From contig NZ_BCSS01000021.1 of assembly GCF_001570985.1 (NCBI RefSeq), positions 1 through 57,629 of the forward strand: a stretch of 57,629 bases of DNA, given 5' to 3'. Below are positions 1 to 57,629 of this stretch, one piece after another; position 1 is the stretch's first letter; every line of letters starts with the position of its first letter. This DNA comes from Janibacter limosus NBRC 16128 (GTDB taxonomy: Bacteria > Actinomycetota > Actinomycetes > Actinomycetales > Dermatophilaceae). Under the pieces are notes generated by a model. That model saw only the letters and a program-made list of their open reading frames with translations. It searched no databases and had not been told where the DNA came from. A program made the position numbers and the translations under genes.

Positions 1-833
1 CGACGCGCGCGCACCCGCCGCCCGCCGGCCAGCTCCACGCCGCGGACCCGTCCGCCGGCGACGACGACCCTCGACACGGAGGTGTCGGTCTCGATCCGCG
101 CGCCCGCGGCCTCCGCCCGGCGACACAGTGCCTCGGCGAGCTCCCGGGTCCCACCCCTCGGCGAGGGGAAGCCCACCTCCTGGCACAGCATCGTCATGAG
201 CCACCCGTAGAGGCCGCTGCCGGCGGAGGTCGGCGGGATGTCGGCGTGCATCGCATTGCCCGCAAACAGCTGGCCGGCGCCGCGGCCGCCGAAGCCCTCC
301 GCCGCCAGCTGGGTCACCGGCAGCACCGCGAGCCGGGCCAGGTCGGGAGCCTCACGCAGCCCCAGTCGGGAGAGGACCCGAGCGGCGTCCTTGACCGGCG
401 GCCACCGGGTCAGCAGTGCGCCCAGGAGCGGGTCACGCACCCGCTGCCACTGCTCGAACATGCGCAGCCAGGCCTCGCCGTCCCCCGCGTGCTCTCGGTC
501 GAGCCCGGCAGCGGTCGCCTCTGCGTCGGCGTGGAGGGCGACACCCCCTTCGCCCGCTCCCGCGACATGGGCGAGCGGCCGCTCCGCGTGCTCCCACTGC
601 AGCCCGTGCGCCTCGAGATCGAGCCCGCGGAGCACCGGGGAAGCCATCGCGAGGGGGTGACAGGCGCTGAACTCGTCCTCGGTCCACCCATCGCTGCTGC
701 GGCTCGAGACGGCTCCGCCCACGCGGTCACGTTCTTCGACGACGAGCACGTCCCAGCCGGCATCGGCCAGATAGGCAGCGGTGACGAGTCCGTGGTGACC
801 GGCACCGATGACGACGGCGTCGACACTCTCCAT
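1..833 (-). CDS. NAD(P)/FAD-dependent oxidoreductase, phytoene-desaturase-like (C-terminus outside window)
   Basis: The reading frame starts with ATG at 833 and runs off the left edge, so about 277 N-terminal residues are visible. The N-terminus carries a dinucleotide-binding motif (VVIGAGHHG, G10-x-G12-x-x-G15), an acidic residue after the second strand (VVEERDRVGG) and the GG doublet typical of FAD-containing amine oxidase/phytoene desaturase folds. Such proteins use FAD to oxidise or isomerise hydrophobic substrates; the substrate here is unknown. The start lies 3 bases after the stop of the upstream SRPBCC gene, so the two are probably one operon, a pairing that recurs in actinobacteria. 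The class is fairly certain, the specific function is not. Confidence 0.85.
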   Translation of the reverse strand, partial: MESVDAVVIGAGHHGLVTAAYLADAGWDVLVVEERDRVGGAVSSRSSDGWTEDEFSACHPLAMASPVLRGLDLEAHGLQWEHAERPLAHVAGAGEGGVALHADAEATAAGLDREHAGDGEAWLRMFEQWQRVRDPLLGALLTRWPPVKDAARVLSRLGLREAPDLARLAVLPVTQLAAEGFGGRGAGQLFAGNAMHADIPPTSAGSGLYGWLMTMLCQEVGFPSPRGGTRELAEALCRRAEAAGARIETDTSVSRVVVAGGRVRGVELAGGRRVRAR

Positions 834-836
834 CCC

Positions 837-1325
837 TCAGGCCTCCTCGGCGTGCGTCTCACGCTCAGCGAGGAGACACAGCCGGCGCAGGGCCTCACGG
901 TTGCGCAGGGTCAGTCCGACCTGACGCAGCGGTCGGGGCGCGAGGACGGCGAGACCGCCGGAGGCGTCCTCACGCATCGTGACCACCGACCCCTCGGCCT
1001 GACTGGCCACGTCGATCTCGACGAGCTGCGTCCCGAAGGGCCGCACCCGGGCCCGCAGGACGATGCGCATCCTCGCGGGATCGACCTCGACCACCGAGGT
1101 CCGGTCATTGCGCACGAGCGGCCACACCCCCACCGAGTGGTGCAGCTGGGTCCCCTCAGCCGGCCAGGACTCGTCGACGGAGCGCACCCGCGAGGCGCCG
1201 ACGACCCACGCGGCGTAGGTCCAGCCGTCCTCGATGACCGACCACACGCGCTCGGGTGGGGCAGTCGTCGTCCAGCGAACCGGGGCGCTCCCGGAGAGGT
1301 CATGGGTCGTGGCGTCGGCGCCCAT
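837..1325 (-). CDS. SRPBCC (START-like) family protein
   Basis: A 162-residue protein whose N-terminal half resembles polyketide-cyclase/START-like lipid-binding proteins (TTTAPPERVWSVIEDGWTYAAW, split here as TTTAPPERVWSVI and EDGWTYAAW, followed by short beta strands). These proteins form a helix-grip pocket for hydrophobic ligands and usually have no catalytic signature readable from sequence. An AGGAGG element sits 7 bases before the ATG at 1325, supporting this start. The stop is 3 bases from the start of the FAD oxidoreductase, so co-transcription and a shared hydrophobic substrate are plausible inferences. Confidence 0.85.
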   Translation of the reverse strand: MGADATTHDLSGSAPVRWTTTAPPERVWSVIEDGWTYAAWVVGASRVRSVDESWPAEGTQLHHSVGVWPLVRNDRTSVVEVDPARMRIVLRARVRPFGTQLVEIDVASQAEGSVVTMREDASGGLAVLAPRPLRQVGLTLRNREALRRLCLLAERETHAEEA

Positions 1326-1419
1326 GGCCGCACCTCCTGGGTATCGGGGTCATCGGACCACCCCTACCCCGTCGGCCCCCGAAACATCCGCTCCGGGGGC
1401 CGCGAGTAGGAGGTGTCGG

Positions 1420-1599
1420 TCAGCCGCTCTTGCGGCGGAACATCTGCTGGGTCGCGGTGGTCTCGGCGCGGTGCGCGTCCTCGACCTTGCCGTGCGACCC
1501 ACCCGGCGAGACATGTGCTCCGCCGTGCTGCTGCTTCTTCTCCAACGCTTCCCGGAACTTCGCCTTCACGTCCTCAGGAGCGCTCTCGTGGTTGCTCAT
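1420..1599 (-). CDS. DUF5302 small protein
   Basis: A 59-residue hydrophilic protein beginning MSNHESAPEDVKAKFREAL. It has a short charged helix (residues 8-24), a His/Gly-rich middle and a basic C-terminus ending FRRKSG. This is the pattern of the actinobacterial DUF5302 family, whose function is unknown. AGGGAGG directly upstream of the ATG is a very strong ribosome-binding site and makes this small gene credible despite its size. It lies downstream of purA on the same strand with a gap of about 100 bases; a weak hairpin with a short pyrimidine tract lies in that gap, so it may have its own promoter. Confidence 0.8.
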   Translation of the reverse strand: MSNHESAPEDVKAKFREALEKKQQHGGAHVSPGGSHGKVEDAHRAETTATQQMFRRKSG

Positions 1600-1699
1600 G
1601 GGACCTCCCTTCGTCGCTGGCCGGGACCGCGACTGCGGCCCCGTCTGCACCAACCCTCCTGCACGCAGGGGGAGAAGGCAACGCCTTTTCGTTCCTCCG

Positions 1700-2989
1700 T
1701 CAGGAATCGAGCAGCGGGTGGCGCTGGATGATCTCCTCGCGGCCCGGGCCGACGCCGATGGCCGAGACCCGGGCGCCGATGAGCTCCTCGGCGCGTAGGA
1801 CATAGGCCTGGGCGTTGGCCGGCAGCTCCTCGAAGGTGCGGCAGTGCGTGATGTCCTCCCACCAGCCGTCGAGGTACTCGTAGATCGGCTTGGCGTGGTG
1901 CACGTCGGACTGGTTGACCGGCATCTGCTCGACCCGCTCGCCATCGATCTCGTAGGCGATGCAGATCGGGACGCGCTCCAGGCCGGTGAGGACATCGAGC
2001 TTGGTGATGACGAAGTCCGTGACGCCGTTGATCCGGGTCGCGTAGCGGCCGACGACGGCATCGAGCCAGCCGCACCGACGCGGGCGGCCCGTGGTCGTGC
2101 CGTACTCGTGGCCGGTCTTGCGCAGGAACTCACCGTCGTCGTCGAAGAGCTCGGTCGGGAAGGGCCCCTCCCCCACACGGGTGGAGTACGCCTTGAGGAT
2201 CGCGATGACCCGGCTGACCCGGGTCGGCGGGATGCCGGACCCGGTGCAGGCGCCGCCGGCCGTGGCCGAGGACGAGGTGACGAAGGGGTAGGTGCCGTGG
2301 TCGACGTCGAGCAGCGTCGCCTGGCCGGCCTCGAGCAGCACGTTCTTGCCCTCGTCGAGCGCCTGCTCGAGCACCAGGCTGGTGTCGGCGACCATCGGGC
2401 GGAGCCGGTCGGCGTAGGAGAGCAGCTCCTCGACGACGGCGTCGACGTCCGCGGCACGGGTGTTGTAGATCTTGGCCAGGATCTGGTTCTTGACGGCGAG
2501 TGCGGCCTCGACCTTCTGCCGCAGGATCCCCTCGTCGAAGATGTCCTGCACGCGGATGCCGATGCGGTTCATCTTGTCGGCGTAGGTCGGGCCGATACCA
2601 CGGCCGGTCGTACCGATCTTGCGCTTGCCGAGGAACCGCTCGGTCACCTTGTCGAGCGTGCGGTTGTACGGCGCGATGAGGTGCGCATTGGCGCTGATGA
2701 GCAGCTTGGAGGTGTCCACACCGCGGGCATCGAGGCCGTCGAGCTCCTGAAAGAGCACCTCGAGGTCGACGACGACGCCGTTGCCGATGATGGGGATGAC
2801 GCTCGGCGTCAGGATGCCGGAGGGCAGCAGGTGCAGCGCGTACTTCTCACCCTCGATGACGACCGTGTGGCCGGCGTTGTTGCCACCGTTGAACTTCACG
2901 ACGTAGTCGACGTCGCTGCCCATCAGGTCGGTGGCCTTGCCCTTGCCCTCATCGCCCCACTGGGCTCCGATCAGCACGATCGCCGACAT
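1700..2989 (-). CDS. purA: adenylosuccinate synthetase
   Basis: A 429-residue, full-length cytoplasmic enzyme that condenses IMP and aspartate using GTP to make adenylosuccinate in AMP synthesis. Family motifs are all present: [11 protein letters not shown] at the N-terminus (phosphate loop with catalytic Asp), GGNNAGHTV around residue 35, and [17 protein letters not shown] around residue 127. The C-terminus ends RHPLLDS. AAGGAGG just before the ATG at 2989 fixes the start. The gene appears monocistronic or to lead the small DUF5302 gene. No riboswitch or PurR-like site is evident in the short upstream region. Confidence 0.98.
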
Positions 2990-3070
2990 CGGTCCTCCTT
3001 GCCCGCAGCTGGAGCGGGTCTCGACAGCACGTCAGCCGCGGGTCTCCCGCGGCTGCTCACCCGGTCCACT

Positions 3071-3877
3071 CTACCGAGGTGCCCTCGCGAGCCGACCGTC
3101 GCGCTCCAGTGCGATCCCCAGCTGGAGCCGGGTGCCCACCCCGTACTGGTCCATCAGGGCCGCGACCCTGCGGCGGACCGTGCGCAGCCCGACGTGCAGG
3201 GTGCGGGCGATCATCTCGTCCTTGGCTCCCAGCGCGAGCATCCGGATGAGCGCGTCGTCGGCACTGCCCTCGGGTGCCTCGACCTCGGGCGAGAGCGACC
3301 ACATGAGCTCGAACCACGCCGCGAAGCACTGCACGAGCGCGGGGTTTCGGATGAAGACATAGGGCGCCTGCGGGTGTGCCCACTCCGATAACGTGACGAC
3401 CGCTTCGCCGCCGAGGAGGATGAACTCGGTGCCCACGAGCTCCGAGACCCGCTGCAGCTGCCCGGTCCCGCGCTTGGCCGCCAGCTCGCTGCGCGCCAGC
3501 TCGGTCCGCAGCACCGTCGGGTGCAGCAGCGTCCGCTGGACCTGCCCCTCCACCGCGCGGACGCGCTCGTGCCGGCCGTTGATCTCCTCGCGGCCGGCGC
3601 CGACCTCCATGTCGAGGATGACATTGTCCGTCCGGTCCACCTGACCGGCGATGCGGTCGATCATCGGCGCCGCCATCTCCTGGGTCAGCACCTGGACGCC
3701 GGGATCGTCGCCGAGGTCGATGTTGTGCATGCGCGCACGCAGAGTCATCAAGGCATCGCCGATGTCGATCAGCTTTTCGCGGCCCTGCTCGATGCGGAAG
3801 GTGTCCTCGGCGAGGTACTGCTCGAGGCGACGCAGCGGTTCGTCATCGGGCGTCGACGGAGGAGACATGATTGGCAT
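3071..3877 (-). CDS. LuxR/TrmB-like helix-turn-helix transcriptional regulator
   Basis: A 268-residue predicted DNA-binding regulator. The C-terminus (about 205-262) is a LuxR-like HTH with the sequence pattern ALGAKDEMIARTLHVGLRT followed by VRRRVAAL. The long N-terminal half is helical and charged and resembles the middle/effector part of actinobacterial TrmB-LuxR hybrids. Two in-frame ATG codons (3877 and 3868) are possible. An inverted repeat TGGCA-N6-TGCCA spans 3872-3887 over the first of these, so the second ATG with an upstream operator is a reasonable alternative. Its target is unknown; it is monocistronic between purA and the fbaA operon. Confidence 0.8.
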   Translation of the reverse strand: MPIMSPPSTPDDEPLRRLEQYLAEDTFRIEQGREKLIDIGDALMTLRARMHNIDLGDDPGVQVLTQEMAAPMIDRIAGQVDRTDNVILDMEVGAGREEINGRHERVRAVEGQVQRTLLHPTVLRTELARSELAAKRGTGQLQRVSELVGTEFILLGGEAVVTLSEWAHPQAPYVFIRNPALVQCFAAWFELMWSLSPEVEAPEGSADDALIRMLALGAKDEMIARTLHVGLRTVRRRVAALMDQYGVGTRLQLGIALERDGRLARAPR

Positions 3878-3887
3878 GTTATTGCCA
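3872..3887 (-). promoter_or_regulatory. inverted repeat over regulator start
   Basis: TGGCA and TGCCA arms separated by six bases overlap the first possible start codon of the LuxR/TrmB-like regulator. This would suit an autoregulatory operator or a translational control hairpin. The assignment rests on symmetry alone. Confidence 0.25.
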
Positions 3888-4022
3888 GTGGCCTCCTAGT
3901 GCCATGTTTGGGCCTTTTCGTGCGGCAGACTGGCCCTGCGCGCGGGCGCCGCCGATGGATCAGGGGACTCAGAGCGGCGCCCCGCGCCTCGCAACTTCCG
4001 GACTCGGGACACCGGACCGGCG

Positions 4023-4061
4023 ACGAAGGGCGTCACGACCAGTGGTCGTGACGCCCTTCGT
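4023..4061 (-). terminator. stem-loop terminator of the fbaA-DUF3151 operon
   Basis: A perfect 19-base-pair inverted repeat (arms ACGAAGGGCGTCACGACCA and its complement) with a one-base centre lies just after the DUF3151 stop at 4077. There is no T-tract, which is common for terminator hairpins in GC-rich actinobacteria. Confidence 0.7.
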
Positions 4062-4076
4062 GCGTGTGGACGGGGG

Positions 4077-4478
4077 TCAGCCGAGCAGGGCTCGGGCCGC
4101 CTCCAGCGACGAGTCCGTCAGGAAGGTGCGGCAGCGCTGCTCCTCCTCGGTCTCCTCGATCTCGCCGGCCGCCTGCGAGAGGGCAGCGAGCGCGCGGAGG
4201 AAGCCGCGGTTGGGCAGGTGCGACCACGGCACCGGCCCCTGGCCCTTCCAGCCCGAGCGCCGCAGCGCATCGAGACCGCGGTGGTAGCCGGTGCGGGCGT
4301 AGGCATAGGCCTCGATCGAGCGGCCGCCGTCGAGGGCGGCCTCGGCGAGCACCGCCCACGGCAGGGAGGACGAAGGGAGGTCCGCCGCCACCGTGGTGGC
4401 ATCCTCACCGGCGTCGATCCGGGCCGCGGCGGGGTCCTCGGGCAGCAGGGTTTCGGGGATTCCGAGCAGGTTGTCCAT
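4077..4478 (-). CDS. DUF3151 domain-containing protein
   Basis: A 133-residue protein starting MDNLLGIPETLLPEDPAA and containing the DUF3151-type core with the GWKGQGPVPWSH segment around residues 77-87. The family is almost confined to actinobacteria and its function is unknown. The ATG overlaps the fbaA stop codon (ATGA), so the two genes are translationally coupled, as is usual for this pair in related genomes. A strong stem-loop follows the stop. The sequence looks helical (TPR-like in parts), without membrane segments or a signal peptide. Confidence 0.9.
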   Translation of the reverse strand: MDNLLGIPETLLPEDPAAARIDAGEDATTVAADLPSSSLPWAVLAEAALDGGRSIEAYAYARTGYHRGLDALRRSGWKGQGPVPWSHLPNRGFLRALAALSQAAGEIEETEEEQRCRTFLTDSSLEAARALLG

Positions 4479-5512
4479 CAGGCCTTCACCGACGTCCCGG
4501 CCGAGCGCAGGTTTTCGCAGGCCTCGACGATGCGGACGGCCATGGCGGCCTCCGCCTCCTTGCCCCAGGCGCGGGGGTCGTACTGCTTCTTGTTGCCGAC
4601 CTCGCCGTCGATCTTGAGCACGCCCGAGTAGTTCTCGAGCATCCAGCCGGCGACCGGGCGTGTGAAGGCGTACTGCGTGTCGGTGTCGACATTCATCTTC
4701 ACGACGCCGAAGTCGACCGCGTCGCTGATCTCCTGCGCAGTCGAGCCGGAGCCACCGTGGAAGACGAGGTCGAGCGGACGCTCGCCGTGGTCGCTGCCGT
4801 ACTTCGCGACGATCGCGTCCTGGCACTGCTTCAGGATCTCGGGGCGCAGCTTGACGTTGCCCGGCTTGTAGACGCCGTGGACGTTGCCGAAGGTCAGGGC
4901 CGTCATGTAGCGGCCCTTCTCGCCCAGGCCGAGGGCCTCGACGGTCGCGAGCGCGTCCTCGGGTGTGGTGTAGAGCTGGTCGTTGATCTCGTTGGCGACA
5001 CCGTCCTCCTCACCACCGACGACACCGATCTCCACCTCGAGGATGATGTCGGCCGCCGCGGAGAGCTCGAGGAGCTCCTGCGCGATCTGCAGGTTTTCAG
5101 CCAGCGGCACGGCCGAGCCGTCCCACATGTGCGACTGGAAGATCGGCAAGCCGGTCTTGTCCTTGCGCTCCTTGCTCGCCGCGAGCAGCGGGCGGACGAA
5201 GCCGTCCAGCTTGTCCTTGGGGCAGTGGTCGGTGTGCAGGGCGATGTTGACGTCGAAGTTCTTGGCCACCTCCTGCGCGTAGGCGGCGAGCGCCAGGGAG
5301 CCGGTGACCATGTCCTTGACCGTCGGGCCGGACAGGTACTCGCCACCCCCGGTGGAGACCTGCACGATGCCGTCACTGCCGGCCTCGGCGAAGCCGCGGA
5401 TCGCGGCGTTGAGGGTCTGGCTGGAGGTCACGTTGATCGCGGGGTAGGCGAAGGAGCCTGCCTTGGCGCGGTCGAGCATGTCGCGATAAACGTCTGGAGT
5501 TGCGATGGGCAT
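4478..5512 (-). CDS. fbaA: class II fructose-bisphosphate aldolase
   Basis: A 344-residue zinc-dependent aldolase that cleaves fructose 1,6-bisphosphate to glyceraldehyde 3-phosphate and dihydroxyacetone phosphate in glycolysis. Visible family features are the substrate/zinc motif ALHTDHC (H93, D95, H96), the QSHMWDGSAVPL segment, EVEIGVVGGEEDGV and the phosphate-binding FHGGSGS. The length matches the class II A type of actinobacteria. The stop overlaps the ATG of DUF3151. A GGAGG-like sequence (GGAGGCC) precedes the start. Confidence 0.97.
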   Translation of the reverse strand: MPIATPDVYRDMLDRAKAGSFAYPAINVTSSQTLNAAIRGFAEAGSDGIVQVSTGGGEYLSGPTVKDMVTGSLALAAYAQEVAKNFDVNIALHTDHCPKDKLDGFVRPLLAASKERKDKTGLPIFQSHMWDGSAVPLAENLQIAQELLELSAAADIILEVEIGVVGGEEDGVANEINDQLYTTPEDALATVEALGLGEKGRYMTALTFGNVHGVYKPGNVKLRPEILKQCQDAIVAKYGSDHGERPLDLVFHGGSGSTAQEISDAVDFGVVKMNVDTDTQYAFTRPVAGWMLENYSGVLKIDGEVGNKKQYDPRAWGKEAEAAMAVRIVEACENLRSAGTSVKA

Positions 5513-5569
5513 GACTACAGGCCTCCTGGCGCAGAGTGGGTGGTCTCGAGATGATCCTCGCAGACCTCG

Positions 5570-6406
5570 TCACCCGGGAGGAGTCCACTGGCCTTCCCCA
5601 CGCTCGCTCAGCAGGTCATGCCGCTCTGCGCCAAGGGCGTGCAGCGCGGTCCGGGTCTGCGCGAGTCGGCGGTCGATCTCGGCGAGGACCTGACGGACCG
5701 CATCCCGGCAGTGGTGCACATTGGTCACGGCGCGGCTGGCCCGCAGCGACACCGCGGTCTCCACGCCGATCGTGTTGAGCACGTCGAAGGCCCTGACCGT
5801 CCCGGACACCTCGAGCGGCGGCAGAGGAGGGAAGGCGACCTGGGCGCCGGTGTCGACGACCTCCCTCCCGAAGTCCGCCAGCGCCGCGTTGACCTGCAGG
5901 AGCAGATCGTTGACCGGCCCCAGACGGCTGTACTTGTCCAGGTCGGCGAGCGGGGAGGCCACCACCGAGCTGTCCGCGGAGCTGAGCCGCCAGATCATCT
6001 CGAGCTGCTCGCGCGCCTGGGAGAGCAGGGCCTCGGCCGTGCGGCCGGCGTGCTGGGCCTCCTGCAGCTCGCGCAGCAGGGCCTGCGCCCTCCCGATCTC
6101 GTGGGCGATGCCGGTGAGCCGCTCGCTCGCCCGGCCACCTCCCCCGACCAGCTCCGCCTCGCGCGCGGCGGCTGCCGACTCGTAGCGATGCGCGGCATCG
6201 CCCAGGGCCGTGCGCTCCTGCGCGAGCCGGGCGAGGTACTCCCGCGCCGTCGTGGCATTGGCGACGGCAAAGGGGTGCTGGCTGCGCTGCGCCTCGGCGT
6301 CCAGCAAGGGCACGTCCGCCCGCGTCCGGGCGATCCGAGCGTCGAGATCGACCTGCCGCTGCCACTGCGCGGTCGCCTCCTCGAGCGCGACGAGGGCCTC
6401 GCTCAC
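5570..6406 (-). CDS. coiled-coil hypothetical protein
   Basis: A 278-residue protein that I do not recognise. Residues 1-140 are strongly charged and heptad-like, rich in Ala, Glu, Arg and Leu, predicting long coiled coils. The C-terminal half contains a mixed segment around DKYSRLGPVNDLLLQVN. No signal peptide, membrane helix or catalytic motif is visible. The GTG start at 6406 overlaps the TGA of the GNAT gene (GTGA), so the pair is translationally coupled and probably works together. A scaffold or adaptor role is only a guess. Confidence 0.7.
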   Translation of the reverse strand: MSEALVALEEATAQWQRQVDLDARIARTRADVPLLDAEAQRSQHPFAVANATTAREYLARLAQERTALGDAAHRYESAAAAREAELVGGGGRASERLTGIAHEIGRAQALLRELQEAQHAGRTAEALLSQAREQLEMIWRLSSADSSVVASPLADLDKYSRLGPVNDLLLQVNAALADFGREVVDTGAQVAFPPLPPLEVSGTVRAFDVLNTIGVETAVSLRASRAVTNVHHCRDAVRQVLAEIDRRLAQTRTALHALGAERHDLLSERGEGQWTPPG

Positions 6407-7227
6407 GGACGTCGCCCCGGGGTGAGCGTGGCGGGGACGGTCGTGGCGACCCGTCGCAGACCGAGGCGGGTGAGGATCGGCAGCGAGTCCGGCGAGCAGT
6501 CCACCCGGACGAAGGGGAAGCCCCGCTCGGTCGCGTAGCGGGCGCGCTCCGCGACGAGGGCACGGTAGATGCCGCGCCGGCGGGCTGCGGGGCGGGTCGT
6601 CCCGCCCCAGAGAGAGCAGAAGTCGGTGCCCGGGCTGTAGCGCACCCAGGCGCCGCACACGATCTGACCGACCTCGACCCGGTGGCTGTCGACCTCCATC
6701 GGCTCGGTGGCCTCGGCCACGAAGACGTCCAACGTCTCGGGGCTCCTGCGCAGCTCGTCGCGCAGCTGCTGGGTGTGGCCGTCGCGGCGTCCCCACACGA
6801 TCTCGTGCAGGTCGGCGATCCCGGCGAAAGCCGCGTCGTCCCCCACGTCGACGAGTCGCAGGCGAACGCCCTTCGCCTCGACCGGGTGGAGGAGGTCCGC
6901 GACCTCGCCGAGGACCAGCGCTTCGTCGTCCTCGGCGGTGAATCCGTGGGCACGCAACCGGTCGAGCAGGTCAGCCGGCTCGTCGTAGTCGTAGGTCTTC
7001 CACTCGAGCTCCTGCCCGCGCTCCGTGAAGAACTCCACCTGGCGGTCGATCCAGTGGTCAGGGTCGTCCCCGAGACCTGCCGGGCACTCGACCATGGCGA
7101 ACTTCGTCGGGTCCGAGGACCAGGTGCGTCGTACCGGACCATCAGTGTCCTGGACCAGGCCGGGGCGCGGTTCGTCCTCACGCCCGGCGAGCCGGATCTG
7201 GGCGTGGAAGTCGTCGAGGATCGTCAT
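6403..7227 (-). CDS. GNAT family N-acetyltransferase
   Basis: A 274-residue protein with a C-terminal GNAT fold (about 150-270). The acetyl-CoA binding motif A is seen as TTRPAARRRGIYRALVAERA, followed by the VDCSPDSLPILTRLGLRRV segment. Such enzymes move an acetyl group from acetyl-CoA to an amine; the acceptor is unknown. The N-terminal 125 residues form a separate charged domain found in other actinobacterial GNATs. The ATG at 7227 was chosen because the sequence further upstream has no acetyltransferase character. It is coupled to the coiled-coil gene downstream and divergent from the lipoprotein gene at 7369. Confidence 0.85.
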   Translation of the reverse strand: MTILDDFHAQIRLAGREDEPRPGLVQDTDGPVRRTWSSDPTKFAMVECPAGLGDDPDHWIDRQVEFFTERGQELEWKTYDYDEPADLLDRLRAHGFTAEDDEALVLGEVADLLHPVEAKGVRLRLVDVGDDAAFAGIADLHEIVWGRRDGHTQQLRDELRRSPETLDVFVAEATEPMEVDSHRVEVGQIVCGAWVRYSPGTDFCSLWGGTTRPAARRRGIYRALVAERARYATERGFPFVRVDCSPDSLPILTRLGLRRVATTVPATLTPGRRP

Positions 7228-7368
7228 GGTCGTGAACCCTGCCACGCGATGCGACGATCGACGTGCTTCGTGTGGGCTCCCGACGACCGGTCGAGTCAGC
7301 CCGCTCCCCTTGTTACCTTGGTGTCGCCGTGGGGGACACGGCGTTGCAGATCGAAGGGGACACCAACC

Positions 7369-7992
7369 ATGCGTACGTACGCCCGGAGCCGTCATGTCGT
7401 CGGCGCCGCAGCAGCCGCACTCGCACTCGCGCTGGGCGCCTGCGGGTCCGGAGACTCGAGCGGCAGCTCCGAGGAGGACGGCTCGTCCTCGCAGGACACC
7501 TCTTCGAAGGCCTCTTCCGGCTCGGACTCGTCGGCAGGAGACGACGCCGCGGGGGCCAACTCGGCCACCGTGGACGGCACGAAGGTCAGGATCGACGACA
7601 GTTGGCGGGCCATCTGCGCCCGCAGCCCCAACGGCAAGGTCGGCTCGGCGGTCCTCATGGAGAACGTGTCCCTTGACCAGCTGAAGGAGAACCCCGAGTC
7701 GGAGACCGGCTTCATCACCACGCACTTCGACATCGCTGGCGACAAGGCCACGGTCAAGAACGTGAGCATCACCCGCCCGTCGGACCGGGATGCCGACCCG
7801 GTCAGGTACAGCAGCGCCAACAGCGAGGGAGACACCACGATGACGATGACGGAAGAATCCGTGCACGTCGAGGGCGAGGGCGAGCAGACGAACCCCGACG
7901 GCACGCGGCGCGAAGGCATCCCTTTCACCATCGATGTCGCGTGCACGGACTGGAAGGACCTCACCAACGAGGGGGACGTACAGCAGCCCTGA
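7369..7992 (+). CDS. putative secreted lipoprotein
   Basis: A 207-residue protein with a lipoprotein signal peptide: basic N-terminus (MRTYARSRH), a hydrophobic core and a lipobox ALGAC. A Ser/Asp/Gly/Glu-rich low-complexity linker follows (roughly residues 26-62), then a globular domain of about 140 residues of unknown family. It should be lipid-anchored on the outer face of the membrane. One conserved-looking Cys pair (RAICARS and DVACTD) may form a disulfide. The function is unknown. It is monocistronic and ends 15 bases from the convergent aminotransferase gene. Confidence 0.75.
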   Translation: MRTYARSRHVVGAAAAALALALGACGSGDSSGSSEEDGSSSQDTSSKASSGSDSSAGDDAAGANSATVDGTKVRIDDSWRAICARSPNGKVGSAVLMENVSLDQLKENPESETGFITTHFDIAGDKATVKNVSITRPSDRDADPVRYSSANSEGDTTMTMTEESVHVEGEGEQTNPDGTRREGIPFTIDVACTDWKDLTNEGDVQQP

Positions 7993-8007
7993 GCCTGACA
8001 AGATCAC

Positions 8008-9216
8008 CTACCGGCGTGAGGCCTGCCAGGTGATGATCCGGTCCAGGGCCTCGGCGATGGCATCCGGTCCGGCCGCGAGGGACAGGCGCACGCACCGCGA
8101 GCCGACGACCGGGTCGAAGTCGCCTCCCGGTGTGACCGCCACACCGGTCGCCTCGAGCAGCGCCGATGCGTACTCCCGAGCATCGGCGAAGCCCGCGAGC
8201 TGGTCCCCCAGCTCCGCCCAGTAGTAGAAGGCACCGTCGGCGGGCGCCGCTGCGCCCCAGCCGAGCTCGGGGGCGTGCTCGAGCAGCACCTCACGGGCCC
8301 GAGCGAAGTCGAGCCGTGCCGCCTCACCCTGGGCGTAGGACTCCTCGGTGAAGGCAGCGACGGCGGCCTCCTGCGCACCGGCCGGCGGGCAGAGCGCGAT
8401 GTTGCCGGCCAGCGCGTCGACGGCCGCGCGCAGGTCCTGCGGGACGAGCAGCCAGCCGAGCCGCCAGCCGGTCATCCCCCAGTACTTGCTGAAGGAGGAG
8501 ACGACGATGGCGTGCTCGTCGATCTCGCGGGCACAGACCCCCTTCGCATCGGGTGACGCGGGATCGGCGTACGTGACGCCGTGGTAGATCTCGTCGCTCA
8601 CCAACCGCACGCCGTGGGCGCTGCACCAGGCGGCGATCGCGGTGAGCTCACCGCGGTCGACCATCGTGCCCGTCGGGTTGGCGGGCGAGGCGAGGACGAG
8701 CCCGGCGAGCGGGGCCTGCGCGTGCGCCGCCTCGAGCTGGGCGACGGTGGGCTGGTAGCGCTCGGCCGGACCGGTCTCGATGTCGACGACCTCGCAGCCG
8801 AGGCTGGCGAGGATGTTGCGATAGGCGGGGTACCCCGGCTGCGCGAGTGCCACCCGGTCGCCGTGGTCGAAGGCCGCGAGGAAGGCGAGGACGAAACCGC
8901 CCGACGAGCCGGTGGTGACCGCCACCTCCGACGGGTCGAGGTCGAGGCCGTACCAGCGGGCGTAGTGACCGGCGATCGCCGCGCGCAGCGGGGCGATCCC
9001 CAGCGCCGGCGTGTAACCGAGAGACCGCTGCTCGGCGTGGGTGCGCGCGGCGGCCGCGTGGACCGCGCTCGGCGCGCCCTGGCTGGGCTCCCCCGCACAC
9101 AGCGAGATGACCTCCCTTCCCTCTGCGCGCATGCGGGCGACGGTGGCGAGGACGTCCATGACCTCGAAGGGGGCGACGGCCGATCGTGCGGATGGAGCGA
9201 AGGGAGATGACGTCAT
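8008..9216 (-). CDS. pyridoxal phosphate-dependent aminotransferase, class I/II
   Basis: A 402-residue fold-type I aminotransferase of the AspC/AlaA-like group. The PLP-binding lysine lies in VSSFSKYWGMTGWRLGW. Other signatures are ASPANPTGTM (substrate/PLP contact), SDEIYHG (Asp that pairs with the pyridine nitrogen) and TTGSSGGF near residue 100. It should transfer an amino group between an amino acid and a 2-oxo acid; the specificity cannot be read from sequence. The ATG at 9216 matches the family length; a longer open frame upstream runs through putP and is not coding. It is divergent from putP. Confidence 0.93.
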   Translation of the reverse strand: MTSSPFAPSARSAVAPFEVMDVLATVARMRAEGREVISLCAGEPSQGAPSAVHAAAARTHAEQRSLGYTPALGIAPLRAAIAGHYARWYGLDLDPSEVAVTTGSSGGFVLAFLAAFDHGDRVALAQPGYPAYRNILASLGCEVVDIETGPAERYQPTVAQLEAAHAQAPLAGLVLASPANPTGTMVDRGELTAIAAWCSAHGVRLVSDEIYHGVTYADPASPDAKGVCAREIDEHAIVVSSFSKYWGMTGWRLGWLLVPQDLRAAVDALAGNIALCPPAGAQEAAVAAFTEESYAQGEAARLDFARAREVLLEHAPELGWGAAAPADGAFYYWAELGDQLAGFADAREYASALLEATGVAVTPGGDFDPVVGSRCVRLSLAAGPDAIAEALDRIITWQASRR

Positions 9217-9294
9217 GGCCACATCCTCACACCGGCCCCTTCGAGACGGTCGCTGCGCGACCTCCTCAGGGAGCGAGAGGTGTGACGACGGCGG

Positions 9295-9300
9295 TACAGT
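9295..9300 (+). promoter_or_regulatory. -10 candidate for putP
   Basis: TACAGT fits the actinobacterial TAnnnT -10 hexamer and leaves room for a leader of about 40 bases, with an AAGGA ribosome-binding site 7 bases before the putP ATG. No convincing -35 is visible. Confidence 0.3.
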
Positions 9301-9345
9301 CGCCCGGCCACACCCTGCAGCGACACCCGAGAGCAAGGACACGCC

Positions 9346-10872
9346 ATGTCGGAGACGAGCTACCAGATGATCGCGATCGGGGTGTACTTCGCGCTGATGA
9401 TCGCCATCGGGTTCTACGCCTACACGCGCACCCGCAACATCGACGGCTACATGCTCGCCGAGCGCGGGCTGCACCCGGCCGTCGCGGCGCTGTCCGCCAA
9501 CGCCGCCGACATGTCCGGGTGGCTCCTCATGGGTCTGCCCGGCGCGATCTACGCCTCCGGCCTCATCGAGTCGTGGATCGCCATCGGCCTGACCATCGGC
9601 GCCTGGCTCAACTGGAAGTACGTGGCCCCGCGGCTGCGCGCCTACACCGAGATCGCCGGTGACTCGATCACCATCCCCAGCTTCTTCGAGCGGCGGCTGC
9701 GCGACCACACGCACGTGCTGCGCATCGTCGCGGCGCTGATCATCCTCGTCTTCTTCACCTTCTACGTCTCCTCCGGCATGGTCGCGGCGGGCAAGTTCTT
9801 CGAGAGCTCCTTCGGCTGGACCTACCTGCACGGTGTGCTGCTCGTCGCGGCGATCACGCTGCTCTACACGCTCTTCGGTGGCTTCCTCGGGGCCACGCTC
9901 ACCGACGTCGCCCAGGGTCTGCTGATGTTTGCCGCGCTCGTCGCCGTGCCGATCGTGGCCGTGATCACGATGGGCTCGCCCGGCGACATCGTCTCCGACG
10001 TCCGGGCCGTCAACCCCGACGCCTTCAACCTCTTCGCCGGCAACGACGGCGTCGTGCTGCTCGCCATCAGCATCTTCTCGACCGCCGCATGGGGCCTGGG
10101 CTACTTCGGCCAGCCGCACATCATCGTGCGTTTCATGGCGCTGCGCAGCCCCGCAGATGCTCACTACGGGCGGATCGTCAGCACGACCTGGATGATCATC
10201 ACCGGCCTCGGTGCCGTCGCCACCGCCCTCATCGGTGTCGCCTACTTCAACGGCCCCGACCCGGCCAAGACGCTCGATGACCCGGAGACGGTCTTCCTCC
10301 TGCTCAGCCAGGTCTTCTTCCACCCGCTCGTCGCCGGCTTCGTCCTCGCGGCCGTGCTCGCCGCGATCATGTCGACGATGTCCAGCCAGCTCGTCGTCTG
10401 CTCCTCGGCCCTCGTCGAGGACCTCGTCAACCTGACCGGCCGCAAGGCCTCCGACAAGGCCCTGCTCATGTACGGCCGCATCGGCGTGCTCGTCGTCGCC
10501 CTCGTCGGCCTCGTGCTGGCACTCGACCCGAGCTCGGCCATCCTCGAGCTCGTTGCCTTCGCTTGGGCCGGCTTCGGCGCCGCGTTCGGCCCGATCGTCC
10601 TGCTGTCGCTGTACTGGCGCCGGCTCACCGCCACGGGCGCGCTGGCCGGCATGATCACCGGTGCGGTCACCGTCTTCGTCTGGGGCAATGTCGAGGTCCT
10701 GACCTCCACCATGTACGAGATCGTGCCCGGCTTCATCCTCAACCTGCTCGTCGCGGTCGGGATCTCCCTGATGAAGCCCTCCCCCAACCCGGAGGTGGAC
10801 GAGGAGTTCACCCTGATGGAGCGCGAGCTGTCGGCCTCCCGCGGGGACATCGACCTCACGACGGTGTCGTAG
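9346..10872 (+). CDS. putP: sodium/proline symporter
   Basis: A 508-residue sodium:solute symporter of the SSS family with about 13 hydrophobic helices. The sodium/proline site segment ALSANAADMSGWLLMGLPGA near residue 55 matches the PutP signature, and the ATMSTMSSQL-type motif appears later as IMSTMSSQLVV. It imports proline with sodium as a nutrient or osmoprotectant. AAGGA precedes the ATG. The 3' end overlaps the convergent membrane-protein gene by 17 bases. The gene is monocistronic, with no proline catabolic gene next to it, so an osmoprotection role is as likely as a nutritional one. Confidence 0.95.
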   Translation: MSETSYQMIAIGVYFALMIAIGFYAYTRTRNIDGYMLAERGLHPAVAALSANAADMSGWLLMGLPGAIYASGLIESWIAIGLTIGAWLNWKYVAPRLRAYTEIAGDSITIPSFFERRLRDHTHVLRIVAALIILVFFTFYVSSGMVAAGKFFESSFGWTYLHGVLLVAAITLLYTLFGGFLGATLTDVAQGLLMFAALVAVPIVAVITMGSPGDIVSDVRAVNPDAFNLFAGNDGVVLLAISIFSTAAWGLGYFGQPHIIVRFMALRSPADAHYGRIVSTTWMIITGLGAVATALIGVAYFNGPDPAKTLDDPETVFLLLSQVFFHPLVAGFVLAAVLAAIMSTMSSQLVVCSSALVEDLVNLTGRKASDKALLMYGRIGVLVVALVGLVLALDPSSAILELVAFAWAGFGAAFGPIVLLSLYWRRLTATGALAGMITGAVTVFVWGNVEVLTSTMYEIVPGFILNLLVAVGISLMKPSPNPEVDEEFTLMERELSASRGDIDLTTVS

Positions 10873-11590
10873 CCGACCTCTCGTCGAGGCGCCACCACTC
10901 ACCGAGCGACGTGGCGCGGGCCTCCTCCGCCCGCGCGACGTCGATGAGGTCCCGCTCCTGCAGGATCGTCAGGATGGTCTCCCGCTCCTCACGCATCGCC
11001 TGCTGCTCGACCTCGGGCAGCGCCTGGACCCGCTGGGCCAGCTCGATCTCGCGGCGGTCCGGCACGGTGGGTCGCGAGGCACCCAGATGGGCGACGAGGA
11101 CGGCCACGGCGAGCAGCCCGGTGGCGATGATCGGCGCGAGGATGCCCTGGGCCGCGTGCGCGGACATGCCGAGGGCGAACCACCACGGCGCCACCATCGC
11201 CGACAGCAGGGCCAGGACGGCGCATGCGACCGCCGCCCCGCTGCGCTCGCGCCCTCGACGCCACCAGTCGAGGAGCACCCATGCCTGACCGATCGCCGCG
11301 AACCAGAAGGTCAGGTGCACCCCCGTCCCGAGACCGTCGCCGTGGAAGCCCTCGCCCGACATCCGACTGCCGAAGTCGTCTCCACCCAACGGAAGCAGCA
11401 GCCCCGCGGGCGCCGAGATCATCGCGAGCGCCTTGACCGCCCCGGCCGCCATCTGCCAGCGAGCCCAGCCACGCAGCGACGGCGTCAGCCGGATCTGCTG
11501 CCACTCGAGGATCCCGAAGTCGACCCCCTGGGAGAAGTCTCCTTCCCGCGCGTGGCGCACGGCATCGCTCATCGTCCCCATCTCATCCAC
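10856..11590 (-). CDS. hypothetical four-helix membrane protein
   Basis: An up to 244-residue protein with four predicted membrane segments (about residues 48-70, 88-112, 118-142 and 148-170) and a charged, helical C-terminal tail. I do not recognise the family. The longest form starts at GTG 11590, overlapping the TrmH stop. ATG codons at 11581 and 11572 are equally possible; a GGTGG element sits upstream of 11581. It is co-directional with and downstream of the TrmH gene, so the two may be co-transcribed. Its 3' end overlaps the convergent putP gene. Confidence 0.7.
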   Translation of the reverse strand: MDEMGTMSDAVRHAREGDFSQGVDFGILEWQQIRLTPSLRGWARWQMAAGAVKALAMISAPAGLLLPLGGDDFGSRMSGEGFHGDGLGTGVHLTFWFAAIGQAWVLLDWWRRGRERSGAAVACAVLALLSAMVAPWWFALGMSAHAAQGILAPIIATGLLAVAVLVAHLGASRPTVPDRREIELAQRVQALPEVEQQAMREERETILTILQERDLIDVARAEEARATSLGEWWRLDERSATTPS

Positions 11591-12290
11591 CGTCGGGCAC
11601 CTGTCCGAAGTGGTGCCGCCGTACCCACGCGTGCATCGCGATGGCTGCGGCGGCGCCGGCGTTCATCGACCGGGTCGAGCCGAACTGGCTGATCTCGAGG
11701 ACGTCGTCGCACGCAGCCAGCATCTCCGCGGAGATCCCGGGCCCCTCTTGGCCGAAGACGAGCACGCAGCCTCGCGGCAGGTCGTAGGTCTCGATCGGGA
11801 CCGAGCCGGGGACGTTGTCGATGCCGATGAGGCGAAGGGGGGTCCCCCCTTCGCCCGCGGTGCTCGCCCACTCCACGAGGTCGGCGACGTCCGGGTGATG
11901 GTGCTCCACCTGGTAGCGGTCGGTGACCATCGCGCCGCGACGGTTCCACCGTCGCTTGCCGACGATGTGGAAGGCGGCGGCACCGAGCGCATTGGCGGTG
12001 CGCACGACGGAGCCGATGTTGAAGTCGTGCTCCCAGTTCTCGATCGCGACGTGGAAGTCGTGGCGGCGCGTGGCCAGGTCCGCCGTGATCGCGTCGTGGG
12101 ACCAGTAGCGGTACCGATCCTCGACATTGCGCCGGTCCCCGCCGCGCAGGAGCTCGGGGTCGAGTCGGGCGTCCTCGGGCCAGGGACCGTCCCACGGACC
12201 GACGCCGTGGCTCACAGGGGGCGTCGAGACTTCGCCCTTAGCCTTGGCATGATCATCCGGGGTCCGCACGGACCCCAACGTAGACGCCAC
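11583..12290 (-). CDS. TrmH/SpoU family RNA 2'-O-ribose methyltransferase
   Basis: A 235-residue SPOUT methyltransferase that moves a methyl group from SAM to a ribose 2'-OH in rRNA or tRNA. The three family motifs are clear: NIGSVVRTANALG (motif 1), FGQEGPGIS (motif 2) and QFGSTRSMNAGAAAAIAM (motif 3, part of the knotted SAM site). The target nucleotide is unknown. The start is uncertain: GTG 12290 gives the longest form but would include a hairpin (12259-12276) within the shared promoter region with dedA, and a GTG at 12212 is possible. An unusual 25-base palindrome (11831-11855) lies inside the gene. Confidence 0.92.
   Translation of the reverse strand: MASTLGSVRTPDDHAKAKGEVSTPPVSHGVGPWDGPWPEDARLDPELLRGGDRRNVEDRYRYWSHDAITADLATRRHDFHVAIENWEHDFNIGSVVRTANALGAAAFHIVGKRRWNRRGAMVTDRYQVEHHHPDVADLVEWASTAGEGGTPLRLIGIDNVPGSVPIETYDLPRGCVLVFGQEGPGISAEMLAACDDVLEISQFGSTRSMNAGAAAAIAMHAWVRRHHFGQVPDGG
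11831..11855. repeat. 25-base perfect palindrome inside the TrmH gene
   Basis: Twelve-base arms GGCGAAGGGGGG and CCCCCCTTCGCC flank a single T. The arms contain the heptamer CGAAGGG, which recurs throughout the window. It is in frame within coding sequence and could pause polymerase or be a neutral repeat. Confidence 0.6.
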
Positions 12291-12307
12291 CGCCTCGGAA
12301 GGACTGC

Positions 12308-12958
12308 ATGAACACCGTCGTCGACTGGGTCCTCGCCCTCATGGACAGCATCGGGGGCCCCGGGATCGCGCTCGGCATCTTCCTGGAAAACCTCTTTCCG
12401 CCGATCCCCAGCGAGGTGATCCTGCCGCTGGCCGGCTTCACCGCGGCGACGGGTCGCTACTCGATCGTCGAAGCGGTCCTGTGGGCGACGCTCGGCTCGG
12501 TCACGGGCGCGCTGCTGCTGTACGGGATCGGTGCCGCGCTGGGTCTGGACCGGCTCAAGGTCATCGCGCACAAGATGCCGTTGGTCGACGTCGCCGACAT
12601 CGACAAGACGGACATCTGGTTCACCAAGCACGGCCCCAAGGCCGTCTTCTTCGGCCGATTCGTCCCCGGAATCCGAAGCCTCATCTCCATCCCTGCCGGC
12701 ATCGACCGGATGCCGCTGGGGCAGTTCCTCGGGTACACGACCGCGGGCTCGCTCATCTGGAACAGCCTCTTCGTCTGGATCGGCTTCCAGCTCGGCGACC
12801 GCTACGACCTCGTCGAGCAGTACATGGACCCCATCAGCAAGGTCGTCTACCTGCTGATCATCCTCGCCGTGCTCGGGGTCATCGGGTGGATGGTCCTGCG
12901 CGCCCGGCGCCGCAGCCACGACCCGGACGACCACATCGACATCGAGACCCTCGACTGA
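12308..12958 (+). CDS. DedA family membrane protein
   Basis: A 216-residue integral membrane protein of the DedA/SNARE-associated family. It shows the N-terminal re-entrant segment ENLFPPIPSEVILPLAG with the conserved Glu and the arginine motif GRFVPGIRSLISIPAG, both needed for function in characterised members. Members act as undecaprenyl-phosphate or phospholipid flippases and affect membrane potential and drug resistance; the exact substrate here is unknown. GGAAGGA precedes the ATG. It is monocistronic and divergent from the TrmH gene. Confidence 0.93.
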   Translation: MNTVVDWVLALMDSIGGPGIALGIFLENLFPPIPSEVILPLAGFTAATGRYSIVEAVLWATLGSVTGALLLYGIGAALGLDRLKVIAHKMPLVDVADIDKTDIWFTKHGPKAVFFGRFVPGIRSLISIPAGIDRMPLGQFLGYTTAGSLIWNSLFVWIGFQLGDRYDLVEQYMDPISKVVYLLIILAVLGVIGWMVLRARRRSHDPDDHIDIETLD

Positions 12959-13026
12959 CATTTCGGCCGGTGTGCGGCAGGCGCCGAGCGGGGGAAATTC
13001 GCTCGTGCGGTGTCGGGGGTGACCCG

Positions 13027-13032
13027 TAGGGT
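13027..13032 (+). promoter_or_regulatory. -10 candidate for a leaderless ABC transporter transcript
   Basis: TAGGGT ends 8 bases before the ATG at 13041, and no ribosome-binding site lies between them. This spacing predicts a leaderless mRNA. Confidence 0.4.
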
Positions 13033-13040
13033 TTTCGGAC

Positions 13041-14006
13041 ATGACCGCACCCGTGATCGAGGCCACCGGCCTGGTGAAGACGTTTGGCGACTTCGTCGCC
13101 GTCGACGACGTGAGCTTCGAGGTCCCGAGAGGCACGGTCTTCGGGCTCCTGGGACCCAACGGCGCCGGCAAGACGACCACCGTCCGCATGATGACCACCC
13201 TCGCGATCCCGACCAGCGGGTCCGCCCGCGTCGCCGGGTACGACGTCGTGACCCAGCCCGACGCCGTGCGCGCGAGCATGGGCCTCACTGCGCAGGGCGC
13301 GACCGTCGACGACCTGCTGACCGGCCGGGAAAATCTGCGGCTCATCGGCGACCTCTACGGGTTGCCCGGTCGCGAGGTGAAGCGGCGCGCCGACGATCTG
13401 CTCGAGCGCTTTTCGCTCACCGAGGCGGGCAACAAGGTGGTCAAGGACTACTCCGGCGGCATGCGGCGACGCATCGACCTGGCCGTCAGCCTCATCGCGC
13501 ACCCGGCCGTGCTCTTCCTCGACGAGCCGACGACCGGCCTCGACCCGCGCAGCCGGGTCGAGCTGTGGGACGTGCTGCGTGACCTCGTGCGTGACGGCAC
13601 CACCCTGCTGCTCACCACTCAGTACCTTGATGAGGCCGACCAGCTGGCCGACCGCGTGTGCGTCATCGACCACGGTCAGATCATCGCCCAGGGCACCCCG
13701 CTGGAGCTGAAGAACCAGTCGGGCGCGACGAGCCTGGTCGTCACCGTGTCGCGGCACGACGAGGTGTCCCGGGCTGCCGACCTGGTCCGTGGAGTCGTCG
13801 GCGACCTCCACGTCGACTCCGACGCCCGTCGTCTCACCGCGCCGGGCGCGGAGGTCTCGGAGCTGACCCGCATCGCGGCGGTGCTCGACGGCGTGGGCAT
13901 CGAGGTCGACGACCTGGGCATGCAGCGTCCCAGCCTCGACGACGTCTTCCTCTCCCTCACGGGCCACATGGCCGAGGAGACCAGCAACCAGGAGGTCCCC
14001 CAATGA
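13041..14006 (+). CDS. DrrA-type ABC transporter ATP-binding protein
   Basis: A 321-residue ATPase of the daunorubicin-resistance type. Walker A is GPNGAGKTT (about residue 39), the ABC signature YSGGMRRRIDLA, Walker B VLFLDEPTTGLDP, and a C-terminal DUF4162-like domain follows. It powers the membrane protein encoded next, with which it overlaps by 4 bases (ATGA), so a two-component exporter is formed. Such pairs export hydrophobic drugs or lipids; the substrate is unknown. A TAGGGT box 8 bases upstream suggests leaderless translation. Confidence 0.95.
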   Translation: MTAPVIEATGLVKTFGDFVAVDDVSFEVPRGTVFGLLGPNGAGKTTTVRMMTTLAIPTSGSARVAGYDVVTQPDAVRASMGLTAQGATVDDLLTGRENLRLIGDLYGLPGREVKRRADDLLERFSLTEAGNKVVKDYSGGMRRRIDLAVSLIAHPAVLFLDEPTTGLDPRSRVELWDVLRDLVRDGTTLLLTTQYLDEADQLADRVCVIDHGQIIAQGTPLELKNQSGATSLVVTVSRHDEVSRAADLVRGVVGDLHVDSDARRLTAPGAEVSELTRIAAVLDGVGIEVDDLGMQRPSLDDVFLSLTGHMAEETSNQEVPQ

Positions 14007-14821
14007 GCGTGGCCACACCGACCACCGGCGCTGGCCGGGTCCGTCAGATCACGACACTCGTGCGTCGCAACCTCACGCACATCAAGCGTCAGCCCGAGAT
14101 GCTCACCGATGTCACGATCCAGCCGATCATGTTCGTGCTGCTCTTCGCCTTCGTCTTCGGCGGCTCGATCCAGATCCCCGGCGTCGACTACAAGCCATGG
14201 CTGCTGCCGGGGATCATGGCGCAGACCATCGCCTTCAGCTCCTTCATCGTCGCCATCGGCCTCAACACCGACATCAGCAAGGGCATGGTCGACCGGCTCC
14301 GCTCCCTGCCGATCCGACGCTCCTCGATCCTCATCTCGCGCAGCATCGCCGCCCTCATCCACTCGAGCATCGGTGTCGCGGTCATGTCGGTGACGGGTCT
14401 CTTCATCGGCTGGCGCCTGCACGAGGGCGTGATCCACTCACTGATCGGCTACGCGCTGCTGCTGCTCTTCGGCTTCGCGATGATCTGGATCGGCATCCTC
14501 GTCGGCTCCGCGATGCGCTCGGTCGAGGCGGTCAACGGCCTGATGTTCACGACGATCTTCCCGATCACCTTCTTGTCCAATGCCTTCGCCCGCACCGACG
14601 TCATGCCGTCGTGGCTGCGCACGATCGCCGAGTGGAACCCCATCAGCTCCCTCAGCCAGGCCATGCGGGACAACTGGGGTGTCGCCGGTCAGCCACTGCG
14701 ACCCGATGCCCCGTGGCCACTGCACCACCCGGAGCTGGCGACGATCATCTGGTCCGTCGGCATCACCCTGGTCATCGCTCCACTGGCCCTGCGTGCCTTC
14801 AACGCGCGCACCACCGACTGA
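14003..14821 (+). CDS. DrrB-type ABC transporter permease
   Basis: A 272-residue ABC-2 type membrane protein with six predicted helices; the N-terminal cytoplasmic part is followed by QPIMFVLLFAFVFGGSI. The conserved ABC-2 segment before the last helices (NPISSLSQAMRDN) is present. It pairs with the preceding ATPase, whose stop it overlaps. The 13-base gap to the convergent large LuxR gene leaves little room for a terminator. Export of a hydrophobic compound is inferred from the family; the LuxR neighbour could be its regulator but is on the opposite strand. Confidence 0.93.
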   Translation: MSVATPTTGAGRVRQITTLVRRNLTHIKRQPEMLTDVTIQPIMFVLLFAFVFGGSIQIPGVDYKPWLLPGIMAQTIAFSSFIVAIGLNTDISKGMVDRLRSLPIRRSSILISRSIAALIHSSIGVAVMSVTGLFIGWRLHEGVIHSLIGYALLLLFGFAMIWIGILVGSAMRSVEAVNGLMFTTIFPITFLSNAFARTDVMPSWLRTIAEWNPISSLSQAMRDNWGVAGQPLRPDAPWPLHHPELATIIWSVGITLVIAPLALRAFNARTTD

Positions 14822-14834
14822 GGGTGGCTGCAGA

Positions 14835-17570
14835 TCAGCGAGAGCCGTGACCCAGGACCAGGGCCGCGAGCTGGGTGCGTGAGCGCAGCCCGGTCTTGCG
14901 ATAGATCCGCGTCAGGGTGCCCTCGACCGTCTTGACGCTCAGGTGCAGCCGCTGGGCGATCTCCCGGTTGCTCGCGCCGTCGGCGACGAGCCCGGCGACC
15001 TGCTGCTCGGTGAGGGTCAGCAGCGCGAGCGCGTCCTGCCCCTCGGGCTCCTCCGGCTCCAGCGTGTGCAGCGCCGCACCGTCGGGGAAGCGGGCCTGGA
15101 CCCACGCCGTCCACGGCTCCGCGTGGAGCGGACGCAGGACCTCGCGAGCCCGTGCCGCGGCCTCGCGGCTGCGCCCCGACCGCCGGGCACGCCGCTCGAC
15201 GTGGGCGAGTGTGACGAGCGACCTCGCCTCCTCGATGGGCAGCCGCCTCTCGGCAGCCTGCGTCGCCGATCGGGTCGCCAGTCGGCGGGCCTCGTCGAGG
15301 TCCCCGCTCGCCGCGCAGATCTCCGCCTCGGCACGATCGGCTGCGATGTCGACACCGGGCGCACCGTCCCAGGCGTCGACGGCCTCCCGGATGGCGGCGA
15401 GGACCTCTCGGGCCTCGTCGACCTCACCGGCCAGGGCGAGCGCGGTGACGCCGTCGGCGTGCCACCGCAGGGAGGTCATGTCCCCGATGCCGCTCGCCGC
15501 ATCGATCTCCCGCAGCTCACGGAAGGCGGCCACCGCCTCGTCCAGCCCGTCCAGGTGCAGTCGGGCCAGACCCAGGTGGGCCAGCTGCCGGCGCAGGTAC
15601 CGCTCGTCGCCCTGCTGCCGGGCCAGCTCGACACCCCGTGCACTCACCGTGGCGGCCCGCTCGAAGGAGCCACCCACGCTCTCGGCGATGGCCTCGATGT
15701 ACCAGGTCGTCGCGACCGGGGTGTCGAAGTGGGTCGCCGCCCGGGTGGCCCGCCCGGCCAGCTCCAGCGCCTCGCGGCCACGGCCCTGGCGGGCCACGAC
15801 CTCGACGAGGCTGCGCAGGACGTGGACCGTGTCGTAGCCGGCGTCGGGCCCGACCCCGTCGAGCATGTCGACGAACTCCGACCGCGCCCGGCGCAGGTCG
15901 TCGTCGTGGAGGGCGAATCGGGCCGCGATGTACCTCGCGGAGGTGTGCACCTGGCCGGGACGTGTCGGGCCGGCGAGGGCCGACGCCTGCTCGATGAGCC
16001 CGCGGGCACTCCCTTCGCCCAGGGTGTGGCTGGCAGCGGCGGCGACGGTCAGGGCGTCGACCTCCAGGTCGGGCCGGCCGGCCTTCGCGGCCAGGTCCAC
16101 CGCGCGCTGTGCCAGCTCGAGGGCCGTGCGCAGGTCGTGCGTACCCAGGAGGATGCGGGCCCGCTGGAGCAGCACGCGGGCCTGGAGCTCCGGGTACCGC
16201 TCGGACGCGTGCATGGCCGCGATGAGGATCTCGTCCGGGGAGCTGGCGTCGAGCTCGAGCAGCGCGAGGTCGGCCCGCACCCGCTGGTGCGGCTCGGTGA
16301 GCTCGGCGGCGCTCTCGATGGCGCGGTGCAGGACCCGCGTCTCCTTGCCGATCACCGCGTTCTCGAGGCAGCAGGTGATCCACTCGGCTCGCTCGGGAGT
16401 GCCCGCGTCGGCGGCGATCAGGTACAGCTGGGCCGCCAGGTCGTGCTCACCACGAGCGGCGGTCGCACTCGCCGAGGAGGCCAGGTCCGAGGGGGAGGTC
16501 CCCGGATCACCGGCAAGGGCCAGGTGGTAGCGGGCGAGCGCCGGGTTGGCCGCGTGCTCGGCCAGCTCACGGTGCAACCGGATCAGCTCGTCGCTGTCGA
16601 CCGACTCCAGGAGCACGTCCCCGAGCGCCCCCGGCGTCAGCCGCAGGTAGTCGTCCTCGGACACGAGGAGCGAGAGGTGCTTGGCCGTGCGGATGCTGGC
16701 CACGGCATCACTGCCGCCGAGCGTCGTCAGCACGGAGATCGTCGGCTGGTGCATGGCCGCGATCCGGCGCAAGGTCGTCAGCACGGTCTTTGACAGGCCC
16801 TGGACCCGCTCGCGCGCCCGGCTGTACTCGGCACGGGAGATGCTCGCCGGCGAGAGCAGGTCGGCGGTCTCGGCGATCTCGTGCGCGAGACCGGGGTTGC
16901 CGCCGGACTCGCGGTGGGCCCACAGCGCGGTGTCGGTGGGCACACCGACTGCCGTCAGCATCTCGACCGTGTCCGCGCCGGCGAAGGAGGGCAGATCGAT
17001 GTGCAGCACCGGCACCTCGCGCGCGTAGGTGGTGCTGGGGACGAAGCCCGTCTCGGGCGAGGGGTCGGCAGGTCCGATGCCGATCACCATGCCCAGGGCG
17101 CCCGGGCCGAGAGAGCGGGCCGCGGCGGCACGCAGGGCCAGGGCGCTCAGCTCGTCGAGGTGCTGCGCATCGTCGATGACGAGGACGAAGGGAGCGTGGG
17201 CCGCCTGGGCGGTGAGCAGCTCGGTGAGCGCGTCGCCGAGCCGGGTCGGGTCCGTGGAGCCGGCCCGCTGGGTGTCCAGGAGGGTCAAGCGCATGCTGTC
17301 GGGCAGCTCGTCGAGGGTCGCCGCGTCAAAGGCCTGCGCGATGACCGATGCCCCGTGGCCCGGCAGTCCCAGGCGCGCGATCCGCACGACGACAACCGTC
17401 GGCAGTCCCGACGCGACGAGATCGAGGAAGGTCGAGCGCCCCATGCCGCGCGGGCCGTGGATGGCCACGGCCTGCCCGTCGAGGACACGGGCCGTCACGG
17501 ACGCGAGCAGACGGGCGCGCCCCACCGGGGCGGGTGTTCCCCCCGAGTCGTGATGGGCAGCCAGGTTCAC
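14835..17570 (-). CDS. large LuxR family transcriptional regulator with AAA ATPase domain
   Basis: A 911-residue LAL-like regulator: an N-terminal ATPase domain (about 15-330), a long TPR-like helical middle and a C-terminal LuxR HTH (TEQQVAGLVADGASNREIA, then QRLHLSVKTVEG). The Walker B motif FVLVIDDAQHLD (D133, D134) is intact. The Walker A motif reads GPRGMGRS, with Arg45 where Lys is normal, so ATP binding may be altered. A GTG at 17570 preceded 8 bases upstream by GGGAGGAG was chosen over a longer frame that lacks a ribosome-binding site. Ligand and targets are unknown; the convergent DrrAB-like exporter is one candidate target. Confidence 0.88.
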   Translation of the reverse strand: MNLAAHHDSGGTPAPVGRARLLASVTARVLDGQAVAIHGPRGMGRSTFLDLVASGLPTVVVVRIARLGLPGHGASVIAQAFDAATLDELPDSMRLTLLDTQRAGSTDPTRLGDALTELLTAQAAHAPFVLVIDDAQHLDELSALALRAAAARSLGPGALGMVIGIGPADPSPETGFVPSTTYAREVPVLHIDLPSFAGADTVEMLTAVGVPTDTALWAHRESGGNPGLAHEIAETADLLSPASISRAEYSRARERVQGLSKTVLTTLRRIAAMHQPTISVLTTLGGSDAVASIRTAKHLSLLVSEDDYLRLTPGALGDVLLESVDSDELIRLHRELAEHAANPALARYHLALAGDPGTSPSDLASSASATAARGEHDLAAQLYLIAADAGTPERAEWITCCLENAVIGKETRVLHRAIESAAELTEPHQRVRADLALLELDASSPDEILIAAMHASERYPELQARVLLQRARILLGTHDLRTALELAQRAVDLAAKAGRPDLEVDALTVAAAASHTLGEGSARGLIEQASALAGPTRPGQVHTSARYIAARFALHDDDLRRARSEFVDMLDGVGPDAGYDTVHVLRSLVEVVARQGRGREALELAGRATRAATHFDTPVATTWYIEAIAESVGGSFERAATVSARGVELARQQGDERYLRRQLAHLGLARLHLDGLDEAVAAFRELREIDAASGIGDMTSLRWHADGVTALALAGEVDEAREVLAAIREAVDAWDGAPGVDIAADRAEAEICAASGDLDEARRLATRSATQAAERRLPIEEARSLVTLAHVERRARRSGRSREAAARAREVLRPLHAEPWTAWVQARFPDGAALHTLEPEEPEGQDALALLTLTEQQVAGLVADGASNREIAQRLHLSVKTVEGTLTRIYRKTGLRSRTQLAALVLGHGSR

Positions 17571-17660
17571 TCGAGTCGCTCCTCCCTCGCGGACCACTCC
17601 AACGTAACCCGCAGACGGCAGGAGAGCGGCTCGGCCCCTCCACCACTTGTCCACGTCACG

Positions 17661-18989
17661 TCATCGAGGAGCGATGACCTCGCGCCCCATGAAGGGTTGG
17701 AGCGCTGCGGGGACGCGGATCGAGCCATCGGCCAGCTGGTGGTTCTCGAGGATCGCGACGATCGGCCGGGTGCTCGTGATCGCGGTGCCGTTGAGGGTGG
17801 CGAGGGTGCGGGTGCCACCGCCTTCGGCATTGCGCTCACGGATGCCCAGGCGGCGCGCCTGGAAGGTCGTGCAGTTGCTCGTCGAGGTCAGCTCGCGGTA
17901 CTTGCCCTGGGTCGGCACCCACGCCTCGCAGTCGTACTTGCGGCTCGCGGGACCGCCGAGGTCGCCGGCGGCGACGTCGATCACCCGGTAGGGCAGCTCG
18001 AGGGCCTCGAGGATGCGCCGCTCGATGCGCAGCAGGTTGTCGTGCTCGGCCACGGCGTCCTCGGGCCGGCAGAAGACGAACATCTCGGTCTTCTGGAACT
18101 GGTGCACGCGGAAGATGCCGCGGGTGTCCTTGCCATAGCTGCCGGCCTCGCGACGGAAGCAGGTCGACGTCGACACATAGCGGATCGGCCCGTCACGCAG
18201 GTCGAGGATCTCGTCGGCGTGGAAGCCCGCGAGCGCGACCTCCGAGGTGCCGGTGAGGTAGAGGTCGTCGGCGGGTAGGTGGTAGACGTCGTCGTGCGCG
18301 TCGAGGTAGCCGGTCCCGGCCATCGTCTCGGGGCGCACGAGGGTCGGCACGACGAGCGGGGTGAAGCCCTCCTCGGCTGCGATCTGCTGCGCCAGCCCCA
18401 TGAGGGCCATCTCCAGCTGTGCACCAGCGCCCTTGAGGTAGTAGAAGCGGCTGCCGCTCACCTTGGCGCCGCGCTCCATGTCGATGGCGCCGAGCAGCTC
18501 GCCGAGCTCGAGGTGGTCCTTGGGCTCGAAGCCCTCCGCGGCGAAGTCGCGCGGCGTCCCGACCTCCTCGAGCAGGTCGAAGTCCTCCTCGCCACCGGCG
18601 GGGACACCCTCCTGGATGACATTGCCGATGGAGCGAAGGGAGGTGTCCAGCTCCGCCTTGGCGGTGTCCGCCGCGGCCTCGAGCTCCTTGACGCGGGCGG
18701 ACATCGCGGCGCCCTTGTCCCGCAGACCGGCTGCCTCGGCCTCGAGCGCGGGGAGGTCGGCGCTGTCCGGGTCGGTCTTCTTCAGCTTGCTGAGCCGACC
18801 CATCACGGGGCCGAGCTCCTTGCTCGCTGCCTTCTGCTCCGACCGGGCCGCCTCGAAGGCCTGGATCGAGGTGCGACGGCGGTCGTCCGCGGCGATGACG
18901 GCGTCGACGAGCGACTCGTCCTCGCCGCGGGCACGCTGGCTCGCTCGGACGGCGTCGGGCTGGTCACGCAAGAACTTGAGGTCGATCAC
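17661..18989 (-). CDS. serS: seryl-tRNA synthetase
   Basis: A 442-residue class II aminoacyl-tRNA synthetase that charges tRNA-Ser. The N-terminal part (about 30-105) is the tRNA-binding coiled coil. The catalytic core shows [10 protein letters not shown], the motif 2 region [14 protein letters not shown] and [10 protein letters not shown], and [15 protein letters not shown]. The protein opens [15 protein letters not shown], the standard SerS N-terminus, with GTG at 18989 as the start; the longer frame upstream is not conserved in character. It is divergent from the lipid kinase gene with an 88-base spacer. No T-box is present, as expected in actinobacteria. Confidence 0.97.
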
Positions 18990-19064
18990 GCTGTGCAGGA
19001 TATCCGCGATGCGCGCCGGCTCGGACCCCACCGAGCAGTGCGCTCCGGACACCTCGCGCTGAGG

Positions 19065-19070
19065 TAGCGT
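19065..19070 (+). promoter_or_regulatory. -10 candidate for a leaderless lipid kinase transcript
   Basis: TAGCGT ends 7 bases before the GTG start at 19078 and no ribosome-binding site intervenes, which suits leaderless transcription. Confidence 0.4.
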
Positions 19071-19077
19071 CACCGAC

Positions 19078-20205
19078 GTGTCGGACTGGACCCTCTTGGC
19101 GCTCGCCATCGCCCTCTCGCTGGCCCTCATCGGCGTCGTCGTCGGGCTCGTTCTGGCCGGCCCCGGCGCGGCACGCGCCACCCGCGGACGCCGCCGGCCG
19201 GAGCGCAGCAGCTTCCGCAAGGGGGGCAAGAGCGCGCGCGAGCGGCGCGCGGCGATCATCATCAACCCGACCAAGTTCGACGATGTCGCCCTCGTCCGGG
19301 CGGAGCTGACGGCGGCGAGCACCCGACTCGGCTGGGTCGAACCCCTCTTCATCGAGACGACGGCGCAGGACCCCGGCACCGGTCAGGCCCGGCTGGCGCT
19401 CGAGGAGGGCGTGGACCTCGTCTGCCCCCTCGGCGGTGACGGCACCACCCGCGCGGTTGCGGTGGCGCTCGCCGGGACGCGCACCCCGATGGGGCTGCTG
19501 CCCAAGGGCACCGGCAACCTGCTGGCCCGCAACCTGGACATCCCCGTGGGCGCCGACCTCGTGCCGGCGCTGCAGGTGGCCTACAGCGGCCGCAACAAGG
19601 CGGTCGACGTGGCGTGGCTCGAGCTCGACCCCGCGGAGGAGCCGGCCACGGACGACTCGGGCCAGGCCGAGGAGCCGGTCGAGGGCCCGCCCGTGCAGCG
19701 TCACCCCTTCCTCGTCATGGCGGGCATGGGCTTCGACGCCGAGATCATGGGCGGCACGAGCGAGGAGTTCAAGGCGCGGGTCGGCTGGAGCGCCTACTTC
19801 GTCACCGGGTTCCGCAAGCTCTTCGTCAAGCGCTTCCGCGTGCGGTGGAGCATCGACGGGCGCGTCCAGGAGCCGGTGCTCGCGCGCACGATCCTCATCT
19901 GCAACTGCGGCACCCTCCAGGGCGGCATCCAGCTCGTCCCGAGCGGCCGCGTCGACGACGGTCAGCTCGACGGCGTGGTCATCGCCCCCAAGACCCTCAT
20001 CGGCTGGGGTTCGATCGCGCTGCGCGTGCTCGGGCGCTCAGAGCGTGACGGCAACGAGATGATCCGCACGACCGGAACGCTCTACACGGTCGAGGTCGAC
20101 GAGCCGCACCCCGTCCAGGTCGACGGCGATGTCATCGGAGAGGCCTCCCGGCTGCGGGTGAGCGTCGACCCGCAGGCACTCATCGTGCGGGTGGCCGGGG
20201 CCTGA
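19078..20205 (+). CDS. diacylglycerol kinase-like lipid kinase
   Basis: A 375-residue protein with an N-terminal membrane helix (about residues 4-25), then a DAGK catalytic domain. The phosphate-binding GGDGTTRAV motif lies at about residue 119 and [12 protein letters not shown] at about 143; IINPTKFDD marks the domain start. The family phosphorylates diacylglycerol, sphingoid bases or other lipids with ATP. An acidic insertion at about 183-205 (rich in Glu, Asp and Pro) is unusual. The 3' end overlaps the convergent Ldh gene by 26 bases. The precise lipid is unknown. Confidence 0.93.
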
Positions 20206-21256
20206 GCCACTGCGGGTCCAGCCCACAGCTGGCCGCGATGTTCGCCAACCGCTCCAGCTGGGCTCCCGACAGGGTCACGCCGTGCTCCGCCGCCGCTCGC
20301 GCCCCGGCCACCGCCCGCACCCCCGGTGCGCGCGCGTCCTCGCCGGAGCCTGCGACGAGACGCAGGATCTGGTGCACGCGGTCGGCCAGGTCCACATCGT
20401 CCGTGGGAGCGATGGCGAGCATGAAGAGGCTCACGCCCTGCGCCTCGTCGTGCCGGGTGGGCAGGCCCACCTCGTCCCCGAAGCGCTCGCCACCGGCCAG
20501 CACGCCGGTGAGCACCTCGAGGGCCAGGCTGAGGCCGAAGCCTCGGTGCCCGCCGATGGGCTCGAGCAGGCCGGTGGTCCACAGCGAGGGGTCCCTCGTC
20601 GGCTCGCCGTCGCTGTCGCGGAGCACGCCATCGGGCAGCAGCTCGCCGCGCTCGTGGTACCCGTCCATCTCGCCGGTCGACATGGTCGTGGTGGCCGTGT
20701 CGTAGAGGATCCGCTCGTCGCCCTCACCGGGGGCGGCCAGGGCGTGACCCTGGTTGCCGACGACCCGACGACGGCCCCCGGGCGCTGCGATGAGCGCGGG
20801 GCCATTCGTGACGGCCAGTCCGATGCAGCCGCGGTCGGCAGCCAGGTCTGCGAAGTAGCCCATGGCGGCGGCAGAGGTCGCGCCGCGCACGGAGACCGCG
20901 GCCAGGCCCTGGGTCGTGGCCTTGTCCACCGCGCGCAGCATGGCGAGGGTCCCGGCAACCTGCCCCCAGGCGCCGTCGACGTCGATCAGCTGGTGGGCCG
21001 GACGGTCCTGGACGACCCGGATCCGCGGATCGGGGGTCGTGCCACCCGCCCGGATCCGCTGCACGCACTGGACGAGCTTGCTCGAGACCCCGTGCGCCGG
21101 CAGTCCGTGGGCGTCGGCCCACACGAGCGCGTCCGCCGTCCACGTCGCGTGCTCGGGCGGCATCCCCACCCCGACGAGGACATCGCGCGCCAGGTCGTGC
21201 AGGTCGCGAAGGGGGATGTGCTGCCGGATCTCGTCTGCGCTGGTCACGCGGCCCAT
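20180..21256 (-). CDS. Ldh family (malate/L-lactate dehydrogenase-type) NAD(P)-dependent oxidoreductase
   Basis: About 358 residues of the type II malate/lactate dehydrogenase superfamily, which includes ureidoglycolate dehydrogenase AllD, sulfolactate dehydrogenase and cyclic imino acid reductases. The catalytic His motif appears as LPAHGVSSKLV, and the NADP-binding segments as TNGPALIAAPGGRRRVVGNQ and GHRGFGLSLALEVL. The ATG at 21256 was chosen; GTG 21247 is possible, and the frame remains open to 21310. It is divergent from the diiron oxidase gene and shares with it the TGTGCAC-containing spacer, so it probably belongs to the same pathway, acting on a 2-hydroxy acid or a cyclic imine. Confidence 0.88.
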   Translation of the reverse strand: MGRVTSADEIRQHIPLRDLHDLARDVLVGVGMPPEHATWTADALVWADAHGLPAHGVSSKLVQCVQRIRAGGTTPDPRIRVVQDRPAHQLIDVDGAWGQVAGTLAMLRAVDKATTQGLAAVSVRGATSAAAMGYFADLAADRGCIGLAVTNGPALIAAPGGRRRVVGNQGHALAAPGEGDERILYDTATTTMSTGEMDGYHERGELLPDGVLRDSDGEPTRDPSLWTTGLLEPIGGHRGFGLSLALEVLTGVLAGGERFGDEVGLPTRHDEAQGVSLFMLAIAPTDDVDLADRVHQILRLVAGSGEDARAPGVRAVAGARAAAEHGVTLSGAQLERLANIAASCGLDPQWLRPRPPAR

Positions 21257-21290
21257 CGTGTCAGCGGCGGCCACTCGGGGCCTTGGTCCT

Positions 21291-21337
21291 TGTGCACGGA
21301 AAACAGGCATGATCCATGTGCACCATCACCCTAGAGT
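21291..21337 (+). promoter_or_regulatory. paired TGTGCAC operator and -10 for the diiron oxidase gene
   Basis: Two TGTGCAC sites (21291-21297 and 21317-21323) are separated by 19 bases. Eight bases after the second is TAGAGT (21332-21337), a good actinobacterial -10. The identical layout occurs upstream of the transporter at 34426. The core GTGCAC is palindromic, as expected for a dimeric regulator. The PucR-type regulator at 31160 is the likely binder (inference). Confidence 0.6.
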
Positions 21338-21413
21338 CGTGCCCCGCGGCGTCCTAGCGTGGAGTCATCGAACCAACCCCGGCTTACGAACCGGAAGAGA
21401 AAAGGTGACTGAC

Positions 21414-22133
21414 ATGGCAGAGCTGCTGTCCCAAGAGGACTTCCGCGCCGCGCTCCAGGATGCGATCAAGGGTCGCGAGGCCTCGACCGCCAACTTCAGC
21501 AAGGCTTGGGCCGAGGGCAAGCTCGAGCGCAAGCACTTCGCCCGCTGGGCGGAGAACCACTACCACTACGTCGGCTTCTTCGCCGACTACCTGGGCCTCG
21601 TCTACCGCAACACCCCGGACAGCCACAAGGACGCCAAGGACTTCCTCCTGCAGAACATGTACGAGGAGGAGCTGGCCGACATCCGCCACACGGACCTGCT
21701 GGTCCGCTTCGCGGAGGCCTGCGGCACCACGGCCGAGCGCATCGAGGACCCGCGCAACATGAACGCCGTGACCCGCGGGCTGCAGGCGTGGTGCTACCAG
21801 ATCGCCGACCGTGAGCACTATGTCGTCGCGACCGCCGCACTGGTCGTCGGCCTTGAGTCCCAGGTCCCGCAGATCTACACCAAGCAGATCATCCCCCTGC
21901 GCGAGACCTACGGCTTCACCGAGGACGAGATCGAGTTCTTCGACCTGCACATCACCTCGGACGTCGTCCACGGCGAGCGCGGCTACCAGATCGTGCTCGA
22001 GGGCGCGGACACCCCCGAGCTGCAGCAGCGTTGCCTCGAGGCCGTGCGCATCGGCGCCGAGATGCGCTTCAGCTACACGAAGTCCCTCTACGACAGCTAT
22101 GTCGCCGAGGACCTCGAGCCCGCCGCGGCCTGA
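21414..22133 (+). CDS. heme-oxygenase-like diiron oxidase (HDO; TenA/PqqC/CADD-like fold)
   Basis: A 239-residue all-helical protein of the iron-containing redox enzyme family. All six ligand positions expected for an HDO diiron site are present: E85 and H92 (EEELADIRH), E148 (GLESQ), and H179, D183, H186 (HITSDVVH). As I recall it, the Chlamydia CADD site is E81, H88, E142, H174, D178, H181, with the same E-x6-H and H-x3-D-x2-H spacings. HDOs use O2 for N-oxygenation, C-C cleavage or decarboxylation. CADD's self-sacrificed Tyr is not at the matching place, so an external substrate is likely. It has an AAAGGTGA ribosome-binding site. A stem-loop separates it from the downstream Rieske and reductase genes, which could supply electrons. 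PQQ or thiamine roles are not supported by the neighbours. Confidence 0.85.
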   Translation: MAELLSQEDFRAALQDAIKGREASTANFSKAWAEGKLERKHFARWAENHYHYVGFFADYLGLVYRNTPDSHKDAKDFLLQNMYEEELADIRHTDLLVRFAEACGTTAERIEDPRNMNAVTRGLQAWCYQIADREHYVVATAALVVGLESQVPQIYTKQIIPLRETYGFTEDEIEFFDLHITSDVVHGERGYQIVLEGADTPELQQRCLEAVRIGAEMRFSYTKSLYDSYVAEDLEPAAA

Positions 22134-22146
22134 CCGCCACGACCAC

Positions 22147-22177
22147 AAGAGCGGGCGCCGCCCCGGCGCCCGCTCTT
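22147..22177 (+). terminator. stem-loop between the diiron oxidase and Rieske genes
   Basis: A perfect 14-base-pair stem (AAGAGCGGGCGCCG and its complement) with a CCC loop lies 13 bases after the diiron oxidase stop. It would end most transcripts or stabilise the 3' end, giving the oxidase a higher mRNA level than the rest of the operon. Confidence 0.7.
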
Positions 22178-22234
22178 GCTCTACCCACTTTCGCCCCGCC
22201 GGCCACCGGCACCACACCCCACAGGAGCAGGACG

Positions 22235-22585
22235 ATGAGCACCTGGCACGACGTCGGCAACGTCAAGGACCTGAAGCTTCGCAAGAAGAAGGCCGTCGAG
22301 ATCGACGAAACCCCGATCGCCCTCTTCTACGTCGGCAGCACGGTCTACGCCCTCAACGACATCTGCATCCACGAGGAGCGCCGCCTCAGCAAGGGGACCC
22401 TCCTCTTCGGGAAGGTCATCTGCCCCGGCCACCAGTGGAAGTTCGACCCGGCCACCGGTGAACCCGAGGACCAGGACGGGTGCCAGCCCACGTATGCAGT
22501 GCGGGTGGCCGAGGACGGCACCATCTCGGTGAGTCTCGACCCCGCGGACAAGACCGCCGACTCGGGAGTGGTGACCACGGCATGA
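22235..22585 (+). CDS. Rieske [2Fe-2S] ferredoxin, NirD-like
   Basis: A 116-residue small Rieske protein. The cluster ligands are C44 and H46 (CIH) and C63 and H66 (CPGH), 16 residues apart, in the fold of NirD or dioxygenase ferredoxin components. It should carry single electrons in the cytoplasm. The stop overlaps the ATG of the FAD reductase by 4 bases, and such pairs form the electron chain NAD(P)H to FAD to Rieske to oxygenase. The nearest oxygenase candidate is the upstream diiron oxidase, since no Rieske oxygenase alpha subunit is present. A CAGGAG element precedes the ATG. Confidence 0.93.
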   Translation: MSTWHDVGNVKDLKLRKKKAVEIDETPIALFYVGSTVYALNDICIHEERRLSKGTLLFGKVICPGHQWKFDPATGEPEDQDGCQPTYAVRVAEDGTISVSLDPADKTADSGVVTTA

Positions 22586-23814
22586 GCGAGACGACCTCCC
22601 CCCTTCCCGCCGGCGTCGTCATCGTCGGTGGCGGCCAGTCCGCTGCCGTCGCGAGCCGCACGCTGCGCCGCAAGAAGTACACCGGACCGATCACCATCCT
22701 CGGATCCGAGCCGCACCGCCCCTACCAGCGGCCGCCGCTGTCCAAGGAGTACCTCGCGGACGCCGACTCCAGCATCGAGCTCCTGCCCGAGGACTGGACC
22801 ACCACCAACGACGTGCTCGTGCGCACGGACGTGACCGTCGAGCGCGTCGAGCCCGGGCCGGTCGTCGTCACCACCGGCGGCGAGCGCATCGCCGCCGACG
22901 CGGTCCTCCTCGCGACCGGCGGCAGTCCCCGGACCCTCGGCGAGGCCACCGGCGAGCGGATCCACTACCTGCGCACCCGAGATGATGCCGACCGCCTCCG
23001 CTCCGCCCTGGGCAGCTCGTCACGCCTGGCGATCGTCGGCGCCGGGTTCATCGGCGCCGAGATCGCGTCTGCAGCACGGGACGCGGGCGTGGACGTCACC
23101 GTCATCGAGGCCGCCGACCAACCGATGCAACGCGCACTCGGAGCCGATCTGGCCGGCGTCTGCGCACGCCTCCAGCGCGAGCGGGGCATCGACCTGCAGC
23201 TGACCACCGCAGTACGTGCCGTGCGCGAGAGCGCGGACGGCGTCGTCGTCGAGACCGACCGTGGTGAGGTGCACGCCGACCACGTCGTCGTGGCGATCGG
23301 GATCGTGCCCGACACCCAGGTCGCCGAGGCCTCCGGCATCGACTGCGACAACGGGATCCTGGTCGATGCCTCCTGCCGCACGAGCATGCCCGGCGTCTGG
23401 GCGGCCGGCGACGTCGCCAACCAGGACCACCCCCTCGTCGACGGGCGCGTGCGTGTCGAGCACTTCGACAATGCGAGCAAGCAGGCCTCCGTCGCCGCCC
23501 AGTCGATGCTCGGTGCGGACATCACCAACTCCGACCCGCACTGGTACTGGTCGGACCAGTTCGGAGTGAACCTCCAGGGCGTCGGCCACCCCGAGCCCGG
23601 GGACCAGATGGTCGTCCGCGGCGACCTCGAGGGCGCGAGCTTCACCGCCTTCTTCATCCGCGAAGGCGCCGTCAGCGCCGTCTTCGCCCTCAACGACGAG
23701 GAGACGGTCGGTCTGGCCCGCGAACTCGTCAACATGGGCGCGAGCGTCCCCGTCGAACTGCTCACGGATCCCGAACGGGATCTCTTCGAGGCCCTGGAAG
23801 GAGCCGCGTCATGA
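22582..23814 (+). CDS. FAD-dependent ferredoxin reductase
   Basis: A 410-residue pyridine nucleotide-disulfide-type reductase of the oxygenase-coupled ferredoxin reductase group. The FAD site VVIVGGGQSAAV is at about residue 12, the NAD(P) site LAIVGAGFIGAEIA at about 149, and the second FAD motif GVWAAGDVAN at 271-280; a Reductase_C-like domain ends the protein. There is no redox CxxxxC pair, consistent with electron transfer to an iron-sulfur protein rather than a disulfide. It overlaps both neighbours (Rieske and aldehyde dehydrogenase) by 4 bases, indicating tight coupling. Confidence 0.95.
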   Translation: MSETTSPLPAGVVIVGGGQSAAVASRTLRRKKYTGPITILGSEPHRPYQRPPLSKEYLADADSSIELLPEDWTTTNDVLVRTDVTVERVEPGPVVVTTGGERIAADAVLLATGGSPRTLGEATGERIHYLRTRDDADRLRSALGSSSRLAIVGAGFIGAEIASAARDAGVDVTVIEAADQPMQRALGADLAGVCARLQRERGIDLQLTTAVRAVRESADGVVVETDRGEVHADHVVVAIGIVPDTQVAEASGIDCDNGILVDASCRTSMPGVWAAGDVANQDHPLVDGRVRVEHFDNASKQASVAAQSMLGADITNSDPHWYWSDQFGVNLQGVGHPEPGDQMVVRGDLEGASFTAFFIREGAVSAVFALNDEETVGLARELVNMGASVPVELLTDPERDLFEALEGAAS

Positions 23815-25256
23815 CCCGACTCAAGGGCAACTACATCGGAGGTGACTGGGTGTGGCCCGCCTCCGCCGCCTCCTTCGATCGCACCAACCCGGCACGACCG
23901 GACGAGGTGGTCTCCACCGCTCCGGAGTCGACCAGCACCGATGTCGACGACGCCGTCGCGCACCTGGCCGAGCACCGGCACGAGTGGGCCGCCACGTCGC
24001 CGGAGAAGCGCGCTGACGTCCTCGTCGCAGCCGCCGACATCCTCGCGACCCAGGCCCAGGACCTCGCCGTCGAGCTGGTCCGGGAGGAGGGCAAGACCCT
24101 CGCCGAGGCCACCATGGAGACGACGCGCACCCCTCAGAACCTGCGCTTCTTCGCCGGCGAGGCGCTGCGCATGACCGGAGAGACGTACCCGACCGGGGAC
24201 GGCAGCCTCGTCTTCTCGCGTCGCGAGCCCGTGGGCATCGTCGCGGCCATCACCCCGTGGAACTTCCCGCTCAACATCCCCTCGCGCAAGCTCGGGCCGG
24301 CACTCGCCGCAGGCAACGCGGTCATCTTCAAGCCCAGCGAGGTCACCCCGCTGATGGGTCAGCGCCTGGTCGAGGCCCTCGTCCAGGCGGGGGTGCCGTC
24401 GGGCGCGCTCGCACTCGTCCACGGCCACGCCGAGGTCGGACGGGCGATGGTGGCCAATGACGAGGTCAACGCCGTCACCTTCACCGGCTCCACCGAGGTG
24501 GGTACTGCCATCCACGGCGTCACCGGCGTCGACGTGCGGACCCAGCTGGAGATGGGTGGCAAGAACGCGCTCGTCGTGCTCGAGGACTCCGACCTCGACC
24601 GGGCCGCCGCCATCATCGCCAAGGGAGCCTTCGGGCTCTCCGGCCAGGCCTGCACCGGCACCTCCCGCGTCGTCGTGCACGAGGCGGTCGCCGACGAGCT
24701 GGTCCGTCGCATCAGCCAGGTGGCCCAGGCTGCCCGCGTCGGCAACGGGCTCGACGAGGGCGTCACCTTCGGCCCCCTGGCCAACCGTGCCCAGATCGAC
24801 AAGTTCTGCCACTACGTCGAGGGCGCCACGTCCCAGGGCGCGGTCCTCGTCGACCCGGCCGACCACCAGGCCGACCCGCCGGGTGGCGGCTACTTCGTGC
24901 GACCGACGATCTTCAGGGATGTCGACCCGCTGTCGGACCTGGCCCAGGAGGAGGTCTTCTCCCCCGTGCTCGCCTTCATCACCGTCTCGTCCTACGACGA
25001 GGCCGTGCGGGTGGTCAACAACACCAAGTACGGACTCTCCGCGGGGATCGTGACCTCCGAGATCTCCCGGGCGATCCGCTTCTCCGAGGACGTCGCCACC
25101 GGCCTGGTCAAGGTCAACCAGGCGACCAACGGCATGGCCATGAACGCTCCCTTCGGCGGCATGAAGCACTCCTCGACGCAGACCTTCAAGGAGCAGGCCG
25201 GCGCCTCGATGATGAGCTTCTACACCACCGACAAGACCGTCTACTTCACCCCCTGA
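23811..25256 (+). CDS. NAD(P)-dependent aldehyde dehydrogenase
   Basis: A 481-residue ALDH with all catalytic residues visible: N151 (PWNFP), E247 (QLEMGGKN) and C281 (GQACTG). The cofactor-binding FTGSTEVG is at about residue 224. The C-terminal pattern with TQTFKEQAGASMMSFYT resembles 2-oxoglutarate semialdehyde dehydrogenases and related enzymes, so a semialdehyde substrate is a reasonable guess. It should oxidise an aldehyde made by the upstream oxidase to a carboxylate. It begins within the reductase stop (ATGA) and is followed after 18 bases by a second Rieske gene. Confidence 0.95.
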   Translation: MTRLKGNYIGGDWVWPASAASFDRTNPARPDEVVSTAPESTSTDVDDAVAHLAEHRHEWAATSPEKRADVLVAAADILATQAQDLAVELVREEGKTLAEATMETTRTPQNLRFFAGEALRMTGETYPTGDGSLVFSRREPVGIVAAITPWNFPLNIPSRKLGPALAAGNAVIFKPSEVTPLMGQRLVEALVQAGVPSGALALVHGHAEVGRAMVANDEVNAVTFTGSTEVGTAIHGVTGVDVRTQLEMGGKNALVVLEDSDLDRAAAIIAKGAFGLSGQACTGTSRVVVHEAVADELVRRISQVAQAARVGNGLDEGVTFGPLANRAQIDKFCHYVEGATSQGAVLVDPADHQADPPGGGYFVRPTIFRDVDPLSDLAQEEVFSPVLAFITVSSYDEAVRVVNNTKYGLSAGIVTSEISRAIRFSEDVATGLVKVNQATNGMAMNAPFGGMKHSSTQTFKEQAGASMMSFYTTDKTVYFTP

Positions 25257-25274
25257 CCCGAGAGGAACAGCACG

Positions 25275-25682
25275 ATGAGTGAGCACAGCGAGACCACTGA
25301 GGACCGGCAGCCGGCGGACGACGAGGTCGTCTTCCACAAGGTCTGCCGCAGCGGCCAGGTTCCCGAGGGATATGTCCGGCGCTTCTACGTCGACGAGCTC
25401 GAGTGCGCCGTCGCCCGACTCAAGGGCAAGGCGTACGCGACGAGCAACTACTGCACGCACCTCGACTGCCTGCTGAGCAGCGGCAAGCTGCAGGACGACG
25501 GCATCCGGTGCTCCTGCCACGGAAGCGTCTTCGAGCTCGAGGGTGGCGAGCCGATCTACCCGCCCGCCACGGCGCCCATCGCCATCTACCAGGTCAAGGA
25601 AGAAGAGGGGGAGGTCTACGTCGGCGTGAGCCGCAAGGACATCGAGCACGGCGGACCGCGCCGCAAGAAGCCTCGCGAATGA
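25275..25682 (+). CDS. second Rieske [2Fe-2S] protein
   Basis: A 135-residue Rieske protein distinct from the first in this operon. The ligands are C60 and H62 (CTH) and C79 and H82 (CSCH), within the classic CSCHGSVFEL motif. It has an N-terminal acidic extension and a basic tail (RRKKPRE). Two extra cysteines (C65 and C81) beside the ligand loops could form the disulfide seen in bc1-type and some high-potential Rieske proteins, which the first Rieske protein lacks. The two may therefore have different potentials. The stop overlaps the start of the Ntn hydrolase gene. Confidence 0.93.
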   Translation: MSEHSETTEDRQPADDEVVFHKVCRSGQVPEGYVRRFYVDELECAVARLKGKAYATSNYCTHLDCLLSSGKLQDDGIRCSCHGSVFELEGGEPIYPPATAPIAIYQVKEEEGEVYVGVSRKDIEHGGPRRKKPRE

Positions 25683-27298
25683 CCTCAGCAACGACACCCG
25701 TCGCCCTCGGCCAGATGCAACAGGTCGTGCTGGGCCGATCCTCCGCGATCGCGTCCAGCCACCCACTCATCACGGCCGAGGGCGCTCGGGTGCTCGCGGC
25801 CGGTGGCAATGCCATCGACGCGAGCCTGGCCATGGCAGCCGTCAGCTGGGTGGTCCTGCCCGGCCAGTGCGGCATCGGCGGCGATGTCTTCGCGATCGTC
25901 CGCGAACCGGACGGCCGCGTGTGGACCGCAGGCGGCAGCGGCTACGGACCCGACGGTGGCACCGCCGACTTCTATCGCTCGCAGGGCCACTCCGCCATCC
26001 CCCTCACGGGAGCGCTCTCGGTGTCCGTCCCGGGGGCACCGGCCGCCCACGCCCTCCTGGCCGCGCACGCCCGCTGGGACCTGTCGCAGCTCTGGGCCAA
26101 CGGGATCTCCTTGGCACGCAACGGCTTCGCGTGCACCAGCAAGAACCGTGCCGACATCACCGAGCGGCAGGTGCCGCTGGCCGCCGACCCCTCGACGGCC
26201 GCCTGCTTCCTCCCTGACGGGCGAGTCCCTGCCGTCGGTCGCCTGCTCCACCAGAGGGACCTGGCCGACACGCTCGAGGTCCTCGCCAAGGACCCGCTCT
26301 CCTTCTACCGAGGCGACCTCGCCGAGCGCAGTCTCGACTTCCTGATGACCGGGGGTGCCCCCTTCTCCGGCGACGAGTGGGCTGCCGGCGCCGACCTGCT
26401 CGCCGAGCCGGCGATCAGCGCACGCTACGGCGACCTGACCCTGCACCAGACACCACTCCCTTCGGCCGGATGGATGGTGCTGCACCAGGCCGGCCTCCTC
26501 GACGGGTCGCTCCCCGACCTCGACCTCCTCGGACCCTCGGCGTGCGCACTCTTCGCCGGGGCCGCACGCGCGGCCTTCGACGACCGCTTCGCCACGGTCA
26601 ACGCGGACAACGGCGCGTGGCAGGAGCTGCTGGACCCGGAGCGGCTCGCCGCCCAGCGCGTCGGCCTCGGGGCCCCGTCCGCGGCTGCGGTCCCGGCACG
26701 GATCGACGGCGACACGACGAGCACCGTGTGCGTCGATGACGAAGGCCGCACGGTGAGCTTCATCCACTCGCTCGCCTTCACCTTCGGCGCGCGCATCACC
26801 GTGCCCGGCACCGGCGTCGTGCTCAACAACCGCCTGGGTCGAGGTGCCTACCTGGTGCCCGGCCATCTCAACGAGGTCGCTCCCCGTCGCAAGCCGCTGC
26901 ACACCCTCAATGCCTGGATCGCCGACGACGCCGACGGCCTGCGCCACGCCGGCAACTGTCCCGGTGGCGACGGTCAGGTGCAGTGGAACATGCAGGTGAT
27001 CAGCCACCTCGTGGACCACGGCCTGGACCCGCAGCAGGCGGTCTCCCTCCCTCGCCTGACCGTCTTCCCCGGCTCCGACGCCGACGTCGTCGACGAGCCC
27101 TCCGAGGTGCGGGTCGAGGAGGGGCTGCCGCAGGCCACCCTCGAGAGCCTGCGCACCGCCGGGCACCTCGTCCGGGAGATCCCGGTGCAGCGAGGCGGTC
27201 CCGGTGGATCCGCGCTGGCCGTCTCCCGTGACCCGAGATCCGGCGTGCTCTCCGCCGGCGCCGACCCCCGCATGGAAGGAACCGCTGTCGCATGGTGA
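25679..27298 (+). CDS. gamma-glutamyltransferase-family Ntn hydrolase (cytoplasmic)
   Basis: A 539-residue protein of the GGT family, expected to cleave itself to expose an N-terminal Thr. The predicted nucleophile is T346 in GDTTSTVCVDDEG, matching the TTHYSVVD motif of classical GGTs; GGNAIDASLA near residue 42 and the late PGGDGQ segment are also typical. There is no signal peptide, unlike secreted GGTs. In length and location it is closer to cytoplasmic amidohydrolases of this family such as oxamate amidohydrolase HpxW. It probably hydrolyses an amide or gamma-glutamyl bond in the pathway. It overlaps both neighbouring genes. Confidence 0.9.
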   Translation: MTSATTPVALGQMQQVVLGRSSAIASSHPLITAEGARVLAAGGNAIDASLAMAAVSWVVLPGQCGIGGDVFAIVREPDGRVWTAGGSGYGPDGGTADFYRSQGHSAIPLTGALSVSVPGAPAAHALLAAHARWDLSQLWANGISLARNGFACTSKNRADITERQVPLAADPSTAACFLPDGRVPAVGRLLHQRDLADTLEVLAKDPLSFYRGDLAERSLDFLMTGGAPFSGDEWAAGADLLAEPAISARYGDLTLHQTPLPSAGWMVLHQAGLLDGSLPDLDLLGPSACALFAGAARAAFDDRFATVNADNGAWQELLDPERLAAQRVGLGAPSAAAVPARIDGDTTSTVCVDDEGRTVSFIHSLAFTFGARITVPGTGVVLNNRLGRGAYLVPGHLNEVAPRRKPLHTLNAWIADDADGLRHAGNCPGGDGQVQWNMQVISHLVDHGLDPQQAVSLPRLTVFPGSDADVVDEPSEVRVEEGLPQATLESLRTAGHLVREIPVQRGGPGGSALAVSRDPRSGVLSAGADPRMEGTAVAW

Positions 27299-27729
27299 CC
27301 CCACCGCAGCTCCCACCGCCACCCCGTCCGCAGGGGCACTACGTCCCCACGAGCCGGTCCGGGGACATCGTCACCACCGCTGGCATGACGCCGCGGGTCG
27401 ACGGCACGCTCGCCGTCACCGGACGGGTCGGCGACGCCGTCGACCTCGACGGGGCCAAGGACGCCGCCACCATCGCCGTGTCCAATGCCCTCTCCGCCCT
27501 CGCCGAGGCGGCCGGTGGCCTTGATCGCATCCGCAGCCTGCTGCGGATGACCGTGTACGTGCACGCCGCCAGCGGGTTCACCCAGCACTCCGCGGTGGCC
27601 GACGCCGCGACCGACACCCTCGTCACCTACCTGGGGGGCCGCGGAGTCTGCGCGCGCTCGGCCGTCGGCGTCGCCAGCCTGCCGGGCGATGCCCCGCTCG
27701 AGATCGAGCTGACCGCCGTCATCTCCTGA
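27292..27729 (+). CDS. RidA family protein (enamine/imine deaminase-like)
   Basis: A 145-residue YjgF/RidA fold. The key arginine R122 in ARSAVGVASLPGDAPLEIE, which binds the carboxylate of imino acids in active members, is conserved. Family members hydrolyse reactive enamines or imines to ketones plus ammonia, or act in pathway steps as RutC does. Placement at the end of the operon suggests it handles an imine produced by the oxidase or the Ldh-family enzyme. The start overlaps the Ntn hydrolase stop region by 7 bases. A bidirectional terminator follows. Confidence 0.92.
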   Translation: MVTPPQLPPPPRPQGHYVPTSRSGDIVTTAGMTPRVDGTLAVTGRVGDAVDLDGAKDAATIAVSNALSALAEAAGGLDRIRSLLRMTVYVHAASGFTQHSAVADAATDTLVTYLGGRGVCARSAVGVASLPGDAPLEIELTAVIS

Positions 27730-27738
27730 GTGCACGAG

Positions 27739-27777
27739 CGAAGGGGAGGGGAGACGAGTCGTCTCCCCTCCCCTTCG
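27739..27777. terminator. bidirectional stem-loop between convergent operons
   Basis: A perfect inverted repeat with 19-base arms (CGAAGGGGAGGGGAGACGA and its complement) about one G lies between ridA (+) and the amidase gene (-). It can terminate both transcripts. Confidence 0.8.
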
Positions 27778-27786
27778 TCGTGCCGA

Positions 27787-28389
27787 TCACGGCCTGAAGA
27801 TCTCCGCGGAATCGATGACCCGACCGAAGGCGGACCCGAAGCTCACCAGGGAGGCCCGGTGCAGCTCGGGGGTCGCCGCGGCCAGGCAGTCGGCGACCAA
27901 GACGGTGTCCAGCCCGAGCATCATCGCGTCACGGGCCGTGGCCTCGCAGCAGATGTTGGTCTGGGTCCCCGCGATGTGCAGCGAGGTGATCCCGCGCTCC
28001 TCGAGGAGCAGCTGCAGGCCACCGTCCGGCTCGACCATCGCGCTGTACCGGTACTTCAGGACCACGTCGTCCTGTGCCGCTGCCTGCATGCCGTGCCACA
28101 ACGCGTGCCCGTGCGACCCCTCGGCGAGGACACCCGTGCGGAAGTCCATGGCCTCCTCACCGAGCAGGTGCCGCAGGCTCGGCCAGTCCGCCGGCGAGGG
28201 TCGACTGGTCGTCTGCACCCAGACCACCGGGGCACCGACCTCGCGGAACCGTCGGGCGAGGGCGTTGATCGGGTCGACGATGTCCAGCGCCGCAGGAGCG
28301 AAGCGGAAGCCGACGTCGGGGTCGAGGAAGGCATTTTGCATGTCGATGATCGCCAGCGCCGAGCGGCGCGGGTCCTGGGTCGCGGCCAT
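27787..28389 (-). CDS. isochorismatase-like cysteine hydrolase
   Basis: A 200-residue hydrolase with the D-K-C triad of the isochorismatase-like amidases: D16 (AIIDMQNAF), K112 (VVLKYRYSAM) and C147 (TQTNICCEATARDA). Members include nicotinamidase, N-carbamoylsarcosine amidase, maleamate amidase and ureidoacrylate amidase RutB; the substrate here is unknown but an amide is most likely. The ATG overlaps the stop of the transporter gene (ATGA), so the protein probably acts on what that transporter brings in or on a downstream intermediate. Confidence 0.92.
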   Translation of the reverse strand: MAATQDPRRSALAIIDMQNAFLDPDVGFRFAPAALDIVDPINALARRFREVGAPVVWVQTTSRPSPADWPSLRHLLGEEAMDFRTGVLAEGSHGHALWHGMQAAAQDDVVLKYRYSAMVEPDGGLQLLLEERGITSLHIAGTQTNICCEATARDAMMLGLDTVLVADCLAAATPELHRASLVSFGSAFGRVIDSAEIFRP

Positions 28390-29885
28390 CAGAAGAGCAC
28401 CCCCGCAGCCAGCGTCGCGACGACCAGGCCGGAGACGACAGGGATGAAGAGCCGTCTGACGAGCTCGACCACCGGGACACCGGTCACGCCGGCGACCGCG
28501 ACGAGCGATGACCAGACCACGAGGGTGCCACCTCCGGTCCAGGAGGCGGCGTTCTGACCGATGGCCGCGAGCGTCTCGGGAGCCACGCCGGCCGCCGGGC
28601 CGAGGGCCACGGACAGCGACCCGATGAGGGGCAGGCCGGCCCATCCGGACCCGTCGAGCCCGATGAGCATGCCCGCCACCATCAGGGCCAGGCACGTGGC
28701 AGGCGCGAAGGCCGGGACGTGGTCCTGCCCGGAGACGATGACGTCGAAGAGGAAGGCCGGCGGGTTGGCGCCCTCGGGCAAGGACATGATCGTCCCGGAG
28801 AAGTCACCCACACCCATCAGCACGAACCCCGCGACGGGCAGCACCGCGCCCATCGCCTTGTAGGCGAAGACGAGTCCGTCGACGATGTTGTCGGCCACCG
28901 CCTCGAGCGGTTCGGCGGCGCTGAGGAAGCAGATGGCGAAGAGGAGGGCGAAGCCCACACCACCGATGAGCGCTGCCCCCGAGATCTCCTCGAGCACGGC
29001 GAAGAGGTCGGTGAACCTGGACAGGAAGAGCACGATCACCATGGCGAGGAACCCGACGGGCACGACGATCGCCATGATCCGCTTCTGCCGGTCCGAGGTG
29101 GGTCGCTCCTCGTAGCCGACCCCGTCCCCGACGCTCAGGATCCCCTCGTCCCGGACGGCCTCCACGGGGTCGGTCTCCCGACGGGTCAGACCCGCGGACA
29201 CCGCGCTGACGACCTCACGGGAGCGCGACAACGGGGTCTCCCCGCTGGCCACCACGAGCTGACCGCGGGAGGTCACGAAGTAGGCCAAGGACGCCGCGAC
29301 ACCACCGACGATCCACGACAGGATGAGCGCCCGGTGGGCGATGAGGTCCGCGTCGAGGTGGCCGCCGCTGGCCGTGATGCCCGGCGCCACGCCCATGACG
29401 TAGTCCGAGGCCAGCGCCATCCCCTGCCCGGAGATGGCCACCGCGATGGCCGCACCCAGTCGGGTCAGGCCGGCAGCGATGGCCGCAGGGATGAGCACGG
29501 CCGCCAGGATCGCCAGTGTGGGCGTCGGCCAGAAGACGAGCGACATCAGGTAGGACGCGACGAAGAGGACACCGAAGGCCAGGTGCCCGTTGCGCATGAA
29601 GCGCACCAACGGGCGCAGCATCCGCGCGTCGATGTCCATCCCGCGCATGGCCCCGGTGAGCGCACCGATGACCGCGAGCACCAGGAAGATGTTGAGCAGC
29701 TCGGTCGTGGCCACGATCAGGCCGTTGAAGGGGGCGGCGAGTCCCTTGAAGAAGGACCCGGTGAAGGCCCAGGCCGTGATGCCCGTGGCGATGACGGCCG
29801 GGACGATGACATTGCGTCGCATCGCCATGACGACGAGCAGGACGATGACGCCGGCGATATAGAACCAGTGCGCGTGCTCGCTCAT
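28389..29885 (-). CDS. putative ion-transporter-like permease (copy 1)
   Basis: A 498-residue membrane protein with about 11-12 hydrophobic helices. It has conserved blocks FWPTPTLAILAA, ISGQGMALASDYVMGVAPG, DGLVFAYKAMGAVLPVAG and LDGSGWAGLPL, all shared with a second copy at 34426-35976. The layout resembles CitMHS/DcuC/GntP-like anion transporters (two halves with re-entrant loops), so import of an organic acid or zwitterion is plausible. A charged cytoplasmic loop lies around 210-260. Its ATG overlaps the stop of a possible 25-residue ORF, and its stop overlaps the amidase start. Confidence 0.85.
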   Translation of the reverse strand: MSEHAHWFYIAGVIVLLVVMAMRRNVIVPAVIATGITAWAFTGSFFKGLAAPFNGLIVATTELLNIFLVLAVIGALTGAMRGMDIDARMLRPLVRFMRNGHLAFGVLFVASYLMSLVFWPTPTLAILAAVLIPAAIAAGLTRLGAAIAVAISGQGMALASDYVMGVAPGITASGGHLDADLIAHRALILSWIVGGVAASLAYFVTSRGQLVVASGETPLSRSREVVSAVSAGLTRRETDPVEAVRDEGILSVGDGVGYEERPTSDRQKRIMAIVVPVGFLAMVIVLFLSRFTDLFAVLEEISGAALIGGVGFALLFAICFLSAAEPLEAVADNIVDGLVFAYKAMGAVLPVAGFVLMGVGDFSGTIMSLPEGANPPAFLFDVIVSGQDHVPAFAPATCLALMVAGMLIGLDGSGWAGLPLIGSLSVALGPAAGVAPETLAAIGQNAASWTGGGTLVVWSSLVAVAGVTGVPVVELVRRLFIPVVSGLVVATLAAGVLF

Positions 29886-29959
29886 GCCGCCACCCCCTGC
29901 AGGGCAGGGCGGGTGACGGCGGGAGCCCGCGGGGACGGTGCGATGGGTGTGTGGTCCAC
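29882..29959 (-). CDS. possible small coupled ORF upstream of transporter copy 1
   Basis: A 25-codon frame starting GTG at 29959, 8 bases after an AAAGG element, and ending in a TGA that overlaps the transporter ATG. The peptide (VDHTPIAPSPRAPAVTRPAL, then QGVAA) is Pro/Ala-rich and not a membrane segment. It may be a leader that couples translation to the transporter rather than a functional peptide. The rest of the upstream region (29960-30166) shows no clear gene. Confidence 0.35.
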   Translation of the reverse strand: MDHTPIAPSPRAPAVTRPALQGVAA

Positions 29960-30166
29960 GAGATCGACCTTTCGTGCTCGGGTGACGCCCCGGCGCCGGG
30001 TGGCGTCGGGACCCGGGCCCACAGGCCCGTCACCGGCGAGGACTGGTGGGCTCTTCGGATGAAGCTCCCGTGGTCTTTCGTGGTGTGGTGCGGTGCCTCT
30101 CCCCGCCGCCGTCGCGAGACGGTGGCAGGGCGAGGCCGGCATGCATCGAGGCGAAGGGAGTGTCCC

Positions 30167-30580
30167 TCAGCCCGTCGTGTCGTCGGAGCAGACGAGCGGC
30201 GTGCGCAGGACGACGACCGTGGCCGTCAGCTCCGCCACCGGATCGTAGTCCTTCAGGACGCTCACCACGTCCACGCCGAGGTCGGTGAGGACCTCCGCGA
30301 GGCGGGCCTTGGCCGCATCGAGGACCGCCGCGTCGGCCCACCGCCCCAGGACGGCGTCGAACCTCGCGATCGTCGCCAGGGTGGGGACCCGGTGGTGCTC
30401 GGCGACGACGACGATGTGGTCATCGCTGATCTGCACCCGCTGCCGGCTCACGCCGGCGCCGGTGATCTCCTGGTTGACGGCGTTGTAGACGCGCAGGATC
30501 TCCTGCTTCCACTCCCCGATGGTGCGCGGCGACGGAGGTGACGGCGCCACCCGGGGTCTGCCCGCCCCCTTCGTCGTCAT
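30167..30580 (-). CDS. MpsC/DUF2294 family protein
   Basis: A 137-residue protein with the DUF2294 pattern: an N-terminal helix (about 20-38), a short strand ending HIVVVAEHH, a central helix rich in R and A, then VDVVSVLKDYDPVAELTATVVVLR. This domain is MpsC of the Staphylococcus MpsABC sodium-translocating membrane-potential system, but no mpsA or mpsB is present here. Its job in this cluster is unknown. It starts 10 bases after the GlcG-type gene on the same strand, so they are probably co-transcribed. The ATG was chosen because the frame upstream overlaps the GlcG-type gene. Confidence 0.75.
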   Translation of the reverse strand: MTTKGAGRPRVAPSPPSPRTIGEWKQEILRVYNAVNQEITGAGVSRQRVQISDDHIVVVAEHHRVPTLATIARFDAVLGRWADAAVLDAAKARLAEVLTDLGVDVVSVLKDYDPVAELTATVVVLRTPLVCSDDTTG

Positions 30581-30590
30581 CGGGTGGGTC

Positions 30591-31043
30591 TCAGGTCGGG
30601 GGGTTGGCCGCGAGGTGCTCGGCGAGGGCCTCGATGGCAGCCGCACCGACGGCCTTGTCCTGCTCGCCGTTGCCGCCGGAGACACCGATGCCGCCGATGA
30701 TCTGACCGTCGTACTCGAGCGGGAAGCCGCCGACGAAGATGGCGAACTTGCCGGGCAGCATGTGGCTGATCCCGAAGGCCTCGTTGCCCGGGAGTGCCGG
30801 GCCGTTCGGCTCCTCGTTGAACTTGTGGGTCGCCCGCTCGTGACCGGCGGCGGTGAAGGCCTTGGCGATGGAGATGTCGACCCCGGTGAGGCGCGCGCCG
30901 GGGATGCGGTGCAGGGCGATGACATTGCCGCTCTCGTCGACGACGCACAGGGTCTGCTTCACCCCGATCTCATCGGCCTTGGCCCGGGCCGCCGCCAGGA
31001 TCGGCAGGGCGTCGTCGAGAGTGATGCGGTAGATCGAGTGCAT
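30591..31043 (-). CDS. GlcG/HbpS family protein
   Basis: A 150-residue GlcG/HbpS fold protein starting MHSIYRITLDDALPILAAARAK (given here as MHSIYRITL and DDALPILAAARAK), with the family C-terminal motif GFPLEYDGQIIGGIGVSGG. HbpS of Streptomyces binds heme and is secreted; this copy lacks a signal peptide and is cytoplasmic. GlcG-type proteins are frequent in catabolic operons, but their role is poorly defined. It is divergent from the PucR-type regulator and shares its promoter region. Confidence 0.88.
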   Translation of the reverse strand: MHSIYRITLDDALPILAAARAKADEIGVKQTLCVVDESGNVIALHRIPGARLTGVDISIAKAFTAAGHERATHKFNEEPNGPALPGNEAFGISHMLPGKFAIFVGGFPLEYDGQIIGGIGVSGGNGEQDKAVGAAAIEALAEHLAANPPT

Positions 31044-31133
31044 GGTTCATCCTTCGAGCCGGTGTCGGGGGTCTGCCCCCAACAGTGGCCGAGTGCCGGC
31101 CCTGACTCAATGGACCAATAGCACGAAAATATG

Positions 31134-31153
31134 GTGCGCACAGTGCGTAAACT
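31134..31153 (+). promoter_or_regulatory. palindrome plus leaderless -10 of the PucR-type gene
   Basis: GTGCGCAC (31134-31141) is a perfect palindrome resembling the GTGCAC operator core found at 21292 and 34318. Six bases after it lies TAAACT (31148-31153), a -10 ending 6 bases before the ATG at 31160 with no ribosome-binding site. This predicts a leaderless, probably autoregulated transcript. On the other strand the same region serves the GlcG-MpsC genes. Confidence 0.45.
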
Positions 31154-31159
31154 GCACAA

Positions 31160-32839
31160 ATGGACATGTTGGCCCCCGAGGTCTCGGAGCACCTCACGAT
31201 CGCCCGACTCCTGGAGGAGCACGCCCTGCGCAATGCGGTGCCGATCTGCGACGGCGACCGGACCGCCCCACTGGAGTGGGCCCGCTCCGCTCAGGAGGCA
31301 CTGGCCAACGCCAGCGACCTGAGCCGCACCGTCATCGTGGGTGACGACGGGGTGCTCACCCCCGAGGTGCTGTCCGTCCTCGAGGAGCGCGATGCGGCAC
31401 TCGTCCTCGTCCGGGAGCCCAGCGAGTCACGCTGGGCCACGGCCTCCACCCGGCTGCCCGTCTTCGGCTTCACCTCGGGCACGTCGATCGACGGCGTCAT
31501 CCGGCTGGTGGCCCAGCTGGCCCTGGCGCACGAGAGCCACGTCCTGCGATATGCGACGAGCATCCACGAGCGCCTGGCGTCGCTGCTGCACCGCGGGGCC
31601 GGGATGGAGGCGATCTGCCAACAGCTCGAGCGCCTCACCGACTGCGCAGTCGCCTTCCTCGACACCTCCAACACCCTGCAGGCCGTCGCCCGGGACCGGC
31701 ATCCCTGGCTCGACTCCAGCACTGCCGGGTCGATCGCTCGCAAGGTGAGTGCCGAGGAGGGCAGCCTCCCGCGCGCCCTCGACACCCACCACCAGCCGGT
31801 GCACGAGCACGAGATCGACGTCGAGGAGCACACCGTCCAGGTCCTCGTGGCCCCCGTCATGGTCGCCGACCGCTCCGAGGGGTGGCTCGTGCTCATCGCC
31901 GCCTCCGACGAGCACACGGCACACGACACGGCCAGCCGCGTGATCGCCCTCCAGGAGGCGGTGTCGATCATCGGCACCGAGGTCCTGCGGATGCGCAGCA
32001 TCGAGCGCGCCGAGGAGCGGGCACGCGGCAACTTCGTCCACGCCCTGCTGCACGGACGCTTCTCCAACACCGCCGACCTCGTGGCCCGGGCCGCCCACCG
32101 CCGCTTCCCCACGGATCGCCGCTTCGGGGTCGTGATCGTCCAGGCCAAGGGGCTCATCGCCGAGAACGACTCACCGCAGCACCTGTCCAACATGGCCCGC
32201 ACGGCACTGCGGCTGCGCGGAGCCGAGGACCGGGCGGCGCTCTCCGCGGTGGTCGGGGACGTCATCGCCGTGGTCCGCGAGGTCGCGCCCGCGACCCGCT
32301 CGGGGGTCGACAAGGGCAGCGGGGAGCTCGGCGCCTATGCCAAGGCCCTGCACCGACGCCTGCAGGGCGAGACCCAACGGCACCTGCTCGTGGCCTACGG
32401 ACGTCCGGTCGACGGCGCGATGCAGATCAGCGACAGCTATCGCGAGGCGCGGATCGCCCTCTCACTGGCCGACCAGCTCGGCAAGGACGAGCCGGTCGGG
32501 TTCCTCGAGATGCGCACCCACGTGGCCCTCCTCGACCTCGCGCTCAGCACCAACGGCCGCTCCTTCGCCAGCGAGATGCTCACGCCGCTGCGCGAGGCCA
32601 CGGGGGACCTGGACGAGGCGGCACGGACCTACATCGAGGTCGGCGGCAACCTGACCCAGGCATCCCGCGACCTCAACGTCCACCGCAACACCATGCTGTA
32701 CAAGCTGGACCGCGCGTCCAAGGCCCTCGCCCAGGACCTCCGCGACCCCGAGACGCAGTTCTCGCTCTGGCTGGCGCTGAAGCTCGACCTGCTGGCCAAG
32801 ACGGCAGACAGCGCGTCGCGGGCCGTCGACTCCGGGTGA
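31160..32839 (+). CDS. PucR/CdaR family transcriptional regulator
   Basis: A 559-residue regulator: an N-terminal PucR-like sensory domain (about 8-140), a GAF-like middle, a degenerate GGDEF-like (CdaR) segment around 290-400 and a C-terminal PucR HTH with GGNLTQASRDLNVHRNTMLY and KLDRASKAL. Such proteins usually activate catabolic operons (purines, proline, sugar acids) in response to the substrate. It sits centrally in the diiron oxidase island and is the best candidate to bind the TGTGCAC pairs. The ATG at 31160 lies just after a -10-like box, suggesting leaderless translation; ATG 31166 is also possible. Confidence 0.92.
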   Translation: MDMLAPEVSEHLTIARLLEEHALRNAVPICDGDRTAPLEWARSAQEALANASDLSRTVIVGDDGVLTPEVLSVLEERDAALVLVREPSESRWATASTRLPVFGFTSGTSIDGVIRLVAQLALAHESHVLRYATSIHERLASLLHRGAGMEAICQQLERLTDCAVAFLDTSNTLQAVARDRHPWLDSSTAGSIARKVSAEEGSLPRALDTHHQPVHEHEIDVEEHTVQVLVAPVMVADRSEGWLVLIAASDEHTAHDTASRVIALQEAVSIIGTEVLRMRSIERAEERARGNFVHALLHGRFSNTADLVARAAHRRFPTDRRFGVVIVQAKGLIAENDSPQHLSNMARTALRLRGAEDRAALSAVVGDVIAVVREVAPATRSGVDKGSGELGAYAKALHRRLQGETQRHLLVAYGRPVDGAMQISDSYREARIALSLADQLGKDEPVGFLEMRTHVALLDLALSTNGRSFASEMLTPLREATGDLDEAARTYIEVGGNLTQASRDLNVHRNTMLYKLDRASKALAQDLRDPETQFSLWLALKLDLLAKTADSASRAVDSG

Positions 32840-32845
32840 TGTCGT

Positions 32846-32867
32846 CCGGCGGTGACGCTCACGCCGG
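32846..32867. terminator. short stem-loop between PucR-type and MFS genes
   Basis: CCGGC and GTGA pair with TCAC and GCCGG around a CGC loop with one bulged G. The hairpin spans the short gap between the two convergent genes and may terminate transcription in both directions. Confidence 0.4.
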
Positions 32868-34220
32868 GGTGGACACCGGCTCACGCTGAGGGCTGACTCC
32901 GACGAAGCTCACGATCAGGGCGAGCGCCGCCACCACGGCGGCACCTGCGAACATCGCTGCCCTGCCGTCGAGCGGGGTGAGGATCGCGACCCATGCGGCG
33001 CCGGCAGTCATCCCGGCGAAGCGCGTGAGGTTGAACAGCCCCAGCGCTGCTCCGTGCGCCCCGGCCGGCGATCGCGTCGCGCCCGTGGCGGCCGGCGTCT
33101 GGACCATCGCCATGGCCGCGCCGGCGAGCAGGAGGCATCCGGCGACGGCTGCGACGGCGGGTTCGAGGCCACGGACGACGAGCGCCGTGAGCACCCCGGT
33201 CAGCACCATGAGGGACAGGCCGACCCGCAGCACCGTGCGCGGGGAACCGCGCTCGGAGACGCGCCCGACGGCTGGTGCGGTGACGGCCATGACCACGGGC
33301 AGGATGAAGAAGAAGATCCCGGCCCGGCTGTACGACAGGTCCATCGGTCCGGTCAGCACGAGGGGGATCGCGACCAGCGAGGTGCCGAGGAGGAACATCT
33401 GCGCGAAGGCCGCGAAGCAGCTGCGCACGAAGCGCACCTCCGCGATCAGCCGGAGCGGGATCAGCGCCCGGGGGTTGCCGAGCGAGACCTTGATGAACCC
33501 CGCGAGCAGGGCGACCCCTGCCAGCGCGATCGCTGCGTCGAGCCAGAGGGCCACCGACGGCTGCGAGAGCAGGGTCGCCCCCAGCAGCACCAGGCCGGCC
33601 CCCAGCGTGAGCATCACGGCGCCCGCGATGTGGAAGTGGGAGGCCCGAGGGGCCAGGTGCGGCACCGTGGCCTGGATGACGACGAGCGCGATGACGGACA
33701 GCACCGCGACGAGGACGAAGACCGAACGCCACCCGAAGTAGTCCGAGAGCACGCCACCCACCGGCGGACCGATGGCCTGGCCGACACCGTTGGCAGCGGC
33801 CCACGCCCCCATCAACCGTCCCCGGCTCTCCGGGTAGACGACCATCAGGATGCCCATCACGAGCGGAGGGATGGCCGAGCAGGCCAAGCCCTGGACGGCC
33901 CGGGTCACGATGAGGAAGGGCAGGTTGGGCGCCAGCGCGGCGGCGACCTGGGCGACGCTCATCAGCGCCAGGGACCCGACCAGGACCCGCTTGCGCCCCA
34001 GGCGGTCACCGAGCCATCCGGTGAGCGGCAGGGAGATCGCGAGCATCAGGGTGAAGGCACTGACGCACAGGACCGCGTAGGCGACCGGCTGGTCGAAGTC
34101 GGCCGCGACCCGTCGCAGGGGGACGTTGATGATGTTGTTGGACATCGTGCCGATGATGGTGACGAGGAGCAGGGCCGCTGCGGCGACGGCGGCCGCGCGA
34201 CGATCGGACGTGACACTCAC
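32859..34220 (-). CDS. MFS transporter (DHA-like)
   Basis: A 453-residue major facilitator with at least 12 hydrophobic helices. The loop 2-3 motif GWLGDRLGRKRVLV (GxxxDRxGRR-like) is clear, and motif C-like GVGQAIGPPVGGVLSDYFGWR supports a drug/H+ antiporter (DHA2-like) class. It may export a toxic intermediate or import the substrate. GTG at 34220 was chosen, with AAGGGGGA upstream; the longer frame adds a non-membrane, unlikely N-terminus. It is divergent from transporter copy 2 and shares the TGTGCAC-containing spacer. Confidence 0.9.
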   Translation of the reverse strand: MSVTSDRRAAAVAAAALLLVTIIGTMSNNIINVPLRRVAADFDQPVAYAVLCVSAFTLMLAISLPLTGWLGDRLGRKRVLVGSLALMSVAQVAAALAPNLPFLIVTRAVQGLACSAIPPLVMGILMVVYPESRGRLMGAWAAANGVGQAIGPPVGGVLSDYFGWRSVFVLVAVLSVIALVVIQATVPHLAPRASHFHIAGAVMLTLGAGLVLLGATLLSQPSVALWLDAAIALAGVALLAGFIKVSLGNPRALIPLRLIAEVRFVRSCFAAFAQMFLLGTSLVAIPLVLTGPMDLSYSRAGIFFFILPVVMAVTAPAVGRVSERGSPRTVLRVGLSLMVLTGVLTALVVRGLEPAVAAVAGCLLLAGAAMAMVQTPAATGATRSPAGAHGAALGLFNLTRFAGMTAGAAWVAILTPLDGRAAMFAGAAVVAALALIVSFVGVSPQREPVSTPA

Positions 34221-34316
34221 CCGGTGGGTCCCCCTTCTCGCTCCTCGACACGCAGGGGAGGCAGTCGCCTCCCCACACCTACCCTGCAGCCAGGGCCATC
34301 GCCCACCAAGTGCAGA

Positions 34317-34363
34317 TGTGCACAGGATCTGCACCCGTCAACTGTGCACCAGTGACGTAGACC
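34317..34363 (+). promoter_or_regulatory. paired TGTGCAC operator and -10 for transporter copy 2
   Basis: TGTGCAC occurs at 34317-34323 and 34343-34349, 19 bases apart. TAGACC follows 8 bases after the second. This is the same layout and spacing as at 21291-21337. A further arm pair GTGCAGA/TCTGCAC (34310-34334) surrounds the first site. Confidence 0.6.
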
Positions 34364-34425
34364 ACTCGGAGGCACCGTCGGCAGGCTGACGCATCACCAG
34401 CCCACCTTCGGTCAGGAGTCACACA

Positions 34426-35976
34426 ATGATCGAGATCACCGCAGCTCATTGGGTATATCTCGTCGGCATCGTCGCGATCCTCGCGACGATGCTCAGTCGC
34501 AAGAACATCATCGTCCCCGCTGTCTTCTTCACGATGCTCGTGGGCATCGTGTACACGGGTTCGTTCCCGGCCGGCCTCGCCGCCATCTTCAATGCCACGC
34601 TCGTCGCGGCCAAAGAGCTCTTCAACATCTTCCTGATCATCGCGCTGGTGACGGGGATGCTCGGCGCCCTGCAGGCCCTGGGCTCCGACAAGCGGATGGT
34701 CGCTCCCTTCCGCCCGGTGATGCGCAACGGTCACCTGTCCTTCTGGACCATCGCGGTGGCCACGTACCTCATCTCGCTCTTCTTCTGGCCCACTCCTGCG
34801 GTGCCGCTCATCGGCGCCGTCCTCGTGCCCGTCGCCGTCCGCTCCGGCCTGCGGCCGCTCGCAGCCGGTTTCGCCATCGCCGTCGCCGGGCAGGGCATGG
34901 CGCTCTCGAGCGACTACGTCATCCGTGTCGCCCCCGGCCTGTCCGCCGCCGCCGCGGGCGCAGATCCCGAGGTCATCGCCAACCGTGGACTGGCCCTCTC
35001 ACTGATCACCGGTGGCGTCGCCCTCACCATCGGCTACGCCCTGGAGTTCCGCAGGATGCGCCGCCCCGACCCCGCGCTGCTCGCCGCGTGGGAGGGCAAG
35101 GTCGACCAGATCGAAGACTTCATGCACGTCGACTCCCCGTCGACCGGTCGTGGCGAGGCCCTCGACGAGATGGCGCGGGCCGCCCAGGCGCGTGAGGGCG
35201 AGCTGGTCAACCCCGACTCGAACGACTTCGACACCCCGGAGGGTGTCTCCCCCTTCGTGTCCAAGCTGTTCGCCATCGCCGTGCCGCTCGCCTACCTGGG
35301 TCTCATCGCCTACCTCATCTACACGCTCTCGTCCGGCGGTGAGGACGGAGGGGTCGCCGGTGGGGACGCCGCTGCCCTCGTCGGTGGCATCGCGGCCATG
35401 ACGATCTTCTTCGCGGCCTTCGCCGAGGGCCGCAAGACCTTCCTCGAGCGCTCCGCGGAGCACGTCGTCGATGGTCTCGTCTTCGCCTTCAAGGCCATGG
35501 GCGTCGTCCTCCCGATCGCCGGATTCTTCTTCATCGGCAACGGCGACTTCTCCGGCACGATCCTCGGGGTCGCGCCGAACGCGGACGGTGTCGTCCAGGG
35601 CCCCTCGCTCCTCTTCGACGCCGTGCTCGCCGGCCAGAACTACATCCCGGAGAACGGCTACGTGTCGGCGCTCGGCATCCTCGCCGTCGGCATCATCGCG
35701 GGTCTCGACGGGTCCGGCTTCTCCGGTCTCCCGCTCACCGGCTCGCTCGCCGGTGGTCTGGGTCCCGTCGTCGGGGTCTCTCCCGAGACCCTCGCCGCGG
35801 TGGGCCAGATGGGCAACATCTGGTCCGGTGGCGGCACCTTCGTCGCCTGGTCCTCGCTCATCGCCGTCGCGGGCTTCGCCCGGGTCAACGTGCTCGAGCT
35901 GGCACGGATGTGTTTCCTCCCCGTCATGACAGGACTGATCATCTCCACGGTGCTGGCGGTGGCGATCTTCGGCTAG
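34426..35976 (+). CDS. putative ion-transporter-like permease (copy 2)
   Basis: A 516-residue membrane protein paralogous to the permease at 28389-29885. Shared blocks include LFFWPTPAVPLIGA, VAGQGMALSSDYV, DGLVFAFKAMGVVLPIAGF, GDFSGTI and LDGSGFSGLPL. It is longer, mainly through a charged cytoplasmic loop at about 205-270 and an extra loop near 385. The AGGAG element 7 bases before the ATG supports the start. Its promoter matches that of the diiron oxidase gene, so it is likely the inducible uptake or efflux system for the same compound. The substrate is unknown. Confidence 0.85.
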   Translation: MIEITAAHWVYLVGIVAILATMLSRKNIIVPAVFFTMLVGIVYTGSFPAGLAAIFNATLVAAKELFNIFLIIALVTGMLGALQALGSDKRMVAPFRPVMRNGHLSFWTIAVATYLISLFFWPTPAVPLIGAVLVPVAVRSGLRPLAAGFAIAVAGQGMALSSDYVIRVAPGLSAAAAGADPEVIANRGLALSLITGGVALTIGYALEFRRMRRPDPALLAAWEGKVDQIEDFMHVDSPSTGRGEALDEMARAAQAREGELVNPDSNDFDTPEGVSPFVSKLFAIAVPLAYLGLIAYLIYTLSSGGEDGGVAGGDAAALVGGIAAMTIFFAAFAEGRKTFLERSAEHVVDGLVFAFKAMGVVLPIAGFFFIGNGDFSGTILGVAPNADGVVQGPSLLFDAVLAGQNYIPENGYVSALGILAVGIIAGLDGSGFSGLPLTGSLAGGLGPVVGVSPETLAAVGQMGNIWSGGGTFVAWSSLIAVAGFARVNVLELARMCFLPVMTGLIISTVLAVAIFG

Positions 35977-36006
35977 CGGATCCATCGCCACCGGGCTCCC
36001 CCCTGC

Positions 36007-36061
36007 ACACCAGAACCTCCCCTGCACAGGCACGAAGCCTGCGCAGGGGAGGTTCTGGTGT
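36007..36061. terminator. long bidirectional stem-loop
   Basis: Perfect 19-base arms (ACACCAGAACCTCCCCTGC and its complement) enclose a second short stem (CAGGC/GCCTG) around ACGAA. It lies between transporter copy 2 (+) and gntK (-) and can serve both. Confidence 0.8.
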
Positions 36062-36078
36062 ATCGAGCGCCCGGAGCG

Positions 36079-36603
36079 CTACCGCCCGGGAGCCACGTCC
36101 GCCATGACCTGGTCGATCAGCTCCTGCGGGCTCGTCGTAGCGTCCAGGACGACGCCGTCCTCGTCATCCTGCAGGTCCTCGAGGGTGTCGATCTGCGACT
36201 GGAGGAGCGAGGCCGGCATGAAGTGCCCCTTGCGGCCCTCGATCCGCGCCGCGATGACCTCGGCAGAACCGTCGAGATGGGCGAAGACCACCCGGTGCCC
36301 GTCGCCGAGGGCGGCGACATCAGCGCGCAGCACATCTCGGTAGACCCGCTTGAGGGCGGAGCAGGTGATGACCGTGTCCTCGCCCCGCGCCGCGTGCTGG
36401 GCCATCCACGCGGCGAGATCACGCAGCCAGGGCCATCGGTCCTCGTCGGTCAGGGGCGTGCCGCTGGCCATCTTGTCGATGTTGGCCCGGGGGTGGAACT
36501 CGTCGGCCTCGGCGAAGACCCACCCGGTGCGGTCGACGATGCCCTGCGCGACGGTCGTCTTGCCGCTGCCGGAGACGCCCATGACGACGACGTGGGTGGT
36601 CAT
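36079..36603 (-). CDS. gntK: gluconokinase
   Basis: A 174-residue small P-loop kinase that phosphorylates D-gluconate to 6-phosphogluconate for the pentose phosphate pathway. The Walker A loop GVSGSGKTT is at residues 9-17; the gluconokinase segments EADEFHPRANIDKMASG, DRWPWL and CSALKRVYRD match the family. The start lies 1 base after the gntP stop, so the kinase is co-expressed with its transporter. Length and motifs are typical of thermoresistant GntK. Confidence 0.96.
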   Translation of the reverse strand: MTTHVVVMGVSGSGKTTVAQGIVDRTGWVFAEADEFHPRANIDKMASGTPLTDEDRWPWLRDLAAWMAQHAARGEDTVITCSALKRVYRDVLRADVAALGDGHRVVFAHLDGSAEVIAARIEGRKGHFMPASLLQSQIDTLEDLQDDEDGVVLDATTSPQELIDQVMADVAPGR

Positions 36604-36604
36604 G

Positions 36605-38005
36605 TCAGAGCACCAGGCTCAGGAGGAAGGCGAAGACGAAGCCGATGACGCCGATGAGGGTCTCCATGACGGTCCATGTCTTCAGTGTCGTCTTTTCGTC
36701 CATGCCAAGGAAGCGTCCGACGAGCCAGAAGCCGGAGTCGTTGACGTGGGAGAGCACGGTGGCGCCACCGGCGATGGCGATGACGACGAGGGTGAGGTCG
36801 ATCGAGCTCAGACCCGAGGTGGCCTCGATGGTGGGGGCCATCAGGCCCGCGGCGGTCGTCAGTGCGACGGTGGCGCTGCCTTGGGCCACGCGCAGCGCGG
36901 CCGAGACGACGAAGGCGGCGATGATGACCGGCAGGCCGGTCGACTCGAGCGTGCCGGCCAGGGCCTCACCGATGCCACTGGCCCGCAGGACGCCGCCGAA
37001 CATGCCACCGGCGCCGGTGATGAGGATGATCGCGCAGACCGGGCCGAGCGCGTCGTTGAGGATCGTCTCGACATCGGCCTTGGAGCGGTTGCGCCAGCCG
37101 AGGACGACCATCGCGACGAGCGTGGTGATGAGCAGGGCGATCGGGGTCTTGCCGATGATCCGCAGGGCGGACACCCAGGTGGCGTCACCGTCGACGAGGC
37201 CAGTCGTCGACATCGTGTTCAGTCCCGTGTCGATGAAGATGAGCACCATCGGCAGGAGCAGGATCGTCAGGACCAGGCCGAAGGACGGCAGTCGGCCGGC
37301 CTTCGCCTCAGGGGTGGAGGGGTCGCCGGCGAGCAGGTCCGGGACGTCGACCATGTAGCGGCTGCCGGCCCACAGACCGTAGAGGTAGGACGCGAGGTAC
37401 CAGGTCGGCAGACCGATGAGCAGACCGAAGATGAGCAGCAGGCCCATGTCCGCACCGACGAGATCGGCCGCAGCGACCGGGCCGGGGTGGGGCGGGACGA
37501 AGGCGTGCATGACGGCGAAGGCGCCTGCCGCCGGAAGGGCATAGCGCAGCACCGAGCCGCCGAAGCGACGGGCGACGCTGAAGATGATCGGCAGCATGAC
37601 GACCAGGCCGGCGTCGAAGAAGATCGGGAAGCCGAAGAGCAGCGAGGCGACACCGAGGGCGAAGGGAGCCCGGTCCTCACCGAAGCGGGCGATGAGCGTG
37701 TCCGCGAGCACCTGGGCCCCGCCGGTCACCTCGAGCAGGCGGCCGATCATGGCGCCGAGCCCCACGAGCAACGCCACGGAGGCGAGGGTCGAGCCGAAGC
37801 CGTCGGTCATCGTCGTGACGACGTCGGCGGGGGCGATCTTGGTCGCCAGTGCGGTCAGGAAGCTGACGAGCACCAGCGCCACGAAGGCGTGGACCTTGAA
37901 ACGGATGATCAGCAGGAGCAGGAGCGCGACGGCCCCAGCAGCGATGGCGAGCAGCACGCCCGAGCTGTAAGCAGGCTCAGGGACGGCGTCGGCGACGGGA
38001 AACAT
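36605..38005 (-). CDS. gntP: gluconate:H+ symporter
   Basis: A 466-residue GntP family permease with about 12-14 hydrophobic segments. The signatures GFPIFFDAGLVVMLP and HAFVPPHPGPVAAAD are typical of gluconate transporters. It imports gluconate for the kinase encoded 1 base downstream. The ATG at 38005 is preceded by GGAGGA; the longer frame upstream runs through the promoter region and was rejected. It is divergent from the GntR-type regulator, with a 133-base spacer carrying a possible operator. Confidence 0.95.
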   Translation of the reverse strand: MFPVADAVPEPAYSSGVLLAIAAGAVALLLLLIIRFKVHAFVALVLVSFLTALATKIAPADVVTTMTDGFGSTLASVALLVGLGAMIGRLLEVTGGAQVLADTLIARFGEDRAPFALGVASLLFGFPIFFDAGLVVMLPIIFSVARRFGGSVLRYALPAAGAFAVMHAFVPPHPGPVAAADLVGADMGLLLIFGLLIGLPTWYLASYLYGLWAGSRYMVDVPDLLAGDPSTPEAKAGRLPSFGLVLTILLLPMVLIFIDTGLNTMSTTGLVDGDATWVSALRIIGKTPIALLITTLVAMVVLGWRNRSKADVETILNDALGPVCAIILITGAGGMFGGVLRASGIGEALAGTLESTGLPVIIAAFVVSAALRVAQGSATVALTTAAGLMAPTIEATSGLSSIDLTLVVIAIAGGATVLSHVNDSGFWLVGRFLGMDEKTTLKTWTVMETLIGVIGFVFAFLLSLVL

Positions 38006-38069
38006 CTTCGTATCCTCCGGTGGCGGGGGTGCGTGCGGGACATCCGCGCGAACAACTGTCGCAAACGTA

Positions 38070-38086
38070 TGCTTATAGCGCAAGCA
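38070..38086. promoter_or_regulatory. candidate GntR-family operator
   Basis: TGCTT-N7-AAGCA is an inverted repeat midway between gntP and the divergent regulator gene. It sits in the only AT-rich part of the spacer, where both promoters should lie. Confidence 0.4.
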
Positions 38087-38138
38087 ATGATCATCCTTTT
38101 CTTGGAGGCGCGCCATCTCGTCTGAGACAATCCAGCGC

Positions 38139-38870
38139 ATGAGACAGGGCGGGGGGCTGCACCACAGCGTGCTCACTCGGATCGGGGCGGATCTCACCTC
38201 CGGTCGCCTCGCCGCGGGCGACGTCTTCTCGATGGAGCAGCTCGAGGCGCGCTACGGCGTCTCGCGCACCGTCGTGCGCGAGGTCATCAAGGTGCTCGAG
38301 TCGATCGGCGTGGCCACCTCCCGCCGACGCGTCGGCGTGACGATCCAGCCGGAGCGCAGCTGGGAGTCACTCAGCCCCGTGATCATCCACTGGCGCCTGG
38401 AGGGCCCCCAGCGTCTGGACCAGCTGCGCGAGGTCAGCGAGCTGCGCCGGGGTGTCGAGCCGCAGGCGGCCTGGCTGGCGGCCCAGCGCGCCACCCCTGA
38501 GCAGTCCGAGCGGCTGCAGACAGCTGCGGACGGGATGTCCGTCACGGGGCCACAGGGTGATCTGAGCACCTACCTGCAGCACGACATCGACTTCCACCGC
38601 ACGCTGCTCGAGGCCTCGGGCAATGCGCTGCTGGCGGGCTTCGCCCCCTTCGTCGAGGAGGCACTCACCAGTCGGACCGAGCACGACCTCATGCCCGAGA
38701 TCCCCGAGCAGGGCGCCATCGACTGGCACGTCGAGGTCGCGGCCGCGGTCGCGGGCGGACGTGCGGAGCTGGCAGAGGAGACCATGCGTCGGATCGTCAC
38801 CGAGGCGCAGGACGCCATGGACGAGATCAGTCCTCGCGATGCCGGTCGATCCAGCTCATGGCAGGCGTGA
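38139..38870 (+). CDS. GntR family (FadR subfamily) regulator of gluconate genes
   Basis: A 243-residue regulator with an N-terminal winged helix (about 8-70; LEARYGVSRTVVREVIKVLE) and a C-terminal FCD ligand domain (about 95-225; DIDFHRTLLEASGN with metal-type His/Asp positions). It is divergent from gntP-gntK and is likely a gluconate-responsive repressor of them. A GACAAT box ends 7 bases before the ATG with no ribosome-binding site, suggesting a leaderless mRNA. Its 3' end overlaps the convergent antiporter gene by 44 bases. Confidence 0.92.
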   Translation: MRQGGGLHHSVLTRIGADLTSGRLAAGDVFSMEQLEARYGVSRTVVREVIKVLESIGVATSRRRVGVTIQPERSWESLSPVIIHWRLEGPQRLDQLREVSELRRGVEPQAAWLAAQRATPEQSERLQTAADGMSVTGPQGDLSTYLQHDIDFHRTLLEASGNALLAGFAPFVEEALTSRTEHDLMPEIPEQGAIDWHVEVAAAVAGGRAELAEETMRRIVTEAQDAMDEISPRDAGRSSSWQA

Positions 38871-40119
38871 CGAGGATGCCGTGCGCGCCGACGGACAGCA
38901 CGATGGTGAAGGCGACGGTCGACCACAGCCATCGTTGACCCTCGACCGGCGCGTGACCGGTGGCATACGCCAGGTAGTACAGCGACCCGATGCCGCGGAT
39001 GCCGAAGAAGGCGGTCACCGCCCGCTCGCGGACGTCCAGACCGTTGATCCGGCCCTCGCGTCGCCGCCCGATCCGCAGTGCCACGGCAGCAGTCACCGGC
39101 CGCACGACGAGCACGGCGGCCACGCCGAGCACCGCGCCGCGCACGTCGAGGTGCGAGAGGATCCCGCGCGTGAGCGCCACGCCCAGGAGCAGGAGGATGA
39201 CGAAGACGAGCAGGTGCTCCAACCGGGCGACGAACTCGTGCATGTGGCGGTGGTATGCGTGGTCACGATCCGCAGCGCGGATCATCATCGCGGCGACGAA
39301 GACCGATAGGAACCCGTAGCCCCCGAGCAGCTGGCTGGCGCCGTACACGGCGAGCAGTGCGGCGAGAGCGAAGGCCGGCTCACCCAGCTCCGCGACGCGC
39401 ACCGACCGGCTCGGTGCACGGAAGGCCAGCTTGGCGAGCAGCCACCCGGCCACGACACCCACGACGACGCCCACCACCACCTTGCCGGTGAGCTCCCAGA
39501 GGACCCACCCGGGGCCCCACTCAGCGACGGTGCCCGCGGTGATCATGAGGATCGCGGCGTGGACGAAGGGGAAGGCCAGCCCGTCGTTGAGCCCCGCCTC
39601 CGTGGTCAGCGCGAAGCGCACCTCGTTGCTCTCATCAGACTCGCCATCTCCGGCGTCGGTGTCGGGACCCTCGATCTGCACGTCACCGGCCAGCACCGGA
39701 TCGGTGGGCGCCAGCACGGCGCCGAGCAGGAGCGCGGTCGCGGGAGCGAGCCCACCGACCGTCCATCCGAGCAGCGCGACGGCGCCGATGGTCAGGGGCA
39801 TCGTCACGAAGAGCAGCCCCCACGTGGCACCCCAGCGGCGGAAGGTGTCGAACCGACGCAGGGAGAGCGGACGGTCCAGGGCGAGGCCGACACCCATGAG
39901 CGCCACGAGCACGGCGAACTCGGTGACGTGCTCGACGATCGCTCGGGAGTCGACGGGATCGACGTTGGCCCCCTCGGGCATCGGCAGCAGACCGATGAGC
40001 ATGCCCAGCGCCAGCAGCACCATGGGCGCGGAGACGGCAAGCCTGCGGGTCAGCCCGGGGATGACCACGGCGATGAGGAGGGCCAGCCCCGCGACGAGGT
40101 ACGCGGCGTCGGCGGGCAT
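38827..40119 (-). CDS. cation:proton antiporter (CPA1/NhaP-like)
   Basis: A 430-residue membrane protein with about 12 hydrophobic helices. The family motifs are visible as GAVLAPTDPVLAGDVQ (TDP in helix 4-5) and ALTTEAGLNDGLAFPF (the ND ion-binding helix). It should exchange Na+ or K+ for H+ to control pH and salt. An acidic loop (TDAGDGESDESNE) separates the two motifs. It is convergent with the GntR-type regulator and overlaps it, so antisense effects are possible. It starts 80 bases after the response regulator stop on the same strand. Confidence 0.92.
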   Translation of the reverse strand: MPADAAYLVAGLALLIAVVIPGLTRRLAVSAPMVLLALGMLIGLLPMPEGANVDPVDSRAIVEHVTEFAVLVALMGVGLALDRPLSLRRFDTFRRWGATWGLLFVTMPLTIGAVALLGWTVGGLAPATALLLGAVLAPTDPVLAGDVQIEGPDTDAGDGESDESNEVRFALTTEAGLNDGLAFPFVHAAILMITAGTVAEWGPGWVLWELTGKVVVGVVVGVVAGWLLAKLAFRAPSRSVRVAELGEPAFALAALLAVYGASQLLGGYGFLSVFVAAMMIRAADRDHAYHRHMHEFVARLEHLLVFVILLLLGVALTRGILSHLDVRGAVLGVAAVLVVRPVTAAVALRIGRRREGRINGLDVRERAVTAFFGIRGIGSLYYLAYATGHAPVEGQRWLWSTVAFTIVLSVGAHGILVTPAMSWIDRHRED

Positions 40120-40199
40120 GGGGCAACGTTACGGTCGTCCCGGGCGAATGACGCCGCTATGTCCTGCGCTACCGCGGGTGACCTCGCGGCGGGCGAGGG

Positions 40200-40862
40200 T
40201 CAGACCAGCCCGGCCCGGTCCACGAGGATCGCCAGCTCGGCCCTCGACCCGACCCCCAGCTTGGCCTCGGCGCTGCGCAGGTGGGTCTTGACGGTCGACT
40301 CGGACAGGTAGAGCTGAGTGGCCGCGGACGCCGTCGTGCCACCGCGCGCCATGAGGACGCAGACCTCCCGCTCACGACCACTCAGGACCGACACCCGCTG
40401 GATCGCCTCGGCCCGACGGCCGTCGGCGGCATCGCCGCGCACGTGCGCGATGACGTGGCGGGCCGATGCCGACGACATCGGCGCGTGCCCCGCGGCAGCA
40501 TCGCGGACGGCCTGCGCGATCTCGTCGGGAGCGGCCGTCTTGAGCAGGAATCCGTCGGCCCCGGCCCGCACGGCCCGCAGCGGCAGGTCGCCGAGGTCGA
40601 AGGTCGTGAGCAGCACGACCCGTGGTGGGCGCTCCAGGCGCCTGATCTGCGCGATGGCACCGATGCCGTCGAGCTCACCCATGCGGTAGTCCATGAGGAC
40701 GACCTCGGGACGATGGGCCTGGATGGCCGGCACGGCTTCCTCGCCCGACCCGACATCGGCGACCACGAGCAGATCGTCCGAGGCCTCGAGCATCAGGCGC
40801 ACGCCGGACCGCACGAGCGGGTCGTCGTCGACGAGGAGCACGCGGATGGACTGGTCGCTCAT
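40200..40862 (-). CDS. NarL/LuxR family response regulator
   Basis: A 220-residue two-domain regulator. The receiver domain has the acidic pocket (VDDDP) and phospho-acceptor D58 (VVLMDYRM), with K in FLLKT. The C-terminal LuxR HTH reads SGREREVCVLMARGGTTASA then ATQLYLSESTVKTHL. The ATG overlaps the stop of the histidine kinase gene (ATGA), which defines it as the cognate partner. Target genes are unknown; the antiporter immediately downstream is a possible one. Confidence 0.95.
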   Translation of the reverse strand: MSDQSIRVLLVDDDPLVRSGVRLMLEASDDLLVVADVGSGEEAVPAIQAHRPEVVLMDYRMGELDGIGAIAQIRRLERPPRVVLLTTFDLGDLPLRAVRAGADGFLLKTAAPDEIAQAVRDAAAGHAPMSSASARHVIAHVRGDAADGRRAEAIQRVSVLSGREREVCVLMARGGTTASAATQLYLSESTVKTHLRSAEAKLGVGSRAELAILVDRAGLV

Positions 40863-42112
40863 GCGGGCACCCCCGCGCCGGTCGGCACCGGACGCCACGG
40901 CAGCCGCACGGCCACTCGCAGGACGCCCTGATCATCGACCTGCAGGTGGGTCTCGCCGCCGGCGTGGGCAACCCGCTCCCGCAGGCCGGTGAGCCCGCTG
41001 CCCTCCACGACCTGCGCGACACCCGTGCGGTTGGCGGCCTCGATCGTCACTCCCAGGTCCGGGCGGGCCACGACGGCCAGCCGGACGCCCGCCCCGGGGG
41101 CATGCCGCCGCGCATTGGTCAGCAGCTCCTGCACGACGCGGTACGCACCCTGCCCCAGCGCGGGATCGAGCATCGTCGCGCCGTCGAGCACGACGGTCGC
41201 CACGAGCGGCATCCCGTGGGCCACGGTCTCGTCGACGAGCGCCGGGAGCGCCTCGAGCCCCGGCACGGCCCGGGCGAGGTCCGGGTCGTCGGGGCGTCGC
41301 AGCACCTCGAGGAGGGAGCGCAGGTCCGAGGCGGTCTGCGCGGCCGACTCGCGCACGAGGCTGGCCGATCCCGCGAGCCGCTCGTCCTGGTCGCGGGTGT
41401 TGGCCTCGAGTGCGCCGGCGTGGATCGACAGGAGCGAGAGCCGGTGCCCGATCACGTCGTGGACCTCGCGGGCGACCCGCTCACGCTCGGCCTGACGGAC
41501 GACCTCGTCGGCCAGCTGGACGGCCGTGACCCGGTGGTCCTCACCGACGGACTGTGCGTGGTGCAGCGCGCGGCGCAGCCAGCCGATGCCGGCAAAGAGC
41601 GTGACCACCGCGAGGGTGATCATCACGGGGCCCCACCACGGGAAGGGACCTGGCGTCGCGGCCGGGTCGCTGCCGAAGAGGATCCACCAGAAGGACTCGG
41701 CCTGGGAGTGGCCCCGGGTGTCCCGCCAGGTCGCGGCGAAGGTCGCGGCGGTCACCAGGGCGGTGCACCCCGCGACGACCGACCACCGGCAGCGCATCCA
41801 CACCTGCATGAGCACGACCAGGGCGACGAGCGGGTCGATCGGCACGGCGAGCGTGACGAGCGAGGCCACGAGCGCGATCTGCCAGGACCAGCGACGACGC
41901 CACCACATCAGGACGATGAGCAGGAGTCCGACCAGCCAGTAGAGCATCCAGACACCGCTGGCCATCTCGTCGGGGACGCGCCCACCGACGCGGTCGGCAC
42001 GCGGCTCCCCCATCGCCACGGCGAGGGTGGTGCTCATCAGGCAGGCAAGGCTCCACAGCACCGAGCGCCACCACGACGCCCGCCCCCATCGCTGCAGCCT
42101 CTCCTTGTCCAT
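40859..42112 (-). CDS. two-component sensor histidine kinase (HisKA_3/NarX-like)
   Basis: A 417-residue membrane kinase. Five or six hydrophobic helices fill residues 10-180, with little extracellular sequence, so it probably senses a membrane or intracellular signal. The phospho-acceptor His lies in REVHDVIGHRLSLLSIHAG, and the ATPase N-box is YRVVQELLTNARRHAPG; GSGLTGLRERVAHAGG is the G-box. The ATG at 42112 was chosen because the frame upstream is not membrane-like and covers a hairpin. It overlaps the response regulator by 4 bases. Confidence 0.94.
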   Translation of the reverse strand: MDKERLQRWGRASWWRSVLWSLACLMSTTLAVAMGEPRADRVGGRVPDEMASGVWMLYWLVGLLLIVLMWWRRRWSWQIALVASLVTLAVPIDPLVALVVLMQVWMRCRWSVVAGCTALVTAATFAATWRDTRGHSQAESFWWILFGSDPAATPGPFPWWGPVMITLAVVTLFAGIGWLRRALHHAQSVGEDHRVTAVQLADEVVRQAERERVAREVHDVIGHRLSLLSIHAGALEANTRDQDERLAGSASLVRESAAQTASDLRSLLEVLRRPDDPDLARAVPGLEALPALVDETVAHGMPLVATVVLDGATMLDPALGQGAYRVVQELLTNARRHAPGAGVRLAVVARPDLGVTIEAANRTGVAQVVEGSGLTGLRERVAHAGGETHLQVDDQGVLRVAVRLPWRPVPTGAGVPA

Positions 42113-42127
42113 GCCCGGATCGTAGGC

Positions 42128-42159
42128 CCGAAGGGGGACAGCCCGGGTCCCCCCTTCGG
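42128..42159. repeat. CGAAGGG-containing hairpin between divergent genes
   Basis: CCGAAGGGGG pairs with CCCCCTTCGG across a 12-base loop. It lies between the histidine kinase and DUF4352 genes, upstream of both, so a terminator role is unlikely; it could be a leader hairpin or a dispersed repeat. Confidence 0.5.
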
Positions 42160-42253
42160 TCGGTCGATCGTGGCCGTTCGGGTGAGGCGCACGACCCCCT
42201 CGGCACGGTTGCATCTGGGGCATCACCTTCCGCACCGCAACCCAGGAGTCACG

Positions 42254-42946
42254 ATGACCCAGCAGCCGCAGTGGCAGCCCGCCAACCCGCCGGTCCCGGC
42301 CGTCCAGCAGAGCTGGTTCGCCCGGCACAAGGCGCTCAGCTTCGTCCTGGGACTCACCCTGGTCATCGTGCTGCTCTGTTGCGGCGCAGGGGTGCTCGCC
42401 CTGGGCGGCAGTGACTCGGACACCGCCAGCAGCAGCGACTCGTCCAGCTCCGCCGAGGACTCCTCGATGTCCACCGCCGAGGAGGGCTCAGCGTCCGTCG
42501 CCCCCGAGCCGCAGAAGAAGGAGAAGACGAAGGATGCCCCCAAGAAGTCCGCGCCCGGCATCGGCGACGCCGCCCGGGACGGCAAGTTCGAGTTCACGAT
42601 CAGCAAGGTCGAGAAGGGCGTCGCCTCGGTCGGCTCGGAGTACTTCAACGAGAAGGCTGACGGTCAGTTCGTGCTCGTCCACATCACGGTGAAGAACATC
42701 GGCGACGAGTCGCAGACGCTCTTCGACTCCGAGCAGAAGCTCAAGGACACCCAGGGCCGCTCCTTCAGCACCGACAGCAGCGCGGCGATCGCCATGGAGG
42801 ACAACGAGATGTGGCTCAACGAGATCAACCCGGGCAACTCGGCGAAGGGGACCCTCGTCTACGACATGCCGGCCGATGCCCAGCCGGCCGAGATCGAGCT
42901 GCACGACTCGATGTTCAGCGGCGGGGTGACCGTCTCGCTGAAGTGA
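42254..42946 (+). CDS. DUF4352-like membrane-anchored protein
   Basis: A 230-residue protein: a Pro/Gln-rich cytoplasmic N-terminus, one membrane helix (about 30-52), a Ser/Glu-rich linker, a Lys-rich stretch (KKEKTKDAPKK) and a C-terminal Ig-like beta domain (about 105-230). That domain contains FVLVHITVKNIGDESQTLFD and GTLVYDMPADAQPAEI, the pattern of DUF4352/telomeric-repeat-binding-factor-2-like extracellular domains. It should sit on the outer face of the membrane. The function is unknown. It is divergent from the two-component system. Confidence 0.85.
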   Translation: MTQQPQWQPANPPVPAVQQSWFARHKALSFVLGLTLVIVLLCCGAGVLALGGSDSDTASSSDSSSSAEDSSMSTAEEGSASVAPEPQKKEKTKDAPKKSAPGIGDAARDGKFEFTISKVEKGVASVGSEYFNEKADGQFVLVHITVKNIGDESQTLFDSEQKLKDTQGRSFSTDSSAAIAMEDNEMWLNEINPGNSAKGTLVYDMPADAQPAEIELHDSMFSGGVTVSLK

Positions 42947-42968
42947 TCTCCGGGGGGAGGAGGGGCGG

Positions 42969-42992
42969 AGGGGGTGGCCGCGGCCACCCCCT
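42969..42992. terminator. bidirectional stem-loop
   Basis: A 24-base perfect palindrome (arms AGGGGGTGGCCG and CGGCCACCCCCT) lies between the convergent DUF4352 and HAD-acyltransferase genes. Confidence 0.7.
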
Positions 42993-43001
42993 TCGTCGCG
43001 C

Positions 43002-44438
43002 TCAGTCCTCGTCCGTCCCGTCGACCGCGTACCAGCGGTCCTCCTCGGGGACCTTGCCGTCGGGATAGGTCAGGGCCATCTCGGCGAGGGTCGGGCGGGG
43101 CGGCTCGCGCACCTCGTCGGGGAGCATCGCGGTGATCGCGTCGAAGATCCGCTCCATGTCGCGCGGGACGGAGCGGTACTTCAGGTCCACCGGTTCCCCG
43201 AAGGTCACGGTCACCTCGGGTCGGTCGAGCAGGTTCAGCACGCGCGGAACCCTCGAGGAGCGCGGCCAGACCTTTTCGGTCCCCGTGATGGCGAAGGGGA
43301 TGACCGGCACCTTGGTGAGGTGGGCCAGGCGGGCTGCACCGGGGAAACCGCTCATGCCGGGCTCGAAAAAGGGGATTCCCCGAGGGATCGTCCCCTCGGG
43401 CATCATGCCCAGCAGCTCCCCACCGGCGAGGGAGCGCACCGCGGCTGCGAAGGAGTCGGGGCTGTCAGGTTCATCCCGTCGTCGGTCGACGCTGATGCCG
43501 CCCCCGGCACGGAAGAAGGCGCCGATGCCGGGGATGTCGAAGAGCTCCTTCTTGCCCAGGAAGCGAGCGGTGCGCCCGGTGCGACCCATCGCGACGACCA
43601 TCGCGGCGACGTCGAAGTAGGAGCGGTGGTTGCCGACGACGATCGCGGGACCGGTCGCCGGGATGTTCTCGACGCCGCGGACCGTGAACTTCGCGTAGGG
43701 GAAGACCTCTGGCCGGGCGAGCAGGCTCACGACGCGCTGCAGCTCCAGGCCGAGGACCGGCAGCTTGAAGACGCCCGGCGAGGTGTCGAAGTGCAGGACC
43801 GGCCAGCGCGCAGCGATCGCGAGCGCCTGCAGCCGCGGGTCGGGGTTGACCGCTCCGGGGTTGCCGACGGCCTTCAGCAACGGGGCGTCATAGATCGAGT
43901 CGGAGTAGGCGAAGGACTCGTCGAGGTCGATCCCGTTGTCCTGCGCCCACTCGCGCACGGCCGCGATCTTGCCCCTCGACCACACGAAGTGTCCGTCGTT
44001 GCGCCCGGTGAAGCGGCCGTCCTCGCCGACCTCGTAGCGAGTCGCGATGACGGCGTCGATGCCGAGCCGCTCGACGAGCGGTCGGACGAGGTGCTCCGGG
44101 GTGGTCGTGGCGAGCACGACGGGTCGGCCGGCCTCCTGGTGCTCCGTGATGAGCATCCGGGCGAAGGGCCCGACCATCGGCTCGAGCACGTCGGCCGCCA
44201 GGAGCGCCGCCTCGTCGAAGGCGTCGGCGGGGCGGCCCTTGGCCACGAGGACTGCCTGGCGGGCCAGGGCGATCGAGCCGAGGGACTCGCCCAGGAGGTT
44301 GAAGTAGCCGAAGAGCAGCGACTCGCCGGGCATCCGCGCCGAGACGACCCCCGTCTGCCGCATCGCTGCGGACAGCGCCGGACCCGAGGCCTTCGGCAGG
44401 AGGGTCCGGTCAAGATCGAAGAATGCTGCGCCCGTCAT
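43002..44438 (-). CDS. HAD-IB phosphatase/1-acylglycerol-3-phosphate acyltransferase fusion
   Basis: A 478-residue two-domain enzyme. The N-terminal HAD-IB phosphatase has the nucleophile motif FFDLDRTLL (D8, D10) and the late acidic motif AYSDSIYDAPLL. The C-terminal PlsC domain (about 245-450) has the catalytic GNHRSYFD (H-x4-D, about residue 268) and PEGTIPRG. It should acylate lysophosphatidic acid or a related lipid and remove a phosphate from an unknown phospholipid precursor. This fusion is known in actinobacteria such as mycobacteria (PlsC/SerB-type). It is monocistronic. Confidence 0.93.
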   Translation of the reverse strand: MTGAAFFDLDRTLLPKASGPALSAAMRQTGVVSARMPGESLLFGYFNLLGESLGSIALARQAVLVAKGRPADAFDEAALLAADVLEPMVGPFARMLITEHQEAGRPVVLATTTPEHLVRPLVERLGIDAVIATRYEVGEDGRFTGRNDGHFVWSRGKIAAVREWAQDNGIDLDESFAYSDSIYDAPLLKAVGNPGAVNPDPRLQALAIAARWPVLHFDTSPGVFKLPVLGLELQRVVSLLARPEVFPYAKFTVRGVENIPATGPAIVVGNHRSYFDVAAMVVAMGRTGRTARFLGKKELFDIPGIGAFFRAGGGISVDRRRDEPDSPDSFAAAVRSLAGGELLGMMPEGTIPRGIPFFEPGMSGFPGAARLAHLTKVPVIPFAITGTEKVWPRSSRVPRVLNLLDRPEVTVTFGEPVDLKYRSVPRDMERIFDAITAMLPDEVREPPRPTLAEMALTYPDGKVPEEDRWYAVDGTDED

Positions 44439-44486
44439 GCGGCGAGGCTACCGAGCAGATCCGCTGCCGGACAGACTTCAGGCGTC

Positions 44487-44492
44487 TAACGT
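44487..44492 (+). promoter_or_regulatory. -10 candidate for a leaderless transcript
   Basis: TAACGT ends 7 bases before the ATG at 44500 and there is no ribosome-binding site, consistent with a leaderless mRNA. Confidence 0.4.
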
Positions 44493-44499
44493 GGGTCAC

Positions 44500-45168
44500 A
44501 TGAGCGAAGACGCCGAGGTCCTCACCAGCAGCCAGGTCAACGAGCGCGCTCCGCATGACTGGCGGGAGGTCGACGGGATGCTCCGTACCCGCTTCGCCGT
44601 CGAGGACTATGCCGCGGCGCTGGATCTGGTCACGCGCATCGCCAAGGCGGCCGATGAGGCGGACCACCACCCCGACATCGACCTGCGCTACAACTGGGTC
44701 GGGCTGCGGCTGGTCAGCCACGACGTCGGCGGCCTCAGCCCCCGCGACCTGGAGCTGGCCGGCGAGATCAGCCGGATCGCCGCCGATGCCGGCGCCGAGG
44801 CCCTCCCGCAGGTCACCACCTCGATGACGGTCGGGATCGACACCGCCGACGCCGACGCGATCCGTCCCTTCTGGGCGGCCCTCACCAGTCACAGCGAGGC
44901 GAAGGGGGGCGGTGACCGCCTCGTCTCCCCGGACGGGCAGCTGCCGGAGATCTGGTTCCAGGAGAGCGAGTTCCGCGAGGGCCGGGGCCGTACCCACCTG
45001 GACGTCTACGTCCCCCACGACCTGGCACCGGACCGCGTCGAGGAGGTCCTCGCCGCCGGCGGACGTCTGGTCACCGACGAGTTCGCCCCCTCGTGGTGGG
45101 TCCTCGCCGACGCCGACGGCAACGAGGCGTGCGTGTGCACCTGGCAGCCGCACGGCCAGGACGCCTAA
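44500..45168 (+). CDS. pterin-4a-carbinolamine dehydratase-like/VOC fusion protein
   Basis: A 222-residue two-domain protein. Residues 1-100 match pterin carbinolamine dehydratase: H56, H57 and H74 of the active site lie in ADHHPDIDLRYNWVGLRLVSH, split here as ADHHPDIDLRY and NWVGLRLVSH, followed by GGLSPRDLELAGEI. Residues 108-222 form a glyoxalase/VOC-like domain with PEIWFQESEF and RTHLDVYVPHD. Actinobacteria often keep this fusion without aromatic amino acid hydroxylases, so the classical role in tetrahydrobiopterin recycling is doubtful. The start is fixed by a TAACGT box 7 bases upstream. Confidence 0.88.
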   Translation: MSEDAEVLTSSQVNERAPHDWREVDGMLRTRFAVEDYAAALDLVTRIAKAADEADHHPDIDLRYNWVGLRLVSHDVGGLSPRDLELAGEISRIAADAGAEALPQVTTSMTVGIDTADADAIRPFWAALTSHSEAKGGGDRLVSPDGQLPEIWFQESEFREGRGRTHLDVYVPHDLAPDRVEEVLAAGGRLVTDEFAPSWWVLADADGNEACVCTWQPHGQDA

Positions 45169-45227
45169 CGCGCGATCATGAGAACCTGTGGGCGCCCCAC
45201 CAGCTCCTCGACACCGAAGACGGACCC

Positions 45228-45977
45228 ATGACGCGCCCTGCCCGACGCACCATCCGCCCGTTCCTCCCCGCGGCCGCCGTCATCGGCGCCCTGGGCCTGG
45301 CTGCCTGCGGAGGTGAGGAGCCACCCTCACCGACCAGCCCGGCGGTCACGGGGAACGAGGCGAGCGAGACGAGCCCGGAGTCGCTCGACAAGCCGGAGCA
45401 GCAGCAGGTCGACGCCGAGACCGCCAAGGCAGCACTGCCCACCGTCGAGGACATGCCCGACGACGGGTGGCTGGTCGACATCTCCACCTTCAGCGACGAC
45501 CCGATCACCTACGACCCCGCGGTGTGCGCGGACGTCGAGCTCGGCTCGCAGGAGGCCCGCACCTTCGACGACGAGCACCGCACGGTCGACGAGGCGGCCC
45601 GCTTCAGCAAGTCCCTCGGCAACTACGACAACCTCATCACCGCCACCTACGTCGAGAGCTTCGACGCTCCCTATCCCACCGCCTTCTTCGACGCCGCGGG
45701 CGAGCACGTCACCGACTGCGGCACCTACACGTGGACCAAGGGCGGCTCCTCCAGCACGCGCCACGTCCAGGCCATCTCCGTCCCGCAGCTCGGTGACCGG
45801 TCCTTCGGCCTGCGCCTGACGTCCGAGGGCACCGACGCCTACACCGACCGGCTCTACGTCCGCAGCGGGCACAACCTGATCACGGTCATGATGCTCTCCA
45901 CCGACGAGCACTACGACGGCCAGCGCATGACGCAGTACGCGCAAGGCATCCTCGACGAGCTCAGCACGGCAGGCTGA
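45228..45977 (+). CDS. tandem lipoprotein paralogue 1
   Basis: A 249-residue lipoprotein with a signal peptide and lipobox cysteine C27 (LAAC). It begins the nine-gene array. The family landmarks are present: LPTVEDMPDDGW, a first conserved Cys in the divergent context AVCADVELGS, the YPTAFFDAAG motif, the second Cys in TDCGTY, and LGDRSFGLRL followed by YVRSGHNLITVMM. It keeps the fold but lacks the SCLALY form seen in paralogues 2-6, so it has diverged. It probably sits on the outer membrane face. It is followed 5 bases later by paralogue 2. Confidence 0.82.
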   Translation: MTRPARRTIRPFLPAAAVIGALGLAACGGEEPPSPTSPAVTGNEASETSPESLDKPEQQQVDAETAKAALPTVEDMPDDGWLVDISTFSDDPITYDPAVCADVELGSQEARTFDDEHRTVDEAARFSKSLGNYDNLITATYVESFDAPYPTAFFDAAGEHVTDCGTYTWTKGGSSSTRHVQAISVPQLGDRSFGLRLTSEGTDAYTDRLYVRSGHNLITVMMLSTDEHYDGQRMTQYAQGILDELSTAG

Positions 45978-45982
45978 CGTCG

Positions 45983-46720
45983 ATGACTCGCCGCTCGACC
46001 CCCTTCGTCCTCGTCGCCGCACTGGCCTTGCCGCTCGCCGCCTGCGGTGACGACCCCGCGCCCACCAGCTCCCCGTCGACCGTCACGGTCACGCAGAGCC
46101 CGCAGACGCAGGAGGCTGCGGGACCGGAGCAGCAGGAGCTCACGACGCAGCAGATCAAGGCCGCGCTGCCCACCCGGGACGAGGCTCCGCAGGGGTTCCT
46201 CGTCGACTCCCGCGGGTTCGACACGACGTCGGTGAGCAAGCGGACCACCGATCCGCAGTCCTGCCTCGCGCTCTACATGTCCACTCCTGCACAACGGGCC
46301 TTCGACAAGGAGCACGGCGGCGACAGCGCGTCGATCCGCTTCACCCACCAGAAGGAGGAGCCCGGGTCGCCGAGCATCTCGATCGCGGTGTGGAGCTATG
46401 ACGCGCCCTACCCCAAGGAGTTCTTCGACGAGGCCGGGGCCGCTCTCGCGGAGTGCCACGAGCACACGACCCAGATGTCGCCGGACGGCTCCCCCGGTGA
46501 CTGGCAGGCCGATGCGATCCCGACACCGACGGTCGGCGACCAGAGCTTCGGCGTGCGCATCGGCCGGCCGGACGTCGACACCGGGATCGACTACATGTGG
46601 GTGCGCAGCGGCCACAACCTCATCCACGCGCGGATGCTCACCGGCTATCGGCAGAACAACGACAGCCGCCTGGCGAAGTACACCCAGGGCATCGTCGACG
46701 ACCTGAAGAAGACCCCGTGA
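45983..46720 (+). CDS. tandem lipoprotein paralogue 2
   Basis: A 245-residue lipoprotein, lipobox cysteine C21 (PLAAC), followed by a Ser/Thr/Pro-rich linker. The globular domain shows the full family pattern: LPTRDEAPQGF, RTTDPQSCLALYMST in the close form KRTTDPQSCLALY, WSYDAPYPKEFFDEAGAAL, AECHEHT, IPTPTVGDQSFGVRIG and MWVRSGHNLIHARM. Two non-lipobox cysteines are predicted to form a disulfide. The domain architecture recalls the extracellular PknH-like sensor fold, but no kinase is attached. Its stop overlaps the GTG of paralogue 3. Confidence 0.82.
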   Translation: MTRRSTPFVLVAALALPLAACGDDPAPTSSPSTVTVTQSPQTQEAAGPEQQELTTQQIKAALPTRDEAPQGFLVDSRGFDTTSVSKRTTDPQSCLALYMSTPAQRAFDKEHGGDSASIRFTHQKEEPGSPSISIAVWSYDAPYPKEFFDEAGAALAECHEHTTQMSPDGSPGDWQADAIPTPTVGDQSFGVRIGRPDVDTGIDYMWVRSGHNLIHARMLTGYRQNNDSRLAKYTQGIVDDLKKTP

Positions 46721-47460
46721 CCCGCGCGAGGCGGCGCAGCGCCCCCTTCGTCGTCGCTGTCACGGCTCTGGCTCTCACCGCCTGCGGAGGCGAAGCGCCC
46801 CCGCAGGTCGACTCGTCGTCGGCGACGACTCCCGCGAGCACGCCAACCCCCACCTCCGAGGAGGTCGACCTCCCCGAGCAGCAGCAGCTGACCGCCGAGG
46901 ACGTCGCGGCAGCGCTGCCCACGAAGAACGAGGGCCCCTACCCGCTCGACCCCAAGGGCTTCGACGCCGCGGCGCAGAGCGTGCGCACGACCGACCCGGA
47001 GTCCTGCCTCGCGCTCTACCTGGACACCCCCGAGATGCGCACCTTCAAGGAGGAGCACGCCGTCGAGGGCGAGGGCCGCGTCTACACCCTCCCGCAGAGG
47101 TCAGCGGCACCGAGCCTGGCGGTCGCCCTCTGGAGCCACGACGAGGCCTACCCGAAGAAGTTCTTCGACCAGGCAGGGGCGGCCATCAGTGACTGCGCCC
47201 GCCATGGCTCGCGGGTCAACCCGGACAGCTCCGACGCCGACTGGCAGGCGACGACGATCCCCACCCCCGCCATGGGCGACCAGAGCTTCGGCGTGCGCAT
47301 CGGCCGGCCCCAGATCGACATGGCCATCGACTACCTGTGGGTGCGCAGCGGCCACAACCTCATCACGGTCCGGATGCGCACCGGATACCAGCACACCAAC
47401 GACAAGCGGCTGTCGACCTACGCCCAGGGCGTGCTCGACGACCTGAGGACGACGCCATGA
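46717..47460 (+). CDS. tandem lipoprotein paralogue 3
   Basis: A 247-residue lipoprotein with lipobox cysteine C23 (ALTAC). The GTG start overlaps the previous stop (GTGA). Conserved segments are LPTKNEGPYPLDPKGFD, TTDPESCLALYLDT, WSHDEAYPKKFFDQAG, SDCARHGS and IPTPAMGDQSFGVRIG, with YLWVRSGHNLITVRM near the end. It is closest by eye to paralogues 2, 4 and 5, suggesting recent duplication within the array. The function is unknown. Confidence 0.82.
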   Translation: MTRARRRSAPFVVAVTALALTACGGEAPPQVDSSSATTPASTPTPTSEEVDLPEQQQLTAEDVAAALPTKNEGPYPLDPKGFDAAAQSVRTTDPESCLALYLDTPEMRTFKEEHAVEGEGRVYTLPQRSAAPSLAVALWSHDEAYPKKFFDQAGAAISDCARHGSRVNPDSSDADWQATTIPTPAMGDQSFGVRIGRPQIDMAIDYLWVRSGHNLITVRMRTGYQHTNDKRLSTYAQGVLDDLRTTP

Positions 47461-48173
47461 CCCGCAGGACCCACCGACTCACGATGCTCGCCACCGCTGC
47501 GCTGGCGCTGTCCCTCACCGCATGCGGCGGGGGCAGCGAGTCCTCGTCCACCGTGACGGTGACGCACACCCGCAGCCCGGAGCAGCAGGCCCTCACCAAC
47601 GACCAGGTCGTCGCCGCGCTCCCCACGAGGGAGGACGCGCCCAACGGGTTCCGTCCCGACGACGCCGGGTTCACCCCTTCGACCGACTCCGAGCGCTCGA
47701 CCAGCCCCAAGCCGTGCATCGCCCTGTACATGCAGACCGAGGAGATGCGTGACTTCAGGACCGCCCACCTCGGCGCCCAGGAGTCCGTCAAGTACGTCGG
47801 GCCGTCCCAGGAGTTCGGGACGCCCAGCACGTCGGTCGTGGTCTGGAGCCACGACGAGCCGTACCCCTCGGACTTCTTCGACGAGGCCGGCGCCGCGCTC
47901 GGCGACTGCAAGCGGCACACGTCGAAGCTCTCGGCGGAGAGCGCCGAGGTGGAGTGGACGGCAGCCTCCATCCCCACCCCCACGCTCGGTGACCAGAGCT
48001 TCGGCGTGCGGATCGGCCAGCCCGAGTACAACCTCGCCGTCGACTACCTGTGGGTGCGCTCGGGCCACAACCTCATCCACGTGCGGATCGACAGCGAGCA
48101 CGGGGCCAACAACGACGCCGAGCTGAAGAAGTACGCGCAGGGCGTCCTCGACGAGCTGAAGAAGCAGACCTGA
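47457..48173 (+). CDS. tandem lipoprotein paralogue 4
   Basis: A 238-residue lipoprotein with lipobox cysteine C23 (SLTAC) and the shortest linker of the central members. Conserved blocks are LPTREDAPNGF, SPKPCIALYMQT, WSHDEPYPSDFFDEAGAAL, GDCKRHTS, IPTPTLGDQSFGVRIG and YLWVRSGHNLIHVRI. The ATG overlaps the previous stop, and its own stop overlaps the next ATG by one base (TGATG). Translation of the array therefore appears coupled gene to gene. Confidence 0.82.
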   Translation: MTRRTHRLTMLATAALALSLTACGGGSESSSTVTVTHTRSPEQQALTNDQVVAALPTREDAPNGFRPDDAGFTPSTDSERSTSPKPCIALYMQTEEMRDFRTAHLGAQESVKYVGPSQEFGTPSTSVVVWSHDEPYPSDFFDEAGAALGDCKRHTSKLSAESAEVEWTAASIPTPTLGDQSFGVRIGQPEYNLAVDYLWVRSGHNLIHVRIDSEHGANNDAELKKYAQGVLDELKKQT

Positions 48174-48913
48174 TGACACCCACTATGCTCCGCGCGGCCC
48201 GCGTCGGCGCAGCGGCCGTGCTCGCCCTGGGACTCACCGCCTGCGGCGAGAGCTCCCCGCCCTCGTCACCTCCGTCCACCGTCACGGTGACGCAGACGCC
48301 CACGCCGCAGGCGAGCAAGGGACCTGAGCACGAGCAGCTGACGACGGCGCAGATCCGGGCCGCCCTCCCGACCGCGCGCGACGTCCCGGACGTCTTCCTC
48401 CCCGACGGCCGCGGCTTCGACACCTCGGCGGTCAGCACCCGCACGACCGATCCCGCGTCCTGCCTCGCGCTGTACATGACCACCGACGACCAGCAGGACT
48501 TCACCAAGGACCACGGTGTCGCGGACGGCGGGGTGCGCTTCACGCGCAACGCCAAGGAGCCGGGCTCACCGAGCATCTCGGTCGGGGTCTGGAGCCATGA
48601 CGAGGTCTACCCTCGACGCTTCTTCGACGAGGCGGGCGCTGCCCTCGCCGAGTGCACCGAGTTCAGCGCCAGCAGCTCCGAGGGCGCTGCCGCGACCGAG
48701 TGGAAGGCCGCCTCCATCCCGACGCCCACGCTCGGTGACCAGAGCTTCGGCGTGCGCATCGGGTCCGGCGACATCGACCTGGCCATCGACTACCTGTGGG
48801 TGCGCAGCGGGCACAACCTCATCCACGTGCGCATGCTCACCAGCCAGCGCGTGGACAACGACGACCAGCTCAAGGCGACCGCCCAGGGCGTCCTCGACGC
48901 CCTCGGCGAGTGA
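48173..48913 (+). CDS. tandem lipoprotein paralogue 5
   Basis: A 246-residue lipoprotein, lipobox cysteine C24 (GLTAC). The linker TVTVTQTPTP is nearly the same as the TVTVTQSPQT of paralogue 2. Family blocks are LPTARDVPDVF, RTTDPASCLALYMTT, WSHDEVYPRRFFDEAGAAL, AECTEFSA, IPTPTLGDQSFGVRIG and YLWVRSGHNLIHVRM. The close match to paralogue 4 over IPTPTLGDQSFG and the last block supports local duplication or gene conversion. It is coupled at both ends to its neighbours. Confidence 0.82.
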   Translation: MTPTMLRAARVGAAAVLALGLTACGESSPPSSPPSTVTVTQTPTPQASKGPEHEQLTTAQIRAALPTARDVPDVFLPDGRGFDTSAVSTRTTDPASCLALYMTTDDQQDFTKDHGVADGGVRFTRNAKEPGSPSISVGVWSHDEVYPRRFFDEAGAALAECTEFSASSSEGAAATEWKAASIPTPTLGDQSFGVRIGSGDIDLAIDYLWVRSGHNLIHVRMLTSQRVDNDDQLKATAQGVLDALGE

Positions 48914-49635
48914 TCGGGATGCGCCCGCTCCGCACGGCACTCGTCGTGGCGCTGGGTGCCGCTGCTCTCCTCGGCGGCTGCAGCAGCAACGTGCCCGACC
49001 CCGACGTCACCTCCACGGTCACGGTCACCGAGACCGGAGCCGGGCTCTCTCCGGACCGGCAGCAGCTCACCGCGGCCGAGGTGACGCGGGCGGTGTCCAA
49101 GGACGCCCCTGCGGGTTTCCTCCTCGACCCGGGAGGTGCTGATCCCGCGCAGGACCCTGACAGCCAACGCACGACCGACCCGGCCTCCTGCCTGGCTCTG
49201 TACCTCGACACCCCGCAGATGCGCACCTTCGCCGACGAGCACGTCACCGCCGCCGACCGCGCCCGCTACTCCGACTCCGGCGACGGGATCGGCACGTTCC
49301 TCGTGACCCTCTGGACCCACGACGAGCGCTACCCGACCCGGTTCCTCGACGAGGCCGGCGCCGCGCTCGCGGACTGCTCCGGCTTCAGCGCGACCTTCCG
49401 CCCCGGCGAGGCACGCAGCCCCTACCGCGCCACGACGATCGCGGTCCCCCAGATCGGTGACCAGTCCTTCGGCGTGCGCATCGGCAGCCCGGGCGGCGGG
49501 GTCACCGTCGACGAGCTGTGGGTGGCCAACGGGCACAACCTGGTCCACGTGCGCATGGTCTCGGACTACCACCAGGACAACGCTCCGCTCCTCGACAAGA
49601 CGGCGCGGGGCGTGCTCGAGGGGCTGGGAGGTTGA
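48910..49635 (+). CDS. tandem lipoprotein paralogue 6
   Basis: A 241-residue lipoprotein from GTG 48910 (GTGA overlap with the previous stop); ATG 48919 would give a signal peptide three residues shorter and is also plausible. The lipobox cysteine is C24 (LLGGC). Blocks are APAGFLLDPGG, RTTDPASCLALYLDT, WTHDERYPTRFLDEAGAAL, ADCSGFSA and IGDQSFGVRIG; the last block is changed to LWVANGHNLVHVRM. An 81-base gap follows, the largest in the array, with a possible promoter for the last three genes. Confidence 0.82.
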   Translation: MIGMRPLRTALVVALGAAALLGGCSSNVPDPDVTSTVTVTETGAGLSPDRQQLTAAEVTRAVSKDAPAGFLLDPGGADPAQDPDSQRTTDPASCLALYLDTPQMRTFADEHVTAADRARYSDSGDGIGTFLVTLWTHDERYPTRFLDEAGAALADCSGFSATFRPGEARSPYRATTIAVPQIGDQSFGVRIGSPGGGVTVDELWVANGHNLVHVRMVSDYHQDNAPLLDKTARGVLEGLGG

Positions 49636-49685
49636 GCGTCCGCACGAGGACCACTCTCGCTCCCCCTCGGCGGCCGAGCTCGCCG

Positions 49686-49691
49686 TAAGGT
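49686..49691 (+). promoter_or_regulatory. internal -10 candidate before lipoprotein paralogue 7
   Basis: TAAGGT lies 25 bases before the ATG at 49717, with a GAAGGGA ribosome-binding site in between. It falls in the only sizeable gap of the array and would allow separate expression of paralogues 7-9. Confidence 0.35.
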
Positions 49692-49716
49692 TGTCCGCGC
49701 CGACGAAGGGAATGAC

Positions 49717-50424
49717 ATGGGGTACCCCCGCACCGCGGTCCGCGGTCTGGCCACGCTCACCGCAGTGCTGCTCCTGGGCGCCTGTGTGCCCCCCGTCGTG
49801 GGCAGCGACGACCCGCCACCGCCGCCCGTCGGGGCCGGGACGCTGACCGAGGACCAGGTCCGTGGCGCGCTGCCGCAGGCCGAGCAGGCCCCCGAGGGGT
49901 TCCACATCGACCCCGAGGAGGACGACAACGCGTCGGAGCCGGGCGATGAGGCCACTGCCTACCCCGCCAGCTGCCTCGACATCCGGCTGGCCGGCACGGC
50001 GGGCAAGGCCCTCAGGTCGCACCGCAAGGCCCGCCTCAAGCGCACCTTCGCCGGGGACGACGGCGGCTCGCTCACCGTCTCGATCGCCTCGCACGACCAG
50101 GCCGTCCCCGCGCAGCTCTTCGACGATGCGGGCGCGGCGCAGAGCTCGTGCGGGAGCTTCCAGCTCATCGACGAGACGGGCACGTCGTCGTGGAAGCTCT
50201 CTCGGATCGCCTTCCCCCAGATCGGCGACCGGACCTACTCGGCACGCGTGGAGAGCACCACCGAGGGCGACATCTTCCGGGGGGGCGTGGTCCAGATCGC
50301 CGGCGCCTCCCGCGGCAACAACCTCGTCTACGTCGTCTACGCCTCGGGGCCGCAGTCCGCCTACGACCCTGATGCCGTCGAGACCTTCACCACGGCGACC
50401 ATCAGCAACCTCGACGCGCTGTGA
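49717..50424 (+). CDS. tandem lipoprotein paralogue 7 (divergent)
   Basis: A 235-residue lipoprotein with lipobox cysteine C23 (LLGAC) and a Pro-rich linker. It is clearly related but diverged: LPQAEQAPEGFHIDPEE, PASCLDIRLAG (first Cys), VPAQLFDDAGAAQ, SSCGSFQ (second Cys), FPQIGDRTYSARV and RGNNLVYVVYAS. The SCLALY and SFGVRIG forms of paralogues 2-6 are lost. It has its own GAAGGGA ribosome-binding site. The stop overlaps the GTG of paralogue 8. Confidence 0.8.
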   Translation: MGYPRTAVRGLATLTAVLLLGACVPPVVGSDDPPPPPVGAGTLTEDQVRGALPQAEQAPEGFHIDPEEDDNASEPGDEATAYPASCLDIRLAGTAGKALRSHRKARLKRTFAGDDGGSLTVSIASHDQAVPAQLFDDAGAAQSSCGSFQLIDETGTSSWKLSRIAFPQIGDRTYSARVESTTEGDIFRGGVVQIAGASRGNNLVYVVYASGPQSAYDPDAVETFTTATISNLDAL

Positions 50425-51185
50425 GGCACCCAGCCCGTCCTGTGGCGCTCGTGGCGGCACTCGCCCTCCCCCTCGCCGGGTGCGGGCTGCTCGACCGGGA
50501 CGAGCCGGCACGCACCGACTCCTCGACGTCCTCCCCCGCTTCGCAGGACTCGAGCGAGGACCTCGGCACACTCACCGGCGCCGGCCGGCCCATGGACGAA
50601 GGGGGGCTGCGCGCCGCCCTCCCCGCTGCCAGCGACATCGGTGACGGGTGGGAGGAGGACCCGATGAAGACGGTCTCCGAGACCGCTGCCGCCCAGGTGA
50701 CGCCCGCGTCGTGCGCCCCGCTCATCCAGAAGGGTCCGGGCTGGGACGAGGTCAAGCAGTCCGAGCGGGCCAGGGTCCAGGTCAACATCCAGCGTGACGA
50801 CAACCCGCCGCCCCCGGGGACGGAGCGCCACCACATGGCGGTCTGGGCCTACTCCTTCGACGACCCGTACCCGACGCGCCTCTTCGACGAGGCCGGAGCG
50901 CTCATCGCCGACTGCCCGACCTTCGACGTCAAGCAGGAGGACACCGGCAACACCAGCTCCTACGAGGCCTCGGCGATCAGCTTTCCCCAGCTCGGCGACC
51001 GGACCCTCGCGCTGCGGCTGAAGATCCAGCAGACCTTCGAGACGATGACCATCGACTTCGTCGTCATCAAGGTGGGCCACAACACCGTCACCGTCGCCAA
51101 CGGCACCTACAACGGCACGCCGGACGAGGCCGTCACCGAAAAGGCCGCCCGCTCCGCCCTCGCCGGCCTGGAGGAGACGCCATGA
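50421..51185 (+). CDS. tandem lipoprotein paralogue 8 (divergent)
   Basis: A 254-residue lipoprotein, lipobox cysteine C21 (PLAGC), starting with GTG in the stop of paralogue 7. Family landmarks persist at low identity: LPAASDIGDGW, PASCAPLIQKG, YPTRLFDEAGAL, ADCPTFD, FPQLGDRTLALRL and VVIKVGHNTVTVANG. The first third is richer in charged residues than in the other members. The stop overlaps the ATG of paralogue 9. Confidence 0.8.
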   Translation: MRHPARPVALVAALALPLAGCGLLDRDEPARTDSSTSSPASQDSSEDLGTLTGAGRPMDEGGLRAALPAASDIGDGWEEDPMKTVSETAAAQVTPASCAPLIQKGPGWDEVKQSERARVQVNIQRDDNPPPPGTERHHMAVWAYSFDDPYPTRLFDEAGALIADCPTFDVKQEDTGNTSSYEASAISFPQLGDRTLALRLKIQQTFETMTIDFVVIKVGHNTVTVANGTYNGTPDEAVTEKAARSALAGLEETP

Positions 51186-51922
51186 CCCGCACGACACGCG
51201 CCGGAGCGGTGCTCATCGCAGTGCTCGGTCTCTCTCTCACCGGGTGCGTCACCCCCTTCGGCTCGGACGACGCCAGCACCTCGCAGCCGGCACCGCGCTC
51301 GCCCGGCTCCCAGTCGCCGACCTCCGACCCGGGCACCGGGACCGGCCGGGTGCTCACCGACGCCGAGGCCGAGGCCGCACTGCCAGCGGGCCCCAAGGGC
51401 ACCACGCCACGCACGATGACCAACACCAGCGAGGACCGCACGACCGATCCCCCGGAGTGTCTCGACGTGCTGCGCATCGGCTCGGAGGAAAAGGCCCTGC
51501 GCAAGGTCCGGGTCGGCAACGCCGGCAAGAGCTGGACGACCAAGGACCCGGTGACGACCTTCGCCTTCACCGTCGAGTCCTACTCCCGACTGGTGGGCCC
51601 CGCCCAGCTCGACCGCGCGGGTGCCGCGATGGGCGCCTGCGATGCCTTCTCGCTCACCGGCCGGGACGCCGACGGCAGCTTCGACCTGCGGGTGCTCGCC
51701 GAGCCGCGCGCGGTCTCGAGCATCGGCGAGCAGAACTTCGCCGCGCGGATCATCAGCTTCAACAGCGTCAACGGCAAGAGCCAGCGCGTCTACCTCGACT
51801 ACGTCGTCGTCCGGTCCGGCCACAACCTGATCGAGGCCAATGCCACGCACCAGGACGAGGACCGCGACTTCACCGACCTCGAGGCCCATGTCCAGCAGAT
51901 GCTCCAGTCCCTGGAGCAGTAG
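51182..51922 (+). CDS. tandem lipoprotein paralogue 9 (divergent)
   Basis: A 246-residue lipoprotein, lipobox cysteine C22 (SLTGC), the last and one of the most diverged members. Recognisable blocks are TTDPPECLDVLRIG (first Cys), VGPAQLDRAGAAM, GACDAFS (second Cys), IGEQNFAARI and VVVRSGHNLIEANA. The invariant D-x-AG and G-HNL motifs confirm membership. It ends 51 bases before the transglutaminase/DUF2126 gene, which appears to have its own promoter. Confidence 0.8.
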   Translation: MTRTTRAGAVLIAVLGLSLTGCVTPFGSDDASTSQPAPRSPGSQSPTSDPGTGTGRVLTDAEAEAALPAGPKGTTPRTMTNTSEDRTTDPPECLDVLRIGSEEKALRKVRVGNAGKSWTTKDPVTTFAFTVESYSRLVGPAQLDRAGAAMGACDAFSLTGRDADGSFDLRVLAEPRAVSSIGEQNFAARIISFNSVNGKSQRVYLDYVVVRSGHNLIEANATHQDEDRDFTDLEAHVQQMLQSLEQ

Positions 51923-51961
51923 CGAGCCTCCTCGCCACGCGCTCCGACCACTCCTGCGACC

Positions 51962-51967
51962 TACAGT
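51962..51967 (+). promoter_or_regulatory. -10 candidate for a leaderless transglutaminase transcript
   Basis: TACAGT ends 6 bases before the GTG at 51974 with no ribosome-binding site, predicting a leaderless mRNA separate from the lipoprotein array. Confidence 0.4.
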
Positions 51968-51973
51968 GGGCGG

Positions 51974-54900
51974 GTGACCATCCGTGTAGCCCTCGAGCAC
52001 CGCACCTCCTACGAGTTCGCGGAGCCCACCCACGTCTACCCGCACACCATCAGGCTGCGACCGGCCCCGCACTCGCGCACCCCGATCCCGAGCTATGCGC
52101 TGCGGATCGAGCCGGCGGAGCACTTCCTCAACTGGCAGCAGGACCCCTTCGGCAACTGGCTGGCGCGGGTCGTCTTCCCGGACAAGGTCTCCAGGCTCGA
52201 GATCACCGTGGACCTCACGGCGGACATGACGGTCATCAACCCCTTCGACTTCTTCGTCGAGGACTGGGCCTCGACCTTCCCCTTCGCCTACCCGGAGCAA
52301 GTGCGCACGGACCTGGCGCCCTACCTCCAGCCGGTCGACGACGGCGACGAAGGGAGCGGCCCCGCCCCCGAGGTCAGCGCCTGGCTGGCGCGGACCCTCC
52401 CTTCGCTCCTCACGGCACCGCGTGACGCGGCGATCGGTCAGGGCACGCCCATCGTCGACTTCATCGTCGGGCTCAACCGCGCCATCCGGCAGAGCGTCGA
52501 CTACACCGTCCGGCTCGAGGCCGGCGTCCAGACGCCGCAGCACACGCTCGAGCGGGGCATCGGCTCCTGCCGCGACAGCGCCTGGCTGCTCGTCTCCGCC
52601 CTGCGCCAGCTCGGGCTCGCTGCCCGCTTCGTCTCCGGGTACCTCGTCCAGCTGACCGCGGACCTCAGCGCGGTCGGCGACGACAGCCTCAACGGCCCGG
52701 CCGAGGACTTCACCGACCTGCACGCCTGGGCCGAGGTCTACATCCCCGGCGCCGGGTGGGTCGGGCTCGACGCCACGTCCGGTCTGCTGTGCGGCGAGGG
52801 CCACATCCCGCTCTCGTGCACCCCCCACCCCGCGTCCGCCGCCCCGATCAGCGGCGCGACCGCACCGGCGCAGGTCACCTTCGACTTCTCCAACACCGTG
52901 ACCCGCTTCGCCGAGGACCCGCGCGTCACCAAGCCGGTCACCGACACGCAGTGGGCTGACATCACCGAGCTCGGCGAGGCCGTCGACGAGCTGTTGGCGC
53001 AGGGGGATGTCCGCCTGACCATGGGCGGCGAGCCGACCTTCATCGCGGCCGGAGGCACCAAGGACCCGCAGTGGCACACCGCCGCCGACGGCGAGGAGAA
53101 GCGCGCGCTGGCCATGGCCCTCGCCCGGCGCCTCTCCGGGCCCGGCACCCTGCGCCACCACGGGCAGGGCAAGTGGTACCCCGGCGAGCCGCTGCCCCGC
53201 TGGCAGATCGGGCTCGCCGAGCGCACCGACGGCCAGCCGCTGTGGCACGACCCCGAGCTGCTCGACGATCCGTGGGGGCCGGCTCGCGAGGAGTCCACGT
53301 CACCCGAGGCAGCCGACGCCGCCCGCGGTCTGGCCCTGGGCATCGCGCGCCGCACCGGCATCCCCGTCGAGCAGCTCGTCGCTGCCGTGGAGGACCCGCT
53401 GCAGCAGCTCGCCCAGGAGGCGCGACGTCCTGACGGCGAGGCGCCGACGCCCGGTGACATCGCGCCTGACGACGCGGAGGCGTCCGACGAGGCCGCGCGT
53501 GCCGCCGCACTGGCCCGCATCGACACCGAGGTCGACCCCGACACCCCGGCCGCCTGGGTGCTCCCGATCTTCCCCGCACCTGACGGTGAGGGCTGGGCGA
53601 CGACGACCTGGCACACCCGTCGCGGGTTCCTCGCGCTCGTGCCCGGCGACTCCCCTGCCGGTCTGCGCCTGCCCTTGTCCTCCATCGCCTGGTCGGGGGG
53701 TCCGACCACGCCGGAGCGTTCCCCCTTCGCCCCGCGCGGAGCGCTGCCGGCCCTCGACCCGACGACGCTCGCCGACGTCGACGCCGCCCCCGCCCGAGTG
53801 CTGCCGATCGACGAGTCCCCGCGCACGGCCCTGGCCGTGCAGCACCGCGAGGGCCACCTCTTCGTCTTCCTCCCGCCGGTCGAGGACTTCGAGGACGCCT
53901 TGGAACTCGTGACCGCGGTCGAGGGGGCCGCCGCCGAGATCGGCCACCCCGTGGTCCTCGAGGGATACCCGCTGCCCGGCGACGACCGGGTCCGCACGAT
54001 GTCGGTCACGCCCGACCCCGGCGTCATCGAGGTCAATGTCTCGCCGACCGCGTCGTGGGGCGAGCTCGTCGAGCAGACCGAGACCCTCTACGAGCACGCG
54101 CGCCAGATCCACCTGTCGACGGAGAAGTTCGACCTCGACGGCTCCCACACCGGCACCGGTGGTGGCAACCACCTCACCCTCGGCGGGGTGACGGCCGCGG
54201 ACAGCCCGATGCTGCGCCGGCCCGACCTGCTGCGCTCGCTCATCACCTACTGGCAGCACCACCCGGCGCTCAGCTACCTGTTTTCCGGCCGCTTCATCGG
54301 CCCCACCTCGCAGGCGCCCCGCGTCGACGAGGGCCGGGCCGAGTCCCTCTACGAGCTCGAGATCGCCTTCTCCCAGCTCGACCACGTCATCGCCATGGAG
54401 CACGACGCGAGCGCGATCACCGAGCCGCTCGACGAGACCTACCGGCCCAAGCGCAACACGCGTCCCTGGCTCGCCGACCGGCTGCTGCGCCACCTGCTCA
54501 CCGACATCACCGGCAACACCCACCGGTCGGAGTTCTGCATCGACAAGCTCTTCGCGCCGGGCACCGAGCGGGGACGCCTGGGGCTGCTCGAGATGCGCGG
54601 CTTCGAGATGCCACCGCACCCGCGGATGGGCCTGCTGCAGGCGCTGCTCGTGCGGGCGCTCGTCGCGCGCTTCTGGGACGAGCCGTACACCGGGCCGCTC
54701 GTGCACTGGGGCACCCGGCTGCACGACCGCTACCTCCTGCCCGCCTTCGTCGCTGCTGACCTGCGCGAGGTCCTCGACGACCTCAACCGCTACCTCGAGC
54801 GGGTCGGGGCCGGCCGGATGGACCCGGAGTGGTTCGACGCCTTCCTCGAGTTCCGCTTCCCGCGACTGGGTGACACGACCATCGCCGGGGTCGAGCTCGA

Positions 54901-55612
54901 GCTGCGCTCGGCCATCGAGCCGTGGCACGTCCTCGGCGAGGAGGTCAGCCAGTTCGGCACCGCGCGCTATGTCGACAGCTCGGTGGAAAAGGTGCAGGTC
55001 CGCGCCGTCGGCCTCGTCGAGGGCCGGCACATCGTGACGTGCAACGGCGTCCCCGTCCCGATGGTCCCCGTGGCCGAGCAGGGCTGGGGCGGTCCCGTCG
55101 GCGCGAAGGGGAGCACCGGCGCCTTCGTCGGTGGCGTCCGCTACCGCGCCTGGGCTCCCCCGTCGGCACTGCACCCGACGATCGGGGTGCACGGTCCGCT
55201 GACCTTCGACCTCGTCGACCGGTGGTCGGGCCGCTCCCTCGGCGGCTTCACCCACCACGTCACCCACCCCGGGGGCGTAGCCTACGACAGCTTCCCCGTC
55301 AACGCGGCCTCGGCCGAGTCACGGCGCGCGGCCCGATTCGTCGTCGGCGACCACACGCCCGGACCGATCGACCTGTCGACCCTGCCCGACCCCCGCTCCG
55401 GCCTCAGCCCCGCGGTCACCGACTACCCGGTGACGCTCGACCTGCGGCGCTTCCCCGGGACCGACCGGATGCCGGGCACGGAGGACGAGTTCGCCACCCC
55501 GCCGACCGAGACCCTCGACGCGGGCATGCCGCCCGCCGACGGGGCGCCCGTCGTCGAGACGAGTGCTGAGGGAATCGTGCAGACGAGCATCGAGGACAGC
55601 AGCACGTCCTGA
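51974..55612 (+). CDS. transglutaminase-like/DUF2126 two-domain protein
   Basis: A 1212-residue cytoplasmic protein. The N-terminus (about 1-80) is the bacterial transglutaminase-like N domain; the core follows with C199 ([12 protein letters not shown]), H250 ([10 protein letters not shown]) and D266 (WVGLDAT), an intact Cys-His-Asp triad. From about 330 to the end lies DUF2126, with TMGGEPTFI near its start and [27 protein letters not shown] and [12 protein letters not shown]. The family is linked to ATP-grasp and alpha-E proteins thought to make and cut peptide bonds in an uncharacterised system, but those partners are absent here. An acidic Pro/Ala-rich stretch at about 455-525 joins parts of DUF2126. 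Confidence 0.92.
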
Positions 55613-55638
55613 GAGCGGCGCCTCCCTCCGGGCGCGCA

Positions 55639-55667
55639 TAGGTTGCGCACAACTGAATTGCGTGCAA
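55639..55667 (+). promoter_or_regulatory. OhrR-type operator and -10
   Basis: TTGCGCACAA (55643-55652) and TTGCGTGCAA (55658-55667) form the paired TTGC/GCAA operator known for actinobacterial OhrR. TAGGTT (55639-55644) is a -10 overlapping it, so a bound repressor would block initiation of ohrR-ohr. Confidence 0.6.
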
Positions 55668-55678
55668 TGCTTCTCGTC

Positions 55679-56140
55679 ATGCAGGAGATCCACCAGCTCG
55701 ACCACCAGGTCTGCTTCGCCCTCTACTCGGCGGCGCGGGCGGCCACCTCGGCCTACCGCGACTCCCTCGACGAGATCGGCCTGACGTACACCCAGTACGT
55801 CACTCTGCTCGCCCTGTGGGAGCAGGACGGGCGCACCGTCTCCGACCTGGGCGAGGCCCTGGGCCTGGACAGCGGCACCCTCTCCCCGCTGCTGAAGAGG
55901 ATGGCGACGAGAGGACTCGTCGAGCGTCGACGCGAGGGGCAGGACGCCCGCTGCGTGACGATCCACCTCACCGACGCCGGCCATGACCTCGAGACGCAGG
56001 TCGCCTCGATCCAGGCCCGTCTGCACGAGGCCGTCGACCTGGACGCCGAGGAGCTGGCCACCCTGCGCGACCTGGCCCAGCGCTTCTGCGCGTCCGCGGC
56101 CGAGCTCACCCACCACGACACCCAAGGAGCACCACGATGA
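55679..56140 (+). CDS. ohrR: MarR family organic-hydroperoxide regulator
   Basis: A 153-residue winged-helix repressor. The reactive cysteine of OhrR is C12 (DHQVCFALYSA), and LTYTQYVTLLALWE, LGLDSGTLSPLLKRM and RREGQDARCVTI are family signatures. Organic hydroperoxides oxidise the cysteine and release DNA. ATG 55679 gives the usual short N-terminus; ATG 55667 and TTG 55643 lie within the operator and are less likely. It overlaps ohr by 4 bases, so regulator and target are co-expressed and autoregulated. Confidence 0.93.
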   Translation: MQEIHQLDHQVCFALYSAARAATSAYRDSLDEIGLTYTQYVTLLALWEQDGRTVSDLGEALGLDSGTLSPLLKRMATRGLVERRREGQDARCVTIHLTDAGHDLETQVASIQARLHEAVDLDAEELATLRDLAQRFCASAAELTHHDTQGAPR

Positions 56141-56559
56141 AGACCATCTACACGGCAGAGGCGCTGGCCACCGGCGCCGGACGCGACGGCCACGGCCGCA
56201 GCGCCGACGGGCGGCTCGACCTCGACCTCGCGATCCCCCAGGAGATGGGCGGGTCCGGCGAGGGGACCAACCCCGAGCAGCTCTTCGCCGTCGGCTATGC
56301 CGCGTGCTTCCACTCCGCGCTGCAGCTGGTCGCCCGGCAGGCCAAGGCCGACATCAGCGACTCCTCCGTCGGCTCCCGGGTGCACATCGGCCCGACCGAC
56401 GCCGGCGGATTCCAGCTGGCCGTCGAGCTCGAGGTCACCCTGCCGCACCTCGACACGGAGACCGCCCAGCAGCTCGCCGACCGCGCACACGAGGTGTGCC
56501 CCTACTCCAACGCCACCCGCGGCAACATCGACGTGACCGTCACGGTCACGCAGGACTGA
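56137..56559 (+). CDS. ohr: organic hydroperoxide resistance protein
   Basis: A 140-residue thiol peroxidase of the OsmC/Ohr family that reduces organic hydroperoxides with lipoylated proteins as usual reductant. The catalytic cysteines are C57 (GYAACFHSAL) and C121 (HEVCPYSNATRGN); EGTNPEQLFA is also conserved. AAGGAG lies 8 bases before the ATG, which overlaps the ohrR stop. The length is typical. The oxidoreductase gene starts 6 bases after its stop. Confidence 0.96.
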   Translation: MKTIYTAEALATGAGRDGHGRSADGRLDLDLAIPQEMGGSGEGTNPEQLFAVGYAACFHSALQLVARQAKADISDSSVGSRVHIGPTDAGGFQLAVELEVTLPHLDTETAQQLADRAHEVCPYSNATRGNIDVTVTVTQD

Positions 56560-56565
56560 GGACCA

Positions 56566-57576
56566 ATGAGCACCATCCCCACGACCACCCGCCACATCGC
56601 CCTGGCCTCCCGGCCAAACGGCGCGCCGACGAGCGACAACTTCCGCCTCGAGAGCGTCGACCTGCCCGAGCTGGCCGACGGCCAGGTCCTCGTGCGCAAT
56701 GTCGTCATGTCCGTCGACCCCTACATGCGCGGTCGGATGAACGACGCGAAGTCCTATGTCCCGCCCTTCCAGGTCGACAAGCCGCTCGAGGGTGGCGCCG
56801 TCGGTGAGGTCATCGCCTCACGGTCAGCGGACATCGCCGTCGGGCAGCACGTCCTGCACGGCTCCGGCTGGCGCGAGCACGGGGTGCTGCCGGTCAAGGC
56901 AGTCAGCGTCGTCGACACCGACGTCGCCCCCGCCTCGGCCTACCTCGGGGTCCTCGGGATGCCCGGCCTGACCGCCTACGTCGGCCTGACCGCGGTCGCC
57001 GAGATGCGCGAGGGCGACACCGTCTTCGTCTCCGGGGCGGCGGGCGCCGTCGGCCAGCTCGCAGGACAGATCGCCCGGGCTCTGGGCGCGGAGCGTGTCG
57101 TCGGGTCGGCTGGCTCCGACGACAAGGTCGCCCGCCTGCGCGAGCTCGGCTACGACGCCGGCTTCAACTACAAGACGACGCCCGTCCGCGAGGGCCTGCG
57201 CGAGGTCGCCCCTGACGGCATTGACGTCTACTTCGACAATGTCGGAGGCGACCACCTCGAGGCGGCGATCTCCTCCCTTCGCCTCCATGGCCGGGTCGCC
57301 ATGTGCGGCGCGATCTCGCAGTACAACGCGACCGACCCGGCGCCGGGGCCGCGCAACCTCTTCCAGGCGATCGGCAAGGGGCTGACCCTGCGCGGCTTCA
57401 TCGTCGGGCAGTACCCGAAGCTCGTCGGTGAGTACCGCGAGCGCGCCGCCGGCTGGCTGGCCGAGGGCGTCCTGCAGGGCGACGAGACCTTCCGCGACGG
57501 ACTGGACGGGGCCCCGCAGGCCTTCATGGATCTCCTCGACGGGGCCAACACCGGCAAGATGCTCGTCCGTCTCTGA
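56566..57576 (+). CDS. NADP-dependent MDR family oxidoreductase (CurA-like)
   Basis: A 336-residue medium-chain reductase without the zinc-binding residues of alcohol dehydrogenases, like CurA and leukotriene B4 dehydrogenases. Visible motifs are VDPYMRGRM, the NADP loop SGAAGAVGQLAGQIA, YFDNVGGDHLEA and RGFIVGQYP. It should reduce the double bond of alpha,beta-unsaturated ketones or aldehydes. Placement 6 bases after ohr suggests co-transcription and removal of reactive lipid-peroxidation products (inference). A perfect stem-loop follows near the right end of the window. Confidence 0.92.
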   Translation: MSTIPTTTRHIALASRPNGAPTSDNFRLESVDLPELADGQVLVRNVVMSVDPYMRGRMNDAKSYVPPFQVDKPLEGGAVGEVIASRSADIAVGQHVLHGSGWREHGVLPVKAVSVVDTDVAPASAYLGVLGMPGLTAYVGLTAVAEMREGDTVFVSGAAGAVGQLAGQIARALGAERVVGSAGSDDKVARLRELGYDAGFNYKTTPVREGLREVAPDGIDVYFDNVGGDHLEAAISSLRLHGRVAMCGAISQYNATDPAPGPRNLFQAIGKGLTLRGFIVGQYPKLVGEYRERAAGWLAEGVLQGDETFRDGLDGAPQAFMDLLDGANTGKMLVRL

Positions 57577-57607
57577 CGGTCATCGCGCTCACGTGACGGG
57601 GCGGGCG

Positions 57608-57629
57608 ACAGGGGGAGTCCTCCCCCTGT
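57608..57629 (+). terminator. stem-loop after the ohr operon
   Basis: Ten-base perfect arms (ACAGGGGGAG and CTCCCCCTGT) with a two-base centre lie 31 bases after the oxidoreductase stop. The repeat ends exactly at the window edge, so any T-tract cannot be seen. Confidence 0.6.

What the first reader, a model, noticed from the sequence alone, without database searches (positions are those of the whole stretch)
20180..27729. A diiron oxidase (HDO) with its own electron chain in an undescribed-looking catabolic operon
The 239-residue helical protein at 21414-22133 keeps all six positions expected for a heme-oxygenase-like diiron site (E85, H92, E148, H179, D183, H186). Just downstream are a Rieske ferredoxin and an FAD ferredoxin reductase but no Rieske oxygenase alpha subunit, so the HDO is the only candidate oxygenase for them. 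Aldehyde dehydrogenase, Ntn hydrolase, RidA and a divergent Ldh-family enzyme complete what looks like a degradation route. Most characterised HDOs are biosynthetic and often use non-dedicated reductants; a catabolic HDO with a dedicated NAD(P)H-FAD-Rieske chain would be new to my knowledge. The substrate is unknown.
Basis: partly seen in the sequence, partly recalled or inferred. Interest (0 to 1): 0.85.

Follow-up and report, generated by a model that had tools for sequence, protein, structure and literature searches.

The report
Diiron oxidase with its own reductase chain
A gene cluster of soil bacteria pairs an oxygen-activating di-iron enzyme with its own set of electron-delivery proteins, apparently to break down an unknown small nitrogen-containing acid.

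Summary
The protein at 21414-22133 is a heme-oxygenase-like diiron protein, closest to Chlamydia CADD in sequence and predicted fold; the six ligand residues are kept in 33 of 34 orthologues. A tblastn search found no Rieske oxygenase alpha subunit in the 80. In five Burkholderiales plasmid loci the HDO stays with ALDH, DUF336 protein and permease, but a BenC-like reductase and two small ferredoxins replace the Rieske/FAD chain.

An HDO fed by a dedicated chain is well supported; a catabolic role is likely; the substrate is unknown. Corrections: the Ldh gene is a local extra (3 of 80); the unit reaches to about 35976; the Ntn hydrolase lacks the gamma-glutamyl-binding residues. HDO plus dedicated reductase is known (MboA/MboB, 2026, biosynthetic), as are Rieske/reductase pairs feeding other diiron enzymes (AibH1H2GF, T4MO). 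My searches found no paper on an HDO with Rieske partners.

The parts
21414..22133 (+). HDO: heme-oxygenase-like diiron oxidase/oxygenase, CADD-like ligand spacing E85/H92/E148/H179/D183/H186
   Evidence: Pfam; alignments; AF2 and Foldseek; 80 orthologous loci
22148..22176 (+). GC-rich hairpin (13-bp stem) between HDO and first Rieske gene; a hairpin in this place recurs in other genera with different sequence
   Evidence: perfect stem of 9 bp or more in 45 of 74 gaps against mean 0.8, maximum 3, in 30 shuffled sets; 6 of 80 loci dropped for gap length
22235..22585 (+). Rieske ferredoxin 1 (CxH...CPGH, no extra Cys), likely immediate electron donor
   Evidence: present in 79 of 80 loci
22582..23814 (+). 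FAD-dependent ferredoxin reductase, HcaD/AndAa-like
   Evidence: 61 of 61 full-flank loci
23811..25256 (+). Aldehyde dehydrogenase (best NCBIfam models 2,5-dioxovalerate / alpha-ketoglutaric-semialdehyde dehydrogenase, below cut-off); Cys281 and Glu247 in 73 of 73 loci aligned
   Evidence: 60 of 61 full-flank loci; only 39-43% identical in 9 of 75 loci with a hit
25275..25682 (+). Second Rieske protein with bc1-type motif CTHLxC...CxCHGS (two extra Cys, Ser)
   Evidence: 61 of 61 full-flank loci; directly after FdR in 15 of 74 loci
25679..27298 (+). GGT-fold Ntn amidohydrolase, probably not a gamma-glutamyltransferase (Ser87 at the site of E. coli GGT Arg114)
   Evidence: 59 of 61 full-flank loci
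27292..27729 (+). RidA-family protein, Arg122 in 69 of 69 loci aligned
   Evidence: 61 of 61 full-flank loci
27787..28419 (-). Isochorismatase-like hydrolase; local accessory
   Evidence: 3 of 80 loci
28389..29885 (-). Permease paralogue of the same family as 34426-35976; not the copy most like the permease of the other loci
30591..31043 (-). HbpS/GlcG/DUF336 protein homologous to the formaldehyde sensor EfgA and to NahX; the four EfgA pocket residues kept (R46, K61, S122, D129 in 70 of 70 loci aligned)
   Evidence: 59 of 61 full-flank loci; 5 of 5 plasmid loci
31160..32839 (+). PucR-type transcription regulator
   Evidence: 60 of 61 full-flank loci
32859..34334 (-). MFS transporter (true start probably internal)
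   Evidence: MFS genes of the same single-linkage cluster in 65 of 80 loci
34426..35976 (+). Core permease, no Pfam or NCBIfam match; predicted fold weakly resembles MleN, TRAP-M and DASS/INDY transporters (organic anions)
20180..21310 (-). Ldh_2-family dehydrogenase, divergent from the operon; local accessory, not core
   Evidence: 3 of 80 loci

Best explanation
The locus encodes a multicomponent diiron oxygenase system whose terminal oxidase is an HDO. Electrons run NAD(P)H -> FAD reductase (22582-23814) -> Rieske ferredoxin 1 (22235-22585) -> diferric HDO; the diferrous HDO then activates O2. The second Rieske protein has a bc1-like cluster environment and probably acts as a further, higher-potential relay or gate. 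The HDO oxidises a small, nitrogen-containing carboxylate brought in by the core permease, next to the nitrogen or with C-N/C-C cleavage, giving an imine/enamine and an aldehyde. RidA hydrolyses the imine, ALDH oxidises the aldehyde, the Ntn amidohydrolase frees an amide/acyl nitrogen, and the EfgA-like DUF336 protein binds or senses the aldehyde. PucR controls the unit. Shown here: fold, ligand set, operon structure, conservation and linkage, and a different electron chain in Burkholderiales. Inferred: electron flow to the HDO (about 0.85), catabolic role (about 0.7), aldehyde plus imine chemistry (about 0.4). Substrate not identified.
For: HDO. Linkage: of 61 loci (of 80) with 9 kb on both sides, Rieske 1, FdR, Rieske 2 and RidA 61 each, ALDH and PucR 60, GGT-fold hydrolase and DUF336 59; HDO-Rieske 1 adjacent in 74 of 75; Rieske oxygenase alpha subunit in 0 of 80. 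In 15 of 74 loci ALDH is not between FdR and Rieske 2 and Rieske 2 directly follows FdR, so HDO-Rie1-FdR-Rie2 is the stable core. In one sample of 394 genomes, HDO orthologues (E below 1e-120) and Rieske 2 orthologues (E below 1e-45) are in the same 5 genomes a few kb apart. In 5 of 5 plasmid loci of Cupriavidus and Caballeronia (two nearly identical) the HDO keeps ALDH, DUF336 and a permease but has a BenC-like reductase and two small Fer2 proteins, with no hit for Rieske 1, Rieske 2 or FdR. Residues recalled as catalytic in RidA, ALDH and the Ntn hydrolase, and the EfgA pocket, are kept. Permease fold is of organic-anion transporter type. The gene clusters shared by 29 or more of the sources compared (80 loci, window, two plasmid loci) are those named here, one reverse-strand shadow frame and one DUF1275 membrane protein; none is a ligase or other obvious biosynthetic enzyme (rarer neighbours were not scanned systematically).
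Against: No biochemistry. Other HDOs are supported by chemical reductants or mediators, and the MboA paper presents a dedicated partner as exceptional (PMC13185094). Gene content does not prove catabolism: a metabolite-modifying or detoxifying pathway is possible. The plasmid loci lack RidA and the Ntn hydrolase (an ornithine-cyclodeaminase-family protein is there instead), so those two are not part of the invariant core; two of 61 actinobacterial loci also lack the hydrolase. In 9 loci the ALDH is only 39-43% identical and may not be the orthologue. One orthologue has Lys at ligand position 148 (L073). One MAG locus has a Rieske 1 gene cut short (L045). Ligand geometry was not measured. In Caballeronia a Rieske oxygenase alpha/beta pair lies about 10 kb from the HDO. 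The permease match is weak: best TM 0.60/0.65, to an integrative model of MleN, not a conventional structure. The EfgA pocket is common in DUF336 proteins.
Confidence: 0.66

Rival explanations
1. The HDO is a p-aminobenzoate synthase (CADD/PabS family): a self-sacrificial enzyme making a folate precursor, and the neighbours are unrelated.
For: Closest solved relatives by sequence are 4-aminobenzoate synthases and CADD, and CADD is among the first fold matches; same spacing of the first two ligands.
Against: Tyr27 and Lys152 of CADD (roles recalled, numbers counted on the alignment) align with Ser29 and Gln158, each invariant in 34 of 34. NCBIfam TIGR04305 scores 93 against a cut-off of 200. 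Conserved linkage to ALDH, RidA, hydrolase, permease and reductase is not expected for pABA synthesis.
Confidence: 0.03
2. The unit is biosynthetic or modifies a metabolite: the HDO acts as in MboA, BesC or PolF on an amino-acid-like substrate, and the MFS protein is an exporter.
For: The HDO review presents the characterised enzymes as biosynthetic (PMC13108848, parts 1-2 of 6 and passages). The MFS scores best with drug-efflux models, below their cut-offs.
Against: Among the gene clusters shared by 29 or more sources no ligase, synthetase or other obvious biosynthetic enzyme was seen. PucR regulator, amidohydrolase, RidA, ALDH and an organic-anion-type permease fit a degradation unit better.
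Confidence: 0.2
3. Rieske 1 and FdR serve a Rieske oxygenase elsewhere in the genome and sit beside the HDO only by operon history.
For: The window's genome has two Rieske alpha subunits; around the one on C30 no Rieske 1-, FdR- or BenC-like gene was found in the 15 kb examined.
Against: HDO-Rie1-FdR kept together in 73 of 75 testable loci by the script's rule; of the two failures, L019 fails only because Rieske 1 and FdR overlap, the other is L045. No alpha subunit was found in the 80 loci. The C13 alpha subunit has its own Rieske and FdR about 3 kb away. A different reductase type stands beside the HDO in Burkholderiales.
Confidence: 0.08
4. Rieske 2 is not in the HDO chain but is a redox sensor, or a partner of the Ntn hydrolase or of respiration.
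For: bc1-type motif with two extra Cys, unlike Rieske 1; beside the hydrolase in many loci.
Against: In 15 of 74 loci it directly follows FdR while ALDH and hydrolase lie elsewhere or were not found.
Confidence: 0.3

Closest known systems
MboA/MboB (mangotoxin acetylenase; PMC13185094, first part of six and passages seen)
   Same: HDO with 3H/3C diiron site and a dedicated NADH/flavin/2Fe-2S redox partner encoded beside it
   Different: biosynthetic operon with amino-acid ligases; a single reductase protein, no Rieske protein mentioned; makes an alkyne on a tripeptide. The Burkholderiales form of our locus has a reductase of that general type
AibH1H2GF, 2-aminoisobutyrate hydroxylase of Rhodococcus (PMC7782822, passages seen)
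   Same: catabolic operon in an actinobacterium; Rieske ferredoxin plus flavin reductase feed a non-Rieske diiron hydroxylase; a dehydrogenase and a transporter in the cluster
   Different: hydroxylase is of the amidohydrolase superfamily (TIM barrel); reductase has a 2Fe-2S domain and FMN
Toluene-4-monooxygenase (T4MO) electron chain (as described in passages of PMC7782822; otherwise recalled)
   Same: Rieske ferredoxin carries electrons from an FAD reductase to a diiron oxygenase
   Different: four-helix-bundle diiron hydroxylase with a regulatory protein
CADD / PabS 4-aminobenzoate synthases
   Same: fold and ligand spacing
   Different: Tyr27 and Lys152 of CADD not kept; context differs
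EfgA and other DUF336 proteins (PMC8153426, passages seen)
   Same: sequence homology and the four pocket residues
   Different: EfgA is a formaldehyde sensor found almost only in methylotrophs; ligand here unknown

Membership tests
Heme-oxygenase-like diiron oxidases/oxygenases (HDO) | heme-oxygenase-like helical fold | tested here: met
   Pfam Haem_oxygenas_2 121.7 bits against cut-off 28.9; Foldseek matches CADD, UndA, HrmI, PolF
Heme-oxygenase-like diiron oxidases/oxygenases (HDO) | 3H/3C ligand set on core helices | tested here: met
   six residues aligned with CADD positions, kept in 33 of 34 orthologues; 3-D distances not measured
Heme-oxygenase-like diiron oxidases/oxygenases (HDO) | binds two metals and activates O2 | not testable with these tools
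   needs protein
CADD/PabS p-aminobenzoate synthase | Tyr27 and Lys152 (roles recalled) | tested here: not met
   Ser29 and Gln158, invariant in 34 of 34
CADD/PabS p-aminobenzoate synthase | NCBIfam TIGR04305 curated cut-off | tested here: not met
   93.1 bits against 200
PqqC pyrroloquinoline-quinone synthase | NCBIfam TIGR02111 curated cut-off | tested here: not met
   42.3 bits against 240
Rieske non-heme iron oxygenase system | alpha subunit with Rieske and mononuclear iron domains in the operon | tested here: not met
   0 of 80 loci with one alpha subunit as tblastn query; two alpha subunits on other contigs of the same genome
Gamma-glutamyltransferase (for 25679-27298) | Thr nucleophile (recalled) | tested here: met
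   Thr346/Thr347 in 68 of 68 loci aligned
Gamma-glutamyltransferase (for 25679-27298) | gamma-glutamyl-binding Arg114, Asp433, Ser462-Ser463 of E. coli GGT (roles and numbers recalled) | tested here: not met
   align with Ser87, Gly/Arg and His-Thr in the window protein; Ser87 in 69 of 69
RidA imine/enamine deaminase (for 27292-27729) | catalytic Arg (recalled) | tested here: met
   Arg122 in 69 of 69; activity not tested; NCBIfam RidA models below cut-off
EfgA-type aldehyde-binding DUF336 (for 30591-31043) | pocket residues R42, K57, S114, D121 of EfgA | tested here: met
   R46, K61, S122, D129 in 70 of 70; largely conserved in DUF336 in general, so no proof of aldehyde binding
HDO with dedicated redox partner (MboAB-like) | operon-encoded reductase required for turnover | not testable with these tools
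   linkage shown; requirement needs assay

The most novel reading that the evidence does not exclude
The locus is a new class of multicomponent diiron oxygenase used for degradation: an HDO fed by two electrochemically different Rieske proteins and an FAD reductase. The HDO core is old enough to have exchanged its whole electron chain, Rieske type in Actinomycetota and BenC/ferredoxin type in Burkholderiales, while keeping ALDH, an EfgA-like aldehyde-binding protein and an anion permease. It breaks down a common but unrecognised soil metabolite by oxidative cleavage to an aldehyde and an imine.
Probability: 0.4. Interest if true: 0.82.

Novelty: new variant of a known kind. Interest (0 to 1): 0.64.

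Why it matters
The HDO review (PMC13108848, parts seen) presents HDOs as enzymes of biosynthesis and says that about a dozen of more than 10,000 are characterised. A conserved, operon-defined unit that looks like a degradation route (506 candidate relatives in one scan) would add a catabolic branch, give a natural electron chain for HDO chemistry in the test tube, and point to a soil metabolite whose breakdown is not yet mapped. The different partners in two phyla give a natural test of how redox proteins dock on HDOs.

Tried and rejected
p-Aminobenzoate synthase and PqqC: rejected on residues and curated cut-offs. Gamma-glutamyltransferase: rejected on substrate-binding residues. Ldh2 and isochorismatase as core pathway parts: rejected, 3 of 80 loci each. 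First permease (28389-29885) as the core transporter: replaced by 34426-35976 after comparison. Defence system: no PADLOC hit for the HDO. Viral relatives: 17 pattern matches, none a relative. Locus tags guessed from memory for M. smegmatis: no papers. Substrate guesses (hydroxyproline, ureide, 2-aminoisobutyrate or oxamate routes) were considered from gene families only; no evidence singles one out.

Literature searches that gave no description of this unit: (one search listed 15 of 51 papers, of which I looked into PMC7782822 only, in passages).

Weak points of my counts: presence was scored by tblastn with chosen cut-offs. Rieske 1 '80 of 80' there includes a cross-hit to Rieske 2 in L045, where the gene is cut short, so I report 79 of 80; a few of the 79 lie near contig ends and may be partial. 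The 80 loci are the best-scoring 80 of 506, all actinobacterial, so they lean to close relatives. The permease count (54 of 61) used the wrong paralogue as query, and some misses lie at the edge of the flank. In one search columns near the N-terminus of FdR were covered in only 54-55 loci. In one search six of 80 gaps were dropped for length. Single-linkage gene clusters can mix paralogues; the MFS cluster is one such risk. Alignment A1 had wrong strands and was replaced by A2. In one search, L019 and L020 fell into class 'other' because FdR and ALDH overlap by 4 bases. Of 7 plasmid hits I fetched 5; a second C. metallidurans record and a distant Azospirillum PqqC were not fetched.
Full report
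1. What is there. The operon 21414-27729 on the + strand encodes, in order, an HDO, a Rieske ferredoxin, an FAD ferredoxin reductase, an aldehyde dehydrogenase, a second Rieske protein, a GGT-fold hydrolase and a RidA protein. Four stop/start pairs overlap; the only wide gap (101 bases) is between HDO and Rieske 1. To the right lie an isochorismatase, a permease and an HbpS/DUF336 gene on the minus strand, a PucR regulator, an MFS transporter and a second permease. To the left is a divergent Ldh_2 gene. The nearest named relatives are Janibacter.

2. The HDO. Pfam Haem_oxygenas_2 scores 121.7 bits against a cut-off of 28.9. E85, H92, E148, H179, D183 and H186 are invariant in 11 orthologues of Actinomycetota and Burkholderiales, and kept in 33 of 34 of a second set, the window plus 33 actinobacterial loci; L073 (Geodermatophilus sabuli) has Lys at 148. 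The profile aligns with PabS, CADD and PqqC chains. The AlphaFold model (34 sequences, pLDDT 84.1, pTM 0.80) matches CADD and PqqC first in Foldseek (1rcw_A TM 0.77/0.86), then UndA and HrmI, PolF lower. The CADD residues Tyr27 and Lys152, recalled as essential for pABA synthesis, are Ser29 and Gln158 here, so I do not file it as a pABA synthase.

3. Linkage. A scan of genome contigs with the orthologue alignment gave 506 relatives out of 560 pattern matches; the best 80 were kept, in 18 named genera besides records labelled Mycobacterium (Janibacter, Blastococcus, Rhodococcus, Streptomyces, Nocardioides, Trujillonella, Mycolicibacterium, Gordonia, Nocardia, Micromonospora, Sciscionella, Amycolatopsis, Pseudonocardia, Geodermatophilus, Actinomadura, Prauserella, Saccharomonospora, Qaidamihabitans). 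Of 61 loci with at least 9 kb on both sides, Rieske 1, FdR, Rieske 2 and RidA are in 61 each, ALDH and PucR in 60, the GGT-fold hydrolase and HbpS in 59; Ldh2 in 1, isochorismatase in 2, Rieske oxygenase alpha subunit in 0. Over all 80, Ldh2 and isochorismatase are in 3 each and the alpha subunit in 0. MFS genes of one single-linkage cluster are in 65 of 80 loci and a DUF1275 membrane protein in 37. In 9 loci the ALDH is only 39-43% identical to the window's. HDO and Rieske 1 are adjacent on one strand in 74 of 75 loci with room for the test; the exception, L045 (a MAG), has a Rieske 1 gene cut short. In 15 of the 74 loci with both FdR and Rieske 2, ALDH is not between them and Rieske 2 follows FdR directly, so HDO-Rie1-FdR-Rie2 is the stable core.

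4. Co-occurrence. In one sample of 394 genomes of the class, HDO orthologues (E below 1e-120) are in 5 genomes and Rieske 2 orthologues (E below 1e-45) in 5: the same 5, a few kb apart. Six further genomes have distant HDO-like hits (E from 2e-11 to 5e-4) and eight further hits of the Rieske search are weaker (E from 8e-24 to 4e-21); these were not counted as orthologues. In the family sample 6 of 186 genomes have the orthologue and one a distant hit, so the unit is patchy.

5. Burkholderiales. tblastn on plasmids found 7 records; 5 with 66-69% identity were fetched: three Cupriavidus and two nearly identical Caballeronia plasmids. All 5 have ALDH (44-45%), HbpS/DUF336 (54-56%) and a permease (37-42% to the first window permease; 43-49% to the second in the two compared) with the HDO, and none has a hit for Rieske 1, Rieske 2, FdR, GGT-fold hydrolase, RidA or PucR. 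Instead they have a BenC-like reductase, two small Fer2-type proteins with a small protein between, and an ornithine-cyclodeaminase-family protein. So two lineages seem to supply the HDO by unrelated chains. In Caballeronia a Rieske oxygenase alpha/beta pair lies about 10 kb away; none was found in the three Cupriavidus loci.

6. Two kinds of Rieske protein. Rieske 1 has CxH...CPGH and no extra cysteines there; Rieske 2 has CTHLxC...CxCHGS, with Cys65, Cys81 and Ser84 in 74 of 74 loci aligned. That is the motif of bc1/b6f Rieske proteins, where the cysteine pair forms a disulfide and the serine raises the potential (recalled). Its overall sequence is nevertheless closest to the ferredoxin CarAc of a dioxygenase. 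I infer different potentials; they were not measured.

7. Downstream enzymes. ALDH Cys281 and Glu247 are in 73 of 73 loci aligned, RidA Arg122 in 69 of 69, the Ntn Thr pair in 68 of 68 (catalytic roles recalled). The GGT-type substrate residues are not kept, so the hydrolase probably acts on some other amide. HbpS/DUF336 is homologous to EfgA and NahX; the four residues proposed for formaldehyde binding in EfgA (PMC8153426, passages) are kept in 70 of 70, though that paper says they are largely conserved in DUF336 homologues. It also notes DUF336 genes in pathways with toxic aldehydes. HDO and HbpS change most slowly (median identity 80% and 82%; the other eight queries 35-66%).

8. Transport. 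The core permease is 34426-35976; it has no Pfam or NCBIfam match. Its model (pLDDT 77) resembles MleN, TRAP-M subunits and DASS/INDY transporters weakly (4 matches at E up to 0.001; the best is to an integrative model of MleN, TM 0.60/0.65), which suggests an organic anion.

9. Hairpin. The HDO-Rieske 1 gap has a perfect hairpin stem of 9 bp or more in 45 of 74 loci (6 of 80 dropped), against a mean of 0.8 and a maximum of 3 in 30 sets of dinucleotide shuffles; folding z-score at or below -3 in 35 of 74. The sequences differ. It may stabilise HDO mRNA or attenuate the downstream genes, so that HDO exceeds its electron donors (inference).

10. Precedents. MboA/MboB is described by its authors as perhaps the first characterised dedicated HDO-redox partner pair (PMC13185094, first part and passages). 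AibH1H2GF and T4MO show Rieske ferredoxin plus reductase feeding other diiron enzymes (PMC7782822, passages). The HDO review (PMC13108848, parts 1 and 2 of 6 and passages) presents HDOs as biosynthetic; its two uses of 'Rieske' concern a Rieske dioxygenase and a reference title. My searches found no paper on an HDO with Rieske partners; the library holds open-licence papers only.

11. Verdict. It is an HDO with a dedicated chain in a conserved, probably catabolic unit: a new variant of a known kind. The substrate remains the main gap.

Noticed in passing
22134-22234 and 74 orthologous gaps in L019-L098: Strong hairpin between HDO and Rieske 1 genes, conserved in position but not in sequence (45 of 74 with a perfect stem of 9 bp or more; shuffled sets mean 0.8).
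   Followed up: yes
25275-25682: Soluble Rieske protein closest to dioxygenase ferredoxins overall, but with the bc1-type extra cysteine pair and Ser, in 74 of 74 loci aligned.
   Followed up: partly
L073, HDO residue 148: Geodermatophilus sabuli orthologue has Lys in place of the metal-ligand Glu148; natural variant or sequence error.
   Followed up: no
L045:6601-6900: MAG locus with the first Rieske gene cut short (cluster-binding part missing).
   Followed up: partly
L017:8044-9110 and L018:10783-11730: Two small Fer2-type proteins flanking a small protein without Pfam match, beside the HDO unit in all five Burkholderiales loci examined.
   Followed up: partly
34426-35976 and 28389-29885: Two permeases of a family with no Pfam or NCBIfam match; relatives in 68 of 80 orthologous loci by clustering; predicted fold weakly like organic-anion transporters.
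   Followed up: partly
37 of 80 loci, e.g. L030:9075-9827 and L075:1607-2335: A DUF1275 membrane protein recurs near the HDO unit; role unknown.
   Followed up: partly
45983-51922: Run of short lipoprotein-like genes that look like tandem copies.
   Followed up: no
own genome C23:19519-20899: Another adjacent Rieske / FAD reductase pair on a different contig; partner oxygenase not looked for.
   Followed up: no
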